58,385 bases of DNA. Origin: a virus. A program made the position numbers and the translations under genes. Of the stretch, positions 1 to 58,385 are shown piece by piece (within the stretch, counting starts at the first letter, position 1; the number at the start of each line of letters is the position of its first letter). The notes beneath the pieces are model-generated. The model ran no database searches. It worked only from the letters and a program-made list of their open reading frames with translations, and had not been told where the DNA came from. The DNA lies in IMG/VR virus record IMGVR_UViG_3300034104_000851, positions 1 to 58,385 of that record. One strand, 5' to 3'.

Positions 1-418
1 CTGCACAGCGCGTTTGCCGCCGACTGATGTAGCCGTGAAGCGCGCCTGCATGTCCTTGTCTTCGCCGTTGGTGCAGACCAGCATCATGCCGACTTGCATT
101 TCCCAACCGCGCGTTGCGCCTGATGGTGCTGGTTCCAACTCTGGCAGCGGCTCTGACACCGGCACCAGCTTTTCAGCCAGCACTTCGCCATTACCCCATG
201 CGATGTAGCCATGCACGAACGAAAACGGATTAGCGGCCCACAGGCTGCCGTCTTCAACTTCGGTCTGGTCTGCACCGAAAACCCAATGGCCTGTCTTGTC
301 CATCTTGAGGATGACTGTGCCGCCCGGCGCAACTTCCGATTGGATGGAACGCAAAGCGCCAGAGAGAGACTGAACGGACGGCAAGTTAGCGCCGCCAAAA
401 GTAGTGATATTCGACATT
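1..418 (-). CDS. Possible ssDNA-binding protein, genome A copy, 3'-truncated by window edge
   Basis: This is the N-terminal 139 residues of a protein whose full 220-aa version is at 40426-41088. It starts MSNITTFGGANLPSV and the window edge cuts the C-terminal part. It lies downstream of the DUF2800-like nuclease (18 bases apart) and, on the circular map, upstream of the DNA polymerase. In many phages that slot holds a single-stranded DNA-binding protein (DUF2815). I infer the function from position only; no OB-fold motif is obvious by eye. Bases 1-126 are identical to 40672-40797, and eleven substitutions follow in the rest of the gene. Confidence 0.6.
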
Positions 419-435
419 GTATTGTACCTTTTCTT

Positions 436-1557
436 TTACTGGATTTTAGACATAGCTTTTGTGAGCGTCTGTCCGATTTGCAAAACCGCTGGCCGAGGAT
501 CATTCTCCGGCGCAAGGGTAGAGCCTGTTGAGACGGCGGCAACTAAGTCCGCCGGCAATTCTATCTTAGCTTTCTTCAAAGCCTTTTCCGCTTGGGCTGG
601 CGACAGCGGCTTGGGTTCACCCCATGCCTCTATACCCGCTTGGGTCATAAATGCTACAGCCTTATCCTCATTTGTCCACTGTCTTGTGGCGCGTTTGTTG
701 ACCAGCTTCCAACCGGGGACTTTGCGGCCTTCTTCCAGAAGCCCGTGCGCCATCTGCTGTAAGTCTTTGATGAACGCTTCAATCAGCGGCGCCTGTTCCA
801 GATAGTGTGCAATCTGGTCAATCGGCAGCGCGTCCATCTTGGCTTTCAGTGCGCGGTCTACAGCGCCTGTCATCACAGGACAGATGGGCTTGGCCGCGCA
901 CCACTTGCAATGGTCGCCTGACGCCAACGGCGCGTCTGGCCGCGCAGCAATCTTGACGGCAGCGGCAAGTTCTTTCTCGAACGCGTCAACGCGTGCAAGG
1001 TCTGTCACCCACCGCTTGACGTAGGGCGGCTGCACAATGATTAGTTCGACTTCTTTGGCGCCTTCAAAGGCCCACGCCGTTTCCGCCGTGCGTTTAGCCG
1101 CCGCAGCGTAGAAGAGTAGCTGGCTGTTTTCCTCGACTTCGACAGCCACGCCATCGCCAAACTTCCAATCCAGAACGACCGCTCGATCACCAAGGCGACC
1201 AAGAAGATCGGTAGAACCAAAAACGTCAGGCAGAAAATCACCAAAACCAACCCTGCTCTCAACAGCATATTCCATCTCCCCCTTGGGGTCTATTTCGTCC
1301 AGCGCGCGCAGCGCCGGTATCAGCTTGTCATCGACCAGTGCTTCAGTCAGCACGGTTTTCTCATAGGTGGTGCCGACCATGCTGTACGGGTCAAGGTCAC
1401 GCTCCAATATGGTGGCTATAGTGTCATGCAGGAGCGTGCCTTCGTCGGCGTAGCTGCTGCTGGGCTTCGGCGGTACTGTGTCCACCAGCGCCACACTGCC
1501 GGGGCAGGCGATGACGCGTTTGGCGGTCGAACCGCCGACTATCTTACTATGTTGCAT
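436..1557 (-). CDS. DUF2800-like PD-(D/E)XK nuclease (Cas4/RecB-type)
   Basis: A 373-aa protein with the pattern of phage DUF2800 nucleases. The N-terminus has ACPGS, the middle has FGSTDLLG followed by VVLDWKFGDG, which fits the D...DxK core of PD-(D/E)XK enzymes, and CKWCAAKPICPVM looks like the Cys cluster of Cas4/AddB-like iron-sulphur nucleases. The start is MQHSKIVGG because GAGGT lies eight bases upstream and the same start has AAGGAAGG in genome B; longer in-frame starts run through the promoter. It heads the minus-strand replication operon. Family known to act in DNA processing or recombination; exact role here is inference. Confidence 0.75.
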   Translation of the reverse strand: MQHSKIVGGSTAKRVIACPGSVALVDTVPPKPSSSYADEGTLLHDTIATILERDLDPYSMVGTTYEKTVLTEALVDDKLIPALRALDEIDPKGEMEYAVESRVGFGDFLPDVFGSTDLLGRLGDRAVVLDWKFGDGVAVEVEENSQLLFYAAAAKRTAETAWAFEGAKEVELIIVQPPYVKRWVTDLARVDAFEKELAAAVKIAARPDAPLASGDHCKWCAAKPICPVMTGAVDRALKAKMDALPIDQIAHYLEQAPLIEAFIKDLQQMAHGLLEEGRKVPGWKLVNKRATRQWTNEDKAVAFMTQAGIEAWGEPKPLSPAQAEKALKKAKIELPADLVAAVSTGSTLAPENDPRPAVLQIGQTLTKAMSKIQ

Positions 1558-1587
1558 ATCATACCTCACTCTACTGTTTGAACCGCC

Positions 1588-1615
1588 ATCATACAGACAA
1601 CAAAATTTGATGCAA
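1588..1615 (-). promoter_or_regulatory. Sigma70-like promoter of the replication operon
   Basis: On the minus strand TTGCAT (1610-1615) and TATGAT (1588-1593) are separated by 16 bases and sit about 30 bases before the nuclease start. In genome B the same place has TTGCAT, 16 bases and TATATT, so the elements are kept while the flanks differ. A 17-base element, TGCATCAAATTTTGTTG, overlaps it. Confidence 0.6.
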
Positions 1616-1653
1616 GGCTTGAAATGCAAAAAATTTTGGAGTAGCGTTTTGGC

Positions 1654-1929
1654 ATGACTGAGAAAGAAATAGAGCGGTACTTCTGCAAACGCGTGCGTGC
1701 GGTTGGCGGTTTCGCGTACAAATTCCGCAGCATTACGCAAGTCGGCGTCGCCGACCGCATAGCCTGTATGCCCAACGGTGAGGCTTGGTTCGTGGAACTG
1801 AAGCAACCTAACGGACGCCTATCTGCGTTGCAGCGTATCTTTTGCGATGAGATGACGCACACCAAGCAGCATTACGCCTGCTTATGGTCAAAAGAGGATG
1901 TGGACGAATGGCTCAAACGCTTCAGCTAA
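1654..1929 (+). CDS. VRR-NUC domain nuclease
   Basis: A 91-aa protein that is a single VRR-NUC (PD-(D/E)XK) domain. GVADRIACMPNGEAWFVELK holds the catalytic D (residue 33 region) and the ExK pair (WFVELK). Stand-alone VRR-NUC proteins are common beside phage helicases and are thought to cut branched DNA. GGAG lies 12 bases upstream of the start. The gene overlaps the SNF2 helicase by 22 bases, so the two are probably translated together and may act as a nuclease-helicase pair. It is divergent from the DUF2800 nuclease. Genome B has a close copy. Confidence 0.85.
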   Translation: MTEKEIERYFCKRVRAVGGFAYKFRSITQVGVADRIACMPNGEAWFVELKQPNGRLSALQRIFCDEMTHTKQHYACLWSKEDVDEWLKRFS

Positions 1930-3224
1930 GACCGTATCAGCAGCAGGCGGCGACGTTCCTGTATGAGAACGACCGCGCCATGATCCTTGCGCCTGTCGGC
2001 GCGGGCAAGACTGCCATTACTTTGACGGCGATGGATGAGATGCTGCGCGATGGCATTGTCAACCGCTGGCTGGTGGTGGCGCCGAAGCGCGTCTGCACAG
2101 ACGTGTGGCCGGTCGAAGCACCGAAATGGTCTGGCATCACTCCGGCGTTGGCGGTCGGCACGCCAGCGCAAAGGGTGGATGCGTTACGGAGTGACGCCAG
2201 TGTGGTCGTCATTAACTATGATAATTTAGATAAGCTAGAGAATTTATCGAGTTTTGATGGAGTTGTGTTTGACGAACTGACGCGGTTGAAAAACCCCAGC
2301 GGCAAACGCTTTAAGGCTTTGGAGAAAATTATGTCTACGATGAGGATACGTTGGGGGTTGACAGGTTCGTTTACATCGAACGGCCTTGAGGATGTTTTCG
2401 GTCAGTGCAAGATCATTGACCAAGGGTTGTTGGGCCGTGCCAAGGGTGCGTTCCTGCAACAGTATTTTATCTGCACCAACCGTGAGTTCGGCCAGTGGAT
2501 TCCGGCAGCCGGCGCACTCGAACAGGTGATGGCGCGGATTAAACCAGCGACGTTCGTGTTGGAGCCGGGCGAGTATAAGGACAAGCTGCCGCCATGCCAC
2601 GTCACAGAGGTGCGCGTCGCGCTGGACGACCGCAAGCCATACGAAAGAATGAAGCGTGACTATGTCGTGCGCTTCGGCAACGACCAGATCGTAGCGCAGA
2701 ACGCCGCGTCGGTGACGACTAAGCTGCAACAGATGGCATCGGGCTTCGTCTACAACCGTGACGCTGGACCGGGTTCGATATGGTTCAGCAGTCACAAGTT
2801 CGACCGGCTGGAAGAGTTGCTGGCGGAGAACCAGCGGGCCAACACCATCGTTGCCTACACCTATCAGGAAGAGTTGGCGGAACTGAAGCGCCGCTTCCCG
2901 CACGCAAAGACGATGGACGACGCTAACGTCATCGAACACTGGAACGCAGGGCAAGTCGAGTTGCTGTTGGTCCACCCTAAGTCGGCAGGCCACGGCCTGA
3001 ACCTACAGCATGGCGGATGCCACATGGTGTTTCTGTCGCTGCCGTGGTCGCTGGAGTTGTACGAACAGACGGTTGGACGCCTGCACCGCAGCGGCCAGAC
3101 CAAGGACGTGTGGGTCTACGTGATGCTGACCGAGAAAAGTATTGACGAACGTATATGGGCGGCGCTGCACGACAAGCGTGCGGTGTCCGACATAGCATTA
3201 GAGGAATTGAAAGATGCGAACTAA
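1908..3224 (+). CDS. SNF2/DEAD-type DNA helicase
   Basis: A 438-aa superfamily 2 helicase. Visible motifs in order: Q-like RPYQQQAATF near residue 6, Walker A APVGAGKTAIT near 26, DExx box DELTRLKNP near 122, motif III LTGSFTSNG, and motifs V/VI SAGHGLNLQHGG ... QTVGRLHRSGQ near the C-terminus. The short length and order match phage SNF2-like helicases found next to VRR-NUC genes. I chose MAQTLQLRPYQ because it has GAGG upstream and is conserved in genome B; an in-frame start 24 bases earlier is possible. Likely role is fork or branch remodelling during replication or recombination (inference). Confidence 0.85.
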   Translation: MAQTLQLRPYQQQAATFLYENDRAMILAPVGAGKTAITLTAMDEMLRDGIVNRWLVVAPKRVCTDVWPVEAPKWSGITPALAVGTPAQRVDALRSDASVVVINYDNLDKLENLSSFDGVVFDELTRLKNPSGKRFKALEKIMSTMRIRWGLTGSFTSNGLEDVFGQCKIIDQGLLGRAKGAFLQQYFICTNREFGQWIPAAGALEQVMARIKPATFVLEPGEYKDKLPPCHVTEVRVALDDRKPYERMKRDYVVRFGNDQIVAQNAASVTTKLQQMASGFVYNRDAGPGSIWFSSHKFDRLEELLAENQRANTIVAYTYQEELAELKRRFPHAKTMDDANVIEHWNAGQVELLLVHPKSAGHGLNLQHGGCHMVFLSLPWSLELYEQTVGRLHRSGQTKDVWVYVMLTEKSIDERIWAALHDKRAVSDIALEELKDAN

Positions 3225-3417
3225 GTTTTTACCCTACGTATGCCGTTATGTTAATAACGAAGGCGCGTGGCTGGCCGCTTACTACGACAAGGACGGCGCT
3301 GATTGGCCTGTAGCGATGATGATCAAAGGCGCCGGAATTAAAGAAGGCGATGCAATCTCTATCGCCTATCTTATGCAGCCGGCATCGGCAAGGCAGATTG
3401 TAGGGCTTGACAAATGA
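3214..3417 (+). CDS. Small hypothetical protein, present only in genome A
   Basis: A 67-aa soluble protein, start MRTKFLPYVCRYVNNEG, overlapping the helicase end by 11 bases and the next gene by ATGA. I do not recognise it. Genome B lacks it entirely: there the helicase stop runs directly into the next small gene. It looks like a one-gene cassette set between two coupled genes. Confidence 0.6.
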   Translation: MRTKFLPYVCRYVNNEGAWLAAYYDKDGADWPVAMMIKGAGIKEGDAISIAYLMQPASARQIVGLDK

Positions 3418-3605
3418 GTAAACTGAACTGGCGGTCGATGATTGCCGTGCTGTCCGACCTTACGGAAGATGAACTGAAGCAGGCGCTGGACGTTGAACTG
3501 AAGACGCATAAGCGGCCCGCCATTGCTCGGCGGCTGCATCAGCGGTACTCTGCAATGCGGACGGCGCGGGAGCGCGTTGAGATTATAAAGGGAATGAAGA
3601 AATGA
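3414..3605 (+). CDS. Conserved small basic protein
   Basis: A 63-aa charged, helical protein (MSKLNWRSMIAVLSDLTEDEL...), with many Arg and Lys in the C-terminal half (HKRPAIARRLHQRYSAMRTARERVE). It overlaps its neighbours by ATGA on both sides. A near-identical copy is at 43897-44088. Function unknown; the basic helix could bind nucleic acid, but nothing shows this. Confidence 0.7.
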   Translation: MSKLNWRSMIAVLSDLTEDELKQALDVELKTHKRPAIARRLHQRYSAMRTARERVEIIKGMKK

Positions 3606-3733
3606 CAGATCATGCGGCTGCCGCAGTAGAGGCGTTGGAAAAGATAATCGCCATGCTGCGGGCAGGGGTTTCGCCAGAAGATTTAGGTGAGGCCGTCATC
3701 TTACTGGGCCGCTTGATGGCCCGGCGCACTTGA
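3602..3733 (+). CDS. Conserved 43-aa protein
   Basis: A short gene coupled by ATGA overlap to the preceding one. It encodes MTDHAAAAVEALEKIIAMLR... ending LGRLMARRT. Genome B has an equal-length copy at 44085-44216 with about ten substitutions but no frame change, which argues that it is translated. It is a predicted amphipathic helix pair; role unknown. Confidence 0.6.
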   Translation: MTDHAAAAVEALEKIIAMLRAGVSPEDLGEAVILLGRLMARRT

Positions 3734-3751
3734 TATTAAGGAGTTAGGATA

Positions 3752-3838
3752 ATGACAATGTTTTTAATGTTCGCCTTCATCATAGGCGCGGCTTACATAT
3801 GCGGAGAGGATAACGGGAAGCATCCTCGCCATAGGTAA
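3752..3838 (+). CDS. Tiny membrane peptide
   Basis: A 28-codon frame, MTMFLMFAFIIGAAYICGEDNGKHPRHR, behind AAGGAG nine bases upstream. The first 17 residues are hydrophobic and the tail is basic, the form of a single-pass phage peptide. It is the last gene before the convergent terminator and is missing from genome B. Support is only the ribosome site and composition. Confidence 0.4.
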   Translation: MTMFLMFAFIIGAAYICGEDNGKHPRHR

Positions 3839-3857
3839 GTTCACTTTTCTAACAACA

Positions 3858-3898
3858 ATATCCCGCAAACTGGCTTGTGGCTTAGGTTTGCGGGATAT
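3858..3898. terminator. Bidirectional terminator hairpin
   Basis: A perfect 13-bp inverted repeat, ATATCCCGCAAAC (3858-3870) and its complement (3886-3898), with a 15-base loop. It sits between the convergent plus-strand early genes and the end of the late operon. No long T tract follows on either strand, so termination strength is uncertain. Genome B has no such hairpin at this junction. Confidence 0.6.
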
Positions 3899-3913
3899 GC
3901 ACCTCAAACAAAA

Positions 3914-5092
3914 TTAAGCTACCTCTAGCATTTCAGTAGTAATCATCACACGCCCTACGGCTCCGTACTTTTTATGGTACGTGATAGCCCATGCTGCGCG
4001 ATCCGCAATCCAGCCGCCGCGCGCAGCGTAGGCATCCCGCGCAGCAAGGGTAGGGTGTTGCACAACTGTCACACCATTATATTCTTTTTCGTCGCGGTGA
4101 TGGCGGTGGCCGCAGTGTATTTCACGGCGCGTAGTGCGGCCCCACTCTTGCGGGAACTGCGCGGCGAACAGCAGCGGTAGATTTTCGTTCTTGACTTTGT
4201 GGCCGTGGTGGACGCCCAGCATAGTGTTGCCCCACTCGAACACGTAGAACGGCAGGATGCTGTCGTTGACAGTGACGCGGGATTCTTCTTCGTAATGCAC
4301 CGCGAACAGGTCGGCCAGCCAGCCGGCGCTCTCTTCATCGTGATTGCCTTCGGCGATAATCAGATAGACTTCTTGATGGCGTTGCAGACAGATTGCCACC
4401 AGTGAGCGGATGATGCGGATCGCTGCGCGGCGTATCTTGGGGAAGCGGCTGTCAGCGTCCAGAACATGTTTAGCTGTCGGTGTTACTGGCGTCTTGCCGT
4501 CAGTGTGCAAGAAGTCGCCTTGGATGTTGAGCACTCCTGTGTGTGCATTTGGGCTTTGATTGACCATCTGTACCAGCGCAGCGATGATGGTTTTCTCTGC
4601 CAGTGATACGTTCCAATCGCTGCCGCCCTCTTGATGCCATGCCAGCATACCAAGGTGATAGTCGGTGAATGTGTACAGGTTGCATAGCTGCTCTTCAGAA
4701 GCCACTGGAGCAACAGTTGATACCGCGGGCGGTATCTCATCCTTGAAGCCTTTGATTGTCTCGCGCATGGCGTCCATGAGCGCCTCGTGGCTAAGAGACG
4801 CCTTTACCCATTGACCCGATGGTTTGCCTTCGGAGTTGTAGTAGGTGGAGACGCCCTTGGCGACAAAGCCTTCTGGCACTGGCCGAGTGAAGTCATGTTC
4901 AGGCGCATAGCCGAACTTTGCAGCCTTGCGTTTGACAGCCAGATAGGTTTCGCTTGCGCCGCCGACGTTCATGCCTAGCTCAACAGACGCGGCCCTAGCA
5001 CTACCAAGACGTTCTATGGCTTCTAAGATTTCACGCTGACGAGGCGTACAATATCTGTACAGATTTTCGTCTATTGATATAGTCGATGGCAT
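3914..5092 (-). CDS. Calcineurin-like metallophosphatase with N-terminal helix-turn-helix-like region
   Basis: A 392-aa protein. Residues about 15-45 (RQREILEAIERLGSARAASVELGM) look like a helix-turn-helix of the kind found in terminase small subunits. The metallophosphatase motifs follow in order: FTDYHLGM, GDFLHTDG, GNHDEES, HHGHK and CGHRHH. Stand-alone phage proteins of this form are known but their substrate is not. It begins just after the Rz1-like gene and is the last gene of the late operon. It is absent from genome B, so it is an accessory cargo gene at the operon end. Nuclease or nucleotide phosphatase activity is possible. Confidence 0.8.
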   Translation of the reverse strand: MPSTISIDENLYRYCTPRQREILEAIERLGSARAASVELGMNVGGASETYLAVKRKAAKFGYAPEHDFTRPVPEGFVAKGVSTYYNSEGKPSGQWVKASLSHEALMDAMRETIKGFKDEIPPAVSTVAPVASEEQLCNLYTFTDYHLGMLAWHQEGGSDWNVSLAEKTIIAALVQMVNQSPNAHTGVLNIQGDFLHTDGKTPVTPTAKHVLDADSRFPKIRRAAIRIIRSLVAICLQRHQEVYLIIAEGNHDEESAGWLADLFAVHYEEESRVTVNDSILPFYVFEWGNTMLGVHHGHKVKNENLPLLFAAQFPQEWGRTTRREIHCGHRHHRDEKEYNGVTVVQHPTLAARDAYAARGGWIADRAAWAITYHKKYGAVGRVMITTEMLEVA

Positions 5093-5326
5093 TTATTTGC
5101 CTTTCGGGCAATCCGCTTCGCAGATACAAACAAAGGCGCTGTTATGCGCCTCTATTTCTGTGACAGTTTCTGATGAATCTTTTGTTGCATCGTAACTAAT
5201 TGGTTTTGCGATAGCACAATAGCTATTGACGGGAACGGTCGAAACGGTCGCGCAGCCGCTCAGTGCGCTCAGGATCAGGAATGGCAATGGCAGCTTCGCC
5301 AAGTTGGATTTGCTCGTTGATGGCAT
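5093..5326 (-). CDS. Rz1-like outer-membrane spanin lipoprotein
   Basis: A 77-aa protein starting MPSTSKSNLAKLPLPF, with a hydrophobic signal ending in the lipobox LSGC, so Cys24 would be lipidated and the protein sent to the outer membrane. AAGGAA lies six bases upstream of this start. The gene is nested out of frame in the end of the Rz-like gene (104-base overlap), the classic Rz/Rz1 arrangement. It would join the inner-membrane spanin to fuse the two membranes at lysis, which implies a Gram-negative host. Three further Cys residues near the C-terminus (CICEADC) are unusual. Confidence 0.75.
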   Translation of the reverse strand: MPSTSKSNLAKLPLPFLILSALSGCATVSTVPVNSYCAIAKPISYDATKDSSETVTEIEAHNSAFVCICEADCPKGK

Positions 5327-5435
5327 CGGTTGTTTCCTTAATGATTTCCTGACGCCCTCGCTGCTTCCAACGATGCTCTGCCCAAGCACCCAACAGCTTG
5401 TCCAGAACACCCAGCAAGAGCGTCAGAAACTTCAT
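5223..5435 (-). CDS. Rz-like inner-membrane spanin
   Basis: A 70-aa protein. Residues 2-18 (MKFLTLLLGVLDKLLGAW) form an N-terminal membrane anchor, followed by a charged helical stretch. It starts at an ATG inside TAATG, overlapping the holin candidate stop, and its 3' half contains the Rz1-like gene in another frame. It is short for an Rz (lambda Rz is 153 aa), so the periplasmic coil would be short. Function inferred from topology and nesting. Confidence 0.65.
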   Translation of the reverse strand: MKFLTLLLGVLDKLLGAWAEHRWKQRGRQEIIKETTDAINEQIQLGEAAIAIPDPERTERLRDRFDRSRQ

Positions 5436-5611
5436 TATTCGGCTGGCTTCTCTGCCAAGAACACGGCGGCTGCACCGGCCAGACCAGCCGCGGCTGCTGA
5501 GATGGCGGTCCATTCAGCGTCAGTCAAACCAAATGCCAGCGCAAGACCGGCAAAGCCTGCGTATGTGCTAGGCTCTTTCAAACGGTTTAGTAACCAAGAT
5601 ACAAAGTTCAT
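5435..5611 (-). CDS. Holin candidate, small membrane protein
   Basis: A 58-aa protein, MNFVSWLLNRLKEPSTYAG..., with two hydrophobic stretches (residues about 17-30 and 36-52), the second very rich in Ala and Gly, and a short charged tail. It lies between the endolysin and the spanins, the usual holin place. The stop overlaps the spanin start as TAATG. No sequence family is named with confidence. Confidence 0.6.
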   Translation of the reverse strand: MNFVSWLLNRLKEPSTYAGFAGLALAFGLTDAEWTAISAAAAGLAGAAAVFLAEKPAE

Positions 5612-5612
5612 G

Positions 5613-6005
5613 TTATTTTCCCTTCGGATAAAACTTCCAAGGCAGTTCCCAGTGTGGGCCGTCCTTGAAAGCGCGCCAATCGCCGCCCCATACGAGCGGG
5701 ACTTTTTCGTTCGCAGCGGCGGCTTTCACGATTTTAGCCAGCCGGTGATACAGCGGCCAATCCCATGATACTTTTCCGTCAATCATCGGTGCCAGATCGA
5801 CGGCGTGTCCGGTGAGGTGACGCGAGTTCATTGTCCTTGATGCGCCCTGCCTGACCAACTGCACTTGGCGGTCGGTGGTACGCAAGCCTTCCAGCACTGT
5901 GAAGTCAAGGTCGGACACGGCTGCGGCTTTCTTGACAACGCGTACTAGGTCAGGGTGGACGCCCTCAAGCCGCGACAGGCTGCGTTGACCTAGTATGATG
6001 GTCAT
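5613..6005 (-). CDS. Endolysin, peptidase M15 (L-Ala-D-Glu or D-Ala-D-Ala type)
   Basis: A 130-aa single-domain peptidase. TVLEGLRTTDRQ, SRHLTGHAVDLAP (the zinc-binding H...D) and GPHWEL near the C-terminus match VanY/endolysin M15 enzymes, which cut peptide cross-links in peptidoglycan. No signal peptide is seen, so release depends on a holin. The start overlaps the XhlA-like gene as ATGA. Genome B uses an unrelated GH19 enzyme in the same operon region. Confidence 0.88.
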   Translation of the reverse strand: MTIILGQRSLSRLEGVHPDLVRVVKKAAAVSDLDFTVLEGLRTTDRQVQLVRQGASRTMNSRHLTGHAVDLAPMIDGKVSWDWPLYHRLAKIVKAAAANEKVPLVWGGDWRAFKDGPHWELPWKFYPKGK

Positions 6006-6172
6006 GCAGCGCCTCTTAATATTATGCCGACCAACAGCATAATGATTGTGCCAGCTACAGTCATGCCGATGGTTTCAAGACGCTTCAACCGCGCGCAGAT
6101 ACTTTCATAACGAAATGCACAGACCTGTTCGTGCGTGTTGAGTTGTGCTTGTGTTTCGTCGATAGTAGCCAT
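6002..6172 (-). CDS. XhlA-like small membrane protein
   Basis: A 56-aa protein with a charged N-terminal helix (MATIDETQAQLNTHEQVCAFRYESICARLKRLE) and one C-terminal membrane helix (GMTVAGTIIMLLVGIIL). This is the layout of haemolysin XhlA-type lysis helpers. The first 28 residues are identical in the genome B copy at 45935-46114, although the neighbouring lysis genes differ completely. It overlaps the endolysin start by ATGA. Confidence 0.65.
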   Translation of the reverse strand: MATIDETQAQLNTHEQVCAFRYESICARLKRLETIGMTVAGTIIMLLVGIILRGAA

Positions 6173-6187
6173 AAAAGTACTTTCTAG

Positions 6188-7831
6188 TTAAAAGCCAAGA
6201 CGGCGGCGTTCTTCCGCTTTCTTGGCCCGGTCTTGTGCTAATACGTTTTGCTGCGCGACAGGCGAAAGCGCAAAGAAGCCACGTCCGCCGGGCTTTACAC
6301 CGCCGCCGGGTTGGGCGGCGCTGACAAGCGCACGGTTCGCTTGGGTGCGCGTCATCCGGTTCGCGGCGCCTTTTGCAAGCGCGGCTGCGGTTTGCGTCCC
6401 GCCTACAACGGCTGCGGCGGTAGGTGACATCGTCGCCAAGCCACCATAGCCTGCACCATAGACCGGCATCTGCGTGCCGAACAGGCGCGCGCTAGGCGAC
6501 AGTTTGCCTAGTGTCATCAAAATGTTTTGGGTGACTGTGCCGTTAGCAACCTTTTTGATCAACTCTTGCGTTGGCTTATCAAACCGCGACAGCTTACGTT
6601 CGTTCTTGGCTATCTTGGTAAACTCATCGCGCAACGCGCGGGGGAATGTTTTAGTGCTGTCGGCGGCGCTTGATGTTCGTGTTGCAGCATCAAACGCATT
6701 TTCAAGCGTTTCCGTCTGATAGCCCCGCCCACGAACGGTACGCGCTTGCCTAAGAAACGCGTTAGCCGCTGCCGCGTCGCCAGCCGTTGTTTGCGCTGGC
6801 GTCAAACCGTCCATGAAATCGTCGATGACTTCTTCAAGCGCCTGCACCATAGCGCGCTCATCCGGCGTGCCCCGCTTGCCGCCGGCTTCGCTGTACGGAA
6901 GGTCGCGGACTGACCGCCTAAACTTTTCCAGCATATCAAATGTCATTGGCTTGCCGGACTTTACATCAAACAGCTTTAGGGCTTCGTTGACCACTTTGTC
7001 CGTGTCAGGATCAAACCGCAAACCGCTTAGTTTTGTACGCGCGGCGGCTGCCAAGTCGGTCATCGCTTGCGGCGCGACGTTTACGTTTTCGGCTTCCATT
7101 GCACGATATAGCTTACCGGACTCTTCTTTTAGCGCGGACGCGGTCACTGGTTTAGTTTTAGGTGTGCCAGCTTTAGCACCCAGCCCGCCGCCAGCTAAAG
7201 AAAGCCCTGCTAATGCAAGCGGGTTTGTGACATCAAAATAGTTCGACGCAACAGACGGCGCAGCGGCAGCGCCCATTGACGCGGCTGTTTGGCCTCTGGC
7301 GTTCTGGCTCAACAAGCGCATAAAGTTCTGCGACTGCGGCGATGCAGCTACGTCAGCTAACGTCTTAAAGCCTTGCGCCTGACCGAATCCACCAGCGCCT
7401 GCCGCCAGAACGTCGCTGTACACTTGCTCACCGCGCGTCTCAGGGCGCCGACCGACGCCGACAGTTTCATAACCGCGGCGGATAGTCTCTGACGGCAACG
7501 GAACACGCTCACCACCAAATAGCGGTGCAGCTATGTTGTATAGGCCGGTGCCGATGTCGCCGACACCCAACGACAGAACGCCGCCCGCAGCACCGGGGAT
7601 AGCACCGACGCCCGCAAATGGTGCGCCAGCCGCAGCACCAAGCCCTGCCGCAGTTGCATAGGGCAGCAGCGCGCCGGTAGTGACGCCGGTCACTTGCGTG
7701 ACCTTGTCCATACCTTTGCGGGGTGCCTTAGCGCGGGGCGTTTTTATTTCGACGACGCCCAAACCTTCGTAAGGGTCTACATCTATCTCTTCGTAAACGC
7801 CTAGCCCTGCGTAGGGATCGTTCTGTTTCAT
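6188..7831 (-). CDS. Ejection (internal virion) protein, gp16-like position
   Basis: A 547-aa Ala/Gly-rich protein. It opens with two copies of a DPYxGLGV motif (residues 4-28), followed by a long glycine- and alanine-rich hydrophobic stretch (about 45-110) and a helical middle. Order after the gp7/gp20-like genes matches P22 gp16, which leaves the virion with the DNA. The start overlaps the previous stop as ATGA, so the longer frame beginning upstream was rejected. The genome B protein in this slot is 806 aa with a different N-terminus. Confidence 0.65.
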   Translation of the reverse strand: MKQNDPYAGLGVYEEIDVDPYEGLGVVEIKTPRAKAPRKGMDKVTQVTGVTTGALLPYATAAGLGAAAGAPFAGVGAIPGAAGGVLSLGVGDIGTGLYNIAAPLFGGERVPLPSETIRRGYETVGVGRRPETRGEQVYSDVLAAGAGGFGQAQGFKTLADVAASPQSQNFMRLLSQNARGQTAASMGAAAAPSVASNYFDVTNPLALAGLSLAGGGLGAKAGTPKTKPVTASALKEESGKLYRAMEAENVNVAPQAMTDLAAAARTKLSGLRFDPDTDKVVNEALKLFDVKSGKPMTFDMLEKFRRSVRDLPYSEAGGKRGTPDERAMVQALEEVIDDFMDGLTPAQTTAGDAAAANAFLRQARTVRGRGYQTETLENAFDAATRTSSAADSTKTFPRALRDEFTKIAKNERKLSRFDKPTQELIKKVANGTVTQNILMTLGKLSPSARLFGTQMPVYGAGYGGLATMSPTAAAVVGGTQTAAALAKGAANRMTRTQANRALVSAAQPGGGVKPGGRGFFALSPVAQQNVLAQDRAKKAEERRRLGF

Positions 7832-9459
7832 GGCCGCGTCATGATCCTTCCATCGGTGGTCTTCCAACGCTTGATATTTGGGTTGGCGCGCACTTGTTCT
7901 GGCGTCAAAGTCTGAAGGGTGGGCGTGCGCCGCGCGCCTTGCGCGGGTGCGGTACGCGGCGCACCGTACAAGTCTTCTAGCGTGTCCAGAGTAGTGCGCG
8001 CCGCTTCAATTCCCTGCGTAGGGTCAGTCAACGCATCCAATGTCAACTGAAGTTCTACGTTCGAGTTCATTTCTTGCGCGGACATACCTGTCGCGTTCTT
8101 GATGGCGGTCGCCAACAGCTTACGCGAGTTGATAATTTCTGATAGATATTTCGACGTTTTTGTACCTACCATCTTTTGCGCTTCGCGGCCAAGGCTTGAA
8201 GAAGCAAAATAGTCCATCGCGTTTTCAAAACCACCGCGGGTTTCTGATGGGATAGCTTTGGCTTTATCCAACTGCTCATAGGCGGCGCGGACTTTTTTGA
8301 TTAGCGTGCTTACCTGTTTGCGCCCCGGCAATTTTTCAGCGGCTTTCTTTTCGGTTTCAACAATCGCGGTAGCGCGGGCTGCCGCTGCCGCTTTAGCTGC
8401 CGCCTCTGCGGGCGACTCACGCCCTGCAATTGCTTCTTGACGCACACGTTCAATAGGCACCTGTGACGAGCCGGGCAGCGGCGACACGTTAGGGTTACGC
8501 ATCTGAAGCGGCGTGCTTGTGCGCGTCTGTGCCAGCGTCTGTTCCATCGGCGGCGCGCCGCGCAGGCCAGCGGTCTGCGACTCCATCGGCTCACCGCGGT
8601 AAACAGCAAACTGCGACTCCGGTGTGCGGCCATCATACGCCATCGGCGACACTTCAAAGTCGGCTGGCGCCCCACGCATTTGATTGTCAGTTACGCCGGG
8701 CGTATTTGGCGTCACTTGGATGTTGTTCTGCTGCACCCATGCTGCGATCTTGGCGCGGCTTTGTGGCTGTGCAATCGAAAGGATTTTATCGTAATCGGAT
8801 TTGGACATGACGCCCGTTTCCAACGCCGACGCTACTACTAGGCCCAGCGATCCGGGATCGGCATCTGCGGTCGATTGCGGCGCGGCGCTCATGGGTGCAG
8901 CAGCGGCAGGCGCGCGCGGCGCAACAGGTGTTTCTGGCGCGTCGTATACGGCGCGTTGCTCAGGGTTAAGACCGCCGACAACAACCGACCTAGGCAGCCC
9001 TTCTCTAGAAAGTTCCAAGCTGGCAACTGGCGTTGCAAGCGAATATTTGAGTACGTCGTCGGCTTTTGCGATAGTAAGAATTTTTGAGTTTTGGTTCCAC
9101 TCGTCAGGAAGCGGCAACTCATTTGCAAACGCAGGGATGTTTGTGACAATCTCTTGGCGTAAAACGCCGTACCGTGCTTTGTCCGCAGGGTTAATAGTAG
9201 CCAACCTATCGCGGTACTGTGCCGTTAAATCTTTAAGATAGCTTAACTCTTTTTCGCGGATAGTCGCCGTTTGCGTCTGCGCTGCGCGCTCTTCTGCCCT
9301 AGCAGCAAAATCCATTTCCTGCGATAAACGCTGTGCTTGACGCTCAGCCGCGCGCTGCTGCGCCACCGTGTTTAGCATCTGGCCCATCTGCGCGGTTACA
9401 CGCGCCGGATCGGGAAGCTGTGGGTTACGCGCCTGAAGGGCTATCATTTGGTTTGCCAT
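7828..9459 (-). CDS. Ejection (internal virion) protein, gp20-like position
   Basis: A 543-aa, Ala/Gln-rich helical protein starting MANQMIALQARNPQLPDP. ATG at 9459 is preferred over the in-frame TTG at 9465 because AAGG lies upstream and genome B starts at the same residues. The N-terminal 20 residues, the middle ATPVASLELS...GGLNPEQRAVYDAPETP, and the block FAVYRGEPM are kept in genome B, while the regions between have diverged. Likely part of the ejectosome (inference from gene order and composition). Confidence 0.65.
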   Translation of the reverse strand: MANQMIALQARNPQLPDPARVTAQMGQMLNTVAQQRAAERQAQRLSQEMDFAARAEERAAQTQTATIREKELSYLKDLTAQYRDRLATINPADKARYGVLRQEIVTNIPAFANELPLPDEWNQNSKILTIAKADDVLKYSLATPVASLELSREGLPRSVVVGGLNPEQRAVYDAPETPVAPRAPAAAAPMSAAPQSTADADPGSLGLVVASALETGVMSKSDYDKILSIAQPQSRAKIAAWVQQNNIQVTPNTPGVTDNQMRGAPADFEVSPMAYDGRTPESQFAVYRGEPMESQTAGLRGAPPMEQTLAQTRTSTPLQMRNPNVSPLPGSSQVPIERVRQEAIAGRESPAEAAAKAAAAARATAIVETEKKAAEKLPGRKQVSTLIKKVRAAYEQLDKAKAIPSETRGGFENAMDYFASSSLGREAQKMVGTKTSKYLSEIINSRKLLATAIKNATGMSAQEMNSNVELQLTLDALTDPTQGIEAARTTLDTLEDLYGAPRTAPAQGARRTPTLQTLTPEQVRANPNIKRWKTTDGRIMTRP

Positions 9460-9465
9460 GTTCAA

Positions 9466-10200
9466 TTAACCTTTTGGGATACCGCCGGGGGCGCCGCTAT
9501 TGTAATAGTTCATCATAGCGTTCTGCATTGGATAGTTTGTCGCAATACCGCCAACTTGACCAAGGGCGGTGTTAAGCGCGTTAGCTTGACCGATGTAGCC
9601 TGACGCGCGTGCAGCGCCAGCGTTGTAGATGTTCGACGCTTGGTTCTGGCCCATCTGTCCAGCAGCGCCTGTAAGCACGTTGGTTGCTGACTGACCCGAA
9701 CCCATCAGCGATTGCAGCGGATTAAGACGCGCCGACCGCTCGACCTGATAGCGGTTAAACGCGTTCTGATATTCTTGGCTGGCTAAGTCTTGGCCGAAAC
9801 GCTGCACACCCTTCAAGGTGGAGCCGGACAGCAGATTGCCGCGTGCGGCTGCCGACCGCTCTAGCGCCTTCATGCCTTCAGCTTGACGGAAAGCATAGCC
9901 GGGGTCTTGCTGGAATTGATCTGTGCCAAAGGATTTCGCCATGCTGCCGTAGCCAGCGGCGGTCTTGTCGCCGCCGATGCCCAGCAACTGCATAATCTCT
10001 TGCTGCGCTGTCAGGCCACCTTGGCGAAACGGCTCTTGCAGTTCCGTCTGCCGCTGGAACATGCGCTCCTGCGCTGCGGTCGCGTCTTGCGCGGCGCGCT
10101 CTTGCGTTCTGGCTGCTTTTTTAGCGCCACTAGAGGCGATCATCCCGCCGCCGATTGCGCTTGCGGCGCCGATCCCTGCTGCGATTACTGCTGGTGGCAT
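9466..10200 (-). CDS. DNA ejection/transfer protein, gp7-like
   Basis: A 244-aa protein with an N-terminal glycine-rich hydrophobic helix (AAGIGAASAIGGGMIASSGAKKAA), a charged coiled region (EERAAQDATAAQERMFQRQTELQ) and a repetitive Gln/Asn/Gly C-terminal part. This form is typical of phage DNA-transfer proteins such as P22 gp7 and p32-like proteins. Residues from about 30 to 200 are almost unchanged in genome B. The start overlaps the end of the GNAT-like gene by 16 bases. Confidence 0.65.
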   Translation of the reverse strand: MPPAVIAAGIGAASAIGGGMIASSGAKKAARTQERAAQDATAAQERMFQRQTELQEPFRQGGLTAQQEIMQLLGIGGDKTAAGYGSMAKSFGTDQFQQDPGYAFRQAEGMKALERSAAARGNLLSGSTLKGVQRFGQDLASQEYQNAFNRYQVERSARLNPLQSLMGSGQSATNVLTGAAGQMGQNQASNIYNAGAARASGYIGQANALNTALGQVGGIATNYPMQNAMMNYYNSGAPGGIPKG

Positions 10201-10619
10201 TTCGGTAACTCCATCTTATACAGGTCGTATGCGGACCCAAGTGTATATATCATCTCACCTGTGGGTTGCATACCCCCCTTGCGCGCGTACATATACACGC
10301 TAGGGGCGTTAGGGGCAATCCGTGCCCACAGAGTCTCAGCACCGTTTTCTACGGCAAAGTCAATAGTAAATTGACGCGCCTTAGCAGCCCACTTACCGCG
10401 GCCTTTCGGCAATATCATTACATGCACTTCGTATACGTTGGGTGATGTCCACGCCAACACGTAACCGCCGTGCTCACCCATTAAAAACCAATTCTTATCA
10501 AACTGGACCGCGTCGGTAAAATCTAACTCACCCACACTAACTGCGCCTATGAATGGACGGACGTCAGGGTGGTTAGCTACCCCATTGATCCGATCCACAT
10601 CAAAGCACCTTTTAAGCAT
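10185..10619 (-). CDS. GNAT-like acetyltransferase
   Basis: A 144-aa protein of the size and pattern of phage GNAT proteins: a beta-rich first half (NWFLMGEHGGYVLAW), VHVMILPKGRGKWAAKA resembling the acetyl-CoA binding loop, and a C-terminal YMYARKGGMQPTGE. It is translationally coupled to the preceding gene by TAATG. Genome B has a different GNAT-like protein of 151 aa in the same place. Virion-linked GNATs are common, but their substrates are unknown. Confidence 0.6.
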   Translation of the reverse strand: MLKRCFDVDRINGVANHPDVRPFIGAVSVGELDFTDAVQFDKNWFLMGEHGGYVLAWTSPNVYEVHVMILPKGRGKWAAKARQFTIDFAVENGAETLWARIAPNAPSVYMYARKGGMQPTGEMIYTLGSAYDLYKMELPKCHQQ

Positions 10620-10954
10620 TAGCTAACCAGACGACCTGACGCGCGGATGTTGATGGCGGATGCCGTGCCAGCGATGGTGCTGATAAAACCATTGTTCGGC
10701 AGCACATGGCCGACCAGTTCAGGAAACGTATACGTCTCTGATGGCTGGAGCGTTTTGGTCTTGACAATCAAGTTGTCGTTGCCGGCGGAGCCAGCAGCCG
10801 TAATTAGGTTGACGCTGATCGTTGCTGCCGACGCCGAATAATTCGTAGCCGTAAACTTGTCGATGATAGTTTGCACACCATTTGACGTGTACTGCGTCAC
10901 TTGAGTTGCTTCCGCTGTCTTAGCGGGAATGATGTTACTGATAGATACGGCCAT
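10619..10954 (-). CDS. Conserved small beta-rich virion protein
   Basis: A 111-aa protein rich in Thr, Ser and Asn with alternating hydrophobic residues, the look of a small beta-sandwich. It is nearly identical in genome B (52078-52413). It lies between the fibre and the ejection genes, where P22 carries gp14, but I see no sequence likeness to claim that. Probably a tail or head-completion part. Confidence 0.55.
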   Translation of the reverse strand: MAVSISNIIPAKTAEATQVTQYTSNGVQTIIDKFTATNYSASAATISVNLITAAGSAGNDNLIVKTKTLQPSETYTFPELVGHVLPNNGFISTIAGTASAINIRASGRLVS

Positions 10955-10964
10955 ATCTTATTCC

Positions 10965-13433
10965 TTATAGCGAAGTAATTGTTTGCCAAGCTGCACCGCT
11001 ATATACGCAGGCTTTGGAAAGCGTAGTATCAAATACCATAAGACCAGCCGCAGGGCTAGATATAGCGTTCTTTTCAACGGTTGTCATGTTGGGTAGACGA
11101 AAACCTTTGGTAGTTGACTGCACATCCAAAATTGCGGATGCGTTTGCCGTAGCCCCAATTCCGACGTTACCGTTGCCGTCAATACGCATACGCTCATCTG
11201 CGGTAGTCCAGTTAGCCGCGCCTGCGCTGCTGGCGTTATAGAAAATTAACGAGCCTTGGCCGTTAGCGTTTTGCCGAAGAATACCGATTGCAGCTTTGGA
11301 ATATGTGGTATCAGATGAAAACTCAATACCGCCGATACCTGACCCGCTATTGCTGTTCTGTGACCGAATACCGGCGAAAGCACTTCCGCCCGCTACAGAT
11401 ACGTCAAGACGTTGTTGCGGCGAAGTCGTACCAATTCCGACATTGCCGCTGCTATCTATACGCATACGCTCGTCTGTAGTAGCCCAGTTAGCCGCGCCTG
11501 TGCTGCTGGCATTATAAAAAGCTAGTGTGCCTACACCGTTGGCGGCACCGCGAACCAAGCCGATTGCAGCTTTTGCGTAAGTGGCGTCGGAAGAGAACTC
11601 AATACCGCCGATACCCGATCCGCTATTGCTGTTTTGTGAGCGAATACCAGCGAAAGCACTTCCCCCCGATACAGATACGTCAAGACGTTGCTGCGGTGAA
11701 GTTGTGCCAATCCCGACATTTGTGCCCGTGTCGTAAACAATAGATGCGCTGACGGCTGATGTGCCGTTACCCTTTACCAGATAACCGGATGTGAGCGTGG
11801 TTGCACCCGTGCCGCCGTTGGCTACAGGCAGTGTACCTGTGACTTGAGTTGTAAGGCTGACGTTTGATAGAGTGCCCCCAAGCGTAAGCGATCCCGAAGA
11901 CGTTACCGTTCCTGTAAGCGTAATACCGTTGACAGTTCCCGTACCGCTGACGCTGGTTACAGTGCCAGAACCCTTATTATTGAATGTAGTCCAATCAGTG
12001 CTAGTCAGGTATCCATTGACCGAAGCTGTAGCTGCGGCCATACTAATAGCCGGAGTGGTGCCGCCAGAAGACACAACAGGGGCCGTGCCAGTGACGCTGG
12101 TGACCGTGCCTGTGGTTGGTGTTGTCCATGTAGGAACGCCAGCCCCTGCGGATGTAAGCACTTGTCCAGATGTGCCAGCAGCCGTAAACGCGTATGCTGT
12201 TCCTGTTCCATAAGGCACAGCCCCTGCCGTCGGTGCAGATGTTCCATTAGTGCCGCCATTGGCAATAGGGAGCGTGCCTGAGACTTGTGTTGTGAGGCTT
12301 ACACCAGACAGTGTGCCGCCAAGCGTTAGTGACCCTGAAGACGTTACCGTTCCTGTCAGCGTAATTCCATTTACCGTACCTGTGCCGCTGACGCTAGTAA
12401 CCGTTCCCGACCCTTTATTGTTAAAAGTAGTCCAATCGGTACTGGTAAGATAGCCGTTAACCGAAGTTGTCGCGGCAGGCATACTAATGGCGGGTGTCGT
12501 ACCGCCGCTAGATACAACGGGGGACGTTCCTGTGACGCTAGTGACAGTTCCTGATGCGCCGGTCAAAACGCCAGCAGACAACGTCAAACCGCCAGCTACG
12601 CTGATCTCTTCGGCTGCGCCTGTGCTGGCTGTAGTGCGACCTAATAGACGGCTGGTAGACATCGTAAGGCCATTGGCAGAAGCATACGCACTGGGGGCAA
12701 CATAGTCAGTTGCCGCGACCGCTGCGGACAGCGCGGTTCCGTTACCCTTTATCAGACCTGTAACTGACGTGGATAAAGTGATTGCAGGCGTTGTAGTGGC
12801 AGTAGCAACGGTTCCTGCAAATCCATTAGCTGAAACAACAGAAACGCTTGTAACCGTTCCAGTTCCCGCTGTAGAGGAAATGGTAATTGAGCCTGAACCG
12901 TTAGTGATGCTGATGTTTGTGCCAGCAATCAGAGTGGCTTTGGTTAGCGTGTTGCCTGTTGTGTTGCCAATCAGAAGCTGGCCGTCTGTATAGGTAGTCT
13001 GGCCCGTGCCGCCATTGGCTACAGCCAACGTGCCGCCAAGTGTGAGCGTGCCGCTTGTCGTGATCGGGGAGCCTGTAAAGGTCAGGCCAGTTGTTCCACC
13101 AGACGCAGCAACTGAAGTGACAGTGCCGCCAAGATCAGGCGGCGTAACACCGAAAGCATTTTGCAGATTGTTTAAGCTACTCTCTAGGCTTGCCACCATA
13201 CCATCAGACGTAATTGCGGACGCTTGTGTAGCTGTTGCCAGCATGGCGTCGTAGGTAGCTAACAGTGATGCTGTGTCTGGCCCTAACGTAACTTCTTCTT
13301 GATTAGCCTGCGTAGCAGTCAACAGTGACAGAAAAAACCTGTACCATTCACGACTAATCGCGCCTGACCGTTCGTCAATAAAAGCGACGCGCGGCGGCGT
13401 TAGCTGGGTGGGGTTGATCGGCGCCAATGCCAT
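10965..13433 (-). CDS. Long repetitive tail fibre or needle-tip protein
   Basis: An 822-aa protein with a conserved N-terminal anchor (first 70 residues, MALAPINPTQLTPPRV...) shared with the 215-aa genome B protein. It is followed by about 520 residues of Gly/Thr/Ser-rich repeats (GTVTSV, NGGTGAT, LTLGG) and by two exact-length 92-residue repeats beginning NVGIGTTSPQQRLDV. The C-terminus (FRLPNMTTVEKNAI...) resembles phage fibre ends. No S74 chaperone dyad was seen. It starts in an ATGA overlap with the gp10-like gene; P22 has its needle gp26 here. Role: receptor contact or cell puncture (inference). Confidence 0.8.
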   Translation of the reverse strand: MALAPINPTQLTPPRVAFIDERSGAISREWYRFFLSLLTATQANQEEVTLGPDTASLLATYDAMLATATQASAITSDGMVASLESSLNNLQNAFGVTPPDLGGTVTSVAASGGTTGLTFTGSPITTSGTLTLGGTLAVANGGTGQTTYTDGQLLIGNTTGNTLTKATLIAGTNISITNGSGSITISSTAGTGTVTSVSVVSANGFAGTVATATTTPAITLSTSVTGLIKGNGTALSAAVAATDYVAPSAYASANGLTMSTSRLLGRTTASTGAAEEISVAGGLTLSAGVLTGASGTVTSVTGTSPVVSSGGTTPAISMPAATTSVNGYLTSTDWTTFNNKGSGTVTSVSGTGTVNGITLTGTVTSSGSLTLGGTLSGVSLTTQVSGTLPIANGGTNGTSAPTAGAVPYGTGTAYAFTAAGTSGQVLTSAGAGVPTWTTPTTGTVTSVTGTAPVVSSGGTTPAISMAAATASVNGYLTSTDWTTFNNKGSGTVTSVSGTGTVNGITLTGTVTSSGSLTLGGTLSNVSLTTQVTGTLPVANGGTGATTLTSGYLVKGNGTSAVSASIVYDTGTNVGIGTTSPQQRLDVSVSGGSAFAGIRSQNSNSGSGIGGIEFSSDATYAKAAIGLVRGAANGVGTLAFYNASSTGAANWATTDERMRIDSSGNVGIGTTSPQQRLDVSVAGGSAFAGIRSQNSNSGSGIGGIEFSSDTTYSKAAIGILRQNANGQGSLIFYNASSAGAANWTTADERMRIDGNGNVGIGATANASAILDVQSTTKGFRLPNMTTVEKNAISSPAAGLMVFDTTLSKACVYSGAAWQTITSL
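11169..11720 (-). repeat. Two direct 276-bp repeats inside the fibre gene
   Basis: Units at 11445-11720 and 11169-11444 each encode 92 residues beginning NVGIGTTSPQQRLDVSV and ending DERMRIDS/GNG. A third partial start, NVGIGATANASAIL, follows at 11168 at the same spacing. The units differ at scattered bases, so the duplication is not recent or not an assembly copy. Confidence 0.85.
11797..12551 (-). repeat. 441-bp period repeat inside the fibre gene
   Basis: Two long units begin at 12551 and 12110 on the minus strand. Each encodes GTVTSVTGTxPVVSSGG, then VNGYLTSTDWTTFNNKGSG, GTVNGITLTGTVTSSGSL and LTTQVxGTLPxANGG over about 105 residues. The stretch between them is not repeated. Confidence 0.8.
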
Positions 13434-14959
13434 CAGGCGTTTGTCCCACTAAGTATCAGTTCAGCGCCCATGATATAAATCCGTACAGGGTCTGTGCCAG
13501 ACACTTCGTAGACGCGGTCGCGTATCTTCATCGTTGCGCCAAGGCGACGCCATATTGTTCGGAAGCCAAACCGGCCAATTTTCCCCATCGACTTCCAATG
13601 TTCATTAGACCATGTATGGCCGCCGTCATCGGAAAAACGCAACATGACTTGTGGGTTATACCCCGGCGTGTCGGGATACGCCATTGTCACAAGAAAAGTG
13701 CCATCTTCTGTGGTTATGTTAACTTCCGTTTCAGTAACTAACTCTTGTTCGCCTGCGCCGGGAGACAATTCAAGTCCTACACCAGTTTCGCAGTCAAGCT
13801 GCATTGAATGTTGAATAGTGCGCGAGAGGTTGTTAGCGCCTGTTGGCAACGCGCGCCACGACCGCAGCCATTTCTGTGGTTCGCCATCGTCAGCGTACAC
13901 ATTCAAATCAAACTCGTAAATCTTGCCGTTTTCGTAGTCGCCAACAACCGTGGTATTATTAAAGAACATCTGGTTATTGGCGCGGTGACGGTTAAAATCA
14001 CCGTTAGCAAACGATGCGCGCTCATGCCACGCACCAGTAGCAACATCATACACCCATGTTGTGTCGGCGCTGGGGAAGTTTAAAACGTAAAAGCTATGGC
14101 CATCCTGCTGATATGTGTAGCCTGTCGCGTCTGAAATGTCAGCATACTCTTGCATCTGCCATTCGATAGCGTGCGTCGAAACGCGCTGTCCGATGTAACC
14201 CGCAGCTTTGTAAACAATCCCTTGACCGCGCGCGTCCCTACCTAGCCAGTAGACTTGGTTGTCCATTTTGGCGATGCTGTAAGGCGCGGCGCACCCCAGT
14301 TCGTTAAACGCACCTTGGATACGCGCCAGCGGAAAGTCGAGCAGCCCTGCGTCATACCAGACTTCGGTTGAGTTTGTGCCAAACACCCAGACTTCGCGGT
14401 GATCCACAAAGACCGCAACAACATTGTCTGGATTGCCTTCAGCGCTGGAAAATTCCAGTGGGTCAATACTGGTTCCATCAAGTAATTGCGTAACCCAGAT
14501 TTTTTGGCTGTTAGGTTCATTGAACGTAAAATATCCGTCGATGTAACCCACCGTGCCTGCGCCGGGGAAATCTGGGTCGCCAATTTGCTGAAATACGTTG
14601 GTGCTGGCGTTATAGATGTAGCCTTGCGGATTAGCCGCAATAAATAGTTGCGTTCCGTTGTCAGCCATGCTGACAGGGCCCGAACCCCCCACACTACCTT
14701 TAGCGGTTGCGTTCCAGCTGCTGTCGATCTGATACAGTGTCGGGCCTGAGACAACATAGCCGTAGCCGCCATACGTCCACATACCGCGGATAGGACCAAT
14801 GCCAACGGTAGCTAGAACAGTCAGCCCCGGCGCGCGCTGAAGAAACGCTGGCTCCTTGCCGCCTTCAGGAACGATCTCAGGAAACAAGTTAACCATGCGG
14901 TTGTTGGCGGCATTGACGCTTCTAGCGACATACGCGGAACCAAGGATGGGCGTTTTCAT
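13433..14959 (-). CDS. Packaged-DNA stabilisation protein, gp10-like tail hub
   Basis: A 508-aa protein like P22 gp10: MKTPILGSAYVARSVNAANNRMVNLFPEIVPEGGKEPAFLQRAPGL at the N-terminus, beta-propeller-like repeats (GYVVSGPTLYQID, QLFIAANPQGYIYN), and a C-terminal YEVSGTDPVRIYIMGAEL. In P22 this protein plugs the head-tail channel together with gp4 and gp26. ATG at 14959 is chosen because genome B starts at the same residue. Relative to genome B it carries about 32 extra residues near residue 400 (LSPGAGEQELVTETEV...). Confidence 0.82.
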   Translation of the reverse strand: MKTPILGSAYVARSVNAANNRMVNLFPEIVPEGGKEPAFLQRAPGLTVLATVGIGPIRGMWTYGGYGYVVSGPTLYQIDSSWNATAKGSVGGSGPVSMADNGTQLFIAANPQGYIYNASTNVFQQIGDPDFPGAGTVGYIDGYFTFNEPNSQKIWVTQLLDGTSIDPLEFSSAEGNPDNVVAVFVDHREVWVFGTNSTEVWYDAGLLDFPLARIQGAFNELGCAAPYSIAKMDNQVYWLGRDARGQGIVYKAAGYIGQRVSTHAIEWQMQEYADISDATGYTYQQDGHSFYVLNFPSADTTWVYDVATGAWHERASFANGDFNRHRANNQMFFNNTTVVGDYENGKIYEFDLNVYADDGEPQKWLRSWRALPTGANNLSRTIQHSMQLDCETGVGLELSPGAGEQELVTETEVNITTEDGTFLVTMAYPDTPGYNPQVMLRFSDDGGHTWSNEHWKSMGKIGRFGFRTIWRRLGATMKIRDRVYEVSGTDPVRIYIMGAELILSGTNA

Positions 14960-14964
14960 GTTAA

Positions 14965-15126
14965 TCAAACACTTTCTTGTGTGTTGCCCGGCGGTTGAGG
15001 AGCATCACAAATCTCCGCAAGTTTTTCGTTCATCAAGCGCATCTGATGACGAAGCTGGATGATTTCCAAGTCGCGCTCACCAAGAGCGCGCGCAAGAGAA
15101 TCAAAATCAATCGGAAGCGGGTTCAA
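14965..15126 (-). CDS. Small coiled-coil protein, genome A only
   Basis: A 53-aa protein starting at TTG in a TTGA overlap with the stop of the 396-aa gene, with AAGAG upstream: (M)NPLPIDFDSLARALGERDLEIIQLRHQMRLMNEKLAEIC. The middle is a heptad-like coil. An ATG at 15216 would overlap the upstream gene by 94 bases and is less likely. It is absent from genome B. Small coiled-coil proteins of this type often accompany phage fibres. Confidence 0.55.
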   Translation of the reverse strand: MNPLPIDFDSLARALGERDLEIIQLRHQMRLMNEKLAEICDAPQPPGNTQESV

Positions 15127-16313
15127 TTTACCACTCTTAGGGAGCGGAACCCTACCCCGGCAGTGTCTGCTGCGTCCTGTGTAATTTGCTTGAGAGTACT
15201 TCCTACCCGTATCCACACAGGGTTATCGGCAGCCCCATCTACCCGCATTTGCTCGTTTGTGTCGACCCACAATTCTAACAACCGTCCAGTGGACGCCTGC
15301 CATTTCGTTTCGACGCGAATACCGCGCGCGGACACTTCGTTAACTGATGTAGTGAGGTAGACCATCCAGTTGTTTATCTTGCCCTCTGCCTGAAGAATTT
15401 GACGCCAGCCAGCCGACGTTGCCGTGTTGGAAGCATAAAATGCGGTGTCTGATTGCGACCCTGATGCCGCATCAGATTGCGCCCAATAAGCTGTATAATT
15501 GCTGGCACCGACCTGACCGGGGCGAAGCCCAGCAGACGAGGAGAAATTAATGACATCGACTTCAATTCCAACGACGTTTGTTGGCGCATTTCCAGAAGTC
15601 TGTGCTGCGATGATGTTGGCGCCGAACACATCCCACGGCGTAGTTCCAGCGCCCGTGTTGGTTTGCGCGATGGCGGATACACCAACCATTATTCTTTTAG
15701 ACGGATCGGCTGAAATCGGTGCATTAGTTGAATACGCGCGGAATGAAGCGCCGTTAACTTCAGCTTCACAGCCAGCTTCAGCGATATGTTCAGTTGTGAT
15801 CGCGCTAATTTTATACTCATTACCCCAAACTGATCGCGCTTGAGTTAGTGCGGTACTGTTATGAACTTCCACATAAGCGCCAGTGCGGGCATAAGACAGC
15901 GTACTGTCAGGAGTAGTAGCAGTTCCTCTGAACACCGACACACCATTTTGTGCTGCTTTAGCAAAGTTATTGGCTCCCGGCTCATTAAGCTGGCCAAGAG
16001 TCCCTTCGTAAAACCCGCCTCTTGAAATAGAGACATATCCGGGGGAAAGCATATCTCCACTAGAACCAAAAATAACCTTGGTTGTCCCTGCGCCCACTTT
16101 AGCATTAGCAAGAGTGTCGTAATCGGCAGCGTTTACCGTGCCGCGCAGTTTGGCTTGTATTGTCTGCAATACCGCACCTGTGCCAGATTGCACAAAGCCA
16201 ATAGTGGCTACACCTGCGCGTTTCGTAACGCCGTCTTGAACAACCGGCATCTCAACTGTGCTGGCCAACGGCGAAGTTGCTAAAGGAAGACCTGTAATAG
16301 TGACAGTCGGCAT
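15123..16313 (-). CDS. Fibre-like virion protein, genome A only
   Basis: A 396-aa beta-rich protein. Its N-terminus (ITGLPLATSPLASTVEMPVVQDGVTKRAGVA) resembles that of the 288-aa protein at 22457-23323, suggesting a shared attachment module. The rest is Ser/Thr/Ala-rich, with no enzyme motif. It begins in a TAATG overlap with the gp4-like gene. In genome B the same TAATG leads straight into the gp10-like gene, so this gene and the next were gained or lost as a block. Confidence 0.65.
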   Translation of the reverse strand: MPTVTITGLPLATSPLASTVEMPVVQDGVTKRAGVATIGFVQSGTGAVLQTIQAKLRGTVNAADYDTLANAKVGAGTTKVIFGSSGDMLSPGYVSISRGGFYEGTLGQLNEPGANNFAKAAQNGVSVFRGTATTPDSTLSYARTGAYVEVHNSTALTQARSVWGNEYKISAITTEHIAEAGCEAEVNGASFRAYSTNAPISADPSKRIMVGVSAIAQTNTGAGTTPWDVFGANIIAAQTSGNAPTNVVGIEVDVINFSSSAGLRPGQVGASNYTAYWAQSDAASGSQSDTAFYASNTATSAGWRQILQAEGKINNWMVYLTTSVNEVSARGIRVETKWQASTGRLLELWVDTNEQMRVDGAADNPVWIRVGSTLKQITQDAADTAGVGFRSLRVVN

Positions 16314-17023
16314 TAGTAGTTCCCTGCGTAGATGTTAAACCGCTGCCGCGAAGCGATAAGGCTGTACGGTATGGACATGATGTCATCTGGGTTGTTGATA
16401 CGTTTTATGTTACGCTTCGACGACATAGCAATGCGGCGAACCTGTGCCGATGGTTCCTCGCCAAACTCAGGTGCTAATTCGCACGCCAAGTTATAACGGA
16501 ACGCACGCAGATAGCCGGGCGGGAAATGCAGTACTGTCGCCAGCGTTGCAGGCTGAGTTAGTTCCTCAACAGAAATAAAATGCCATTCTAGATTGCGCGT
16601 CGGACGCGGATAGATGTACATCTCAATGTCGGGGAACGTCATGTTGATGAAGATGACTTGCGGGTATGTCGATGTGACGGTCTTGACCGCGATACCGTTA
16701 TACTGCTGCTGGTTGATGAATTTGATGCCGTAGCTGACGCCAGTGCCGGGGTCTTTGAAATAGGTGCTGTCATCAAGCAGCACTGGGCGGTTGCCGACAA
16801 AGTTGCCTGTTGGCCCCAGCGTGCGCGAAAGCTGACCTGACGGCCATGTAAACACTTGGTCTTGCGTCGAGTAGACCGCGAGGCGCTCAGTGTTCCAGCT
16901 ATCAATCATCTGGTTCATGGCGCGCAGTGCGTCCTGCGACGTTTCAGCCGATGGGACTTCACCTTCTGCTAGAACACCTAGCAGTCTAAGCGAACCATTA
17001 ATTATGTCACCAGCAGTTGCCAT
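16313..17023 (-). CDS. Head-to-tail connector, P22 gp4-like tail accessory factor
   Basis: A 236-aa protein with GDIINGSLRLLGVLAEGEVPSAE, ALRAMNQMIDSWNTERL and FPPGYLRAFRYNLACELAPEFG, all marks of the gp4 family. It assembles below the portal and adds length to the channel. Very close to the genome B copy (54501-55211). Confidence 0.85.
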   Translation of the reverse strand: MATAGDIINGSLRLLGVLAEGEVPSAETSQDALRAMNQMIDSWNTERLAVYSTQDQVFTWPSGQLSRTLGPTGNFVGNRPVLLDDSTYFKDPGTGVSYGIKFINQQQYNGIAVKTVTSTYPQVIFINMTFPDIEMYIYPRPTRNLEWHFISVEELTQPATLATVLHFPPGYLRAFRYNLACELAPEFGEEPSAQVRRIAMSSKRNIKRINNPDDIMSIPYSLIASRQRFNIYAGNY

Positions 17024-17026
17024 TGA

Positions 17027-17203
17027 TTAGTCTTCCTGCGCTTTGCGGCGGCTTTTGGCTACCGGCATTTCGTTGATTGACGCCTTTACAGGCACGTCAG
17101 GATTATAGCGTTCCCAGCCGAAATCTTCATCATAAATCGCTTCTTCTTCTGAAATAGCGACTTTTGCCCCGTGGACATCGTGAACAAGATAGATAACAGC
17201 CAT
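17027..17203 (-). CDS. Small acidic protein between decoration and connector genes
   Basis: A 58-aa frame, MAVIYLVHDVHGAKVAISEEEAIYDEDFGWERYNPDVP..., ending in a basic tail. Genome B has a 59-aa copy with changes only at the residue level, supporting translation. It is placed just after a terminator hairpin, so it may start a new transcript or depend on read-through. Function unknown. Confidence 0.65.
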   Translation of the reverse strand: MAVIYLVHDVHGAKVAISEEEAIYDEDFGWERYNPDVPVKASINEMPVAKSRRKAQED

Positions 17204-17220
17204 AAAAAACCTTTAAAAAT

Positions 17221-17240
17221 GGACGGCCCGAAAGCCGCCC
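17221..17240 (-). terminator. Rho-independent terminator after the 137-aa gene
   Basis: On the minus strand GGGCGGC and GCCGTCC pair over seven positions (one G-U) around a six-base loop, followed by ATTTTT. Only minus-strand RNA forms all seven pairs. The same hairpin and an ATTTTA run are at 55411-55430. Confidence 0.65.
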
Positions 17241-17247
17241 AAATTAA

Positions 17248-17661
17248 TTAAACGCAGTGGATGATTGCGAAGTTAATCACTACTGCTTCTGACAGCGTAC
17301 CGCCAGAAATGTTGCGTAGGCTGATGCTGACAGAGCCAGCAGCCAAACCGTTTGCAAACACGTTGTACGATCCAGCGGTCGCTTGACCGCCAGAGATAGT
17401 AAGAATAACAGTGTCATTTGCAGAAATGAAGCTGTTGTTCAGCGTGAACGTAGCGTTAGTGGCAGTAGTCAAAGACGCGTTGTTCATAGTGATACGGCCA
17501 GCAGGCTTGTTCAGCGTAACGGCAGTTGACTTATCTGTCGCCTGCGTGACTGTACCTTGTGCTGCGGCGGTGTAGCCGAGTTGCTCGTCAGCCAAGAGAT
17601 ATTGTGCGCCAATAATATCTTGGTCTAGGAAAGCAACGCCAATAGATTTTGTATTAGCCAT
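17248..17661 (-). CDS. Probable head decoration protein 1
   Basis: A 137-aa beta-rich protein, MANTKSIGVAFLDQDIIGAQYLLADEQ..., rich in Thr, Asn and Ala (TLNNSFISANDTVILTISGGQA). It lies two genes after the coat gene between two hairpins, a setting that suggests a separate, abundant transcript. AGGAG lies close upstream. The genome B copy differs at few residues. The decoration role is inferred from size, composition and position. Confidence 0.55.
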   Translation of the reverse strand: MANTKSIGVAFLDQDIIGAQYLLADEQLGYTAAAQGTVTQATDKSTAVTLNKPAGRITMNNASLTTATNATFTLNNSFISANDTVILTISGGQATAGSYNVFANGLAAGSVSISLRNISGGTLSEAVVINFAIIHCV

Positions 17662-17681
17662 TGATTTTCTCCTGAAAAGGA

Positions 17682-17703
17682 TGCCCCGACCGTAGCCGGG
17701 GCA
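17682..17703 (-). terminator. Intercistronic hairpin
   Basis: TGCCCCG and CGGGGCA (7 bp) around an eight-base loop, between the 132-aa and 137-aa genes. On the minus strand it is followed by ATCCTTTTC and then by the ribosome site of the next gene. Fully conserved in genome B (55872-55893). Partial terminator or RNA-end stabiliser. Confidence 0.5.
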
Positions 17704-17709
17704 AACCTA

Positions 17710-18108
17710 TTAGCCAGCGATACGGTACAGGTTGTACGTAGCTTCGCCGGTCTTGACAGCGCGGAACAATACGCTGCGCGATGCAACGCCTGTACCAACG
17801 CCAACCAACGTCCAGCCAGTGCCTACTACGATAGTAGGAACGCCAGTGCTGGTAGCAATCAAAGAAAACTCAAACGATGAGTTAACTTTGGCGCTGCTGA
17901 TGTCAGCGTTAACAACGGTGACTGCAGGAAGCGTAAGGTCAGCAGTAGACGACGAAGTGTAGACAACTGCGCCACCAGCCAAATCGGCAGTGGTCAGTGT
18001 AGCGGCTGCGGTGTACGCGGTAGGGATTGCGGATACGCCCAGCGTGACTTCGCCGAGGTTGCCGTCGCCAACTTGATAACCGCCGGCGCCATTAGGTAGA
18101 ATAGCCAT
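17710..18108 (-). CDS. Probable head decoration protein 2
   Basis: A 132-aa protein, MAILPNGAGGYQVGDGNLGEV..., mostly short beta-strand sequence (TADLTLPAV, SFEFSLIATSTGVPTIVVG). It is the first gene after the coat gene, flanked by hairpins on both sides. The family is common in environmental P22-like phages next to the coat gene; I cannot name a Pfam family for it. Decoration role is inference. Confidence 0.55.
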   Translation of the reverse strand: MAILPNGAGGYQVGDGNLGEVTLGVSAIPTAYTAAATLTTADLAGGAVVYTSSSTADLTLPAVTVVNADISSAKVNSSFEFSLIATSTGVPTIVVGTGWTLVGVGTGVASRSVLFRAVKTGEATYNLYRIAG

Positions 18109-18131
18109 ATTATAAATCCTTTAAAATGTTT

Positions 18132-18153
18132 GGCCCCCAGCGAACTGGGGGCC
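18132..18153 (-). terminator. Stem-loop after the coat gene
   Basis: A nine-pair stem, GGCCCCCAG with CTGGGGGCC, closed by a TTCG loop as read on the minus strand. Genome B has GGCCTCCGG with CCGGAGGCC at the same place: both paired sides changed together, so the structure is under selection. AAACATTTTAAA follows. Attenuator or mRNA stabiliser below the coat gene. Confidence 0.7.
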
Positions 18154-18162
18154 GGTATTAGG

Positions 18163-19371
18163 TTAACCCCAGAGACGGCAGGCCATTTGCGGACGGATCG
18201 TGCTGTAGCCATACAGAACGTCGATACGGCAAGGCATACGGTCGTTGTTGATGTCGTACTGACGAACAACGCGAAGCGAGATGCCGTTATGCACCTGACG
18301 CGAAGCCATATCTACGCCCTGTGGGAGCAGAAGGTCGGCGGTTGCGAAGGTGATAGCGTCCTTGTGGTATACGAGGTTCTGCGCGTATTGCGTAGAAGCC
18401 GCGCCGACGAACACGATTGCCTTGCTGTTGCCGGGCAGTGTGTTGACAGTGGCAAGTGCGTGTGCAGCCGAGTAGATTGCAGCAACAGTGATGTTACCAG
18501 CGCCTGCGCCGCTGAGCGTGACATCAGCAAGAGCAACGAACTGGAACAACGAACCAGTGCTTTCACGGGTCTGTGGGTTGACAGCAAAGCAGTCAGCTAC
18601 AGTGAACACGTCGCCAGCCTTAACGGTAGCCGATGCGCCAGCGCCAGTGATGGCAATGGTGGTTGCGCCTTCCGACGTAACAGCAGCCGAAGTCGTGCCG
18701 CCAGTTGCAGTACGCGAACCAGTGGTGAACTGCTTGATGGACTGCGACATATTGATTTCTTCAAAACCAAGTACGCCGGTACCCATCATGCCGTTCTTGA
18801 ACTGCTTGCTGACAGTGTCGGTTGGGTTGAAAAGACCCTTCATGCCTTCGACCAAACCAGCGTTTGCGGCTGGGTTGACAGTGGCATAACGTGGCGACAT
18901 TACGGCAGCGTTTTCGTTCAGCTTCTGCTGTGCAGCAAGAAGAACAGCCGAAGTCGATGGCGTAGTGCCGGGCGTGCCAACAGTGTTACCGATGGTTGCA
19001 TACGCATTCGCAACGTCAGCGTCGATGCTGGAAGCAAGCTGCGAGATACGTGGCTTCAGAACGCGCTCTGCGAAATCATCAAGCTGCATGGTCAATTCAG
19101 CAGTCGTGAAGTTAACGCCGATGTGCTTCTGGTTGGCAACGGTCAGAGTTGTGAACTGCTCGTTGTCATCCTGTACCTGAAGGGCTGCGCCATCAGTTAC
19201 AAGTGCGCGGTCTGGAAGACGGATACGCAGGGTTGAACCAATTTTAGCACCTTCAACAGCAAAGCTGTCATCGTACTGACGGTTTACGTTACGTGTAAGA
19301 ACCAAGTTGTTTTCGAGAATCTCAAGCGCCTTACGCGTGATCATGTCGATGGTTAAAATCGAGTTACTCAT
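18163..19371 (-). CDS. Major capsid protein, P22 gp5-like coat
   Basis: A 402-aa coat protein. The N-terminal NSILTIDMITRKALEILENNLVLTRNVNRQYDDSFA and RIRLPDRA...FTTLTVANQKHIGVNFTTAEL are typical of the P22 coat family; P22 gp5 is 430 aa. AGGATT lies upstream of the start. It follows the scaffold gene by 15 bases, the standard pairing. The genome B copy is of equal length with differences mostly in residues 225-310, the surface-exposed middle. Confidence 0.88.
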   Translation of the reverse strand: MSNSILTIDMITRKALEILENNLVLTRNVNRQYDDSFAVEGAKIGSTLRIRLPDRALVTDGAALQVQDDNEQFTTLTVANQKHIGVNFTTAELTMQLDDFAERVLKPRISQLASSIDADVANAYATIGNTVGTPGTTPSTSAVLLAAQQKLNENAAVMSPRYATVNPAANAGLVEGMKGLFNPTDTVSKQFKNGMMGTGVLGFEEINMSQSIKQFTTGSRTATGGTTSAAVTSEGATTIAITGAGASATVKAGDVFTVADCFAVNPQTRESTGSLFQFVALADVTLSGAGAGNITVAAIYSAAHALATVNTLPGNSKAIVFVGAASTQYAQNLVYHKDAITFATADLLLPQGVDMASRQVHNGISLRVVRQYDINNDRMPCRIDVLYGYSTIRPQMACRLWG

Positions 19372-19386
19372 GGAAATAATCCTAAT

Positions 19387-20175
19387 TTATCGGTTGCGTT
19401 GTGCCTCGTACTTCTTGATCTGCCGTAGCCGTTCTGCCTCAATCCAATCTGACGTACTCATGGACTTTACTGACCGTGGGTCTGTCGTATCAAATGTTGG
19501 CGCACCAGCGGTGCGGGCATTGACAGGTGCAATCGGTGCCGGGGCGTTGGATGTTTTTTTGAATGTAGGTTCGGCTGAAAGCCGCGCCTCAATCATTCCA
19601 ATTTCCCTAGCTTGCAAAATGGGGTCTAAACGCGAAATACGCTGGGCATCTTTTGTGTTGATACCTAAGTGATAAATCACGTCGGGGCCAACGTCGGATG
19701 CTTGTATTGCCATTGCCATCGCGTCGGTGATCGGAAGGTTGGGGTTGTATGCGACTTGTTCAAAGTCATCATACTTGTCCCGCGCTGCCTCTTCACGTTC
19801 GTGATAAGACTCTAGCATTGCACGTTGCTGGTTATCCCTTTCACGGCGTACCAGCATTTCTTCGGCTTTACGCTCAGCCAAAACCTCTGCGTAATCCTCG
19901 TAAGTCTCAAATTGTTCAGGGGTTATGTCGTGGATCGGCTGCTGCCGTGCCTGCACTTCCTCTGCCCTTTGAGCCTGTTCGCGTTCCCATTTACGCTGCT
20001 CTCTTGCGAGTCGTTTACCTACGATGGCGTCTAAGTCTTCTTGTGAAAAAGTCTTAGGTGCTTCCTGATCAGCAGACTGCTCTTCCGGCGTCGTGTTTTC
20101 TACAGGCTCGATTGCTGCCGTGGCTTCGAGTTCTGGCGCGGAGGCATCCGCTTCGGTAAAGACATTATCGTCCAT
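19387..20175 (-). CDS. Scaffolding protein
   Basis: A 262-aa, highly charged, helical protein: an acidic N-terminus (TEADASAPELEATAAIEPVENT), a coiled middle (KRLAREQRKWEREQAQRAEEVQARQ) and a basic C-terminal helix (SDWIEAERLRQIKKYEAQRNR) like the coat-binding end of P22 gp8. It is directly upstream of the coat gene. It directs procapsid assembly and leaves before packaging. Confidence 0.78.
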   Translation of the reverse strand: MDDNVFTEADASAPELEATAAIEPVENTTPEEQSADQEAPKTFSQEDLDAIVGKRLAREQRKWEREQAQRAEEVQARQQPIHDITPEQFETYEDYAEVLAERKAEEMLVRRERDNQQRAMLESYHEREEAARDKYDDFEQVAYNPNLPITDAMAMAIQASDVGPDVIYHLGINTKDAQRISRLDPILQAREIGMIEARLSAEPTFKKTSNAPAPIAPVNARTAGAPTFDTTDPRSVKSMSTSDWIEAERLRQIKKYEAQRNR

Positions 20176-20260
20176 GTTTAACCCTTAAAGAGTTCCTGAT
20201 GAGCCGCATCAGTACGGTTGGTGGCTAGACTACATCATTTGATGCAGTCTGGCAATCTTG

Positions 20261-20524
20261 TTACGCTTCTACTTCTGCGGGAGCGTTCTTAGCTTGTTCT
20301 GCGGCATAGGCAGCTACTACGTCAGCGGTGTGCGTCGCGGCGCATATTGCCTGCACGCGAGCATCTTCTGCGCTGTAGTCATCGCCGGGGGCGACAACGT
20401 GACGGTGGAATGTGCCGCTGATCTGTTCGCCGTCTTCGAGGATGGCAGTCTTAGTGCGTACTTGCACTGCGCCGTTCTCAAGAACTTCGACCTTATCTAC
20501 CACTACATTTTTTTCTAAAGCCAT
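20261..20524 (-). CDS. Small virion-linked protein of unknown function
   Basis: An 87-aa acidic protein, MALEKNVVVDKVEVLENGAVQVRTKTAILEDGEQIS..., with a strong AGGAG nine bases before the start. Proteins with this N-terminus occur widely in phage head or tail clusters, without a known function. A hairpin (about 20233-20256) follows in the 85-base gap before the scaffold gene. This gene is in the shared backbone; genome B sequence stops just before it. Confidence 0.6.
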   Translation of the reverse strand: MALEKNVVVDKVEVLENGAVQVRTKTAILEDGEQISGTFHRHVVAPGDDYSAEDARVQAICAATHTADVVAAYAAEQAKNAPAEVEA

Positions 20525-20569
20525 TTTTATTCTCCTGTTTCCAGACCGGCTATCCCGCCGGACATTAGG

Positions 20570-22444
20570 TTAACTTATGTACTCAACTTCGCGGGTTATA
20601 TAAAGTATTGACCCTGTGGTGTTGGCTATGTCAATCTTGTAAAGGTTTTCGTCCGACGGAGAACCGTTGATAGTAACCGCTACGCCCGATCCAAGGCTGT
20701 TTACAGCCACTACATATACGCGTCCGGCTGTCGTGCCGTCACCGCGAACAATGTACTCATGCACACCCTTAGCGCCTGCGTTAAAAATATGCCGCACGCG
20801 GACTGTGTAATCCTCGTTAAGCTGCCCAAATTCTTGGCTGGTAAACGTAGACGCCGTGTTGACGCTGTTATCATATCGGTTGTTCTTAGGGTACGCGACG
20901 GCAGCTTCGGCTGCGGTAAGCAGATTAGGTTCAAACGACCAATAGATCGGCGTGCGCCATTCAGACTCAAAAATAGATACGTCGCAAGTGGTTAGAAAAT
21001 CACCTGTTTCAATCGGTGCTACTAAAGTGAACAAGCCTGTATATGGCCCCCATGTAAACCCTTCAGTCACACCTATGTCAACGCCGCCAATAGTAACGAC
21101 AGCATTAGAAAAGCCGTTATTTTCGTCTGTGCAAGCCGCTGCAAAAGAACCATAAATATAGCCGTCCGCAACTGTTTGCGACGACTCAGTGTTGTTATTT
21201 ATGAGGTTGTTTGTGTTTATGCCGACGCATTTTTCGCGCACGCCTGTTGGAAGCGTACCGCTATAGGGGGTGCGCCCTACGCCAGCATTAGAACCAGCGA
21301 GGCTTGTTTCGATAAACCTATTTCCGTGCCGCCCAATATCTGTTGAAAGTGGGCTTAGGAACATCGTGTAAGTGTCAGTCTGACCGTAAGTGGCGTCATT
21401 TGAAACGACAGGCGTAACTGTTTCTGGCGTGACGGCGATCCAACCGTAACCACTAGCTTTAATTGGACACTGCGAGGATATTTCAGCGCCGAAAGGCAGG
21501 CGAATTTCGTCAGGCATAAACGCCGAAGGATATAGTCTGTTGCTGACAAATAACTTCAAACCGGAATATCCGAACGCTGGCATATATGGCTGTAGCAGCC
21601 CATAGCCTGAGTCCACGCCTGTGTTTTCCGCGCTCACATTATCAAGGCCAATATTGCAGTTCCAGTTGGAGTCTGTCTGATAAATACCCGCTGGCTCACA
21701 ACCTTCAAAATGCGTATTCCGCATATTCATAAAGGTGGCGCTACCATTGATGTGTATGCCGCCGCCGACAGTGGTGTCGTGAAACATATTTCGGTCAAGA
21801 TAAAACAGGTTCATGTTGACGTTATCAAGTTCGACGCACGTTTCAGTTTTGAAAGCGTTGCAGCGGTCAATGTATGTGGGGCCAAAATAGTTGGCGGGCG
21901 TAGATGGGTCGCCGGTCGTGCAATAAAACCGGATAAAGTTTTTCATGCCGTAACAGTTTACGTTCTGCCAAAGCAGTTTTTGCACGTAGTTCGCCGTAGA
22001 TTTTCCTACTGAGAACCCTTCGCTGGTGCGGAAATAAACGCTGTCTTTTGTTTGGCGGATTGAAAAATCCTCAAAAGACACGTTCTGGAAATAAAAGTCG
22101 TTAAACTGAATATCGAACAGCTTTGATGCAGTTTTGTTAAAAATGATGTTGGTGCGGCTTTCGATAACACCGTCGCCCTGCGTAATTGCGTCGCTGGCAA
22201 TCTCGCCCACCATGCGGAACGTAACTTGGCTGCCCGAAGCGCGTGTACCGTTAATCAGCAACGGATCAGTGATTAGATAGTTGCCTTGGGGGACAAAAAG
22301 CGTTTTGGAGTTGTCCAGACAAAAGTCTATTGCCGCCTGAAACGCAGTGGTGCAATCGAAGCTACCGTTTCCGTTCGCGCCAAAATCCAGCACGTTTGCA
22401 GTCGCGCCGTCGATCATTGAGTAGGTGGCTTTAGTCAGAGACAT
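20570..22444 (-). CDS. Tailspike with pectate-lyase-like beta-helix
   Basis: A 624-aa protein. NVLDFGANGNGSFDCTTAFQAAIDFCL near residue 17 is the hallmark opening of right-handed beta-helix tailspikes, followed by repeated short strands (NMNLFYLDRNMFHDTTVGGGIHINGSATFMNMRNTHFEGCEP). There is no head-binding domain, so it may attach through another spike. It probably binds or cuts surface polysaccharide. A small hairpin (CCGGC/GCCGG) lies after the stop. Confidence 0.75.
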   Translation of the reverse strand: MSLTKATYSMIDGATANVLDFGANGNGSFDCTTAFQAAIDFCLDNSKTLFVPQGNYLITDPLLINGTRASGSQVTFRMVGEIASDAITQGDGVIESRTNIIFNKTASKLFDIQFNDFYFQNVSFEDFSIRQTKDSVYFRTSEGFSVGKSTANYVQKLLWQNVNCYGMKNFIRFYCTTGDPSTPANYFGPTYIDRCNAFKTETCVELDNVNMNLFYLDRNMFHDTTVGGGIHINGSATFMNMRNTHFEGCEPAGIYQTDSNWNCNIGLDNVSAENTGVDSGYGLLQPYMPAFGYSGLKLFVSNRLYPSAFMPDEIRLPFGAEISSQCPIKASGYGWIAVTPETVTPVVSNDATYGQTDTYTMFLSPLSTDIGRHGNRFIETSLAGSNAGVGRTPYSGTLPTGVREKCVGINTNNLINNNTESSQTVADGYIYGSFAAACTDENNGFSNAVVTIGGVDIGVTEGFTWGPYTGLFTLVAPIETGDFLTTCDVSIFESEWRTPIYWSFEPNLLTAAEAAVAYPKNNRYDNSVNTASTFTSQEFGQLNEDYTVRVRHIFNAGAKGVHEYIVRGDGTTAGRVYVVAVNSLGSGVAVTINGSPSDENLYKIDIANTTGSILYITREVEYIS

Positions 22445-22456
22445 AATAGTTCTCGC

Positions 22457-23323
22457 TTATACGGTGTAAGTAATGGACGCACCCACATATTTTCCAGCGC
22501 CAGCAGAAATATTTATGTAAGCGCCGGTCACTGCGTCAAGAAATGAAATTCGGTTGTCAGCAGACTGAATATGGGCTGTCGCTACCGCAGAACCCATACC
22601 TATAAAAAAGCATGACCCGTATGCACGTTCAGCAGAACTGGAAAAGGGCAGCCCCGTAATAAGCAAAACGCCAGATGCGCCCGTAGTATTTACGTTAAAC
22701 AATGAGATTTGCGCCGTCACTTGACGACCTATGCGGGTGTAACGTCCGCTAGCGGTAACTGGCGTGGTAGGCGCGGCGGCGTCGCCTGTCAGTGTACCTG
22801 TCCATACACCTTCCTCATAGTCATTCAGCAATTCGCTGGTCATGCCAGCAGCGTGCGTTGCTGCGCTGAAGTCAATGCCTTTGCCAGCGGCGCTAGGAAC
22901 GAAGTTACCAGAAGCAAGTTTCAGGTCGCCATTTGGAAACAAAGCCATTGTTTCGGGAAAACTAGCGATAGGACTTCCAGCCGTTCCAGACGCCGCGCTG
23001 TACCAAACATGGAAGCCAGAGTTTTGCTGATACCATCCAGCGGCACCAGTTACGTTATAGCGCAGAGCATTATCATAATACCAGTTTGAGCCGATATTAT
23101 TATAGACGCCTTTTGAAAACAGTCCGCCATCGTTAGGTACGTCGAGATGCCCCGGCCCAGTCCAAGCCATCTTGGTTGTCGCAACCGCTACGTTGTTTTG
23201 CGTCTGAGTGAGGTCAGCAACTGATACTTTAACGGTAGCGCCGCTCTGAACAATAGGCAAAACTTCTGTGCCAGCAAGGGGGCTGGCAGCAGTTGTAAGC
23301 GCGGAAATCTTTTTATCAGCCAT
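22457..23323 (-). CDS. Tail fibre or adaptor protein
   Basis: A 288-aa beta-rich protein. The N-terminal ISALTTAASPLAGTEVLPIVQSGATVKVSVADL is a frequent attachment module of phage fibres and is also seen in the 396-aa protein at 15123-16313. The C-terminal half (YEEGVWTGTLTGDAA...GRYTRIGRQVTAQISLF) matches the common receptor-binding tip type. It sits between two beta-helix spikes and may connect them. Confidence 0.65.
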   Translation of the reverse strand: MADKKISALTTAASPLAGTEVLPIVQSGATVKVSVADLTQTQNNVAVATTKMAWTGPGHLDVPNDGGLFSKGVYNNIGSNWYYDNALRYNVTGAAGWYQQNSGFHVWYSAASGTAGSPIASFPETMALFPNGDLKLASGNFVPSAAGKGIDFSAATHAAGMTSELLNDYEEGVWTGTLTGDAAAPTTPVTASGRYTRIGRQVTAQISLFNVNTTGASGVLLITGLPFSSSAERAYGSCFFIGMGSAVATAHIQSADNRISFLDAVTGAYINISAGAGKYVGASITYTV

Positions 23324-23334
23324 AGTTTATATCC

Positions 23335-25224
23335 TTACAAATTGCCTTCAGACACCCAAGTTCCGGGCTGCCCTGATACGGTACAAATCCAACCTTTTGG
23401 TGAGCCAACAGCGGGTGATGCGTTCATTACGCGGCTTCCCTTGCACCATTTGATATTGCCGTAGTCGCCGGGGTTAGATTGAGGACTGGTTGGGCCAAAC
23501 AATATTTTAGGGTGGACTAACGATCCAGTTACGGTGTCTGTGTAAATGCCGCCAAACGAAAGCTGTCCATCTGTCGGGTTAAGCGCAAAAAAGCGGCTTC
23601 CAGCGGCAAACACTTGATCGCCACCCAACCAGTAAGATACGTTTCCTACAGGAGCGCGTCCGCTCGTGCTAAGAGAAGCGTATCCTTCATACAGTTCAAT
23701 CGAAGCGTAATCCGTACCAAGATTGAGCGCGCCGCGAGAGTTTTGTGTACCAAACTTATGCAAGCGGCCAGTAACTGCGTTTCCACCAGAAACCAAGCCT
23801 GTAGCAGTATCGCCCCATTTAATTGCGTATTCGTTTGCCGTAATCATGGCGGCGTCTTGCTGGATGCCGTTGCCAGTGATCGTCAAACCTTTATGAAGCG
23901 CAGTACCCTTATCGCACTCAATATCACCGCCGGCGTTACCTTCCAGATAGTTTCCGGTGATTGTAACGCCATAGCAAGCTGCAAGGCTGATAGCTGGGCC
24001 TGCAACGCCACTCAAACCTTGAATGACGTTCCCGTCGATTGTGCAAGTGTTCATCGCAGGATCGGCAGCGGCGTCATAAATTGACAGGAAGGCGTCGCCT
24101 TGCTCAATTAGGTTGTTGGTGAAATGCAAATCGTAAGCAATAGGCATTGCGGCAAAATAGCCTGTCCAACCCCATGCACTGCAACCCATCGCATAGATAG
24201 ACTGCGCGTAGAGCGTGCTGTTGTTAAACATCCGAATACGGTCAAAAGCGCAGTTCGAGAAAATAATGCGGCGATACGTTGCGCCGTTAATAACTTGTGC
24301 CAGCACGCCAGCATCAGTCTTAAAATACATATTGTCGAAAGTGATTAATTCAGCATCAAGGTTTGTAACAAACATCGTGCCGGCATCAGCTTTATATAGG
24401 CCGCCTGCGCCGCCGCCAGACACGACAAGCCGCTTTTGAGTTGTCAAAAGCGAACGGTCAATCGTGATGAAAAAGACCTTCGCAAGTCCGGGAAAAAATA
24501 GGTTTACATCGTTCGCAACTGCATAATCAAAAGCGTCTTGAACTGCTGCCGTGTCATCCGTCACGCCATCGCAAACAGCACCGAAATCTTTGACCGAAAC
24601 ATATTCTGCCAGCTTGTCTTGGACGTTGGTGGCTACGCTGCCGGTAAACGGTGGGTCATAGCTAACAATCGACGCGTCTACAGCGCCAGTAGTAGTCTGG
24701 ATTGCTGTGGTGAACTTTACCTCACCGCCGACGTGTACGCCAGACGTAAACGTCACGGTGTCGCTGTCCGTCTCCAGATAGCTGTCACCAACATACTGGT
24801 TCACGCCGTCGATGTAGACGGTCAGCGAGTTCGTGCCGGGCGTGTAGTTGATCGTCGAAAGGTTGAACACGGTCTGGCCGGCGGTAGCCGTGATGACTTC
24901 TTCCTGCACCGTGTAGTTGACGAAATTCGAGTTGACGCCAGTGATGTTGTCGTAAGTGCCCAGCAGGATGCCTGTGGCTGTCTCAATAACAAACTTATAG
25001 ACCAGACCGTCAGTCAGCCAAATTTCGCCGCCCGGTACGCGTCCTGCGCTGTCCAAAATGATAGGGTTTGCGTGCGGCGTGACGCCAGACGCGCTGGTAT
25101 ACGTGACTTGCGGCGTAGTTGTGCCGGCTGCATAGGTATAAATCTTGCCGCCCGACAGGATAACGCCGTTATTGTCGAAGAACTGCGCTGCGAAGCCGCC
25201 GATGGGCGAAGGGGTTACTGACAT
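23335..25224 (-). CDS. Tailspike with head-binding domain and beta-helix
   Basis: A 629-aa protein with three parts. Residues about 1-100 (GGFAAQFFDNNGVILSGGKIYTYAAGTTTPQVTY) form the tail-attachment domain of P22-type spikes. Residues 105-205 are a linker beta domain (FNLSTINYTPGTNSLTVYIDGVNQYV). Then VSVKDFGAVCDGVTDDTAAVQDAF opens a right-handed beta-helix. The C-terminal block ends in GSPKGWICTVSGQPGTWVSEGNL. It is the likely primary receptor-binding protein. Confidence 0.82.
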   Translation of the reverse strand: MSVTPSPIGGFAAQFFDNNGVILSGGKIYTYAAGTTTPQVTYTSASGVTPHANPIILDSAGRVPGGEIWLTDGLVYKFVIETATGILLGTYDNITGVNSNFVNYTVQEEVITATAGQTVFNLSTINYTPGTNSLTVYIDGVNQYVGDSYLETDSDTVTFTSGVHVGGEVKFTTAIQTTTGAVDASIVSYDPPFTGSVATNVQDKLAEYVSVKDFGAVCDGVTDDTAAVQDAFDYAVANDVNLFFPGLAKVFFITIDRSLLTTQKRLVVSGGGAGGLYKADAGTMFVTNLDAELITFDNMYFKTDAGVLAQVINGATYRRIIFSNCAFDRIRMFNNSTLYAQSIYAMGCSAWGWTGYFAAMPIAYDLHFTNNLIEQGDAFLSIYDAAADPAMNTCTIDGNVIQGLSGVAGPAISLAACYGVTITGNYLEGNAGGDIECDKGTALHKGLTITGNGIQQDAAMITANEYAIKWGDTATGLVSGGNAVTGRLHKFGTQNSRGALNLGTDYASIELYEGYASLSTSGRAPVGNVSYWLGGDQVFAAGSRFFALNPTDGQLSFGGIYTDTVTGSLVHPKILFGPTSPQSNPGDYGNIKWCKGSRVMNASPAVGSPKGWICTVSGQPGTWVSEGNL

Positions 25225-25228
25225 CTAA

Positions 25229-25390
25229 TTACTCCAGCAGCAACAATCCGCCGTCCTCTTGGACGAGGTTGTCACCTATTTCAGTTAGCAGATTGCCTTG
25301 CACGGTCGCGTCAGAGTAGCCAGACAGAAAGCTAATAATGCTCCCTAACCCTAAAGCAATACCATTACGAAGCGCGCCGCCGAAGCCCAT
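25229..25390 (-). CDS. Small hydrophobic protein
   Basis: A 53-aa frame, MGFGGALRNGIALGLGSIISFLSGYSDATVQGNLLTEIGDNLVQEDGGLLLLE, with one hydrophobic stretch (residues 10-24). It ends four bases before the tailspike start and supplies the upstream ribosome-site context for it. Not recognised. The filled gap and in-operon placement are the main support. Confidence 0.5.
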   Translation of the reverse strand: MGFGGALRNGIALGLGSIISFLSGYSDATVQGNLLTEIGDNLVQEDGGLLLLE

Positions 25391-25393
25391 ATA

Positions 25394-25699
25394 TCAGTTC
25401 CGGTTAATCGGCTTGGCGTACACCGTACCGCCTGTGGACACCTGAATGGCACTCACGCGCCAAGGTGAGCCGTTCGTGTTGACGGTCAGCACAAAAGGAA
25501 TTGGCGTAAATGGCGGAATTGGCGTACTGGCGGTCGTAGCGACAGCGCCGACGCCTACTTCGACGTAGCAAGCCTGATCCGACCAGACCACAACGCCCTG
25601 CGCGCCGGGAGGCCATGTGGACGTGTTACCAGCAGTGCCGGTATACGCCACGCTGTATGCAGGATAATCAGCTTTGCTTAGTGGGTTTAAAAGTTCCAT
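25394..25699 (-). CDS. Small beta-rich structural protein
   Basis: A 101-aa protein, MELLNPLSKADYPAYSVAYTGTAGNTSTWPPGAQGVVVWSDQACYVEVG..., with Gly-, Thr- and Pro-rich strands and the ending GGTVYAKPINRN. It looks like a small head or tail beta-sandwich. No family recognised. It lies between the DUF5856-like protein and the spike genes. Confidence 0.55.
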   Translation of the reverse strand: MELLNPLSKADYPAYSVAYTGTAGNTSTWPPGAQGVVVWSDQACYVEVGVGAVATTASTPIPPFTPIPFVLTVNTNGSPWRVSAIQVSTGGTVYAKPINRN

Positions 25700-25708
25700 A
25701 GCGCGTCC

Positions 25709-26071
25709 TTATGCGAGAAATTTCAGTTTATACAGCGTGCTGTAATACAGGCCAAAAATCTCGTCGATAATGTTTTGGATTGAGGTGCAATCCTTATCGA
25801 CGACTTTATACCGCATTTCCATCAGTTCGTCTACTTGACCTTCAAGAAACTCGACAATGTTGTTGGTTTTCTTAGCCGACATCAGCGAAATAGGGCCGAT
25901 GAGGCCATATTTGCCCTGATAGGCTTCCGCGTATTTGTCCGCCAAGTCAATGATTTCGCTGTAAAACTTCCGCAACGCTTTATGCTTTGCGTAGCTGCGT
26001 GTGTTCAGATGCGTCGAGTGTGCCACGTCACGCGCAAGAAACAATGTACCTACAAAATCAGCGCAACTCAT
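25709..26071 (-). CDS. DUF5856-like helical protein
   Basis: A 120-aa all-helical protein. FVGTLFLARDVAHSTHLNTRSYAKHKALRKFYSEIIDLADKYAEAYQGKYG resembles the DUF5856 family known from cyanophages, whose fold looks like ferritin or Dps proteins. The H, E and D residues at the spacing ARDVAHxxH...EIIDLxDxxAE could bind metal. It starts where the portal gene ends (one-base overlap, TAATG). Role unknown; DNA protection in the head is only a guess. Confidence 0.6.
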   Translation of the reverse strand: MSCADFVGTLFLARDVAHSTHLNTRSYAKHKALRKFYSEIIDLADKYAEAYQGKYGLIGPISLMSAKKTNNIVEFLEGQVDELMEMRYKVVDKDCTSIQNIIDEIFGLYYSTLYKLKFLA

Positions 26072-28311
26072 TACATCATTCCTTCAGGGGCTTGTTCTTG
26101 CATTGGCATTTCCATCGGCATCTCAGGCTGTTCGCCCATCTCAGGGGCTTGCTGCATCTGTTCGTCCATCTGCGGTACTTCGCGCATTTCAGGTGAACCG
26201 CCGATCAAGTCGCCTGTATCCAGCGCGCCTGCAATCGTACCCATGACAATATCCTGAATTTGCTCAGGTGTCATGCTGTTTTGTACAGCAGAGATACGCT
26301 TGGTTTCGGCTTCGTAAGCCTGCACTTCAGCCTTGTACCTGTCGATGGCGATTTTCTGCTGTTCTGCGCTATCTTGGATGTTCTCCATGATGTCAGAGAC
26401 GCGGTTGAGTTCTTGTGACAGAGCCTCAATCTGCTGCTTGGCCGCCATGACTTCAGGCGATTGGTCGCCTTCTTCCAAGACTTTCGGGTCAAGAATTTTC
26501 TTAAACCGCTTCGCCATCTCCTGCGCTCCGGGCCAATCCATGTTCTTGATGAACAAATCGCCGGCCACAGTCCAAAGCTGCGGGTTGGATTGCAGAATCA
26601 TTGACATGGCGTCGAGCGCCTCTTGACGCTTGGTCATGTAGCCGGGGCCAGTTGTGACCATAACGTCGTATGTGCCGATTGACGGGTTGTAGATTTTTTC
26701 GATCAGTCCGCCATTTTGGTCACGAATTTCCTTGACAGGCTCTTGCTGCATTGGGTCCATTTTGACCATGCTGACTTCGCCATCAACGCCAATAATACGC
26801 GCAATGCGCTGTGTGTCGTAAATCTTAGGGATAATATCGACAAGCTGGCGGGTGATGTGACGGATCGCACGGGCAAGGTTATCAACATAGTGGTACGTGC
26901 CGACATCGCCCTGCTTTTCGCGTGCGGTGATGGCTTTTGCAGACCGTTCGTTGCCTTGTTGACCCAATGAGGCGTCATACTGGCCGGTGGTGGACTTGAT
27001 GTCCTCACCAGCGCCCATTTTAGCCTGTATCAGCCCTGTTTGGGGTAGCGGGGGTGCTGCACGTTGCGGCAAAGGTAGAACGTTCCCAGCGCCGTCTGTA
27101 ACGTCTGGGTTGACTTCCAAATACGGCCAGTTGGTCGTGTTGGCAGTCTTCCACTGGTTTTCGTAGCCCTCGAACTGACCGCCATAAGCGATAAAGGGTG
27201 CTTTTGGTGCCAGCGCCAGCATTTCTGCTTCTTGGCTGGTCCAGTAGTTGTACATACGCTGTGCGTCTTTGGCGTTCCGCACCAGACCGGACACGTAAAT
27301 CTGTCCTTGCACTTCAAATTCGTTACCTACGACGCGCACGACAGGTATCCAACTGCCCGGCCATTCGCGTTCGTCCAGCACGTCATAGCCATTGGTCTTC
27401 ATCCACATGACTTTTTTGCGGTCTACTTCGCGGCTACGGACAGGCTTGCCGTACATGGCGCGCAGTTGCTTATCCATCGGCGTATCTTTGAACGCCGTGA
27501 CGTTGTCTGGGTACAGGTTCAGCGTCTCGCGCTTGCGCTTATAGTAAAAATACTCCGCGACGCGGATAGTGTCTTCGTCAAGCCATGCCGACATGCTTTC
27601 ATCGCCGACAGCGGTGGACAGAATCGACGAAATGGGCGTTGCGTCTGGAAACTCGCGCTCATACTCGTCTTTCGTCATATCCTGCGTGACAAAGCACCAT
27701 TCAGCGTCTGCGCCGCATGGGTCTTGGATCGTAGGGTCCATGTAAACGCTAAACGAGTTGCGGACGCGCATAATCCGCACGTCTTGGTCGAAAGTCTCTT
27801 CGTTGCAGTATTCCGTAATGAGACGGATATAGCCTTCACCGTAGGTGACTTGGTTATCACAGGCTGTGTCGTAGGCTACGTCCGCATCGGACATATACTC
27901 GATATGCCGCACGACGCCGTCGAAGATCGCTGCCACTTCAATGTCAGCGTTGTCATCGACAGGTATTACTTTACCCGCAGGGCGGTTTTGACGCTGTTCG
28001 TTCGTTACCTGACGGACGTGCTGCGGCAATTTGTTAATTGTCAGGCAGGGACGTGCGTTAATTGTCTGGCCTTGCACCGCACCGCGGGTCGCTAACACGT
28101 CAGCAGGCCACTGCCACTGGTTGTCAGGGCTACCGGCCATGAACCGTAGGTCGTCCAGTTCGTCTTCACGGCTGTCCGAATAGGCTGCCATCGACATCTG
28201 TAGCCGGTGGCGCATGGTTGCCATTGTATCAGGGTCACCGCGAGTGTTCGCTGGATCGCTACCGATGTCAGCTACATCGCCTACTTTGTTAATACCTGTC
28301 GGATCAGCCAT
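26071..28311 (-). CDS. Portal protein, P22 gp1-like
   Basis: A 746-aa portal (P22 gp1 is 725 aa). Seen: MRHRLQMSMAAYSDSREDELDDLRFMAGSPDNQW near the N-terminus, RPCLTINKLPQHVRQVTNEQRQNRP, the core SAKAITAREKQGDVGTYHYVDNLARAIRHITRQLVDIIPKIYD, and a long coiled C-terminal part (about 620-690) like the P22 barrel helix. The last 40 residues are Met-, Gln- and Glu-rich. The portal is the ring through which DNA enters and leaves the head. Confidence 0.9.
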   Translation of the reverse strand: MADPTGINKVGDVADIGSDPANTRGDPDTMATMRHRLQMSMAAYSDSREDELDDLRFMAGSPDNQWQWPADVLATRGAVQGQTINARPCLTINKLPQHVRQVTNEQRQNRPAGKVIPVDDNADIEVAAIFDGVVRHIEYMSDADVAYDTACDNQVTYGEGYIRLITEYCNEETFDQDVRIMRVRNSFSVYMDPTIQDPCGADAEWCFVTQDMTKDEYEREFPDATPISSILSTAVGDESMSAWLDEDTIRVAEYFYYKRKRETLNLYPDNVTAFKDTPMDKQLRAMYGKPVRSREVDRKKVMWMKTNGYDVLDEREWPGSWIPVVRVVGNEFEVQGQIYVSGLVRNAKDAQRMYNYWTSQEAEMLALAPKAPFIAYGGQFEGYENQWKTANTTNWPYLEVNPDVTDGAGNVLPLPQRAAPPLPQTGLIQAKMGAGEDIKSTTGQYDASLGQQGNERSAKAITAREKQGDVGTYHYVDNLARAIRHITRQLVDIIPKIYDTQRIARIIGVDGEVSMVKMDPMQQEPVKEIRDQNGGLIEKIYNPSIGTYDVMVTTGPGYMTKRQEALDAMSMILQSNPQLWTVAGDLFIKNMDWPGAQEMAKRFKKILDPKVLEEGDQSPEVMAAKQQIEALSQELNRVSDIMENIQDSAEQQKIAIDRYKAEVQAYEAETKRISAVQNSMTPEQIQDIVMGTIAGALDTGDLIGGSPEMREVPQMDEQMQQAPEMGEQPEMPMEMPMQEQAPEGMM

Positions 28312-28316
28312 TGTGG

Positions 28317-28457
28317 TTACTTTTTACCTTTTTTAGCGGATTCACGCTTTACGCTATACGCGATTGCGACCGCCTGTTTGACAGGTTTTCCGGCGTTTAC
28401 CTCAGCCTTGATGTTCTTGCGGAACGCGGCTTTGCTGGGCGACTTGACCAGAGGCAC
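28317..28457 (-). CDS. Conserved 46-aa basic protein, GTG start
   Basis: A frame starting at GTG, one base after the previous stop: MPLVKSPSKAAFRKNIKAEVNAGKPVKQAVAIAYSVKRESAKKGKK. The pattern KSxSKxAFxxNIKxExxAGKPxKQAVAIAYSVKR is a widespread small phage family found near terminase and portal genes. It is basic and helical; role unknown. It ends five bases before the portal start. Confidence 0.7.
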   Translation of the reverse strand: MPLVKSPSKAAFRKNIKAEVNAGKPVKQAVAIAYSVKRESAKKGKK

Positions 28458-28458
28458 T

Positions 28459-28680
28459 TTATTTCTTCTTTGTTGGCGTTGGCTTCATCGACACGGTCGT
28501 GCGGATGACTTGCACTGGCTTGGCCGCCTTCATCAACTCAGGGCCGCGTGTCGTGCCTTCGCGGGCTACAGCTTTCATGGCTGCGCGTGCGCGTGCTGGG
28601 TCGCGGTTAGCCATTGCAGCCTTTTCAGCCTTTACAGTGCCTGTCTTATACAGGGCTTTGGTGTATTTATTAGCTGGCAT
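28459..28680 (-). CDS. Small basic protein
   Basis: A 73-aa protein, MPANKYTKALYKTGTVKAEKAAMANRDPARARAAMKAVAREG..., rich in Lys, Arg and Ala, starting directly after the stop of the 52-aa gene with AAGG upstream. It is one of four consecutive small basic proteins between TerL and portal. It may bind DNA or RNA; no family is claimed. Confidence 0.6.
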   Translation of the reverse strand: MPANKYTKALYKTGTVKAEKAAMANRDPARARAAMKAVAREGTTRGPELMKAAKPVQVIRTTVSMKPTPTKKK

Positions 28681-28839
28681 TTACTTACCCTTCTTAGCTG
28701 GTTTGGCTGTTTTGGCGCTTTCTTTGAAAGCCTTGGCTGTGGGGGCGCCTTTAGCGCCCGGTTTACGCATTTTCTCGCCTGATCCAGCGGCGATCCGCTC
28801 TTTCTTGGCGTTGATGTTGGCATATAGACCCTTTTTCAT
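28681..28839 (-). CDS. Conserved 52-aa basic protein
   Basis: MKKGLYANINAKKERIAAGSGEKMRKPGAKGAPTAKAFKESAKTAKPAKKGK. The core GLYANINAKxxRIAAGSGEKMRKPGxKGAPTAxAF is a recurring small phage protein family. It overlaps the previous gene by four bases (ATGA). Role unknown. Confidence 0.7.
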   Translation of the reverse strand: MKKGLYANINAKKERIAAGSGEKMRKPGAKGAPTAKAFKESAKTAKPAKKGK

Positions 28840-29102
28840 GGGCATTTCCACCTTTTCAAACTAGCTTTGGCGCGTTCGCCGTCTTTTGCCTTGGCTGCAA
28901 CAGCCCCCATGCGGGCGCAGAACGACGCTTTGCGTCCTGCGTCAGCCTTTGTCTTCGGATTCGGCGCTGGAGCCTTCAATTTGCTGCCTGTTGCAGCGTT
29001 ATATTTCGCTCTACCAGCGGCAGTCAGGCCCGCGCCCTTTGACACAGGCAACTTCTCGCCTCTGCCAACGGACAATGACACTGATTTTTTCTTGTCTGCC
29101 AC
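28836..29102 (-). CDS. DUF6321-like small basic protein
   Basis: An 88-aa protein starting at GTG in a TAGTG overlap with the terminase stop: (M)ADKKKSVSLSVGRGEKLPVSKGAGLTAAGRAKYNAATGS..., ending KASFCARMGAVAAKAKDGERAKASLKRWKC. The GLTxAGRxKYNxATGSxLKAP...KSFCARM core is a known phage pattern that I associate with DUF6321, with moderate certainty. An upstream TTG at 29117 is possible. Confidence 0.6.
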   Translation of the reverse strand: MADKKKSVSLSVGRGEKLPVSKGAGLTAAGRAKYNAATGSKLKAPAPNPKTKADAGRKASFCARMGAVAAKAKDGERAKASLKRWKCP

Positions 29103-30637
29103 TAGCTGCCCATCCAAGATGTAGAATATCCAGCGGGAGAATACCCGCTTGAGGAGCGTCTGTCAACGCGTCCTTGTCGTGGGTCTTTAGATGCTACAGG
29201 AAAGGCAAATGTCACCGCTATGGCGTCCGCTGCGTCAGGTGACGCCAGCCCGCGTGACTTCATATCTTTCTTACTTTCGAGGAACAGCGTTCCTTTACTA
29301 TCCGGCTTGGTGCGCGGGCTGATGAGGTCTGTCTTCAGGAACCTGTCGTTGGGGATGTGCGCCGTTTTGAGCCACTCACGCATGGCGCCCCACATCTCCG
29401 CGCGCTTGTTGCCCCACATGATCTGGTTCTTGGCTTTATTGCCGAAGTTCACGCCGCGTATCTTGTACCGCTGCTCTTTCAGCCGGTCTACGACGCCTGC
29501 GCCTAACCCGCCTTCGTCGATGCACACCAGCGCCGGCTTGAACTGCTCTATGGCGTCGATGACGTAGCCAGCCACTTCCATTGTGTCAGCGCCGCGGTGC
29601 CTGCGTAACTCTAGGATGTCACGGCCCTGCCGTATGGCGATGACGGTAGCATCTGCCCCGAAGCGTGCAGGGTCTACCCCTATGACGATGGGCGCGCTGT
29701 CGTCCTTGATGGGTGGCCGCTTCATGGCGTCATCGACCAGATTGCTGCCAATGAACTGATCGTCACCTTCGCTGGGGAAGTTACCGTAGACTTCGACACT
29801 GGCTTGGTAGCTGTCTGGCCCGTATTCATCTATGATGCGCTGGTACAGGTTTTTGTCTGTACCCTCGACATCGCGGGCGTCGATTGTGCGTGTTGTCCAG
29901 AACGCCCGCTTGCTGTGGAACGTCTCGTAGAAATAGCCTGTGTTACGCCGCGGGTTGGAGAAGGCCAGATGGAAGCGGTGCGGTGTATTCTCTGTGAAGA
30001 AACCATCGCTCACCGACCAGATTGAGTCTGGAATACCGCTGGCTTCGTCGAAGATCAGCATCACACCGTCGAAGTTGTGGACACCTGCGTAGGCGTCAGG
30101 GTTCTCTTCCGACCACAGCCGGCCTTCGACTGACCAGTAGCGCGTGCCTTTCTTCAGGTCACGCTCGACCAGTTCCGTCAGCCACTTGGCTGGCATGATG
30201 CGTGTGGCGGCTATCTCGAACCAGTGACTGTTGAGCGACATCGCCAGCCACTTGGTAATTTCTGCCCATGTTACGCTACGTAGCTGCGCTTCGGAGTTTG
30301 CCGACACGATGGTGGTCGAGCCGATTCTGCTGGAAAGCATCCATATCGTGAGCCATGACACCAGCGCCGACTTACCAATACCGCGTCCTGACGCAATCGC
30401 CAGTCGCGCCGTGTCGAAGTCAACCTTGCCGTTGTTCGCTTTGATGTGGTCACGCAAGTCGCCAAGTATCTGGCGCTGCCATTTGCGCGGTCCGGGGAAA
30501 TGTTCCAGCGGTGTGCCTGCTTGGCCCCACGGGAATGTATACAGCACAAATGCTAGGGGGTCATCCTTCAGACTGGGCGACCACAGCCGCGCCATCAACT
30601 CCATCTCGTCTTGCGCTGAATATATCGGCTGCTGCAT
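29102..30637 (-). CDS. terL: Terminase large subunit
   Basis: A 511-aa packaging motor. ATPase: Walker A SGRGIGKSAL near residue 85, Walker B VMLIFDEASG near 190, coupling motif SNPRR near 225. Nuclease: GVDPARFG near 317, CIDEGGLG near 371 and DAADAIAV near 470 supply the acidic triad of the RNase H-like domain. AGAGG lies nine bases upstream of the start. It overlaps the small subunit gene by 77 bases. Confidence 0.93.
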   Translation of the reverse strand: MQQPIYSAQDEMELMARLWSPSLKDDPLAFVLYTFPWGQAGTPLEHFPGPRKWQRQILGDLRDHIKANNGKVDFDTARLAIASGRGIGKSALVSWLTIWMLSSRIGSTTIVSANSEAQLRSVTWAEITKWLAMSLNSHWFEIAATRIMPAKWLTELVERDLKKGTRYWSVEGRLWSEENPDAYAGVHNFDGVMLIFDEASGIPDSIWSVSDGFFTENTPHRFHLAFSNPRRNTGYFYETFHSKRAFWTTRTIDARDVEGTDKNLYQRIIDEYGPDSYQASVEVYGNFPSEGDDQFIGSNLVDDAMKRPPIKDDSAPIVIGVDPARFGADATVIAIRQGRDILELRRHRGADTMEVAGYVIDAIEQFKPALVCIDEGGLGAGVVDRLKEQRYKIRGVNFGNKAKNQIMWGNKRAEMWGAMREWLKTAHIPNDRFLKTDLISPRTKPDSKGTLFLESKKDMKSRGLASPDAADAIAVTFAFPVASKDPRQGRVDRRSSSGYSPAGYSTSWMGS

Positions 30638-31058
30638 GTGTGTTATCCTCTAGCTGGGGCAGTTCAGTGTACAGCCCCTCGATGACGCGCGACTGTGCTT
30701 TTTCCAGCGCGCCTGTAATGCTTATCTGTTGGTCGATGTTCACGTCGATCTGCTGCTTGGCTACCCAGCCGTGCTGATGCTTGAGTATCTCCAGCGCAGC
30801 CTTGCTGTCGCCATCGCGCGCCGCTTCGTACATGGTCTTAGCCGACACGTACTCGCCATCGGCACGACCTTTGATTTCGGCCATCTCGACCAGCGGATCA
30901 GCGTCGGCCAGCACGCGGTATTGCCGCGGGGTTAATCCAGCGGCCATAGCGAGACTGTCACCCTTCAGGCCGTAACGCGCTGCTTCATAGATCGCCTCTA
31001 GCCGCGCCTCGGTGGCCTGCGTCCGCTCTGGTGTAAATGGCAGTGAGTAGAAAGTCAT
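30561..31058 (-). CDS. terS: Terminase small subunit
   Basis: A 165-aa helical protein from MTFYSLPFTPERTQATEARLEAIYEAARYG; residues 15-50 form a helix-turn-helix (GLKGDSLAMAAGLTPRQYRVLADADP), then coil and a C-terminal TerL-binding tail. Two further ATG/alternative starts lie upstream at 31082 and 31178. I prefer 31058 because a promoter at 31066-31094 would begin RNA at or next to this ATG, and no ribosome site precedes any of the candidates. It recognises phage DNA and recruits TerL. Confidence 0.78.
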   Translation of the reverse strand: MTFYSLPFTPERTQATEARLEAIYEAARYGLKGDSLAMAAGLTPRQYRVLADADPLVEMAEIKGRADGEYVSAKTMYEAARDGDSKAALEILKHQHGWVAKQQIDVNIDQQISITGALEKAQSRVIEGLYTELPQLEDNTHAAADIFSARRDGVDGAAVVAQSEG

Positions 31059-31065
31059 TGGGCGT

Positions 31066-31094
31066 ACTATAGTGTGTTGCATTTTAATTTGCAA
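31066..31094 (-). promoter_or_regulatory. Late promoter upstream of terS
   Basis: On the minus strand TTGCAA (31089-31094), 17 bases, TATAGT (31066-31071). RNA would start about seven bases on, at 31058-31060, which is the ATG itself, so the first late mRNA may be leaderless. The spacer carries TGCAACACA, shared with two other candidate promoter regions. Confidence 0.55.
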
Positions 31095-31455
31095 AAAAAA
31101 TAAAAATTGACGCGGGCCGGGCTGCTTACCGGAGTGCGTTTGGCTTTTGCGCGAAAATCCAAAAACCTCAACAGACATCTAATCTGCGCCGCCGCGTCAA
31201 AACAAATAGTATGTGGTCGGGGATATTTTGCAAATAAAAAAAATTGTTTGCGACCCATGCCCGTGACAGTCACGCGGCGCTCGGCCCTCCCACCCCCACC
31301 CCCCTGCCAGCAGCGTTCTAGCTTTGTTCTATAGCGTAGATTCTGGGTTGGCCTTTTCCTTTACGTCAACGTCAACGTAGCGAAAAAACATATTGCTGGC
31401 TGGCTATGCTGCGGTGCAACATTTTGCATGGGCGTTCTAGGCTATGCGATTGCAT

Positions 31456-31534
31456 GTCATGACTGCGTAAATCATGACGCCATGACTGCGTAGGTCATGA
31501 CCGATTTGCGTAGTCATGACTGCGTGGTCATGAC
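31456..31534. repeat. Cluster of GTCATGAC palindromes with TGCGTA spacers
   Basis: Perfect GTCATGAC at 31456, 31494, 31513 and 31527, near copies at 31471 (ATCATGAC) and 31479 (GCCATGAC). TGCGTA or TGCGTG lies between most of them. Six sites in 79 bases. A dimeric protein probably binds here. Confidence 0.75.
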
Positions 31535-31747
31535 AGGGAAAGTTTACAATTGTTAAACATCTAGGCGATCTAGGCAATCGATTTGGGAGTCGTTCTCTAG
31601 AAAGTTATATTTTAACCATATAGGTTAATTATATACTTTTCTCAAACTGACTTAACATTCCATAGCCTAGATAGCCTAGAATCCTCGGCGAAGCGCAGAA
31701 ACCCTTGACTTTTTCCTAGGCAATTTAGCCCATTTTCATAGCCTAAC

Positions 31748-31864
31748 AAATGACTATTTCGCCTAACTTTTCGCCTAACAATTTTCGCGCCAAATATCGC
31801 TTGGCAAAAATAGTCATTTTCTAGGCTATCAGTTAGGCTATCATTTTAGGCCAAATGACTATTT
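31748..31864. repeat. Three copies of AAATGACTATTT, one inverted
   Basis: Direct copies at 31748-31759 and 31853-31864 and a perfect inverted copy at 31808-31819. The inverted copy can pair with either direct copy, giving two alternative 12-bp stems. GCCTA sites lie between. The last copy is 43 bases before the -35 of the early promoter. Confidence 0.65.
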
Positions 31865-31907
31865 TAAGAGGGCCTAAAATCTTTTTTTAGTGCAACACAT
31901 TTTGTTG

Positions 31908-31936
31908 TTGACAGCATGAATAAGAGGGTAGATAAG
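31908..31936 (+). promoter_or_regulatory. Candidate early promoter
   Basis: A perfect TTGACA (31908-31913) is followed after 17 bases by GATAAG (31931-31936), a weak -10. It is 33 bases before the first early start codon. TGCAACACATTTTGTTG (31891-31907) directly precedes it and matches the element at the replication promoter in 15 of 17 bases. Confidence 0.5.
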
Positions 31937-31968
31937 AGGGTATCAACAACGCAATGGAGTGAGACACC

Positions 31969-32184
31969 ATGACAAATACATTCAACCCCGGTGACCGCGT
32001 AATGGCCCGCATATTTGGCAGCGACTATTATCCCGCGACTATTGTTAGTTCTGTGGGCTGGAGTTCTATCCCCTCAATGTGTTGTCCCGTCGAATTCGAC
32101 CGCAAGCCGGTAACCGCAAGCGGCACATTAAACAGCCGCCGCGTCACAGTTCTAAAGTGCAACGTTAAGGAGTTGGCAGCATGA
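31969..32184 (+). CDS. Early protein 1, SH3-like fold likely
   Basis: A 71-aa protein, MTNTFNPGDRVMARIFGSDYYPATIVSSVGW...CPVEFDRKPVTASGTLNSRRVTVLKCN. The FxPGDRVxARxxxxxYYPATIV start is like Tudor or KOW/SH3-like barrels, which bind proteins or nucleic acid. GGAGTGAG lies eight bases upstream. First gene of the 19-gene early operon; ATGA overlap with the next gene. Confidence 0.65.
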   Translation: MTNTFNPGDRVMARIFGSDYYPATIVSSVGWSSIPSMCCPVEFDRKPVTASGTLNSRRVTVLKCNVKELAA

Positions 32185-32396
32185 ACCGCGAATATATCAT
32201 TTGGGGCAAGCCACCGCACAGCGACGACGAAACCCTGTTAGTGTCCGAAACCGCTGGCATTGCCAGCATGGAACAAGCGCAACGGGTTATCGCAACGCTA
32301 ACAGACGTGCATGGTTGCACCGATTGCCGCGTTCAAGTGTTTACGCTTGGCAATGGCGCCGACGTTATAAACGCATTTAGGAGTGCAATCGCATGA
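32181..32396 (+). CDS. Early protein 2, hypothetical
   Basis: A 71-aa protein, MNREYIIWGKPPHSDDETLLVSETAGIASMEQAQRVIATLTDVHGCTDCRVQVF. Coupled by ATGA on both sides. Pattern of an alpha/beta small protein with a CxxC; not recognised. Confidence 0.6.
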   Translation: MNREYIIWGKPPHSDDETLLVSETAGIASMEQAQRVIATLTDVHGCTDCRVQVFTLGNGADVINAFRSAIA

Positions 32397-32581
32397 CAAA
32401 TATCCCCGCACTTTGTGACCGCTGCAATAGCTGGATAATCACCGACAACGGCCAAGCTGTCATTGAGACATGGAGCCGCGACTATGTCGAAACAATCGCC
32501 AGCCGCGAAATGCCCGGCGTTGTTATCTACACCGCGCTGCAATGGTTGCAGCACTTCAACACTAACTTAGGAGCAAAGTAA
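32393..32581 (+). CDS. Early protein 3, hypothetical
   Basis: A 62-aa protein with CDRCNSWIITDNGQAVIETW, a CxxC near the N-terminus, without a second pair to make a full zinc site. ATGA overlap with the gene before. Not recognised. Confidence 0.55.
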   Translation: MTNIPALCDRCNSWIITDNGQAVIETWSRDYVETIASREMPGVVIYTALQWLQHFNTNLGAK

Positions 32582-32582
32582 A

Positions 32583-32765
32583 ATGGACAAAGTAGCAATA
32601 CATGAAGGTAACGCTGTAGCTTATTTGTGCGACTTAGGCGTTTCACGTTTAGAGGCGCGGCGAGTGCTTAGTGACTGCCCTATCGCATCATCATTCGGCG
32701 GCGCTGACTATTACTACCCAAAAGACCTGCACAAGGCCGCCGATAGCTACCTAGCAGACGCTTAA
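32583..32765 (+). CDS. Early protein 4, hypothetical
   Basis: A 60-aa protein, MDKVAIHEGNAVAYLCDLGVSRLEARRVLSDCPIASSFGGADYYYPKDLHKAADSYLADA. AGGAG lies upstream. The GVSRLEARRVL segment and following YYYPKDL could be a small winged or MerR-like DNA-binding fold, but this is weak. Confidence 0.55.
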   Translation: MDKVAIHEGNAVAYLCDLGVSRLEARRVLSDCPIASSFGGADYYYPKDLHKAADSYLADA

Positions 32766-32788
32766 CCAATCAATAGGAGTGAGAAACT

Positions 32789-33019
32789 ATGCACAACGGA
32801 CATAAAAACTGGAACCATTGGAACGTATCGCTTTGGCTTAACAATGACGAAGGCCTTTACCGCGAAATGATCCATTTCCTTGGCTATGCGCCAACCAAAG
32901 ATCGCGCTGCGCGGATGATGGCCGACAGCCTTAAATCAAGCGGCGCGACGCATACACGCGACGGTGCGCCATATAGCTACACAACCATTCGCGCTGCAAT
33001 GCGCCACCATGAATATTGA
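32789..33019 (+). CDS. Early protein 5, NxWNVSLW family
   Basis: A 76-aa protein with HKNWNHWNVSLWLNNDEGLYREM, a motif I recall from a widespread phage and bacterial family (possibly DUF7249; uncertain). The ribosome site AGGAGTGAGAAACT resembles that of early protein 1. The C-terminal half ends in AAMRHHEY. Role unknown. Confidence 0.6.
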   Translation: MHNGHKNWNHWNVSLWLNNDEGLYREMIHFLGYAPTKDRAARMMADSLKSSGATHTRDGAPYSYTTIRAAMRHHEY

Positions 33020-33028
33020 GCCGCGCAC

Positions 33029-33118
33029 ATGATCGCCCACATAGCAATCATAACATTCTTTATGGGCGTCGGCGCCCTATCAATCTACGCAATCATTAAA
33101 ACAGTGCGGGAAGCATAA
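33029..33118 (+). CDS. Tiny membrane peptide
   Basis: A 29-aa frame, MIAHIAIITFFMGVGALSIYAIIKTVREA, almost entirely one membrane helix with a short charged tail. It fills the gap between two early genes with a one-base gap after its stop. No clear ribosome site. Confidence 0.4.
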   Translation: MIAHIAIITFFMGVGALSIYAIIKTVREA

Positions 33119-33119
33119 C

Positions 33120-33356
33120 ATGAAATTTGAACTATTCGGCGGATGTGATGAATTCCAAGATTATGAATTGCGTGAGACTGGCCGCAATGCCGCTTGCCGT
33201 TCAATCATTTTGACCTTGCGTAACGGCAAGCCGGATTACGCAGTTGTTCGACGTTCGCTAACAAATGAGAGTGCGTTTGGTGACAAGGCCGAATTTACAC
33301 TGGGCGACCGAGCGTTCGCCGCACTCGCCGCTATATGGAAGGAACATAGTCAATGA
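33120..33356 (+). CDS. Early protein 6, hypothetical
   Basis: A 78-aa protein, MKFELFGGCDEFQDYELRETGRNAACRSIILTLRNGKPDYAVVRRSL..., with a compact alpha/beta pattern. ATGA overlap with the next gene. Not recognised. Confidence 0.55.
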   Translation: MKFELFGGCDEFQDYELRETGRNAACRSIILTLRNGKPDYAVVRRSLTNESAFGDKAEFTLGDRAFAALAAIWKEHSQ

Positions 33357-33550
33357 ACCCTGTTGATTACTACGCCGCCGCGCAAGAGCGCCGCCAGCGC
33401 GATAAAATGCTGCGCGATGCCGCGCCTGACCTGTTGGCCGCATTAGAACACGTTGACGCATACCTTGCGCCAGAGGGCGATGAAGAGGACCATTACAACT
33501 ATATCCGCGCAATCATCAAAGGCGCGATTTCAAAAGCACAAGGAGCATAA
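33353..33550 (+). CDS. Early protein 7, APDLLAAL helix protein
   Basis: A 65-aa helical protein with LRDAAPDLLAALEHVDAYL...IRAIIKGAISKAQGA. The APDLLAALE...A(I/A)xKA pattern recurs in many small phage early proteins of unknown role. ATGA overlap with the gene before. Confidence 0.6.
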   Translation: MNPVDYYAAAQERRQRDKMLRDAAPDLLAALEHVDAYLAPEGDEEDHYNYIRAIIKGAISKAQGA

Positions 33551-33551
33551 C

Positions 33552-33785
33552 ATGACACAAGACCGCAACTACCTACGCATGATGCACGACTGCGAATTGT
33601 CGCACTACGCATCGGAAAACGTCCGCACCGAATTAGAATTTGTCCTGCTGGAGCGCCTAGAGCATCTGATAGGCGTTGACGACGAACTAGAGGACGCAAA
33701 GCGCGAGATTGTCGAACTAAACGCACGGCTCGACCGCTGGATGGAACAAGCCAACGCCCTGCAAGCGCAACTAGAGGCCAAATGA
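33552..33785 (+). CDS. Early protein 8, coiled coil
   Basis: A 77-aa acidic protein from MTQDRNYLRMMHDCELSHY, with a clear coil from residue 30 (ERLEHLIGVDDELEDAKREIVELNARLDRWMEQANALQAQLEAK). AGGAG lies nine bases upstream of this start; the longer frame beginning at 33453 overlaps the upstream gene and was rejected. Confidence 0.6.
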   Translation: MTQDRNYLRMMHDCELSHYASENVRTELEFVLLERLEHLIGVDDELEDAKREIVELNARLDRWMEQANALQAQLEAK

Positions 33786-33841
33786 TTGCGGTTATCGCTG
33801 GAGCCGCCCTATTCCTATTAACTTTACTACTGGAGGATTGA
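33782..33841 (+). CDS. Possible 19-aa membrane peptide
   Basis: MIAVIAGAALFLLTLLLED, coupled by ATGA to the gene before and ending three bases before the next start; its tail contains the GGAGG that serves the next gene. Only one hydrophobic helix. It may be no more than leader space. Confidence 0.25.
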   Translation: MIAVIAGAALFLLTLLLED

Positions 33842-33844
33842 CCA

Positions 33845-34045
33845 ATGAACCAATATCAAATTGCAATCATAATGCTGTTAATATCGCAAGGCGTCACGCT
33901 GTTGCTACTATCGGAAGCCATTAAGCGCGGCAGCAAATGGCAAGCCATGTGGACACGCGACACATCGGAACTGCTATTCTGGAAGCGCAACGGCATCCTA
34001 CGCGATCCATTGACAGGCAAATACCGCAAGCGGGATAAAAGCTGA
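33845..34045 (+). CDS. Early membrane protein
   Basis: A 66-aa protein with an N-terminal membrane helix (YQIAIIMLLISQGVTLLLLSEAI) and a basic C-terminal part (LRDPLTGKYRKRDKS). Strong GGAGG upstream. TGATG overlap with the next gene. It could act on the host membrane or on superinfection; no evidence decides. Confidence 0.6.
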   Translation: MNQYQIAIIMLLISQGVTLLLLSEAIKRGSKWQAMWTRDTSELLFWKRNGILRDPLTGKYRKRDKS

Positions 34046-34386
34046 TGGAATACGCCATACGCAAGCAAATAAAGCACCTGTGCGGCTATATCAGCGACAA
34101 ATCCGCTGTGTTGCAGCACATCAACAGGGAACACAATCTACGCCTGACGCTGCGCGACATAGAGGATATAGACGAAGCCACATCACGCCACCGCGCACGG
34201 CGGACAGACCTAGCCGCTATGATACCATCGCCGCTGATTGTGACGCACAAGCACAAGGGGCACGACCCGCTGGCCTTGGCGCTGTTCAAATACCACGCGG
34301 CGCGGACGTTCGGCCCTGAACAAGCCTATTGGTTGGATAGGATGAACGACCGCAAGCCGAAGCCCACCACTACAATCGAACTGTAA
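34045..34386 (+). CDS. Early protein 10, basic hypothetical
   Basis: A 113-aa basic protein, MEYAIRKQIKHLCGYISDKSAVLQHINREHNLRLTLRDIEDIDEATSRHRARRTD... The first 45 residues could form a helix-turn-helix (ISDKSAVLQHINREHNLRLTLRDIEDI), so it is a candidate early DNA-binding protein. Not recognised. Confidence 0.6.
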   Translation: MEYAIRKQIKHLCGYISDKSAVLQHINREHNLRLTLRDIEDIDEATSRHRARRTDLAAMIPSPLIVTHKHKGHDPLALALFKYHAARTFGPEQAYWLDRMNDRKPKPTTTIEL

Positions 34387-34397
34387 AGGACAGACAC

Positions 34398-34547
34398 ATG
34401 ATTAAACCACAACAAGCCGCGCCTATGGGGCGTAAGCATCGCGTTTCATCCGACAGCGCATGGCCGCTGCGCGGACCAGATGGCAAGACCTTCGCGGAAC
34501 GCCGCGCAGAACGCGAAAAGGAGCAAAGCAAATGCCTAGACCAATGA
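34398..34547 (+). CDS. Early protein 11, small basic
   Basis: A 49-aa protein, MIKPQQAAPMGRKHRVSSDSAWPLRGPDGKTFAERRAEREKEQSKCLDQ, with AAGGA upstream. Its end contains the AAAGGAG site for the next gene, which it overlaps by 16 bases. Confidence 0.45.
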   Translation: MIKPQQAAPMGRKHRVSSDSAWPLRGPDGKTFAERRAEREKEQSKCLDQ

Positions 34548-34717
34548 CATACCCAATCGGAACGCTGGCCGTAGGCGAGAGCGCCACCATGCCAGCCACA
34601 AAGAAGGGCGATGCCAAGCGCACCAGCCGCAACGTGAGCCAATACGGCATCCGCAACGGTAAAGCCTTCAAGTGCCGCACTGTGGGCGGCGTAACCTTCA
34701 TAACTAGATGGATGTAA
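34532..34717 (+). CDS. Early protein 12, small basic
   Basis: A 61-aa protein, MPRPMTYPIGTLAVGESATMPATKKGDAKRTSRNVSQYGIRNGKAFKCRTVGGVTFITRWM. IRNGKAFKCRTVGGVTFITR is a pattern seen in short phage proteins where the C-terminal strands may bind DNA. AAGGAG lies upstream. Confidence 0.6.
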   Translation: MPRPMTYPIGTLAVGESATMPATKKGDAKRTSRNVSQYGIRNGKAFKCRTVGGVTFITRWM

Positions 34718-34721
34718 GCAA

Positions 34722-34901
34722 ATGACAGATCAAAACGGATATATGAAACTAACGCGCACCCCTGCGGTGCGGTCGCCTAGAGACCCAAACACTTTTACCA
34801 ACCACCTTACCACCGAAAGCGGCGGGATAGGCGAAAGGGTGACAGACGAAACCGCGACGCACTATCTGGTGCATCACTTTTGGATCGAAGAAAAGAAATG
34901 A
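34722..34901 (+). CDS. Early protein 13, hypothetical
   Basis: A 59-aa frame, MTDQNGYMKLTRTPAVRSPRDPNTFTNHLTTESGGIGERVTDETATHYLVHHFWIEEKK. It closes the gap between two genes and overlaps the next by ATGA, which supports it. Not recognised. Confidence 0.5.
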   Translation: MTDQNGYMKLTRTPAVRSPRDPNTFTNHLTTESGGIGERVTDETATHYLVHHFWIEEKK

Positions 34902-35290
34902 CCAATATAAGCGAATGGGGCGCAGTCATGCGCCTAGCCAGACGCGCTGCGCTGTTGGCCGGCGAAGAACAGCGCCGCCTTGGGCGTGTGACGGAACAGG
35001 AAGATAGCAGCATCATGCTGTATACCGACGACCCGACAACGGCGGGGCTGTTCGCCCGCAATTCCGACATGGCTGCAATGTGCAAGACCAGCGGCATTGA
35101 AGGCGTGTGCATCGTCATGGGTGACAAGTTTCCGCCAGCAGCGCATGAAGCCGAGCGTTCCGACCCTGAACTGCCGCGCGTTGCTGCGATGTGGTTCCCC
35201 GCCAATGGCGACAAATGCCCCCGCTGCCGCCTGTTCAGGCGCACGACAGGCGAAATATGCAACCCATGCCAAAGGAAATTAGCAGCATGA
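34898..35290 (+). CDS. Early protein 14 with C-terminal zinc ribbon
   Basis: A 130-aa protein. The C-terminal KCPRCRLFRRTTGEICNPCQ is a four-Cys zinc finger like that at the end of isoleucyl-tRNA synthetases and FPG glycosylases. The N-terminal part is helical and basic. The ATG in an ATGA overlap is preferred to an upstream in-frame start. Nucleic-acid binding is likely. Confidence 0.6.
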   Translation: MTNISEWGAVMRLARRAALLAGEEQRRLGRVTEQEDSSIMLYTDDPTTAGLFARNSDMAAMCKTSGIEGVCIVMGDKFPPAAHEAERSDPELPRVAAMWFPANGDKCPRCRLFRRTTGEICNPCQRKLAA

Positions 35291-35523
35291 CCAATGACAA
35301 AGACAGCGAAGACGCACTGACTATCGCCTACTTGTTAGGCGTTAAGCACGGCAGATCTGAGCAGAACACACAGACCGATGCGCTAAAGGCGGCAGGTGCG
35401 GCTATCCGTGGGTTGCTGGATATAACTTCGGAATACAATCTCGACAGCGAACAGGCTGGCCGTGCGTATGCAGCACTTCATAAAATAGGCACAGCACTCG
35501 CAGCACTGAAACAAAGCAAATGA
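35287..35523 (+). CDS. Early protein 15, helical
   Basis: A 78-aa helical protein, MTNDKDSEDALTIAYLLGVKHGRSEQNTQTDALKAAGAAIRGLLDITSEYN... Coupled by ATGA on both sides. The DALTIAYLxGxxxG stretch is common in small phage proteins of unknown role. Confidence 0.55.
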   Translation: MTNDKDSEDALTIAYLLGVKHGRSEQNTQTDALKAAGAAIRGLLDITSEYNLDSEQAGRAYAALHKIGTALAALKQSK

Positions 35524-35759
35524 CCGACGATACAAAGCAGGAACGCGAGGAGGTGGCCGACAAATGGATTGACCTTAATACGTGGCATGTATTGAGACGT
35601 CGTTCCTGCACACTACTAGATGAAGCTGAATACCTCCAACGCCGAGGGCAACGCACCAAAGCAAAGCAGGTATGGTTAGAACTTGGGCCACTCAACCGCT
35701 ACTTGAGGTCGGTTAAGGTGCGCGGCCTTGACTTTGATAACGGAAAGGAAAGCAAATGA
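35520..35759 (+). CDS. Early protein 16, hypothetical
   Basis: A 79-aa charged protein, MTDDTKQEREEVADKWIDLNTWHVLRRRSCTLLDEAEYLQRRGQRTKAKQVW... Coupled by ATGA on both sides. Mostly helical; not recognised. Confidence 0.55.
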   Translation: MTDDTKQEREEVADKWIDLNTWHVLRRRSCTLLDEAEYLQRRGQRTKAKQVWLELGPLNRYLRSVKVRGLDFDNGKESK

Positions 35760-35956
35760 CAGACCATGATGATGAGGACGACGAATTGGCACTGCCCGAA
35801 CGATACATCGAACGCGCAGGCGAAACCTTAGCCTACCGCTTGATGGAATATCTGGAATTTCTGGGCGTGATAGGCAAGGACCATGTGTCTTACTTGCGCT
35901 ACCCGCCCATTGAATTGATCGAGGACGCCGAAAAGGCGTTGAGGGATGAGGAATAA
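35756..35956 (+). CDS. Early protein 17, acidic, last of operon
   Basis: A 66-aa acidic protein, MTDHDDEDDELALPERYIERAGETLAYRLMEYLEFLGVIGKDHVSYLRYPPIELIEDAEKALRDEE. Net charge strongly negative, the kind of composition seen in DNA-mimic inhibitors, though nothing more supports that. It stops six bases before the terminator. Confidence 0.55.
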   Translation: MTDHDDEDDELALPERYIERAGETLAYRLMEYLEFLGVIGKDHVSYLRYPPIELIEDAEKALRDEE

Positions 35957-35961
35957 ATAAA

Positions 35962-35994
35962 AAGCCCCCTGCGGAGTGAGGACGCAGGGGGCTT
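35962..35994. terminator. Strong convergent terminator
   Basis: A perfect 12-bp stem, AAGCCCCCTGCG and CGCAGGGGGCTT, with a nine-base loop. On the minus strand TTTATTTATT follows, good for ending the primase operon. On the plus strand the tail is A-rich, so early transcripts may stop less well. Confidence 0.75.
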
Positions 35995-36052
35995 AAAAAG
36001 GTCAGCGGAGCATCACCGACCCTATCCATATATCATTGCAACCAAATGGTTG

Positions 36053-38398
36053 TCAATTCTTGCCTATCGACGGCATGATGCTCGACTTAGGCAAGTCTTC
36101 CGCCAAGCGGCGCAAGTCTGATTTGTTCCCTTTTTTCACGTCTGGCGCGACAAAGATATGTTTCTTGGTCACATATTCAGTCGAACCGATCCGGCCCATG
36201 TCAACCCAGCCAGCTTCTTTGAGCGCATGAAGCAGCGCCGCCTGTGGTATCTTGACGCCAGCAGGGACGTTAATCGCCAGCGCGTCACAGATGCGATGGA
36301 AAGGCCCACCAATGACACCATTGGCAAACACACCCGCCCTTTCGCGCATCATGTCCACAAGATAGCTTTCCGCGACGCTCATGCCATGCTCGACCATGTT
36401 CAGCTTCCATTCGGTCACTGGCGGCGCAGCCGCAGGGTTGAACGCCGACACGTCGCGCTGATGCAGCCAAGCGGCGCACTTCTCATAGCCGCCGCTTTCA
36501 TACCAGCCCCACAGCTTTTTGGCTGCGGTCGGCGTCATACGCGGCGCGCGCGTCCACACGCAGAACCAGCGCCTGTCCTGTGTCGGTAGCGTGATAGGCA
36601 GCGGATCGTTCGTGTAGGCAATCACCATCAGGCGGTTGACCAAGTCGTAAGGGTGCATACCCTTGCGGTTGACCGACAGCGTTTCAGGCGGTGCGGCGAT
36701 AAGCGGCTTTAGCTTGTTAGCCATAGCGCGACGTTCGCGTGCCTCTGGCTCCTTCAACTCGTTCAGGATGACAACTTCAGCCTCAAGCGCATAACCCCAC
36801 TGGCTGTCCAACCCGCCAGCCTCAATGACTGACCTGTTGCGCCAGTGCTGACCGCCAAGCGCCCACAGGAACGGCTGGAACATACTGTCCTTACCAGCGC
36901 CTTCATCGCCGCCAATCAGGATGGCATGGTTAATCTTGACGCTAGGGTGCTGTATCTTGAACGCCATAGCGTCAAGGATGTGGTCTAACTCGACATCATC
37001 CGCCACCAGACTGCGGCAATGCTCTAGCCAAGGTTCGACATCATGGTCTGCAATCTTGTCGCTGCCCGACACATCAGGCCGTCCGTCTGTCCAGCGATTG
37101 CCGTAGACAAGCCCATCACGCGTCACCAGCACGTCATCGCCAGCGGCGAACGTCACAGCCGACAGCGCAGGGGCGCCGCGATCCTGACGGCGCTCATCAT
37201 AATAGATGGACGCCTGCACGCGGTTTGTCTTCTTGTGTATGGAACGGCAGTCAACGTGACGGAACAACGCGTTAAAGACGTTGCGGGCTATCTCTTGACG
37301 CGTCACCATGTCAAAATAGCTATCGTCGGACTGGATGTATGCGAAACGCTCGAACCATTCGCTTTGTTCCAGCCGTCCTGCCTCTTTCTTTTCGACCTCA
37401 CGCACACGCGCTGCGGCCTCATCAGGGAAGGCTTCGGTCGGCGCGATTTTCTCATACATCGACGCCAGACGTTCAGCGATTAGTTCGTCACGCAAGCCCG
37501 GCGTTACCTTCGGGCCACCTTCATTGGCTACCCAATCAAGGAACGTGCGGCTGTCTAAGTCTTGGCAATGCCCATGATAGCAGCAGAACGAACGATCCAG
37601 CGGCTTGTAGCGCGCCTCGACCATGCCGTCGCTGTGTTGCTCATGGTTAGGGCAGACGATGCCGCACCAGCCGTCAGCGTTAGGATGGCTAAGGACTAGG
37701 TTGTTGTCCGCAAGCCATGTGAGGACGTTGTCCAACCCATTGTCGCGCAACTGCACAGCTTTATATTCGGCTGTGTCGCCTTCTTCTGGCGTAACGTCCA
37801 GCGCCTTGCAGATTTCGTCCAGCGTGTATTCCCGCTCAGGGTTGAACGATACCAGACGCGCAGGAAAGTTATTGCGCCCTTGCTTCAGGTTGACGCTGCC
37901 GGGGATGCGGCAGTTGCGGACGGCGTTAGTCGCACCGGGATCAGTGTAGCCAGCGTCCGCAATGGCCTTGATGGCAGCGCAGAAGTCGCCCTTGCGTGGC
38001 TGTTCGCTGAACGCGTAACCCCATTGGAACGAACCTTCGCTGGTTTCCAATATCCATGTCGGGTCAAGCGGCGGCGTCTTTGACTTAGTGCCGACATCGT
38101 CCAGCATCATAAACAACACATACTCGACGTTGCTGGACTTGGCGGCTGGCTTGCCGTCTACAAAGCGGCCAACGATGAACGAACCTGTGTTGACATACCA
38201 TGCCTCGCCTTCTTTCATGCGGGTCTTTTCTGGCAGGAACGCAGGAAACGTCGCCTTCGGCGCGCCGTCTGCGTGGAATATCATGTTGCCGTCGCTGTCG
38301 TGTTGCGGCTTCTGCCGCACCACAAGGGCTGTCTCGCCGACGTTGTCCGTCGCCAAGCCAGTTATGTATTCTATGAATTTCGTGCGATCCTCACTCAT
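36053..38398 (-). CDS. Primase/helicase, RepB-primase plus DUF5906-type ATPase
   Basis: A 781-aa replication protein. N-terminal third: TWILETSEGSFQWGYAFSEQP ... NAVRNCRIPGSVNLKQ is typical of RepB-type primase domains. A zinc-binding segment follows (CPNHEQH...CCYHGHC). The C-terminal ATPase has Walker A IGGDEGAGKDSMFQPF near residue 500 and VVILNELKEPEARERR, like DUF5906/SF3-type phage helicases. MSEDRTKF is chosen because GAGGAG lies six bases upstream. It follows the polymerase gene by 11 bases. It would lay primers and unwind DNA at the fork. Confidence 0.8.
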   Translation of the reverse strand: MSEDRTKFIEYITGLATDNVGETALVVRQKPQHDSDGNMIFHADGAPKATFPAFLPEKTRMKEGEAWYVNTGSFIVGRFVDGKPAAKSSNVEYVLFMMLDDVGTKSKTPPLDPTWILETSEGSFQWGYAFSEQPRKGDFCAAIKAIADAGYTDPGATNAVRNCRIPGSVNLKQGRNNFPARLVSFNPEREYTLDEICKALDVTPEEGDTAEYKAVQLRDNGLDNVLTWLADNNLVLSHPNADGWCGIVCPNHEQHSDGMVEARYKPLDRSFCCYHGHCQDLDSRTFLDWVANEGGPKVTPGLRDELIAERLASMYEKIAPTEAFPDEAAARVREVEKKEAGRLEQSEWFERFAYIQSDDSYFDMVTRQEIARNVFNALFRHVDCRSIHKKTNRVQASIYYDERRQDRGAPALSAVTFAAGDDVLVTRDGLVYGNRWTDGRPDVSGSDKIADHDVEPWLEHCRSLVADDVELDHILDAMAFKIQHPSVKINHAILIGGDEGAGKDSMFQPFLWALGGQHWRNRSVIEAGGLDSQWGYALEAEVVILNELKEPEARERRAMANKLKPLIAAPPETLSVNRKGMHPYDLVNRLMVIAYTNDPLPITLPTQDRRWFCVWTRAPRMTPTAAKKLWGWYESGGYEKCAAWLHQRDVSAFNPAAAPPVTEWKLNMVEHGMSVAESYLVDMMRERAGVFANGVIGGPFHRICDALAINVPAGVKIPQAALLHALKEAGWVDMGRIGSTEYVTKKHIFVAPDVKKGNKSDLRRLAEDLPKSSIMPSIGKN

Positions 38399-38409
38399 CG
38401 CTTGCTCCT

Positions 38410-40365
38410 CTATTTGCCGTATCGTTCCATTATTGCCACTTCTGCGTTCAGGGGTAAACCCGACGCCCAAGGTGGCGGCTCACACATAATCTGCACCAGC
38501 CGCGCTGCGGCGGCTTCGGCTTCATCCTCTGGCACTTCCAAGACAATTTCATCGTGGATGTGCAGCACTACGTTATCCAATCGACGCAAGGCGTGGCGCA
38601 GCAAGTCGTTAGCGACAGCCTGCGTGATATTCTCACACGCCAGACCGCGCCACAGCCGCGCCCTAGGCCATTCCTTAGCGTCTGCGGCTGGCTTCCATGA
38701 AGCCTTGGCATAGGTCAGATTGCCTTCCTCGTCGAAACGGGCGAAAGGATAACATAACACACGTCCAGACGGAAGCGCATACCAAAGATGCAATCCATCA
38801 AATAAATATGTGACGCGGCCAATGGTAAACTCACGGCCCTTGTTCCGCATGGCGCGCATATAGGTGTCCTCAAGGCCAGACCAGTAAGGCACAGCCCACT
38901 TGTTAGCCCTGCGCCATGCGTCCACCATGCGCTTCGCGTCGCTCTCCGACATCAGCAAGCCGTAGATGCGGCCCATGCTGGCGAACGCACCGACGCCGCC
39001 TGCAAAGCCGCACGCCAACTCTTGAACCTTCCCGATCTGGCGCTGGTCTTTATCGACCTCATCATAGCTGACATGAAAGGTCGCCATAGCGTTGTGCTTG
39101 TAAACGTCCTCACCCTTGGCAAAGATGTCCAGCTTGTTCACACCAAAGATGCTGTTGGACGCCCACGGCGTCACCCGCGCTTCAATGGCAGCCCAATCGG
39201 CAACGACCAGCCGCTTGCCTTTGTCGGCCATCAGCGCAGGGCGTAGCATACCTTTCAGCACGTCCGTCACGCGGCGGCCATGCTCAGGCACGATCTGGTG
39301 CCCGCGCACCATAGCCTGCCGCACTAATGCAGGGTCGGCGGCGCACTTTCTTGGGAAGTTGTGGACCTGAAGCCCAAATGATGAAGCGCGGCCAGTAGCA
39401 CTGCCTCCTGCAAATACAAATGCTCCTCTAACTCGAAAATCTTCCTCATCAGCAAGCGCCGCGGCACGCTGGAATTTTGCCACGGACGATGCCCAGAGAT
39501 CGTCCGCGCACTGGATGACTTCTGCAACTTCCGCCGGAACTTCATCAGGGTTTTCCTCCGCCAGCACGAGTAGGTTAGCGCGCACGTTCTTGTCAATGGA
39601 CAGCTTCTCAACGCCGTCCTTCATCACAGTTGCCACGGCCACGGCCTGCGGCCCTACCCTGTCCAGCACCCACGCCTTCATCTTGGGGCTGCGGACGGAC
39701 TTAATCTCGCCCTTCGTCACCTCTGCGACGATGTCCTGTATCTCGACCATCTCTTCTTGGGCGTAACGCACAGCAGCCAGCGCCAGCGGCCTGTCGAGCA
39801 ACACGCCACGGTCGTTAATCCGTTCGTTGGTGTGATAGTCGGCCAACTCTTCCGCCGACAGCGGACGCTGCGCCTGCGCGATAGCGCGCATGGCCCGAAC
39901 GTCCTGTTCGCAATAATCAACCATCTCCTGCATCAGCGTCGCGTCCTCACGAAACGTGCCGTCTGATTGCGGGATGGACAGCAAGCGGATCAGTTGTCCG
40001 CCGCGATGGTCTTTCTTCATGGTCGCGCCAGCGAAGCGGCCCACATCCTCAAGGCTACCCGGCGCGCAGTTGGCGCGGGCTTGCGCTGCGGTGCAGTAGA
40101 ACTGCTCCAGCTTGAAATCGACCTGAAGGACATACCAGAATATCAGGCGCTCGAACGCTGCGTTGTGCGCGTACACCAGCCCCTTGTGGTCACGCACGGC
40201 TTGCGGGAAAGGCTCACCGGGGAGCCACGTCCGCACGTCTTCGTCATCAAATGCGTAGGACATACACAGCACGTCGGTGCTGGCGTCCTGCGCGTAATTA
40301 TAGACGCCGCGGCTGCGAAGGTCGCAACGGCTGCGCGTCTCAAAATCAACCCATAATTTAGACAT
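38410..40365 (-). CDS. DNA polymerase, family A
   Basis: A 651-aa polymerase with proofreading. Exonuclease motifs: WVDFETRS near residue 6, YAHNAAFERL near 65, YCEQDVRAM near 155. Polymerase motifs: A, ADWAAIEARV near 395; B, RQIGKVQELACGFAGG near 445; C, LHIHDEIVLEV near 615. MSKLWVDFETRS is the best start. It follows the possible ssDNA-binding gene, with a hairpin between them. It is the replicative polymerase. Confidence 0.92.
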   Translation of the reverse strand: MSKLWVDFETRSRCDLRSRGVYNYAQDASTDVLCMSYAFDDEDVRTWLPGEPFPQAVRDHKGLVYAHNAAFERLIFWYVLQVDFKLEQFYCTAAQARANCAPGSLEDVGRFAGATMKKDHRGGQLIRLLSIPQSDGTFREDATLMQEMVDYCEQDVRAMRAIAQAQRPLSAEELADYHTNERINDRGVLLDRPLALAAVRYAQEEMVEIQDIVAEVTKGEIKSVRSPKMKAWVLDRVGPQAVAVATVMKDGVEKLSIDKNVRANLLVLAEENPDEVPAEVAEVIQCADDLWASSVAKFQRAAALADEEDFRVRGAFVFAGGSATGRASSFGLQVHNFPRKCAADPALVRQAMVRGHQIVPEHGRRVTDVLKGMLRPALMADKGKRLVVADWAAIEARVTPWASNSIFGVNKLDIFAKGEDVYKHNAMATFHVSYDEVDKDQRQIGKVQELACGFAGGVGAFASMGRIYGLLMSESDAKRMVDAWRRANKWAVPYWSGLEDTYMRAMRNKGREFTIGRVTYLFDGLHLWYALPSGRVLCYPFARFDEEGNLTYAKASWKPAADAKEWPRARLWRGLACENITQAVANDLLRHALRRLDNVVLHIHDEIVLEVPEDEAEAAAARLVQIMCEPPPWASGLPLNAEVAIMERYGK

Positions 40366-40390
40366 AGAAGTTCTCACTCTTCTGCTACTC

Positions 40391-40414
40391 GCCGGGGTGG
40401 TGGATCACCCCGGC
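40391..40414. other. Intergenic hairpin before the polymerase gene
   Basis: A nine-pair perfect stem, GCCGGGGTG and CACCCCGGC, with a six-base loop, between the ssDNA-binding candidate and the polymerase. No T tract follows on the minus strand, so it is more likely an mRNA processing or partial attenuation site than a full terminator. Confidence 0.5.
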
Positions 40415-40425
40415 TTTCGCACCCC

Positions 40426-41088
40426 TTAAACTACGCGACGACGACGACGCGCACCTTCAGCGGCTTCAGGTTCAGCGGCGACTTCCAACTCCGCATCCTC
40501 TGTTTCTTCGACTGCATTTGCGTCCATCGACACCCAATCGGTGATGTCAAAGATAGGCGTATAGATGCGGCCATAGGTCTTGTGCTGGTAATGCTCTGAC
40601 GACAGCGAGAGCAACGGCACAGGCTTAGTCTGGTCCTTGTCCACCTGATCGGCGATGGCAACGGCCAATGCCTGCACAGCGCGTTTGCCGCCGACTGATG
40701 TAGCCGTGAAGCGCGCCTGCATGTCCTTGTCTTCGCCGTTGGTGCAGACCAGCATCATGCCGACTTGCATTTCCCAACCGCGCGTTGCGCCTGATGGCGC
40801 TGGCTCCAACTCTGGCAGCGGCTCTGACACTGGCACCAGCTTTTCAGCCAGCACTTCGCCGTTGCCCCATGCGATGTAGCCATGAACGAACGAAAACGGA
40901 TTAGCGGCCCACAGGCTGCCGTCTTCAACTTCGGTCTGGTCTGCACCGAAAACCCAATGGCCTGTCTTGTCCATCTTTAGGATGACTGTGCCGCCCGGCG
41001 CAACTTCCGATTGGATGGAACGCAACGCGCCGGAGAGGGACTGAACGGACGGCAAGTTAGCGCCGCCAAAAGTAGTGATATTTGACAT
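40426..41088 (-). CDS. Possible ssDNA-binding protein, full-length copy
   Basis: The complete 220-aa protein. The first 145 residues are moderately beta-rich (GGTVILKMDKTGHWVFGAD, GWEMQVGMMLVCTNGEDKDMQARFTATS), followed by a linker and an acidic tail (ETEDAELEVAAEPEAAEG) capped by ARRRRRVV. An acidic C-terminus is common in phage ssDNA-binding proteins, but here it ends in five Arg. The place between a DUF2800 nuclease and the polymerase is where DUF2815 proteins occur. Function remains inference. Confidence 0.6.
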   Translation of the reverse strand: MSNITTFGGANLPSVQSLSGALRSIQSEVAPGGTVILKMDKTGHWVFGADQTEVEDGSLWAANPFSFVHGYIAWGNGEVLAEKLVPVSEPLPELEPAPSGATRGWEMQVGMMLVCTNGEDKDMQARFTATSVGGKRAVQALAVAIADQVDKDQTKPVPLLSLSSEHYQHKTYGRIYTPIFDITDWVSMDANAVEETEDAELEVAAEPEAAEGARRRRRVV

Positions 41089-41106
41089 TGTATTGTACCT
41101 TTTCTG

Positions 41107-42240
41107 TTACTGGATTTTAGACATAGCTTTGGTAAGCGTCTGTCCGATTTGCAAAACCGCTGGCCGAGGATCATTCTCCGGCGCAAGGGTAGAGCCTGTT
41201 GAGACGGCGACAACTAAGTTCGCCGGCAATTCTAATTTGTTTTTTTTCAGCGCCTTCTTCAAAGCCTTTTCTGCTTGCGCTGGCGACAACGGCTTGGGTT
41301 CGCCCCATGCCTCAATACCAGCAAGAGTCATAAATGCTACAGCCTCATCCTCATTTGTCCACTGTCTTGTGGCGCGTTTGTTGACCAGCTTCCAGCCGGG
41401 GACTTTGCGCCCCTCTTCCAGAAGCCCGTGCGCCATCTGCTGCAAATCCTTGATGAACGCCTCAATCAGCGGCGCCTGTTCAAGATAGTGTGCAATCTGG
41501 TCAATCGGCAGCGCGTCCATCTTGGCTTTCAGTGCGCGGTCTACCGCGCCTGTCATCACAGGACAAATGGGCTTGGCCGCGCACCACTTGCAATGGTCGC
41601 CTGACGCCAACGGCGCGTCTGGGCGCATGGCAATCTTAACGGCGGCGGCAAGTTCTTTCTCAAACGCGTCAACGCGTGCAAGGTCAGTCACCCACCGCTT
41701 GACGAACGGTGGTTGTACAATGATTAGTTCGACTTCTTTTGCACCCTCGAAAGCCCAAGCCGTATCCGCCGTGCGTTTAGCCGCCGCAGCGTAGAAGAGT
41801 AGCTGGCTGTTTTCTTCGACTTCGACAGCCACGCCATCGCCAAACTTCCAATCCAGAACGACCGCTCGATCACCAAGGCGACCAAGAAGATCGGTAGAAC
41901 CAAAAACGTCAGGCAGAAAATCACCAAAACCAACCCGGCTTTCAACCGCATATTCCATCTCCCCCTTGGGGTCTATCTCGTCCAGCGCACGCAGCGCGGG
42001 TATCAGCTTGTCATCAACCAGTGCTTCAGTCAGCACGGTCTTCTCATAGGTGGTGCCGACCATGCTGTACGGATCAAGGTCACGCTCTAATATGGTGGCT
42101 ATGGTGTCGTGCAGGAGCGTGCCTTCGTCGGCGTAGCTGCTGCTGGGCTTCGGCGGTACAGTGTCCACCAGCGCCACGCTGCCGGGGCAGGCGATGACGC
42201 GTTTGGCGGTCGAGCCGCCGACTATCTTACTATGCTGCAT
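41107..42240 (-). CDS. DUF2800-like PD-(D/E)XK nuclease, genome B
   Basis: A 377-aa counterpart of the nuclease at 436-1557, with the same FGSTDLLG, VVLDWKFGDG and CKWCAAKPICPVM motifs. A four-residue insertion (KKALKKNK region near 355) is a small tandem duplication of a Lys-rich segment. The start has AAGGAAGG upstream and the conserved promoter behind it. Confidence 0.75.
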   Translation of the reverse strand: MQHSKIVGGSTAKRVIACPGSVALVDTVPPKPSSSYADEGTLLHDTIATILERDLDPYSMVGTTYEKTVLTEALVDDKLIPALRALDEIDPKGEMEYAVESRVGFGDFLPDVFGSTDLLGRLGDRAVVLDWKFGDGVAVEVEENSQLLFYAAAAKRTADTAWAFEGAKEVELIIVQPPFVKRWVTDLARVDAFEKELAAAVKIAMRPDAPLASGDHCKWCAAKPICPVMTGAVDRALKAKMDALPIDQIAHYLEQAPLIEAFIKDLQQMAHGLLEEGRKVPGWKLVNKRATRQWTNEDEAVAFMTLAGIEAWGEPKPLSPAQAEKALKKALKKNKLELPANLVVAVSTGSTLAPENDPRPAVLQIGQTLTKAMSKIQ

Positions 42241-42270
42241 ACTGAACCTTCCTTTACTGTTTGAACTGCC

Positions 42271-42298
42271 AATATACATACAACAAAATTTGATGCAA
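42271..42298 (-). promoter_or_regulatory. Replication operon promoter, genome B
   Basis: Minus-strand TTGCAT (42293-42298), 16 bases, TATATT (42271-42276). The -10 is closer to consensus than in genome A. The 17-base element TGCATCAAATTTTGTTG is unchanged. Confidence 0.6.
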
Positions 42299-42336
42299 GA
42301 CTTGAAATGCAAAAAATTTTGGAGTAGCGTTTTGCC

Positions 42337-42612
42337 ATGACTGAGAAAGAGATAGAGCGGTACTTCTGTAAACGTGTGCGGGCAGCCGGCGGCTTTGCCT
42401 ATAAGTTCCGCAGCGTTACGCAGATCGGTGTGGCCGACCGCATAGCATGTATGCCTAACGGCGAGGCTTGGTTCGTGGAACTGAAGCAGCCTAACGGTAG
42501 GCTGTCTGCGTTGCAGCGTATCTTTTCAGATGAGATGGCACACACCAAGCAGCATTACGCCTGCCTGTGGTCAGTAGAGGATGTGGACACATGGCTCAAA
42601 CGCTTCAGCTAA
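42337..42612 (+). CDS. VRR-NUC nuclease, genome B
   Basis: A 91-aa copy of the nuclease at 1654-1929, with GVADRIACMPNGEAWFVELK unchanged. GGAG lies 12 bases upstream in a fully conserved leader. It overlaps the helicase by 22 bases as in genome A. Confidence 0.85.
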   Translation: MTEKEIERYFCKRVRAAGGFAYKFRSVTQIGVADRIACMPNGEAWFVELKQPNGRLSALQRIFSDEMAHTKQHYACLWSVEDVDTWLKRFS

Positions 42613-43904
42613 GGCCGTACCAACAGCAGGCGGCGACGTTCCTGTACGAACGCGACCGCGCCATGATCCTTGCGCCTGTTGGCGCGGGCAAGACCGCCAT
42701 TACCTTGACGGCGATGGATGAGATGCTGCGCGACGGCCATGTCAAACGCTGGCTGGTGGTAGCGCCGAAGCGCGTCTGCACGGATGTGTGGCCGGTGGAA
42801 GCGCCGAAATGGTCTGGCGTCGCTCCTGCGCTGGCTGTCGGCACGCCAGCGCAAAGGGTGGATGCGTTGCGGAGCGACGCCAGTGTGGTCGTCATTAACT
42901 ATGACAACCTAGATAAGCTAGAGGATTTATCGGGCTTCGACGGAATTGTGTTCGACGAACTGACGCGGCTGAAGAACCCCAGCGGCAAACGCTTCAAGTC
43001 GCTGGAAAAGCTGTTGGCTAACGTCAAGGTGCGCTGGGGCTTGACCGGATCGTTCACGTCGAACGGCCTTGAGGATGTCTTCGGCCAGTGCAAGATCATC
43101 GACCAAGGGCTGCTGGGCCGCGCCAAGGGTGCGTTCATGCAGCAGTATTTCATCTGCATCAACCGCGACTTCGGCCAATGGGTTCCAGCAGCCGGTGGGT
43201 TGGAGCAAGTCATGGCGCGGATCAAACCGGCAACGTTCGTGCTGGAGCCGGGTGAGTATAAGGACAAGCTGCCGCCGTGCCATGTCACGGAGGTGCGCGT
43301 CGCGCTGGATGACCGCAAGCCATACGAAAAGATGAAGCGTGAGTATGTCGTGCGCTTTGGCGATGACCAGATCGTAGCGCAGAACGCAGCGTCGGTGACA
43401 ACCAAGCTGCAACAGATGGCGTCAGGCTTTGTTTACAACCGCGACGCAGGCACGCCGTCCATCTGGTTCAGCAGCCACAAGTTCGACCGGCTGGAAGAAC
43501 TGCTGGCGGAGAACCAGCGGGCCAACACCATAGTCGCGTACACCTATCAGGAAGAGTTGGCGGAACTGAAGCGCCGCTTCCCGCACGCGCAGACAATGGA
43601 CGACGACAATGTCATCGAACGCTGGAACCGCGGTGAGGTCGAGTTGCTGCTGGCGCATCCTAAGTCCGCAGGGCATGGCCTAAACCTACAGCATGGCGGA
43701 TGCCACATGGTGTTCCTGTCGCTGCCGTGGTCGCTGGAACTGTACGAACAGACGGTCGGACGCCTGCACCGCAGCGGTCAGACCAAGGATGTCTGGGTCT
43801 ATGTAATGCTGACTGAAAAGAGTATTGACGAACGCATATGGGCGGCGCTGCACGACAAGCGTGCGGTGTCCGACATAGCCTTAGAGGAATTGAAAAATGA
43901 GTAA
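42591..43904 (+). CDS. SNF2-type helicase, genome B
   Basis: A 437-aa copy of the helicase at 1908-3224, with all motifs kept (APVGAGKTAIT, DELTRLKNP, LTGSFTSNG, QTVGRLHRSGQ). Variation clusters near residue 125-150. The stop is eight bases inside the next gene, because the 67-aa gene of genome A is missing here. Confidence 0.85.
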   Translation: MAQTLQLRPYQQQAATFLYERDRAMILAPVGAGKTAITLTAMDEMLRDGHVKRWLVVAPKRVCTDVWPVEAPKWSGVAPALAVGTPAQRVDALRSDASVVVINYDNLDKLEDLSGFDGIVFDELTRLKNPSGKRFKSLEKLLANVKVRWGLTGSFTSNGLEDVFGQCKIIDQGLLGRAKGAFMQQYFICINRDFGQWVPAAGGLEQVMARIKPATFVLEPGEYKDKLPPCHVTEVRVALDDRKPYEKMKREYVVRFGDDQIVAQNAASVTTKLQQMASGFVYNRDAGTPSIWFSSHKFDRLEELLAENQRANTIVAYTYQEELAELKRRFPHAQTMDDDNVIERWNRGEVELLLAHPKSAGHGLNLQHGGCHMVFLSLPWSLELYEQTVGRLHRSGQTKDVWVYVMLTEKSIDERIWAALHDKRAVSDIALEELKNE

Positions 43905-44088
43905 GTTAAACTGGCGGTCGATGATTGCCGTGCTGTCCGACCTTACGGAAGGCGAACTAAAGGATGCGCTGGACGCGGAACTGAAGACGCACAAGCGCCC
44001 GGCCATCGCTCGGCGGTTGCACCAGCGGTACTCTGCGATGCGGACGGCGCGGGAGCGCGTCGAGATTATGAAGAGGTTGAAGAAATGA
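43897..44088 (+). CDS. Conserved small basic protein, genome B
   Basis: A 63-aa copy of the protein at 3414-3605; the basic C-terminal helix is unchanged. It overlaps the helicase by eight bases and the next gene by ATGA. Confidence 0.7.
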   Translation: MSKLNWRSMIAVLSDLTEGELKDALDAELKTHKRPAIARRLHQRYSAMRTARERVEIMKRLKK

Positions 44089-44216
44089 CAGACCATGCAG
44101 CGGCGACCGCTGAAGCACTGGAAATGGTGATTGCCATGCTAAAGGCAGGGCAATCACCTGAAGACTTAGGCCCGATGGTTATACTGATCGGGCGTATGAT
44201 GGCTAGGCGAACCTAA
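44085..44216 (+). CDS. Conserved 43-aa protein, genome B
   Basis: MTDHAAATAEALEMVIAMLKAGQSPEDLGPMVILIGRMMARRT, the counterpart of 3602-3733. It overlaps the end of the convergent membrane-protein gene by four bases, leaving no room for a terminator. Confidence 0.6.
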   Translation: MTDHAAATAEALEMVIAMLKAGQSPEDLGPMVILIGRMMARRT

Positions 44217-44380
44217 GCTAAGTATTGCGACAGCGCCGTAGCGGCTGCGCCGATGATGGCGAGTACGCCGGCCAGCTTGGCTTTCCAACCAAGGGCAGGC
44301 TTCGGCGCTTCGTCCATCGGCAAGATTTTACCGGCGACTTCTTTCACGGCAATTTTCGTGATGAGGTTCTTCAAGTTCAT
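44213..44380 (-). CDS. Small membrane protein of the genome B lysis region
   Basis: A 55-aa protein from MNLKNLITKIAVKEVAGKILPMDEAPKPALGWKAKLAGVLAIIGAAATALSQYLA: an amphipathic N-terminus and one C-terminal membrane helix. GGAGAG lies upstream. It is last in the late operon, after the endolysin. A holin or antiholin role is possible but not shown. Confidence 0.55.
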   Translation of the reverse strand: MNLKNLITKIAVKEVAGKILPMDEAPKPALGWKAKLAGVLAIIGAAATALSQYLA

Positions 44381-44390
44381 GTTACTCTCC

Positions 44391-45002
44391 TTACAGCCAA
44401 GAAGCATATTTCTTGGTTTTCAGTTTGCGGTCGTCGAGTCCGTGTGTACCACCATTTATCCGCTTTGTCAGTGCAAGGATTGTAGCGTCATTGACGCCTT
44501 GGTCACAGATACCCCAAAGCTTGTTCTTGTCGAAGAACCAAAGGGCGCTTTCAAAGGCCAGTTCGGTAGCCACCAAATCGGGGTTCGTCATCACATCGGG
44601 GCGACCGATATAGTCGGAGAACGCCTTGAAATTAAATTTGCCCGTCAATTGGAGACTGCCGCGGCCACGAAAAAGCCAGCCTTCGCCTGACGCTTCGTCG
44701 CCATTGCCCATGCGGTTGGCGTAGACGCGGTTGGCAATTTTCATCGGCTGGCGTTCGTAAGCGCGGGCCAGTGCATCGGTCGGGAAGTACTTACCAAAGA
44801 TGCCGCGCAGACCCTTCGCGCTGTAGTTCAGGTTCTCGCTGAACGCCTTGAAGCCGCCCGACTCATGCGCCGTTTGAGCAAAGAAATGTGCAGCCCGATC
44901 AGGTGATAATTTATAAAAAGCCGCAGCCGCCTTAAATGTACCCGGACCAAATGCACCATCAGCGGTCACCCCTATCTTTTTCTGTAGATTTACAAGGCTC
45001 AT
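44391..45002 (-). CDS. Endolysin, GH19 chitinase-like
   Basis: A 203-aa enzyme. A short N-terminal peptidoglycan-binding-like segment (LQKKIGVTADGAFGPGTFKAAAAFYKL) leads into a GH19 lysozyme domain with the catalytic Glu in HFFAQTAHESGGF and the conserved WLFRGRGSLQLTGKFNF. It cuts the glycan strand, unlike the M15 peptidase of genome A. It overlaps the start of the gene before by four bases (ATGA). Confidence 0.88.
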   Translation of the reverse strand: MSLVNLQKKIGVTADGAFGPGTFKAAAAFYKLSPDRAAHFFAQTAHESGGFKAFSENLNYSAKGLRGIFGKYFPTDALARAYERQPMKIANRVYANRMGNGDEASGEGWLFRGRGSLQLTGKFNFKAFSDYIGRPDVMTNPDLVATELAFESALWFFDKNKLWGICDQGVNDATILALTKRINGGTHGLDDRKLKTKKYASWL

Positions 45003-45496
45003 TTACCCGCACTCCGCCAAGCAGGGAAGTCGTTTTCGTCGACCACACCGTCGCCGGTGACGTCGTAGCGCAGGTCGTTGCGGTACTTCTCCCAAGGTGC
45101 CATGTCGTCGTCATCGTCTTCTTCAGGCTCGTCAATGAAGACAGTGGCTTGCGGATCGTCGTACACCTTCGGCGCCATCGCTGGCGTCAGTTCAAGCGGC
45201 GCTTCTGGCTCTGGCGCCGGCGCAGGCTCAGGGTCGGTGTCACGCGCATTGGCGTTGAGGCTCAGGCCGCCCAGCAGTCCGACAAGCGCACCGATGATGG
45301 TCTGGAACGCAGGGTTAATCATCTCAAGGACGGCAGTGCTGTCCACGACATCGTTAGGCACGAACATGCCGACGACCAGCGCCAGCACGACGACAAGGAT
45401 AACTGCCGACAGCGTGACGATTGCCACGCGAACGACAAACTCAACGGTGTCGTTGACGCCGTCGTGCTTGCTCTCAAAACTATTCAGGAAGCTCAT
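44999..45496 (-). CDS. Two-helix membrane protein with C-terminal EF-hand-like loop
   Basis: A 165-aa protein. Two membrane helices (residues about 20-43 and 55-78, the second with INPAFQTIIGALVGLLGGL), a Pro/Glu-rich linker, a run of five Asp (EEDDDDDMAPWEKY), and YDVTGDGVVDENDFPAW at the end. The last has D-x-T-x-D-G-x-V-D-x-x-D, the calcium loop of EF-hands and dockerins. MSFLNSFESKHDGV is the preferred start. It is a holin candidate by place and topology and a paralogue of the 95-aa protein upstream. Confidence 0.7.
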   Translation of the reverse strand: MSFLNSFESKHDGVNDTVEFVVRVAIVTLSAVILVVVLALVVGMFVPNDVVDSTAVLEMINPAFQTIIGALVGLLGGLSLNANARDTDPEPAPAPEPEAPLELTPAMAPKVYDDPQATVFIDEPEEDDDDDMAPWEKYRNDLRYDVTGDGVVDENDFPAWRSAGK

Positions 45497-45767
45497 CTTC
45501 TTCGTCCTTCTTCTTTTGCATAGCGCCGCTGCCCTGCCCCGCCATAAGTCCTGCCAACGCCCCGACAATGAACGTTGCTATCGGGTTAATCAACTTGAAA
45601 AACTCAGCGTCGTTAGGGGACTGCCCTTCCATCGGCTGCGACACAAACACCAACGAGTATAGCACGGTCGCCACGATGAACGTCAGCGTCAGCGACAGGA
45701 CGATCCCGACGATGAACCGCAGCAATTCCTCCGGCGTCCATTCACTTCTCGGCTTCATCTTCTTCAC
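45480..45767 (-). CDS. Two-helix membrane protein, holin candidate
   Basis: A 95-aa protein with helices at about residues 17-43 and 60-80 and a charged tail (MQKKKDEEDELPE). FFKLINPIATFIVGALAGLMAG aligns with MINPAFQTIIGALVGLLGGL of the next gene, so the two arose by duplication. Overlaps both neighbours. Short class II-like holin form; pairs of such proteins often act as holin and antiholin (inference). Confidence 0.65.
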   Translation of the reverse strand: MKKMKPRSEWTPEELLRFIVGIVLSLTLTFIVATVLYSLVFVSQPMEGQSPNDAEFFKLINPIATFIVGALAGLMAGQGSGAMQKKKDEEDELPE

Positions 45768-45927
45768 CTGTATTGATTAGCCATTCGGTGCAGTAGCCCA
45801 TAGCGATGCACCGCGGCTTCTTGCAGAGTTCGTCTTCCCAATTCGCAGGGTCTTGACAATCGTAGCGGTAGCGGTCTTCGCAGCCAGCAAGCACCAGCGC
45901 CGCCAGTAGTAGACTGACTATACGCAT
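45742..45927 (-). CDS. Small Cys-rich lipoprotein, possible outer-membrane spanin
   Basis: A 61-aa protein with the signal MRIVSLLLAALVLAGC: the lipobox LAGC puts the lipid on Cys16. The mature part has four more Cys (CQDPANWEDELCKKPRCIAMGYC). No Rz-like partner was found next to it, so it could be a spanin component or another phage lipoprotein. Confidence 0.65.
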   Translation of the reverse strand: MRIVSLLLAALVLAGCEDRYRYDCQDPANWEDELCKKPRCIAMGYCTEWLINTGEEDEAEK

Positions 45928-45934
45928 ACGCCCT

Positions 45935-46114
45935 CTAGCCGGCCTTTTGCAGCACGTTCATGAGTATGCCGACCAGCAATACGATGATTGTGCCGGCGGA
46001 AGTCATGCCGACTTTTTCAATACGCTTCATCCGCGCGCAGATACTCTCGTACCGGAACGCGCAGACCTGTTCGTGCGTGTTAAGTTGCGCTTGTGTTTCG
46101 TCGATAGTAGCCAT
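45935..46114 (-). CDS. XhlA-like small membrane protein, genome B
   Basis: A 59-aa protein whose first 28 residues equal those of 6002-6172. The C-terminal membrane helix differs modestly and ends in NVLQKAG. It marks the left boundary of conserved sequence before the swapped lysis genes. Confidence 0.65.
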   Translation of the reverse strand: MATIDETQAQLNTHEQVCAFRYESICARMKRIEKVGMTSAGTIIVLLVGILMNVLQKAG

Positions 46115-46116
46115 TG

Positions 46117-48537
46117 TTAGCGTCTCATGGAGTTAAGGTTTTGAAACCGTTTATCTTTAGGTATCCTGCCGTATATCGGTACGGGGTAGCCTTCAGAAAA
46201 GTCAACATCTACCAGCGGTTCGCCGGTTTCAGGATCAAAGTCAGGGAACTTAAATTCTTCGCCCAGCGTCTGCGGCGTGATGCCTGCCACACCTGTCTGC
46301 ACCACGGCTTGCTGTCTGGCGGCAGACGGCGCCTGCGAACCATACAAAAGTTTGTTTACATATTCTTCAGCGGGGCGCACTCGTAACAACTCGCCCGCTT
46401 GGCGCGGAGACGCCAACGCAGGAACTAAGTTACGCATGGTGTTCTCCGATGCTTTTTGCGCCGCCCGCACACCAAATTCTTGCGCCGCGATGCCGCCGCC
46501 GTAAACGTGCGGTAGACCACCCAATACACGGGCGCCTGCCGTGAAGACGTTTGGCACGGTCGGCTCCAACATACCGCCGACATTAGTCGTAATACCTTGC
46601 TTAAATGAAAGACGCTGCGACTGAGGTAAATCCTCAAGGCCCGTCTGCGACACGGCACGTTGCGCTTCAATATCGCGGCCCAGCTTATTAGCCGTAGCTA
46701 AATCCGCGCCCTGCATTTCTACGTTGATATCGAATCGACCCGGACCTAACTTGCTTTCGACAAAGTCGGGGTCTTCGCCAGCCATTACTTTGGCAAATCT
46801 TGCTTCAGGCAGCTTGGCAAGTTCACGCTGAAGCTGTTGGCGCTCGATACCTTTCATGCCTTCGGCAAAGGTATTTAGGTAGTTTTTCCAACCCACGCCG
46901 CCTGCCGCTTCAATGGCTTCATCGATTGGCTTTTGTGCGGCTGCGATAAGTTGAGATGTCCCCGCACGTAATGCTTTAGGGTCGGTCGTGCCTAAGATGC
47001 TGGACACAAACGCGCCCATTTCGCGGCGTGCCAAGTTAATTCCTTGGGCATCAATGACGCCACCAAACTTAGCTGCGCGGCGCTCCAGATTGTTTGCGAA
47101 CTCCGACAATATTTTAAAACGGTCAGGGCTGACAAACTGCGCCTTATCCGCTTCTGCGCGTAAGTTAGTTACGACCTGTGAAATATCCAGTGGCGCCAGA
47201 CCTTGCGCGCGCAAGTTAGCCGCGACTTCTTCTGCTGATCGGGCGTCTTCCAGATACTGACTTATACGAGCATCAAAGTTCGGGTCATTCATATACCGCG
47301 CTGCTGAGTCCAGTTCAGATTGCAACGCAGATCGCGCGCGGGCAGCGGCTTGCTCAGATGGAATGATTTGTGTGCGCCCAATATCGGCAGCGCCTAACGC
47401 TCGTTCGCGCATCGGGCCTGTTACATCCTGCAACGCCCTTTTAGTTTCCGCTATGTTGCTAACAGCTTCTGTTTGCGTTCCGCCGCCGCTGATAACCTCA
47501 CGCATACGTTTTTGTCCCGCGGCGCGCTGTTTCGCTACGCGGAGAAGCGGGGCTGCTTCGGTGCTTGCACTAGCAATCTGGGTAGCCGCAGCCAGTTCAG
47601 GCGTGAGCAATCCCCGCGACGCCAGAAACTCAGCCGTATTGGCTTTGATATTCTTCGGTGCGTTTCGCAGTGCCTTTTCAATTTTGGTTGCGTTCTGGTC
47701 AATTACCTCGCGCAAGATTTCAGCAGCGCGGACGGCGCCAGCGCGGCCAGCTAGGACATCATATGTTTTGCCTGCGCCAAACTTGAGCATGTGGCCGAGG
47801 ACAGGCACAGTAGCGCCAGCCAACGCTGCATCTGTCAAATCTTGATCGGTAGCGGCAGCAGCTATAAGGCTTGAAATAGCGCCGCCAGCAGCACGAAGAC
47901 CGACACGCGCTTTGCGTGATCCGGCTATAATCTTGCCTTCTTTTACTGCCGCCTTAGTTGGTTTAGCTACTCGCGTGCCGCCAGACGTTATAGCGCGGCC
48001 AGTTTTTTCTATTACGCCGCCTAACCGCGGCGCAACTTTGGTAAGTGCCCTACCGCCAAGCTGCGTGACAGCGCCGCCGCCCATCGTGAGCGGAAGTGCC
48101 CCGGCAATTTCACCACCGAGTTTGCCGCCAGCAAAGGTGACGGGGTTCGCCTGTTGCCGTTCAGCAGCAAATTGCGCTAATCGCTTCTTGGTTTTATCGG
48201 ACGCACCTACTGGAATATATTCTAAAGGGTTAAGGTAAGATAGCTTTTCAGCAATCGGTTTCAGCCCGCGCTCAACCCCAGATACAGCAGACGCAATCTT
48301 ACTACCAGTGGCGCGCAGCGCACTTTTCTCGTCCGCACGCTGTTTCGCTTGCTGCCGTGTGTAACGCTCTTTAGATGTTTCGACGTTAAACCGACGCCGA
48401 ATTTCAGCCTGCGTAGCAGGACTTGCACTGCGGTACTCTGGCAGCGTAGCCACACGGCGATCAAAGATAGCCTGCTTTGTAGCTGGATTAGCGTTTACGT
48501 AGTTCGGGTCTTTTAAAATATCCAGCGCGCTAGACAT
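46117..48537 (-). CDS. Large ejection (internal virion) protein, genome B
   Basis: An 806-aa, Ala-rich helical protein. The N-terminus MSSALDILKDPNYVNANPATKQAIFDRRVATLPEY is of the kind found on P22-like and T7-like internal virion proteins, followed by a Gly/Ala-rich hydrophobic region (about 130-240) and long helices. Same slot as the 547-aa protein of genome A, with little common sequence. AAGGGA lies upstream. Probably passes into the cell with the DNA. Confidence 0.65.
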   Translation of the reverse strand: MSSALDILKDPNYVNANPATKQAIFDRRVATLPEYRSASPATQAEIRRRFNVETSKERYTRQQAKQRADEKSALRATGSKIASAVSGVERGLKPIAEKLSYLNPLEYIPVGASDKTKKRLAQFAAERQQANPVTFAGGKLGGEIAGALPLTMGGGAVTQLGGRALTKVAPRLGGVIEKTGRAITSGGTRVAKPTKAAVKEGKIIAGSRKARVGLRAAGGAISSLIAAAATDQDLTDAALAGATVPVLGHMLKFGAGKTYDVLAGRAGAVRAAEILREVIDQNATKIEKALRNAPKNIKANTAEFLASRGLLTPELAAATQIASASTEAAPLLRVAKQRAAGQKRMREVISGGGTQTEAVSNIAETKRALQDVTGPMRERALGAADIGRTQIIPSEQAAARARSALQSELDSAARYMNDPNFDARISQYLEDARSAEEVAANLRAQGLAPLDISQVVTNLRAEADKAQFVSPDRFKILSEFANNLERRAAKFGGVIDAQGINLARREMGAFVSSILGTTDPKALRAGTSQLIAAAQKPIDEAIEAAGGVGWKNYLNTFAEGMKGIERQQLQRELAKLPEARFAKVMAGEDPDFVESKLGPGRFDINVEMQGADLATANKLGRDIEAQRAVSQTGLEDLPQSQRLSFKQGITTNVGGMLEPTVPNVFTAGARVLGGLPHVYGGGIAAQEFGVRAAQKASENTMRNLVPALASPRQAGELLRVRPAEEYVNKLLYGSQAPSAARQQAVVQTGVAGITPQTLGEEFKFPDFDPETGEPLVDVDFSEGYPVPIYGRIPKDKRFQNLNSMRR

Positions 48538-48541
48538 ACTA

Positions 48542-50326
48542 TTAATCCCTTAGAAGCGGGTTATTGCGGTCCACCTTAGTTGACGTGCGCCTTTGGGGTA
48601 GGTCTTTTGTACTGAGGTACCGGTCTGAAACCTTTGGTACTGCTAGGCGCAGCTTCGGGTTTTCCTTTAGCACGTCGCCGTACACGCCGTCATATTCGCG
48701 CTGGGCGCTCTGGTATGTGCGGTACAGTTTTCGGCGCATATCTATTAACTCAGCATCAAACGTAGCTGGTTCGCCTGTTTGAATTAGTTTGCTGGCCGCT
48801 TGTTCTACGATCTTGGCGTCCTTATCGGTCGGGTTAGCGCCGACCGGCGATGCGCCAGTTTCGGTGTTCTTACGCATATCAATCAACGATGTCAGCGTAG
48901 CGGTATTTTTAATCTTATCAAAAGCAGCCTGTGCGTCAGCGCGCGCGCCGGTCTGCAAAAGACGAGGTAAATTACCTTCAATCGGGCCAACGATTGAGAA
49001 ACGTTTAGGGTTACGCAACAACTGATCTATGGTGTTGATGCGATCAACTACCTCGTTGAGTATCCCTTCCGTAGCGTATTTTGCTCTTGTCGCTGTTGAC
49101 TTTAGTTCGATAGCGCGTTCGGCTTTCTTAGTTGCTTCCGCAATCGCCGGCGCCATTCGCAATTCTACATCCTTGGTAGCCTGCGCTTCCACCTGTTTTT
49201 CCGCGCCGAGGCGCCCCAAAGGCACCACCGATGATCCGGGCGCTATCGGTTGATTTGGATTACGCATTTGAAGCGGTGTGCTTGTGCGTGTCTGCGCCAG
49301 TGTTTGTTCCATTGGCGGTGCGCCGCGCAGACCAGCGGTCTGCGATTGCATTGGCTCACCGCGATAGACAGCAAACTGCGACTCCGGTGTTTGCACAGGG
49401 TTAGCGCCCATCGCGCTGTCAGCCAGCGATGGTGCGTCAGCTTGCAGCGTAATGTTGGCCCGACGGAAGGAGTCTACAAGCGCCTGCTTATTCTGCGGCG
49501 GTTGTGTAGCTAAAAGCTGATCAAAGTCCACCTGCGCCATGACGCCTGTTTGGAACGCAGAGTCAACAATGCGCGACATTACTTCAGGTGTCATCTGCAC
49601 TGCGCCAGCGCCACCCATATCGCTCTGGTTAAACGACACTGGCCGCGACGTAGGGCTGCCCGAAGGAATGAACGCAGGGTCCATTCCTTGATTTATGAGG
49701 TCTTGTGGCGTTGTGTTGGCGCCTTGCGTCGCACGCATTGTTACGCCGTCGCCGGCGGCGGTCACCGGTGCTGTCGGTGTCCGCGGTGCGGCAGGCGTTT
49801 CAGGCGCATCGTATACGGGCCGTTGCTCAGGGTTAAGGCCGCCGACAGTGACTGATCTAGGCGCACCTGATGTAGAAAGTTCCAAACTGGCGACCGGCGT
49901 CGCAATAGTTTTTTCAATTTCTTTTTCGGCCTTCATCATAAGCCCGTATCGCGTATTGCGGTCCCATGAAGTTGCAGGCGGTAAAACTTTATCCCAGCCC
50001 GGCACACGCGCCACTAGATCAGCGCGCACCGCTTCCTTAGCTGCAAGGTCATTTTCAGCTACATCTGCTACACCTTCACGAAATATCTCTAACGCCTGAA
50101 GTATGTTATCTTGCTGCGCTTTTGTTAACGCTGGACCATGCAACTCCGCCGCGCGCGCTTCTTGCGCTTTGTTGATGTCCATCGTCTGCTGCGCTAGCGC
50201 CGCTTGACGCTCCGCCGCTTCCTGCTGCCGCGCCATGTTCATCATGTTCACGAACTGCGCCGTGCGCCGCGACGGATCGGGAAGCTGTGGGCTGCGCGCT
50301 TGAAGTGCTATCATTTGGTTTGCCAT
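48542..50326 (-). CDS. Ejection protein, gp20-like position, genome B
   Basis: A 594-aa protein. It shares with genome A the N-terminus (MANQMIALQAR.PQLPDP), ATPVASLELS..GGLNPEQRPVYDAPETP and the ESQFAVYRGEPMQSQTAGLRGAPPMEQTLAQTRTSTPLQMRNPN block. The C-terminal 200 residues are unrelated to genome A, so the gene is a mosaic. Confidence 0.65.
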   Translation of the reverse strand: MANQMIALQARSPQLPDPSRRTAQFVNMMNMARQQEAAERQAALAQQTMDINKAQEARAAELHGPALTKAQQDNILQALEIFREGVADVAENDLAAKEAVRADLVARVPGWDKVLPPATSWDRNTRYGLMMKAEKEIEKTIATPVASLELSTSGAPRSVTVGGLNPEQRPVYDAPETPAAPRTPTAPVTAAGDGVTMRATQGANTTPQDLINQGMDPAFIPSGSPTSRPVSFNQSDMGGAGAVQMTPEVMSRIVDSAFQTGVMAQVDFDQLLATQPPQNKQALVDSFRRANITLQADAPSLADSAMGANPVQTPESQFAVYRGEPMQSQTAGLRGAPPMEQTLAQTRTSTPLQMRNPNQPIAPGSSVVPLGRLGAEKQVEAQATKDVELRMAPAIAEATKKAERAIELKSTATRAKYATEGILNEVVDRINTIDQLLRNPKRFSIVGPIEGNLPRLLQTGARADAQAAFDKIKNTATLTSLIDMRKNTETGASPVGANPTDKDAKIVEQAASKLIQTGEPATFDAELIDMRRKLYRTYQSAQREYDGVYGDVLKENPKLRLAVPKVSDRYLSTKDLPQRRTSTKVDRNNPLLRD

Positions 50327-50329
50327 GAT

Positions 50330-51079
50330 TTATCCGTCGTCTGAAATGAGGCCGTAGGGTCCGCCGCCGCCGCTACCGGGCGTTCTGTTTTTATAGTACT
50401 GCATAATGGCGTTGTTCATAGGCGCGTTGGATGCGTATCCACCTATCTGACCCAACGCGTTTGTCAGCGCATTAGCAGAGCCGATGTAGCCAGATGCGCG
50501 GGCTTGGCCTGCATTATAGATGTTCGACGCTTGGTTCTGGCCCATCTGTCCAGCAGCGCCAGTCATCACGTTGGTGGCGGACTGACCTGAACCCATCAGC
50601 GATTGCAATGGATTAAGGCGCGCCGACCGCTCAACCTGATAACGGTTAAATGCGTTCTGATATTCTTGGCTGGCTAAATCTTGGCCGAAACGCTGCACGC
50701 CCTTCAAGGTGGAGCCGGACAGCAGATTGCCGCGTGCGGCTGCCGACCGCTCTAGCGCCTTCATGCCTTCCGCTTGACGGAAAGCATAGCCGGGGTCTTG
50801 CTGAAATTGATCAGTACCAAAGGCTTTCGCCATGCTGCCGTAGCCAGCGGCGGTCTTGTCGCCGCCGATGCCCAGAAGCTGCATAATCTCATTTTGCGCC
50901 GTCATCCCGCCTTGGCGAAACGGCTCTTGCAGTTCAATCTGCCGCTGGAACATGCGCTCCTGTGCAGCGTTAGCGTCTTGCGACGCCTGAACCTGCGCCC
51001 TAGACGCTTTTTTAGATGCCTTGCTGGAAATTACCGCGCCGCCAACTGCGGCTGCTGCGGTTACTGCGGCTGCGACCAT
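50330..51079 (-). CDS. DNA ejection/transfer protein, gp7-like, genome B
   Basis: A 249-aa protein; residues 40-205 nearly equal those of 9466-10200, while the N-terminal helix (MVAAAVTAAAAVGGAVISSKASKKASRAQ) and the C-terminal tail differ. ATG at 51079 with GGGGA upstream is preferred to an in-frame TTG at 51091. Confidence 0.65.
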   Translation of the reverse strand: MVAAAVTAAAAVGGAVISSKASKKASRAQVQASQDANAAQERMFQRQIELQEPFRQGGMTAQNEIMQLLGIGGDKTAAGYGSMAKAFGTDQFQQDPGYAFRQAEGMKALERSAAARGNLLSGSTLKGVQRFGQDLASQEYQNAFNRYQVERSARLNPLQSLMGSGQSATNVMTGAAGQMGQNQASNIYNAGQARASGYIGSANALTNALGQIGGYASNAPMNNAIMQYYKNRTPGSGGGGPYGLISDDG

Positions 51080-51080
51080 G

Positions 51081-51536
51081 TCAATCCCCAATCCATTTCG
51101 TGTAGTAAATCTCTACAGGTTCCATTTTCAAATACTCAAACAGCCTAGATGCGTCCTTGTGCATTTTGGAGCCGTAGAACATACGATGCACCCCGCGCCT
51201 TTTAGCTTCTTTTTCGACTAAACGAAAGAGTTTTACGCCGCTAAATCCACCACGCACATCTGGGTGCGTCCAAAAGATGTCCATCGTCAGCGTCAGGCAC
51301 GTCTTGTAGTGAAAGCCCGGCGCGATGAAACCTATGAAATATCCCACTAAACGGCCAGCTTCGCGCAGCGTAACCAGCAACAGTTGTCCTGCGTTGTCGC
51401 GCGCTTCGTACAGATCATACTGCGGATCAAGCGGTACTTTATCTTTGTTTAGCGCCAATTCTTCCCAGTGAAGGTCGTAGCACTCCATCAATTCTGGCAA
51501 ACATTTGCTGTAAGGCTCGACTTGTGCCGTAATCAT
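51081..51536 (-). CDS. GNAT-family acetyltransferase, genome B
   Basis: A 151-aa protein with clear GNAT features: YDLYEARDNAGQLLLVTLREAGRLVGYFIGFI, then TLTMDIFWTHPDVRGGFSGVKLFRLVEKEAKRRGV, where VRGGFSG fits the acetyl-CoA loop (Q/RxxGxG/A). It is unlike the 144-aa protein of genome A in sequence. It starts in a TAATG overlap with the hydroxylase gene. Confidence 0.7.
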   Translation of the reverse strand: MITAQVEPYSKCLPELMECYDLHWEELALNKDKVPLDPQYDLYEARDNAGQLLLVTLREAGRLVGYFIGFIAPGFHYKTCLTLTMDIFWTHPDVRGGFSGVKLFRLVEKEAKRRGVHRMFYGSKMHKDASRLFEYLKMEPVEIYYTKWIGD

Positions 51537-52078
51537 TATGCGCTCCTGATGTCCACTATGCAGACAATCCTATCATCGGCGCTGTTATTTACAACAGAAT
51601 GTTTTACACGATTGTTTACCCACCACACTTCGCCGGTACAAAAACTTACCGTCTCGTCTTCGCAATGGAACAGCGCGCCGGGCAGCGACTGAAGCGCAAT
51701 CTGATAGCGGGTGTAGAACTCAGCCGGTGCGCCATGATCGACGTGCGGCGTTATCTGACCGCCGGGCGGCAGCTTAGTGACGATGCAGCGGCCCAACTGC
51801 ACGCCATCGACGCGGCGCATAAGGTCCAGCACCAGCCGACGCAGCGACGGCAACTGTGTCCACGCAGGATACGGCACAGTCTGGATGTCGTTGATAACCG
51901 CGGTCGGGTCTTCTGGTATCTCGTTAAACCAAAGCCAGATGTCGCTGACTTCAGCATGGGCCGTGTCGGGGTGCTGCGTCCGCAGCGTGTTCTGGTTCCA
52001 TAAGTCTGGCTGCGTCGCCAACTCCCGCATAACGGGAATGACGTCTATATTATCTGCCAGACAAAGAAAGTGCTGCAT
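51536..52078 (-). CDS. Aspartyl/asparaginyl beta-hydroxylase-like Fe(II)/2-oxoglutarate oxygenase
   Basis: A 180-aa protein of the AspH family (PF05118 type). The iron ligands fit ITPHVDHG (first His, residue about 117) and NNRVKHSVVNN (second His, about 160), with YQIALQSLPGALFHCEDE between and RIVCIVDIR at the end (2-oxoglutarate-binding Arg). Such enzymes hydroxylate Asp or Asn side chains or related small substrates. It has TAATG overlaps on both sides and is absent from genome A. Confidence 0.78.
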   Translation of the reverse strand: MQHFLCLADNIDVIPVMRELATQPDLWNQNTLRTQHPDTAHAEVSDIWLWFNEIPEDPTAVINDIQTVPYPAWTQLPSLRRLVLDLMRRVDGVQLGRCIVTKLPPGGQITPHVDHGAPAEFYTRYQIALQSLPGALFHCEDETVSFCTGEVWWVNNRVKHSVVNNSADDRIVCIVDIRSA

Positions 52079-52413
52079 TAGCTAACCAGACGACCTGACG
52101 CGCGGATGTTGATGGCGGACGCCGTGCCAGCGATTGTGCTGATGAAGCCATTGTTCGGCAGCACATGGCCGACCAGTTCAGGAAACGTATATGTTTCGGC
52201 TGGCTGGAGCGTTTTGGTCTTGACAATCAAGTTGTCGTTGCCTGCGCTGCCCGCAGCCGTCACAAGGTTGACGCTGATCGTCGCAGCCGACACGCTGTAG
52301 TTAGTCGCGGTAAACTTGTCGATGATTGTCTGCACGCCGTTCGACGTGTACTGTGTCGTTTGCGCGTTCTCCGCTGTCTTAGCGGGGATGATGTTACTAA
52401 TGGTTACGGCCAT
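52078..52413 (-). CDS. Conserved small beta-rich virion protein, genome B
   Basis: A 111-aa copy of 10619-10954 with few changes. Its TAATG end opens into the hydroxylase here but into the GNAT-like gene in genome A. Confidence 0.55.
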   Translation of the reverse strand: MAVTISNIIPAKTAENAQTTQYTSNGVQTIIDKFTATNYSVSAATISVNLVTAAGSAGNDNLIVKTKTLQPAETYTFPELVGHVLPNNGFISTIAGTASAINIRASGRLVS

Positions 52414-52423
52414 ATCTGGTTCC

Positions 52424-53071
52424 TTAATACAGCAAAGTGTTAAACGAAGCGGCTTGCATGATAACCCAATTTGTGCCGTTTGACACTAGGGTAGCCCAGT
52501 TACCAGACACGTTAAGCAAAATCGACGTTCCGGCTGCACCGCCGCCCTGCGGCACGACGTTGCTGGACGCAGAGTCAAGGTTCTGGTCTTGGTTGTTCTG
52601 GAACGTAAGATACCGCCCGACATTGGTTGCGGCGGCTGGCAGCGTGACAACGCAAGTCGATCCTGACTTGTTGTTAATTATCCACGTCTCATCCGTCACC
52701 GTAAAGTCTGCCGTAAAGGTGACAGGTGCGGTAGACGCCGGTATCAGCGCCCGTATCGCCAATTCGTCAAGCGGCGGCGGCGACAAGGCCAGCGCCTGTA
52801 CTTCGCTTTGCACCACAGCCAAGTCAGACGCGGACGCGCCGTCGGGCTGCGTCTCTGTGGTCTGCGTCAGCGTTTCCAACAACGCGTCGTAGGTTGCCAA
52901 CAGCGATGACGTATCGGGCGCTACCTCAACTTCACTTTGGTTGGCTTGCGTAGCTGTTAGCAGCGACAGAAAGAACCGATACCATTCACGGCTAATCGCG
53001 CCAGACCGCGGGTCGATAAATTCAACACGCGGCGGCGTTAGCTGGGTAGGGTTAATCGGCGCCAGCGCCAT
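52424..53071 (-). CDS. Short tail fibre or needle protein, genome B
   Basis: A 215-aa protein with the same N-terminal anchor as the 822-aa protein (MALAPINPTQLTPPRVEFIDPRSGAISREWYRFFLSLLTATQANQ), a short coil (QPDGASASDLAVVQSEVQALAL) and a single C-terminal knob (FTVTDETWIINNKSGSTCVVTLPAAATNVGR...GNWATLVSNGTNWVIMQA). No repeats. Place next to the gp10-like gene matches P22 gp26, the needle. Confidence 0.75.
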   Translation of the reverse strand: MALAPINPTQLTPPRVEFIDPRSGAISREWYRFFLSLLTATQANQSEVEVAPDTSSLLATYDALLETLTQTTETQPDGASASDLAVVQSEVQALALSPPPLDELAIRALIPASTAPVTFTADFTVTDETWIINNKSGSTCVVTLPAAATNVGRYLTFQNNQDQNLDSASSNVVPQGGGAAGTSILLNVSGNWATLVSNGTNWVIMQAASFNTLLY

Positions 53072-54501
53072 TAGGCAGTTGTCCCGCTGAGCAGCAGTTC
53101 AGCGCCCATGATGTAAATCCGTACAGGGTCGGTGCCTGACACTTCGTAGACGCGGTCGCGTATCTTCATCGTCGCGCCAAGGCGGCGCCAAATGGTACGA
53201 TAGCCAGAACGGCCAATACGGCCCATCGACTTCCAGTGTTCGCTGGACCATGTGTGCCCGCCGTCGTCCGACCAGCGCAGCATGGCTTGCGGGTTGCTGC
53301 CTTGGCCGTTGTTCAGACCCACGCCTGTTTCGCAGTCAAGCTGCATGGAGTGCTGGATAGTACGCGCGAGGTTGTTAGCGCCCGTCGGCAGCGCGCGCCA
53401 CGACCGCAGCCATTTCTGCGGCGCGCCATCGTCAGCGTACACGGTCAAATCAAACGAATAAATCTTGCCGGTCTGGTAGTCGCCAACAACCGTAGTGGCG
53501 TTGAAAAACATCTGACTGCTGGCGCGGTGACGGTTAAACTCGCCGTTAGCAAACGACGCCCGCTCATGCCATGCGCCGGTGGCGGCGTCGTACACCCATG
53601 TGGTGTTGGCAGTGGGGAAGTTTAGCACGTAGAAGCTGTGGCCGTCCTGCTGATACGTGTAGCCGGTCGCATCTGAGATGTCGGCATACTCTTGCATCTG
53701 CCATTCGATAGCGTGCGTAGATACGCGCTGACCGATGTAGCCAGCGGCCTTGTAGACAATCCCTTGACCGCGCGCGTCTTTGCCCAGCCAGAAAATCTGG
53801 TTGTCCATCTTGGCGATGCTGTAAGGGGCGGCGCAGCCTATTTCGTTAAACGCACCTTGGATACGGGCCAGCGGGAAGTCGAGCAGCCCTGCGTCGTACC
53901 AAACTTCGGTCGAGTTGGTTCCGAATACCCACACTTCGCGGTGGTCCACAAAGATAGCGGCTACGTTGTCTGGGTTGCCTTCTGCGCTGGAAAACTCCAG
54001 CGGGTCAATGCTGGTTCCGTCCAGTAGCTGCGTAACCCAAATCTTTTGGCTGTTGGGTTCGTTGAACACAAAGTAGCCGTCGATGTAGCCGACCGTACCT
54101 GCGCCGGGGAAGTCAGGGTCGGTAATCTGCTGGAACACGTCGGTGCTGGCGTTGTAGATATAGCCTAATGGGTTAGCGGCGATGAATAGCTGCGTGCCGT
54201 TGTCAGCCATGCTGACAGGGCCAGAGCCGCCCACCGTGCCTTTAGCGACAGCGTTCCAGTTGTTGTCTACCTGAAACAGCGTCGGGCCAGAAACGACATA
54301 GCCGTAATTGCCATAAGTCCACATACCGCGGATCGGGCCAACGCCGATAGTCGCAAGAGCAGTCAGCCCCGGCGCGCGCTGAAGGAACGCTGGTTCCTTG
54401 CCGCCTTCAGGGACAATCTCAGGAAACAGGTTAACCATACGGTTGTCGGCGGCGTTGACGCTTCTAGCGACATACGCCGACCCAAGGATCGGCGTCTTCA
54501 T
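53071..54501 (-). CDS. Packaged-DNA stabilisation protein, gp10-like, genome B
   Basis: A 476-aa copy of 13433-14959, shorter by about 32 residues near residue 400 (replaced by GLNNGQGSNPQAML). Begins MKTPILGSAYVARSVNAADNRMVNLFPE in a TAATG overlap with the gp4-like gene. Confidence 0.82.
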   Translation of the reverse strand: MKTPILGSAYVARSVNAADNRMVNLFPEIVPEGGKEPAFLQRAPGLTALATIGVGPIRGMWTYGNYGYVVSGPTLFQVDNNWNAVAKGTVGGSGPVSMADNGTQLFIAANPLGYIYNASTDVFQQITDPDFPGAGTVGYIDGYFVFNEPNSQKIWVTQLLDGTSIDPLEFSSAEGNPDNVAAIFVDHREVWVFGTNSTEVWYDAGLLDFPLARIQGAFNEIGCAAPYSIAKMDNQIFWLGKDARGQGIVYKAAGYIGQRVSTHAIEWQMQEYADISDATGYTYQQDGHSFYVLNFPTANTTWVYDAATGAWHERASFANGEFNRHRASSQMFFNATTVVGDYQTGKIYSFDLTVYADDGAPQKWLRSWRALPTGANNLARTIQHSMQLDCETGVGLNNGQGSNPQAMLRWSDDGGHTWSSEHWKSMGRIGRSGYRTIWRRLGATMKIRDRVYEVSGTDPVRIYIMGAELLLSGTTA

Positions 54502-55211
54502 TAGTAGTTCCCGGCGTAGATGTTGAACCGCTGACGCGAAGCAATCAGGCTGTACGGTACCGACATGATGTCATCAGGATTGTTGATGCGCTTGATGTTA
54601 CGCTTCGACGACATCGCCAAACGGCGGACTTGCGATGAAGGCTCCGTGCCGAACTCAGGCGCCATTTCGCAGGCCAAGTTATAACGGAACGCACGCAGAT
54701 AGCCGGGCGGGAAATGTAGTTGCGTTGCCAGCGTCGCAGGCTGCGTCAGTTCTTCAACCGAAATGAAATGCCATGTCAGGTCCGCTGTGGGGCGCGGATA
54801 GATAAACATTTCAATGTCAGGGTACGTCATGTTGACGAAAATAACTTGCGGAAATGTCGATGTGACGGACTTGACCGCGATACCGTTATACTGCTGCTGG
54901 TTGATAAATTTGATGCCGTAGCTGACGCCGGTGCCGGGCTGGACGAAGTACGTCGATTCATCAAGCAGGACAGGGCGGTTGCCGACGAAGTCGCCGGAAG
55001 GCCCAAGCGTGCGCGATATTTGCCCTGCGGGCCATGTGAATATTTGGTCTTGTGTTGCAAAGACGGACAGGCGCTCTGTGTTCCAGCTATCAATCATCTG
55101 GTTCATGGCGCGCAGTGCGTCTTGCGATGTCTCAGCCGATGGAACTTCGCCTTCTGCCAGAACGCCTAGCAGCCTAAGCGATCCGTTAATGATGTCCCCA
55201 GCCGTTTCCAT
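54501..55211 (-). CDS. Head-to-tail connector, gp4-like, genome B
   Basis: A 236-aa copy of 16313-17023. Changes cluster around residues 75-135, between the conserved N-terminal and C-terminal helices. Confidence 0.85.
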   Translation of the reverse strand: METAGDIINGSLRLLGVLAEGEVPSAETSQDALRAMNQMIDSWNTERLSVFATQDQIFTWPAGQISRTLGPSGDFVGNRPVLLDESTYFVQPGTGVSYGIKFINQQQYNGIAVKSVTSTFPQVIFVNMTYPDIEMFIYPRPTADLTWHFISVEELTQPATLATQLHFPPGYLRAFRYNLACEMAPEFGTEPSSQVRRLAMSSKRNIKRINNPDDIMSVPYSLIASRQRFNIYAGNY

Positions 55212-55214
55212 TGG

Positions 55215-55394
55215 TTAGTCTTCCTGCGTTGTGCGGCGACGGCTATTGCGCGCCGGCATTTCGTTTACTGGCGCCTCTACAGGCGCGTCAGGATTATAGC
55301 GTTCCCAACCAAAATATTCATCAGAAATCGCTTCTTCTTCTGAAATAGCAACTTTTGCGCCGTGGACGTCGTGAACAAGGTAGATAACAGCCAT
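55215..55394 (-). CDS. Small acidic protein, genome B
   Basis: A 59-aa copy of 17027-17203: MAVIYLVHDVHGAKVAISEEEAISDEYFGWERYNPDAPVEAP..., with a diverged basic tail. One codon longer than in genome A. Confidence 0.65.
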   Translation of the reverse strand: MAVIYLVHDVHGAKVAISEEEAISDEYFGWERYNPDAPVEAPVNEMPARNSRRRTTQED

Positions 55395-55410
55395 AGAAAC
55401 TCCGTAAAAT

Positions 55411-55430
55411 GGACGGCCCGAAAGCCGCCC
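55411..55430 (-). terminator. Rho-independent terminator, genome B
   Basis: Same seven-pair stem as 17221-17240, followed on the minus strand by ATTTTA. Sequence of the stem is unchanged while flanks differ. Confidence 0.65.
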
Positions 55431-55437
55431 AAATTAG

Positions 55438-55851
55438 TTAAACGCAATGCAAAATAGCAAAGTTAATCACTACTGCTTCTGACAGCGTGCCGCCAGAAAT
55501 GTTGCGTAGGCTGATGCTGACAGAGCCAGCAGCCAGCGCGTTAGCAAACACGTTGTATGATCCGGGGGTAGCTTGACCACCAGAGATAGTAAGAACAACA
55601 GTGTCATTTGCAGAAATGAAGCTGTTGTTCAGCGTGAACGTAGCGTTAGTTGCAGTGTTTAAAGACGCGTTGTTCATGGTAATGCGGCCAGCAGGCTTGT
55701 TCAGCGTAACGGCAGTTGACTTATCTGTCGCTTGCGTAACTGTACCTTGGGCTGCGGCGGTGTAGCCGAATTGCTCATCGCTCAAGAGATATTGTGCGCC
55801 AATAATATCTTGGTCGAGGAAAGCAACACCAATAGATTTTGTATTAGCCAT
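55438..55851 (-). CDS. Probable head decoration protein 1, genome B
   Basis: A 137-aa copy of 17248-17661 with about ten residue changes. Leader and ribosome site are identical to genome A. Confidence 0.55.
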   Translation of the reverse strand: MANTKSIGVAFLDQDIIGAQYLLSDEQFGYTAAAQGTVTQATDKSTAVTLNKPAGRITMNNASLNTATNATFTLNNSFISANDTVVLTISGGQATPGSYNVFANALAAGSVSISLRNISGGTLSEAVVINFAILHCV

Positions 55852-55871
55852 TGATTTTCTCCTGAAAAGGA

Positions 55872-55893
55872 TGCCCCGACCGTAGCCGGGGCA
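55872..55893 (-). terminator. Intercistronic hairpin, genome B
   Basis: Identical to 17682-17703 in stem and loop. Confidence 0.5.
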
Positions 55894-55899
55894 AACCTA

Positions 55900-56298
55900 T
55901 TAGCCAGCGATGCGGTACAGGTTGTACGTTGTCGCGCTGGTTTTAACAGCACGGAACAATACGCTCTTGGATGCAACGCCTGCGCCGGAACCAACCAACG
56001 TCCAGCCTGTGCCAGCCGTGATGGTAGGAACGCCGGTGCTGGTAGCAATCAAAGCAAACTCGAACGACGAGTTAACTTTGGCGCTGCTAACGTCAGCGTC
56101 AACAACGCTAACAGCAGGAAGCGCAAGGTCAGCAGTGCTGCTTGATGTGTATACAACTGCGCCGCCAGCCAAATCGGCAGTGGTCAGCGTAACACCTGCG
56201 GTGTACGCAGTAGGGATTGCGGATACGCCCAGCGTGACTTCGCCGAGGTTGCCGTCGCCAACTTGATAACCGCCGGCGCCATTAGGTAGAATAGCCAT
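55900..56298 (-). CDS. Probable head decoration protein 2, genome B
   Basis: A 132-aa copy of 17710-18108; the N-terminal 35 residues are the same apart from position 35 and the rest carries scattered changes. Confidence 0.55.
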   Translation of the reverse strand: MAILPNGAGGYQVGDGNLGEVTLGVSAIPTAYTAGVTLTTADLAGGAVVYTSSSTADLALPAVSVVDADVSSAKVNSSFEFALIATSTGVPTITAGTGWTLVGSGAGVASKSVLFRAVKTSATTYNLYRIAG

Positions 56299-56321
56299 GA
56301 TAAAAATCCTTTAAAATGTTT

Positions 56322-56343
56322 GGCCTCCGGCGAACCGGAGGCC
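56322..56343 (-). terminator. Stem-loop after the coat gene, genome B
   Basis: GGCCTCCGG with CCGGAGGCC and a TTCG loop as read on the minus strand. Compared with 18132-18153, paired positions have changed on both sides together. Confidence 0.7.
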
Positions 56344-56352
56344 ATGATTAAA

Positions 56353-57561
56353 TTAGCCCCACATCCGGACGGCCATTTGCGGACGGATCGTGCTGTAACC
56401 ATACAGAACGTCAATACGGCAAGGCATACGGTCGTTGTTGATGTCGTACTGACGAACAACGCGAAGCGAGATGCCGTTGTGTACCTGACGCGATGCCATG
56501 TCTACGCCCTGTGGGAGCAGAAGGTCGGCGGTTGCGAAGGTGATGGCGTCCTTGTGGTAGATGAGGTTCTGCGCGTATTGCGAAGAAGCCGCACCAACGA
56601 ACACTACAGCCTTGCTGTTGCCGGGCAGTGTGTTGACAGTGGCAAGAGCGTGACCAGCCGAGTAGATCGGTGCAACAGTGATGCTGCCTGCGCCAGAGCT
56701 GTTGAGCAAGACATCAGCCAATGCAACGAACTGGAACAACGAACCTGTGCTTTCACGGGTCTGTGGGTTAACTGCAAAGCAGTCAGCTACAGTGAACACG
56801 TCGCCAGCCTTGACAGTAGCAGCGTTACCAGCACCAGTGATGGCGATGGTGGTTGCGCCTTCCGACGTAACAGCCGCCGAAGTCGAACCGCCGGTTGCAG
56901 TACGCGAACCAGTGGTGAACTGCTTGATGGACTGCGACATATTGATTTCGTCGAAACCAAGTACGCCAGTACCCATCATGCCGTTCTTGAACTGCTTGCT
57001 GATCGTGTCAGTTGGGTTGAATAGACCCTTCATGCCTTCGACCAAGCCAGCGTTTGCGGCTGGGTTGACAGTGGCATAACGTGGCGACATCACGGCGGCG
57101 TTTTCGTTGAGCTTCTGCTGTGCAGCAAGAAGAACAGCCGAAGTAGCTGGCGTAGTGCCGGGCGTGCCGACCGAGTTACCGATGGTCGCGTAAGCGTTGG
57201 CAACGTCTGCGTCGATGCTCGAAGCAAGCTGCGAGATACGTGGCTTCAAAACGCGCTCTGCGAAATCGTCCAACTGCATGGTCAATTCAGCAGTCGTGAA
57301 GTTGACGCCGATGTGCTTCTGGTTGGCAACGGTCAGAGTTGTGAACTGCTCGTTGTCGTCCTGTACCTGAAGGGCTGCGCCATCAGTTACAAGTGCGCGG
57401 TCTGGAAGACGGATACGCAGGGTTGAACCAATTTTAGCACCTTCAACAGCAAAGCTGTCGTCGTACTGACGGTTTACGTTACGTGTAAGAACAAGGTTGT
57501 TTTCGAGAATCTCAAGCGCCTTGCGCGTGATCATGTCGATTGTTAAAATCGAGTTAGACAT
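56353..57561 (-). CDS. Major capsid protein, P22 gp5-like, genome B
   Basis: A 402-aa copy of 18163-19371. The N-terminal 130 residues are unchanged; changes lie around residues 130-320, in the outward-facing middle of P22-type coats. Confidence 0.88.
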   Translation of the reverse strand: MSNSILTIDMITRKALEILENNLVLTRNVNRQYDDSFAVEGAKIGSTLRIRLPDRALVTDGAALQVQDDNEQFTTLTVANQKHIGVNFTTAELTMQLDDFAERVLKPRISQLASSIDADVANAYATIGNSVGTPGTTPATSAVLLAAQQKLNENAAVMSPRYATVNPAANAGLVEGMKGLFNPTDTISKQFKNGMMGTGVLGFDEINMSQSIKQFTTGSRTATGGSTSAAVTSEGATTIAITGAGNAATVKAGDVFTVADCFAVNPQTRESTGSLFQFVALADVLLNSSGAGSITVAPIYSAGHALATVNTLPGNSKAVVFVGAASSQYAQNLIYHKDAITFATADLLLPQGVDMASRQVHNGISLRVVRQYDINNDRMPCRIDVLYGYSTIRPQMAVRMWG

Positions 57562-57576
57562 GGTAATAATCCTAAA

Positions 57577-58365
57577 TTATCGGTTGCGTTGTGCCTCGTA
57601 CTTCTTGATCTGCCGTTGCCGTTCTGCCTCAATCCAATCTGACGTACTCATGGACTTTACGGCCCGTGGGTCTGTCGTATCAAATGTCGGCGCACCAGAG
57701 GTGCGGGCAGTGACAGGTGCAATCGGTGCCGGGGCGTTGGAGGTTTTTTTGAACGTAGGTTCGGCTGTAAGCCGCGCCTCGATCATACCAATTTCCCTAG
57801 CTTGCAAAATGGGGTCCATACGCGAGATACGCTGGGCGTCTTTTGTGTTGATGCCTAAGTGATAAATCACGTCGGGACCAATATCGGACGCTTGTATTGC
57901 CATCGCCATCGCGTCGGTGATCGGAAGGTTGGGGTTATAGGCGACTTGTTCAAAGTCGTCATATTTGTCCCGCGCTGCCTCTTCACGTTCGTGATAAGAC
58001 TCTAGCATTGCACGTTGCTGGCTGTCCTTTTCACGGCGTGCCAGCAGTTCTTCGGCTTTACGTTCGGCCAAAACCTCTGCGTAATCCTCATAAGTCTCAA
58101 ATTGATCAGGGGTAATGTCGTGGATCGGCTGCTGCCGTGCCTGCATTTCCTCTGCTCTTTGAGCCTGTTCGCGTTCCCATTTACGCTGCTCTCTTGCGAG
58201 TCGTTTGCCTACAATGGCGTCCAAGTCTTCTTGTGTGAAGGTCTTGGGTGCTTCCTGCTCAGCAGACTGCTCTTCCGGCGTCGTGTTTTCTACAGGCTCG
58301 ATTGCTGCCGTGGCTTCGAGTTCTGGCGCGGAGGCATCCGCTTCGGTAAAGACATTATCGTCCAT
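57577..58365 (-). CDS. Scaffolding protein, genome B
   Basis: A 262-aa copy of 19387-20175 with mostly conservative changes. The first 36 residues are the same and belong to the 127-base identical run that closes the window. Confidence 0.78.
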   Translation of the reverse strand: MDDNVFTEADASAPELEATAAIEPVENTTPEEQSAEQEAPKTFTQEDLDAIVGKRLAREQRKWEREQAQRAEEMQARQQPIHDITPDQFETYEDYAEVLAERKAEELLARREKDSQQRAMLESYHEREEAARDKYDDFEQVAYNPNLPITDAMAMAIQASDIGPDVIYHLGINTKDAQRISRMDPILQAREIGMIEARLTAEPTFKKTSNAPAPIAPVTARTSGAPTFDTTDPRAVKSMSTSDWIEAERQRQIKKYEAQRNR

Positions 58366-58385
58366 GTTTAACCCTTAAAGAGTTC

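Follow-up and report, generated by a model that had tools for sequence, protein, structure and literature searches.

The window analysed here is the whole 58,385-nucleotide stretch of IMG/VR virus record IMGVR_UViG_3300034104_000851. Between two divergent gene groups it contains a dense cluster of short repeats, and the question that these repeats raise is what they are for and which protein reads them. The cluster is very probably an iteron origin of replication that includes an unwinding core and is read by a self-loading primase-helicase through its C-terminal domain.

A repeat array between terS and the early genes

The record carries terminase, portal, DNA polymerase and other phage genes. 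Leftward terS and terL lie on one side of the array and a rightward early gene cluster on the other, followed by a minus-strand primase-helicase gene and then a family-A DNA polymerase gene. The features of this region are as follows (positions in the window).

29102..30637, minus strand: terL, the query used to find relatives; does not track the array motif
30561..31058, minus strand: terS, assigned by position, 165 aa from a conserved MTFYSLPF start; does not track the array motif
31437..31877, seven sites on the plus and six on the minus strand: whole array of 13 TAGGC-class sites, proposed iterons
31437..31445, plus strand: outlying site CTAGGCTAT
31456..31534: second repeat family, GTCATGAC / TCATGACTGCG, common to some nearest relatives
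31561..31578, plus strand: inner tandem pair CTAGGCGAT CTAGGCAAT, directed toward the AT-rich core
31579..31661: AT-rich core, flanked by the converging pairs and proposed as DNA unwinding element, overlapping the AT-richest 60-mer; architecture also seen in relatives
31662..31679, minus strand: inner tandem pair CTAGGCTAT CTAGGCTAT, directed toward the AT-rich core
31716..31877: outer group of eight sites, with imperfect inverted repeats (31716 plus, 31738 minus, 31758 minus, 31770 minus, 31821 plus, 31833 plus, 31846 plus, 31869 minus)
31969..36000, plus strand: small early gene cluster, variable among relatives
36053..38470, minus strand: primase-helicase, 805 aa, proposed initiator

The first-pass annotation had described thirteen TAGGC/GCCTA pentamers in 439 bases, in both orientations, within AT-rich and gene-free DNA between the early and late operons, and each part of this description is borne out. 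Exact counting gives 13 pentamers in 31438-31876 (seven plus, six minus), where about 0.7 are expected (Poisson tail approximately 1e-13, before scan correction). The contig as a whole has 93 against 94.5 expected, which is no overall excess, so the unusual feature is the clustering; a search for the same density elsewhere found only five sites in the densest other 439-bp stretch away from the array. The interval between 31334 and 31969 has no ORF of at least 60 aa. Among the contig's 500-bp blocks, 31501-32000 is the poorest in GC (39%; second-lowest 47%), and at its centre is the AT-richest 60-mer of all 58,385 bases (31605-31664, 78% AT).

Three features go beyond the first-pass description: a 9-bp tandem register, converging pairs around the AT-rich core and the second repeat family GTCATGAC. 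The array units are 9 bp long and often in tandem (CTAGGCTAT, CTAGGCAAT, CTAGGCGAT, TTAGGCTAT, TTAGGCGAA and weaker variants). The tandem pairs at 31561-31578 (plus) and 31662-31679 (minus) converge on the AT-richest 60 bases, placing an AT-rich element directly beside repeats. The GTCATGAC palindromes, which have TGCGT spacers, lie within the array region (31456-31534); this family is enriched in some nearest relatives (L002, L003 and L138) and is not reported as enriched in most TAGGC-class loci. Three copies of AAATGACTATTT, direct and inverted, surround the outer sites (31747-31759, 31807-31819 and 31852-31864) and could form large hairpins. Cumulative GC skew, proposed in the first-pass annotation as a check near 31.7 kb, has no turning point at the array.

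Several other observations concern the contig and the neighbourhood of terS. Positions 1-20195 repeat positions 40672-58385 at approximately 78-91% identity (offset approximately 40.67 kb). The contig can be read as one phage genome followed by part of that of a related strain, arising either from two strains joined in assembly or from a tandem arrangement, and the true genome length is probably near 40.7 kb. An 822-aa ORF (10965-13433) has internal direct repeats of approximately 290-300 bp that are 78-82% alike (11155-11720 and 11809-12553). Just upstream of terS, the block at 31240-31330 is G-rich and then conserved, ending in a CAAACAATTTTT-like sequence (terS orientation). This block looks alike across motif classes, distant relatives L061 and L064 included, and is a candidate packaging site. 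HNH-type homing endonuclease-like genes are inserted beside terS or terL in L023, L026, L045, L046 and L409; in L409, the gene annotated as a homing endonuclease (10712-11158) lies between the array and the terminase genes.

Different motifs in the same slot of relatives

A TerL search gave 80 related viral contigs, and further scans with four primases led to 202 distinct loci, all of them metagenome contigs that are unevenly sampled and not fully independent. In these 202 loci the primase gene and terS share a strand and are separated by 2-7 kb, the array immediately preceding terS. Nearly all have an array in this slot, and its motif varies by class (TAGGCTAT, GTGGACAAT, TTGGGTCAT, CTGGGTCAT, GTGRGTCAT, TTGGCTAT, GACGTCA and others). 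Most of the TerL-found contigs that reach far enough likewise hold a dense repeat array at the same place with a different sequence: TAGGC in some, and TGACAAC, GACGTCA, TGGGTCA, TGTCCACA, CTCACA or GCCGAA in others. The motif differs even at 95-99% TerL identity: L002 has TAGGC and L005 has TGACAAC, though the TerL proteins of such phages are 99% identical to that of the window. The first-pass annotation had named relatives with the same operons and no such sites as what would refute its reading. An array is indeed present at this junction in relatives, while TAGGC itself is absent from many close ones; the proposed refutation is misleading because many close relatives hold an array of another motif there.

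Records outside the main set were also considered. MW202483, a complete podovirus record, combines an unlike wing (GMCFAPELS; see below) with an unlike motif (GTTTACA) in the same slot. In phage DSL-LC05 (OR003940; L415:33500-34000) TerL is related and the slot is occupied by a TGACCCA array, but the phage was left out of the wing-motif table because its primase gene is different; judging by this phage, the arrangement may reach beyond the group studied. Two distant primase relatives with dense repeats, Vibrio phage 1.185.O and Thiohalocapsa phage MD04, were dropped because their strongest repeat peaks appear in or next to coding sequence. The 1.185.O repeat (L413:3890-4107) lies inside a coding gene; its annotation as CRISPR spacers is less probable than a coding repeat.

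Primase-helicase residues that follow the motif

The N-terminus of the primase-helicase has a weak match to RepB_primase (E-value: 9.6e-05, slightly below the Pfam cut-off), and no match to a Toprim domain was obtained in the protein. Its centre matches DUF5906 (SF3-type helicase; E-value: 4e-09, above the cut-off), and the closest solved helicase relative is that of phage NrS-1 (6k9c/6k9e; E-value: 1.8e-10, profile positions 473-617). The C-terminus is predicted to have the winged helix order. In AlphaFold predictions, whether of the whole protein or of the C-terminal 134 residues alone, helices are followed by a strand-loop-strand at the C-terminus, with middling confidence (domain mean pLDDT 72; 80-85 around the wing). 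The relevant codons are as follows.

36101..36376, minus strand: predicted C-terminal winged helix, residues ~699-790
36167..36190, minus strand: wing residues 761-768 (IGSTEYVT), positions tracking the motif class

A Foldseek search of the C-terminal domain against the PDB returned no match at E <= 0.001. Fold searching against the PDB gave only general winged helices with low scores (VIA-align Z up to 6.2), and the P4 alpha origin-binding domain was absent among the fold matches listed.

Association between protein residues and array motif was scored column by column in 183 loci (16,653 pairs). Arrays were described blind via enriched 6-mers, and each column was scored, with a correction for overall primase identity, by how far loci with the same residue also have similar arrays. 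The highest partial r values in the primase were at columns 767 (0.546), 762 (0.424), 764 (0.297) and 761 (0.289), then 765 (0.204), against a median of 0.006 (sd 0.077) for all primase columns. These five columns fall within seven residues, in one wing loop of the predicted winged helix; the modelled strands span 756-761 and 770-774, and the tracking residues therefore occupy the wing and the last part of the strand before it. By the same computation, the best columns of the control proteins reached 0.151 (TerS), 0.164 (TerL) and 0.292 (PolA). When arrays were shuffled within 80%-identity clusters (300 trials), column 767 never exceeded 0.045 (observed 0.545) and column 762 never exceeded 0.141. 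The first-pass annotation had suspected the primase N-terminus; the tracking residues are instead at the C-terminus. TerS, which is alike across motif classes, and an early regulator, for which no family is universal enough (at most 73 of 202 loci), were both rejected as the array binder.

The wing also predicts the motif across large distances. When only relatives with less than 70% core identity were consulted, prediction of the motif class from the wing was correct in 119 of 173 loci, and prediction from the nearest core in 29 of 173. Motif counts per wing class are nearly block-diagonal, and the two classes agree in 179 of the 180 loci classifiable on both sides; the class patterns were written after viewing the data, whereas the column scan was not subject to this. 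On the tree of the primase core, wing and motif each change approximately 30 times. Among supported-branch pairs, those differing in motif differ likewise in wing for TAGGC (7/8) and TGGACA (7/7), and the two go in the same direction for GGGTCA (7/8) and GACGTCA (7/7), with no opposed pair in these four larger sets. Such a pattern suggests repeated, independent switches of wing and motif class. The motif is unclear or ambiguous for wings RIACVDHP and RIASVEYA, for six NSK loci and for three LLKSR loci. An out-of-sample case is a Rhodoferax MAG contig identified afterwards: its wing is RLKSRRHD and its array GTCCACA, as the following table predicts (wing from residue 760; site 5'-3').

Wing R[IV]GS: site [CT]TAGGCTAT
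Wing RLASR: site GTTGGCTAT
Wing RVAS[GS]D: site TTGGGTCAT
Wings R[IV]HSV and RIASV: site CTGGGTCAT
Wing LLKSRA: site GTG[GA]GTCAT
Wing RLKSR: site GTGGACAAT
Wing R[LIV]NSK: site GACGTCA, some with TTGTCA

All classes except NSK share a frame, T.T.G...AT or near it, with the variable bases inside. The helix preceding the wing (743-752, AALLHALKEA) is almost invariant in 38 sequences and is therefore likely to read the common frame, with the wing reading the variable bases, as far as sequence conservation and the model indicate.

Array architecture is also shared between classes. A 9-bp register of short direct repeats is present in the window and in most motif classes; sites on the same strand are most often 9 bp apart in the IGS, LKSR, VASGD and LASR classes and 10 bp apart in LLKSR, and the register of the NSK class is less strict. 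In most classes, sites to the left of the AT-rich core are mainly forward and those to the right mainly reverse. This orientation is clearest in the IGS class (68 forward and 10 reverse on the left; none forward and 62 reverse on the right) and weak in the LLKSR and LASR classes.

Origin model, alternatives and known systems

Other readings of the array were weighed against an origin. The first-pass annotation had offered an iteron origin or a large operator for an unnamed regulator; the former is strongly supported, and the latter is unsupported, since even the most widespread early protein family reaches at most 73 of 202 loci, while arrays are near-universal, and only primase-helicase residues strongly track the motif. 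A regulatory role in place of an origin, as a multi-site operator on which a repressor or activator acts, would suit a site between divergent early and late transcription units with weak promoter-like matches nearby, and an initiator bound at the array could regulate transcription too. Only one promoter-like match falls inside the array, however, and converging pairs around the most AT-rich DNA fit melting; an operator is improbable. A promoter and terminator scan of the region was uninformative, and PHROGs and Pfam searches of the early genes tested gave no clear DNA-binding candidate.

A packaging region (pac or cos) bound by TerS would explain why the array adjoins terS, as in many phages, and TerS-binding sites can be repeated. 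Against this, TerS is nearly identical between L002 and L005, whose motif classes differ, its columns never pass a partial r of 0.151, and the block at ~31240-31330, which looks alike across classes, is a better candidate, leaving this reading very unlikely. Much the same low probability applies to the array and primase tail having been inherited or exchanged together without physical contact. Their distance of 2-7 kb and the frequency of mosaic exchange in phages would allow it, but strong tracking is confined to a few neighbouring wing residues and does not extend over the rest of the primase gene, the nearer terS does not track the motif, and the same wing-motif pair recurs across clades of less than 70% identity. 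Chance clustering, or a composition effect of AT-rich DNA, could be entertained on the ground that TAGGC is not enriched contig-wide; given a probability of ~1e-13 for 13 sites and arrays in the same slot of many relatives, it is negligible, and comparison with relatives has already refuted it.

The preferred reading remains an iteron origin, and the model for its use, in which binding, melting, initiation, loading order and incompatibility are inferred from the computed array and its architecture, from the variety of classes among relatives and from the covariation of motif and wing, can be outlined thus. The C-terminal winged helix of the primase-helicase would bind the 9-bp iterons, and the converging tandem pairs would load the protein, probably a ring from either side, onto the AT-rich core (31579-31661). 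The primase-helicase would then melt the core and start forks with its own helicase and primase domains, and the phage family-A DNA polymerase would extend them. Most of the specificity for the iteron class would reside in the wing loop (residues 761-767), and a few residue changes together with repeat turnover could then make a new origin type. New types would presumably be mutually incompatible.

A further reading, somewhat less likely than not, is that one non-satellite clade has split into at least eight replication-specificity groups by means of four or five wing residues, to avoid decoys and parasites. The recognition helix would stay almost invariant while the repeats change in step with the wing, and neither co-infecting relatives nor parasites or decoys could then exploit or titrate the replication machinery of another group. 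Phage lambda can be blocked by additional copies of its origin (PMC4488673), and origins are contested between satellites and their helpers (PMC8263062); rapid switching thus hints at possible selection. Competition between co-infecting relatives, satellites and host-borne origin decoys are possible drivers.

Among known systems, the closest likeness is to the SaPI and PICI replicons. In SaPIbov1 and SaPI5 Rep, the E. coli PICI pri-rep-ori and SCCmec Cch2, an initiator helicase reads short iterons via its C-terminal domain (PMC7581432), and by analogy the primase-helicase may do the same. The PICI rep-ori is defined by two iteron sets flanking an AT-rich region (PMC6092414), as also found in the window. 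This layout has been called unique to PICIs (PMC6092414) and now appears in a common aquatic podovirus group. The SaPI/PICI origin is directly 3' of rep, whereas here it is 2-7 kb from the primase gene and upstream of terS; SaPIs and PICIs are satellites or genomic islands, whereas the present lineage consists of podoviruses of 38-41 kb that encode terminase, portal and PolA themselves.

P4 alpha combines a primase, a helicase and a winged-helix domain for binding the origin repeats in a single polypeptide (PMC4234260, citing Yeo et al. 2002). The wing identified here lies in a predicted C-terminal winged helix, where P4 alpha has its origin-binding domain (PMC4234260); no sequence or fold match to that domain was obtained from the C-terminal domain, among the matches listed. 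The P4 alpha primase is of the bacterial Toprim type (PMC4234260), whereas the N-terminus here is RepB_primase-like, below the cut-off. A self-loading primase-helicase route has been described or proposed for SaPI Rep and Cch2 (PMC7581432) and for P4 alpha (PMC4234260). Because of the podovirus setting and an origin kilobases away from the initiator gene, the system is not filed as a PICI or P4 replicon.

Other systems share single aspects. In PLE, the ICP1 satellites, the DNA-binding domain of RepA covaries with the iterons, the module is swapped and replication occurs with cognate pairs only (PMC8263062), a covariation of initiator reader domain and origin that resembles the present one; the ICP1 nuclease Odn belongs to the same comparison. 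PLE RepA belongs to the RepA_N family, with no helicase or primase activity predicted (PMC7145576), and PLE has two origin groups in a satellite, in contrast to approximately eight classes, read by one wing, in whole phages. The NrS-1 primase-polymerase, to which the helicase part is related, forms an SF3-type hexameric ring (PMC7102993, in excerpt); that excerpt describes two copies of an 8-nt recognition sequence in the genome and no iteron array or winged-helix tail. Iteron plasmids such as RSF1010 (RepC/RepA/RepB') likewise have initiator-bound iterons and a RepB-type primase, divided among three separate proteins (PMC4234260) where here there is one fused protein.

The approximately 200 loci, with at least eight classes and repeated switches, constitute a natural set of matched origin and initiator variants in close relatives. 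This makes it possible to test directly the DNA reading of a winged-helix initiator and the way in which a replicon can shift its specificity while staying viable, and the wing provides a practical rule for locating origins in unannotated relatives. By analogy, the best explanation is a system like SaPI/PICI Rep-ori and P4 alpha, although in a non-satellite podovirus lineage.
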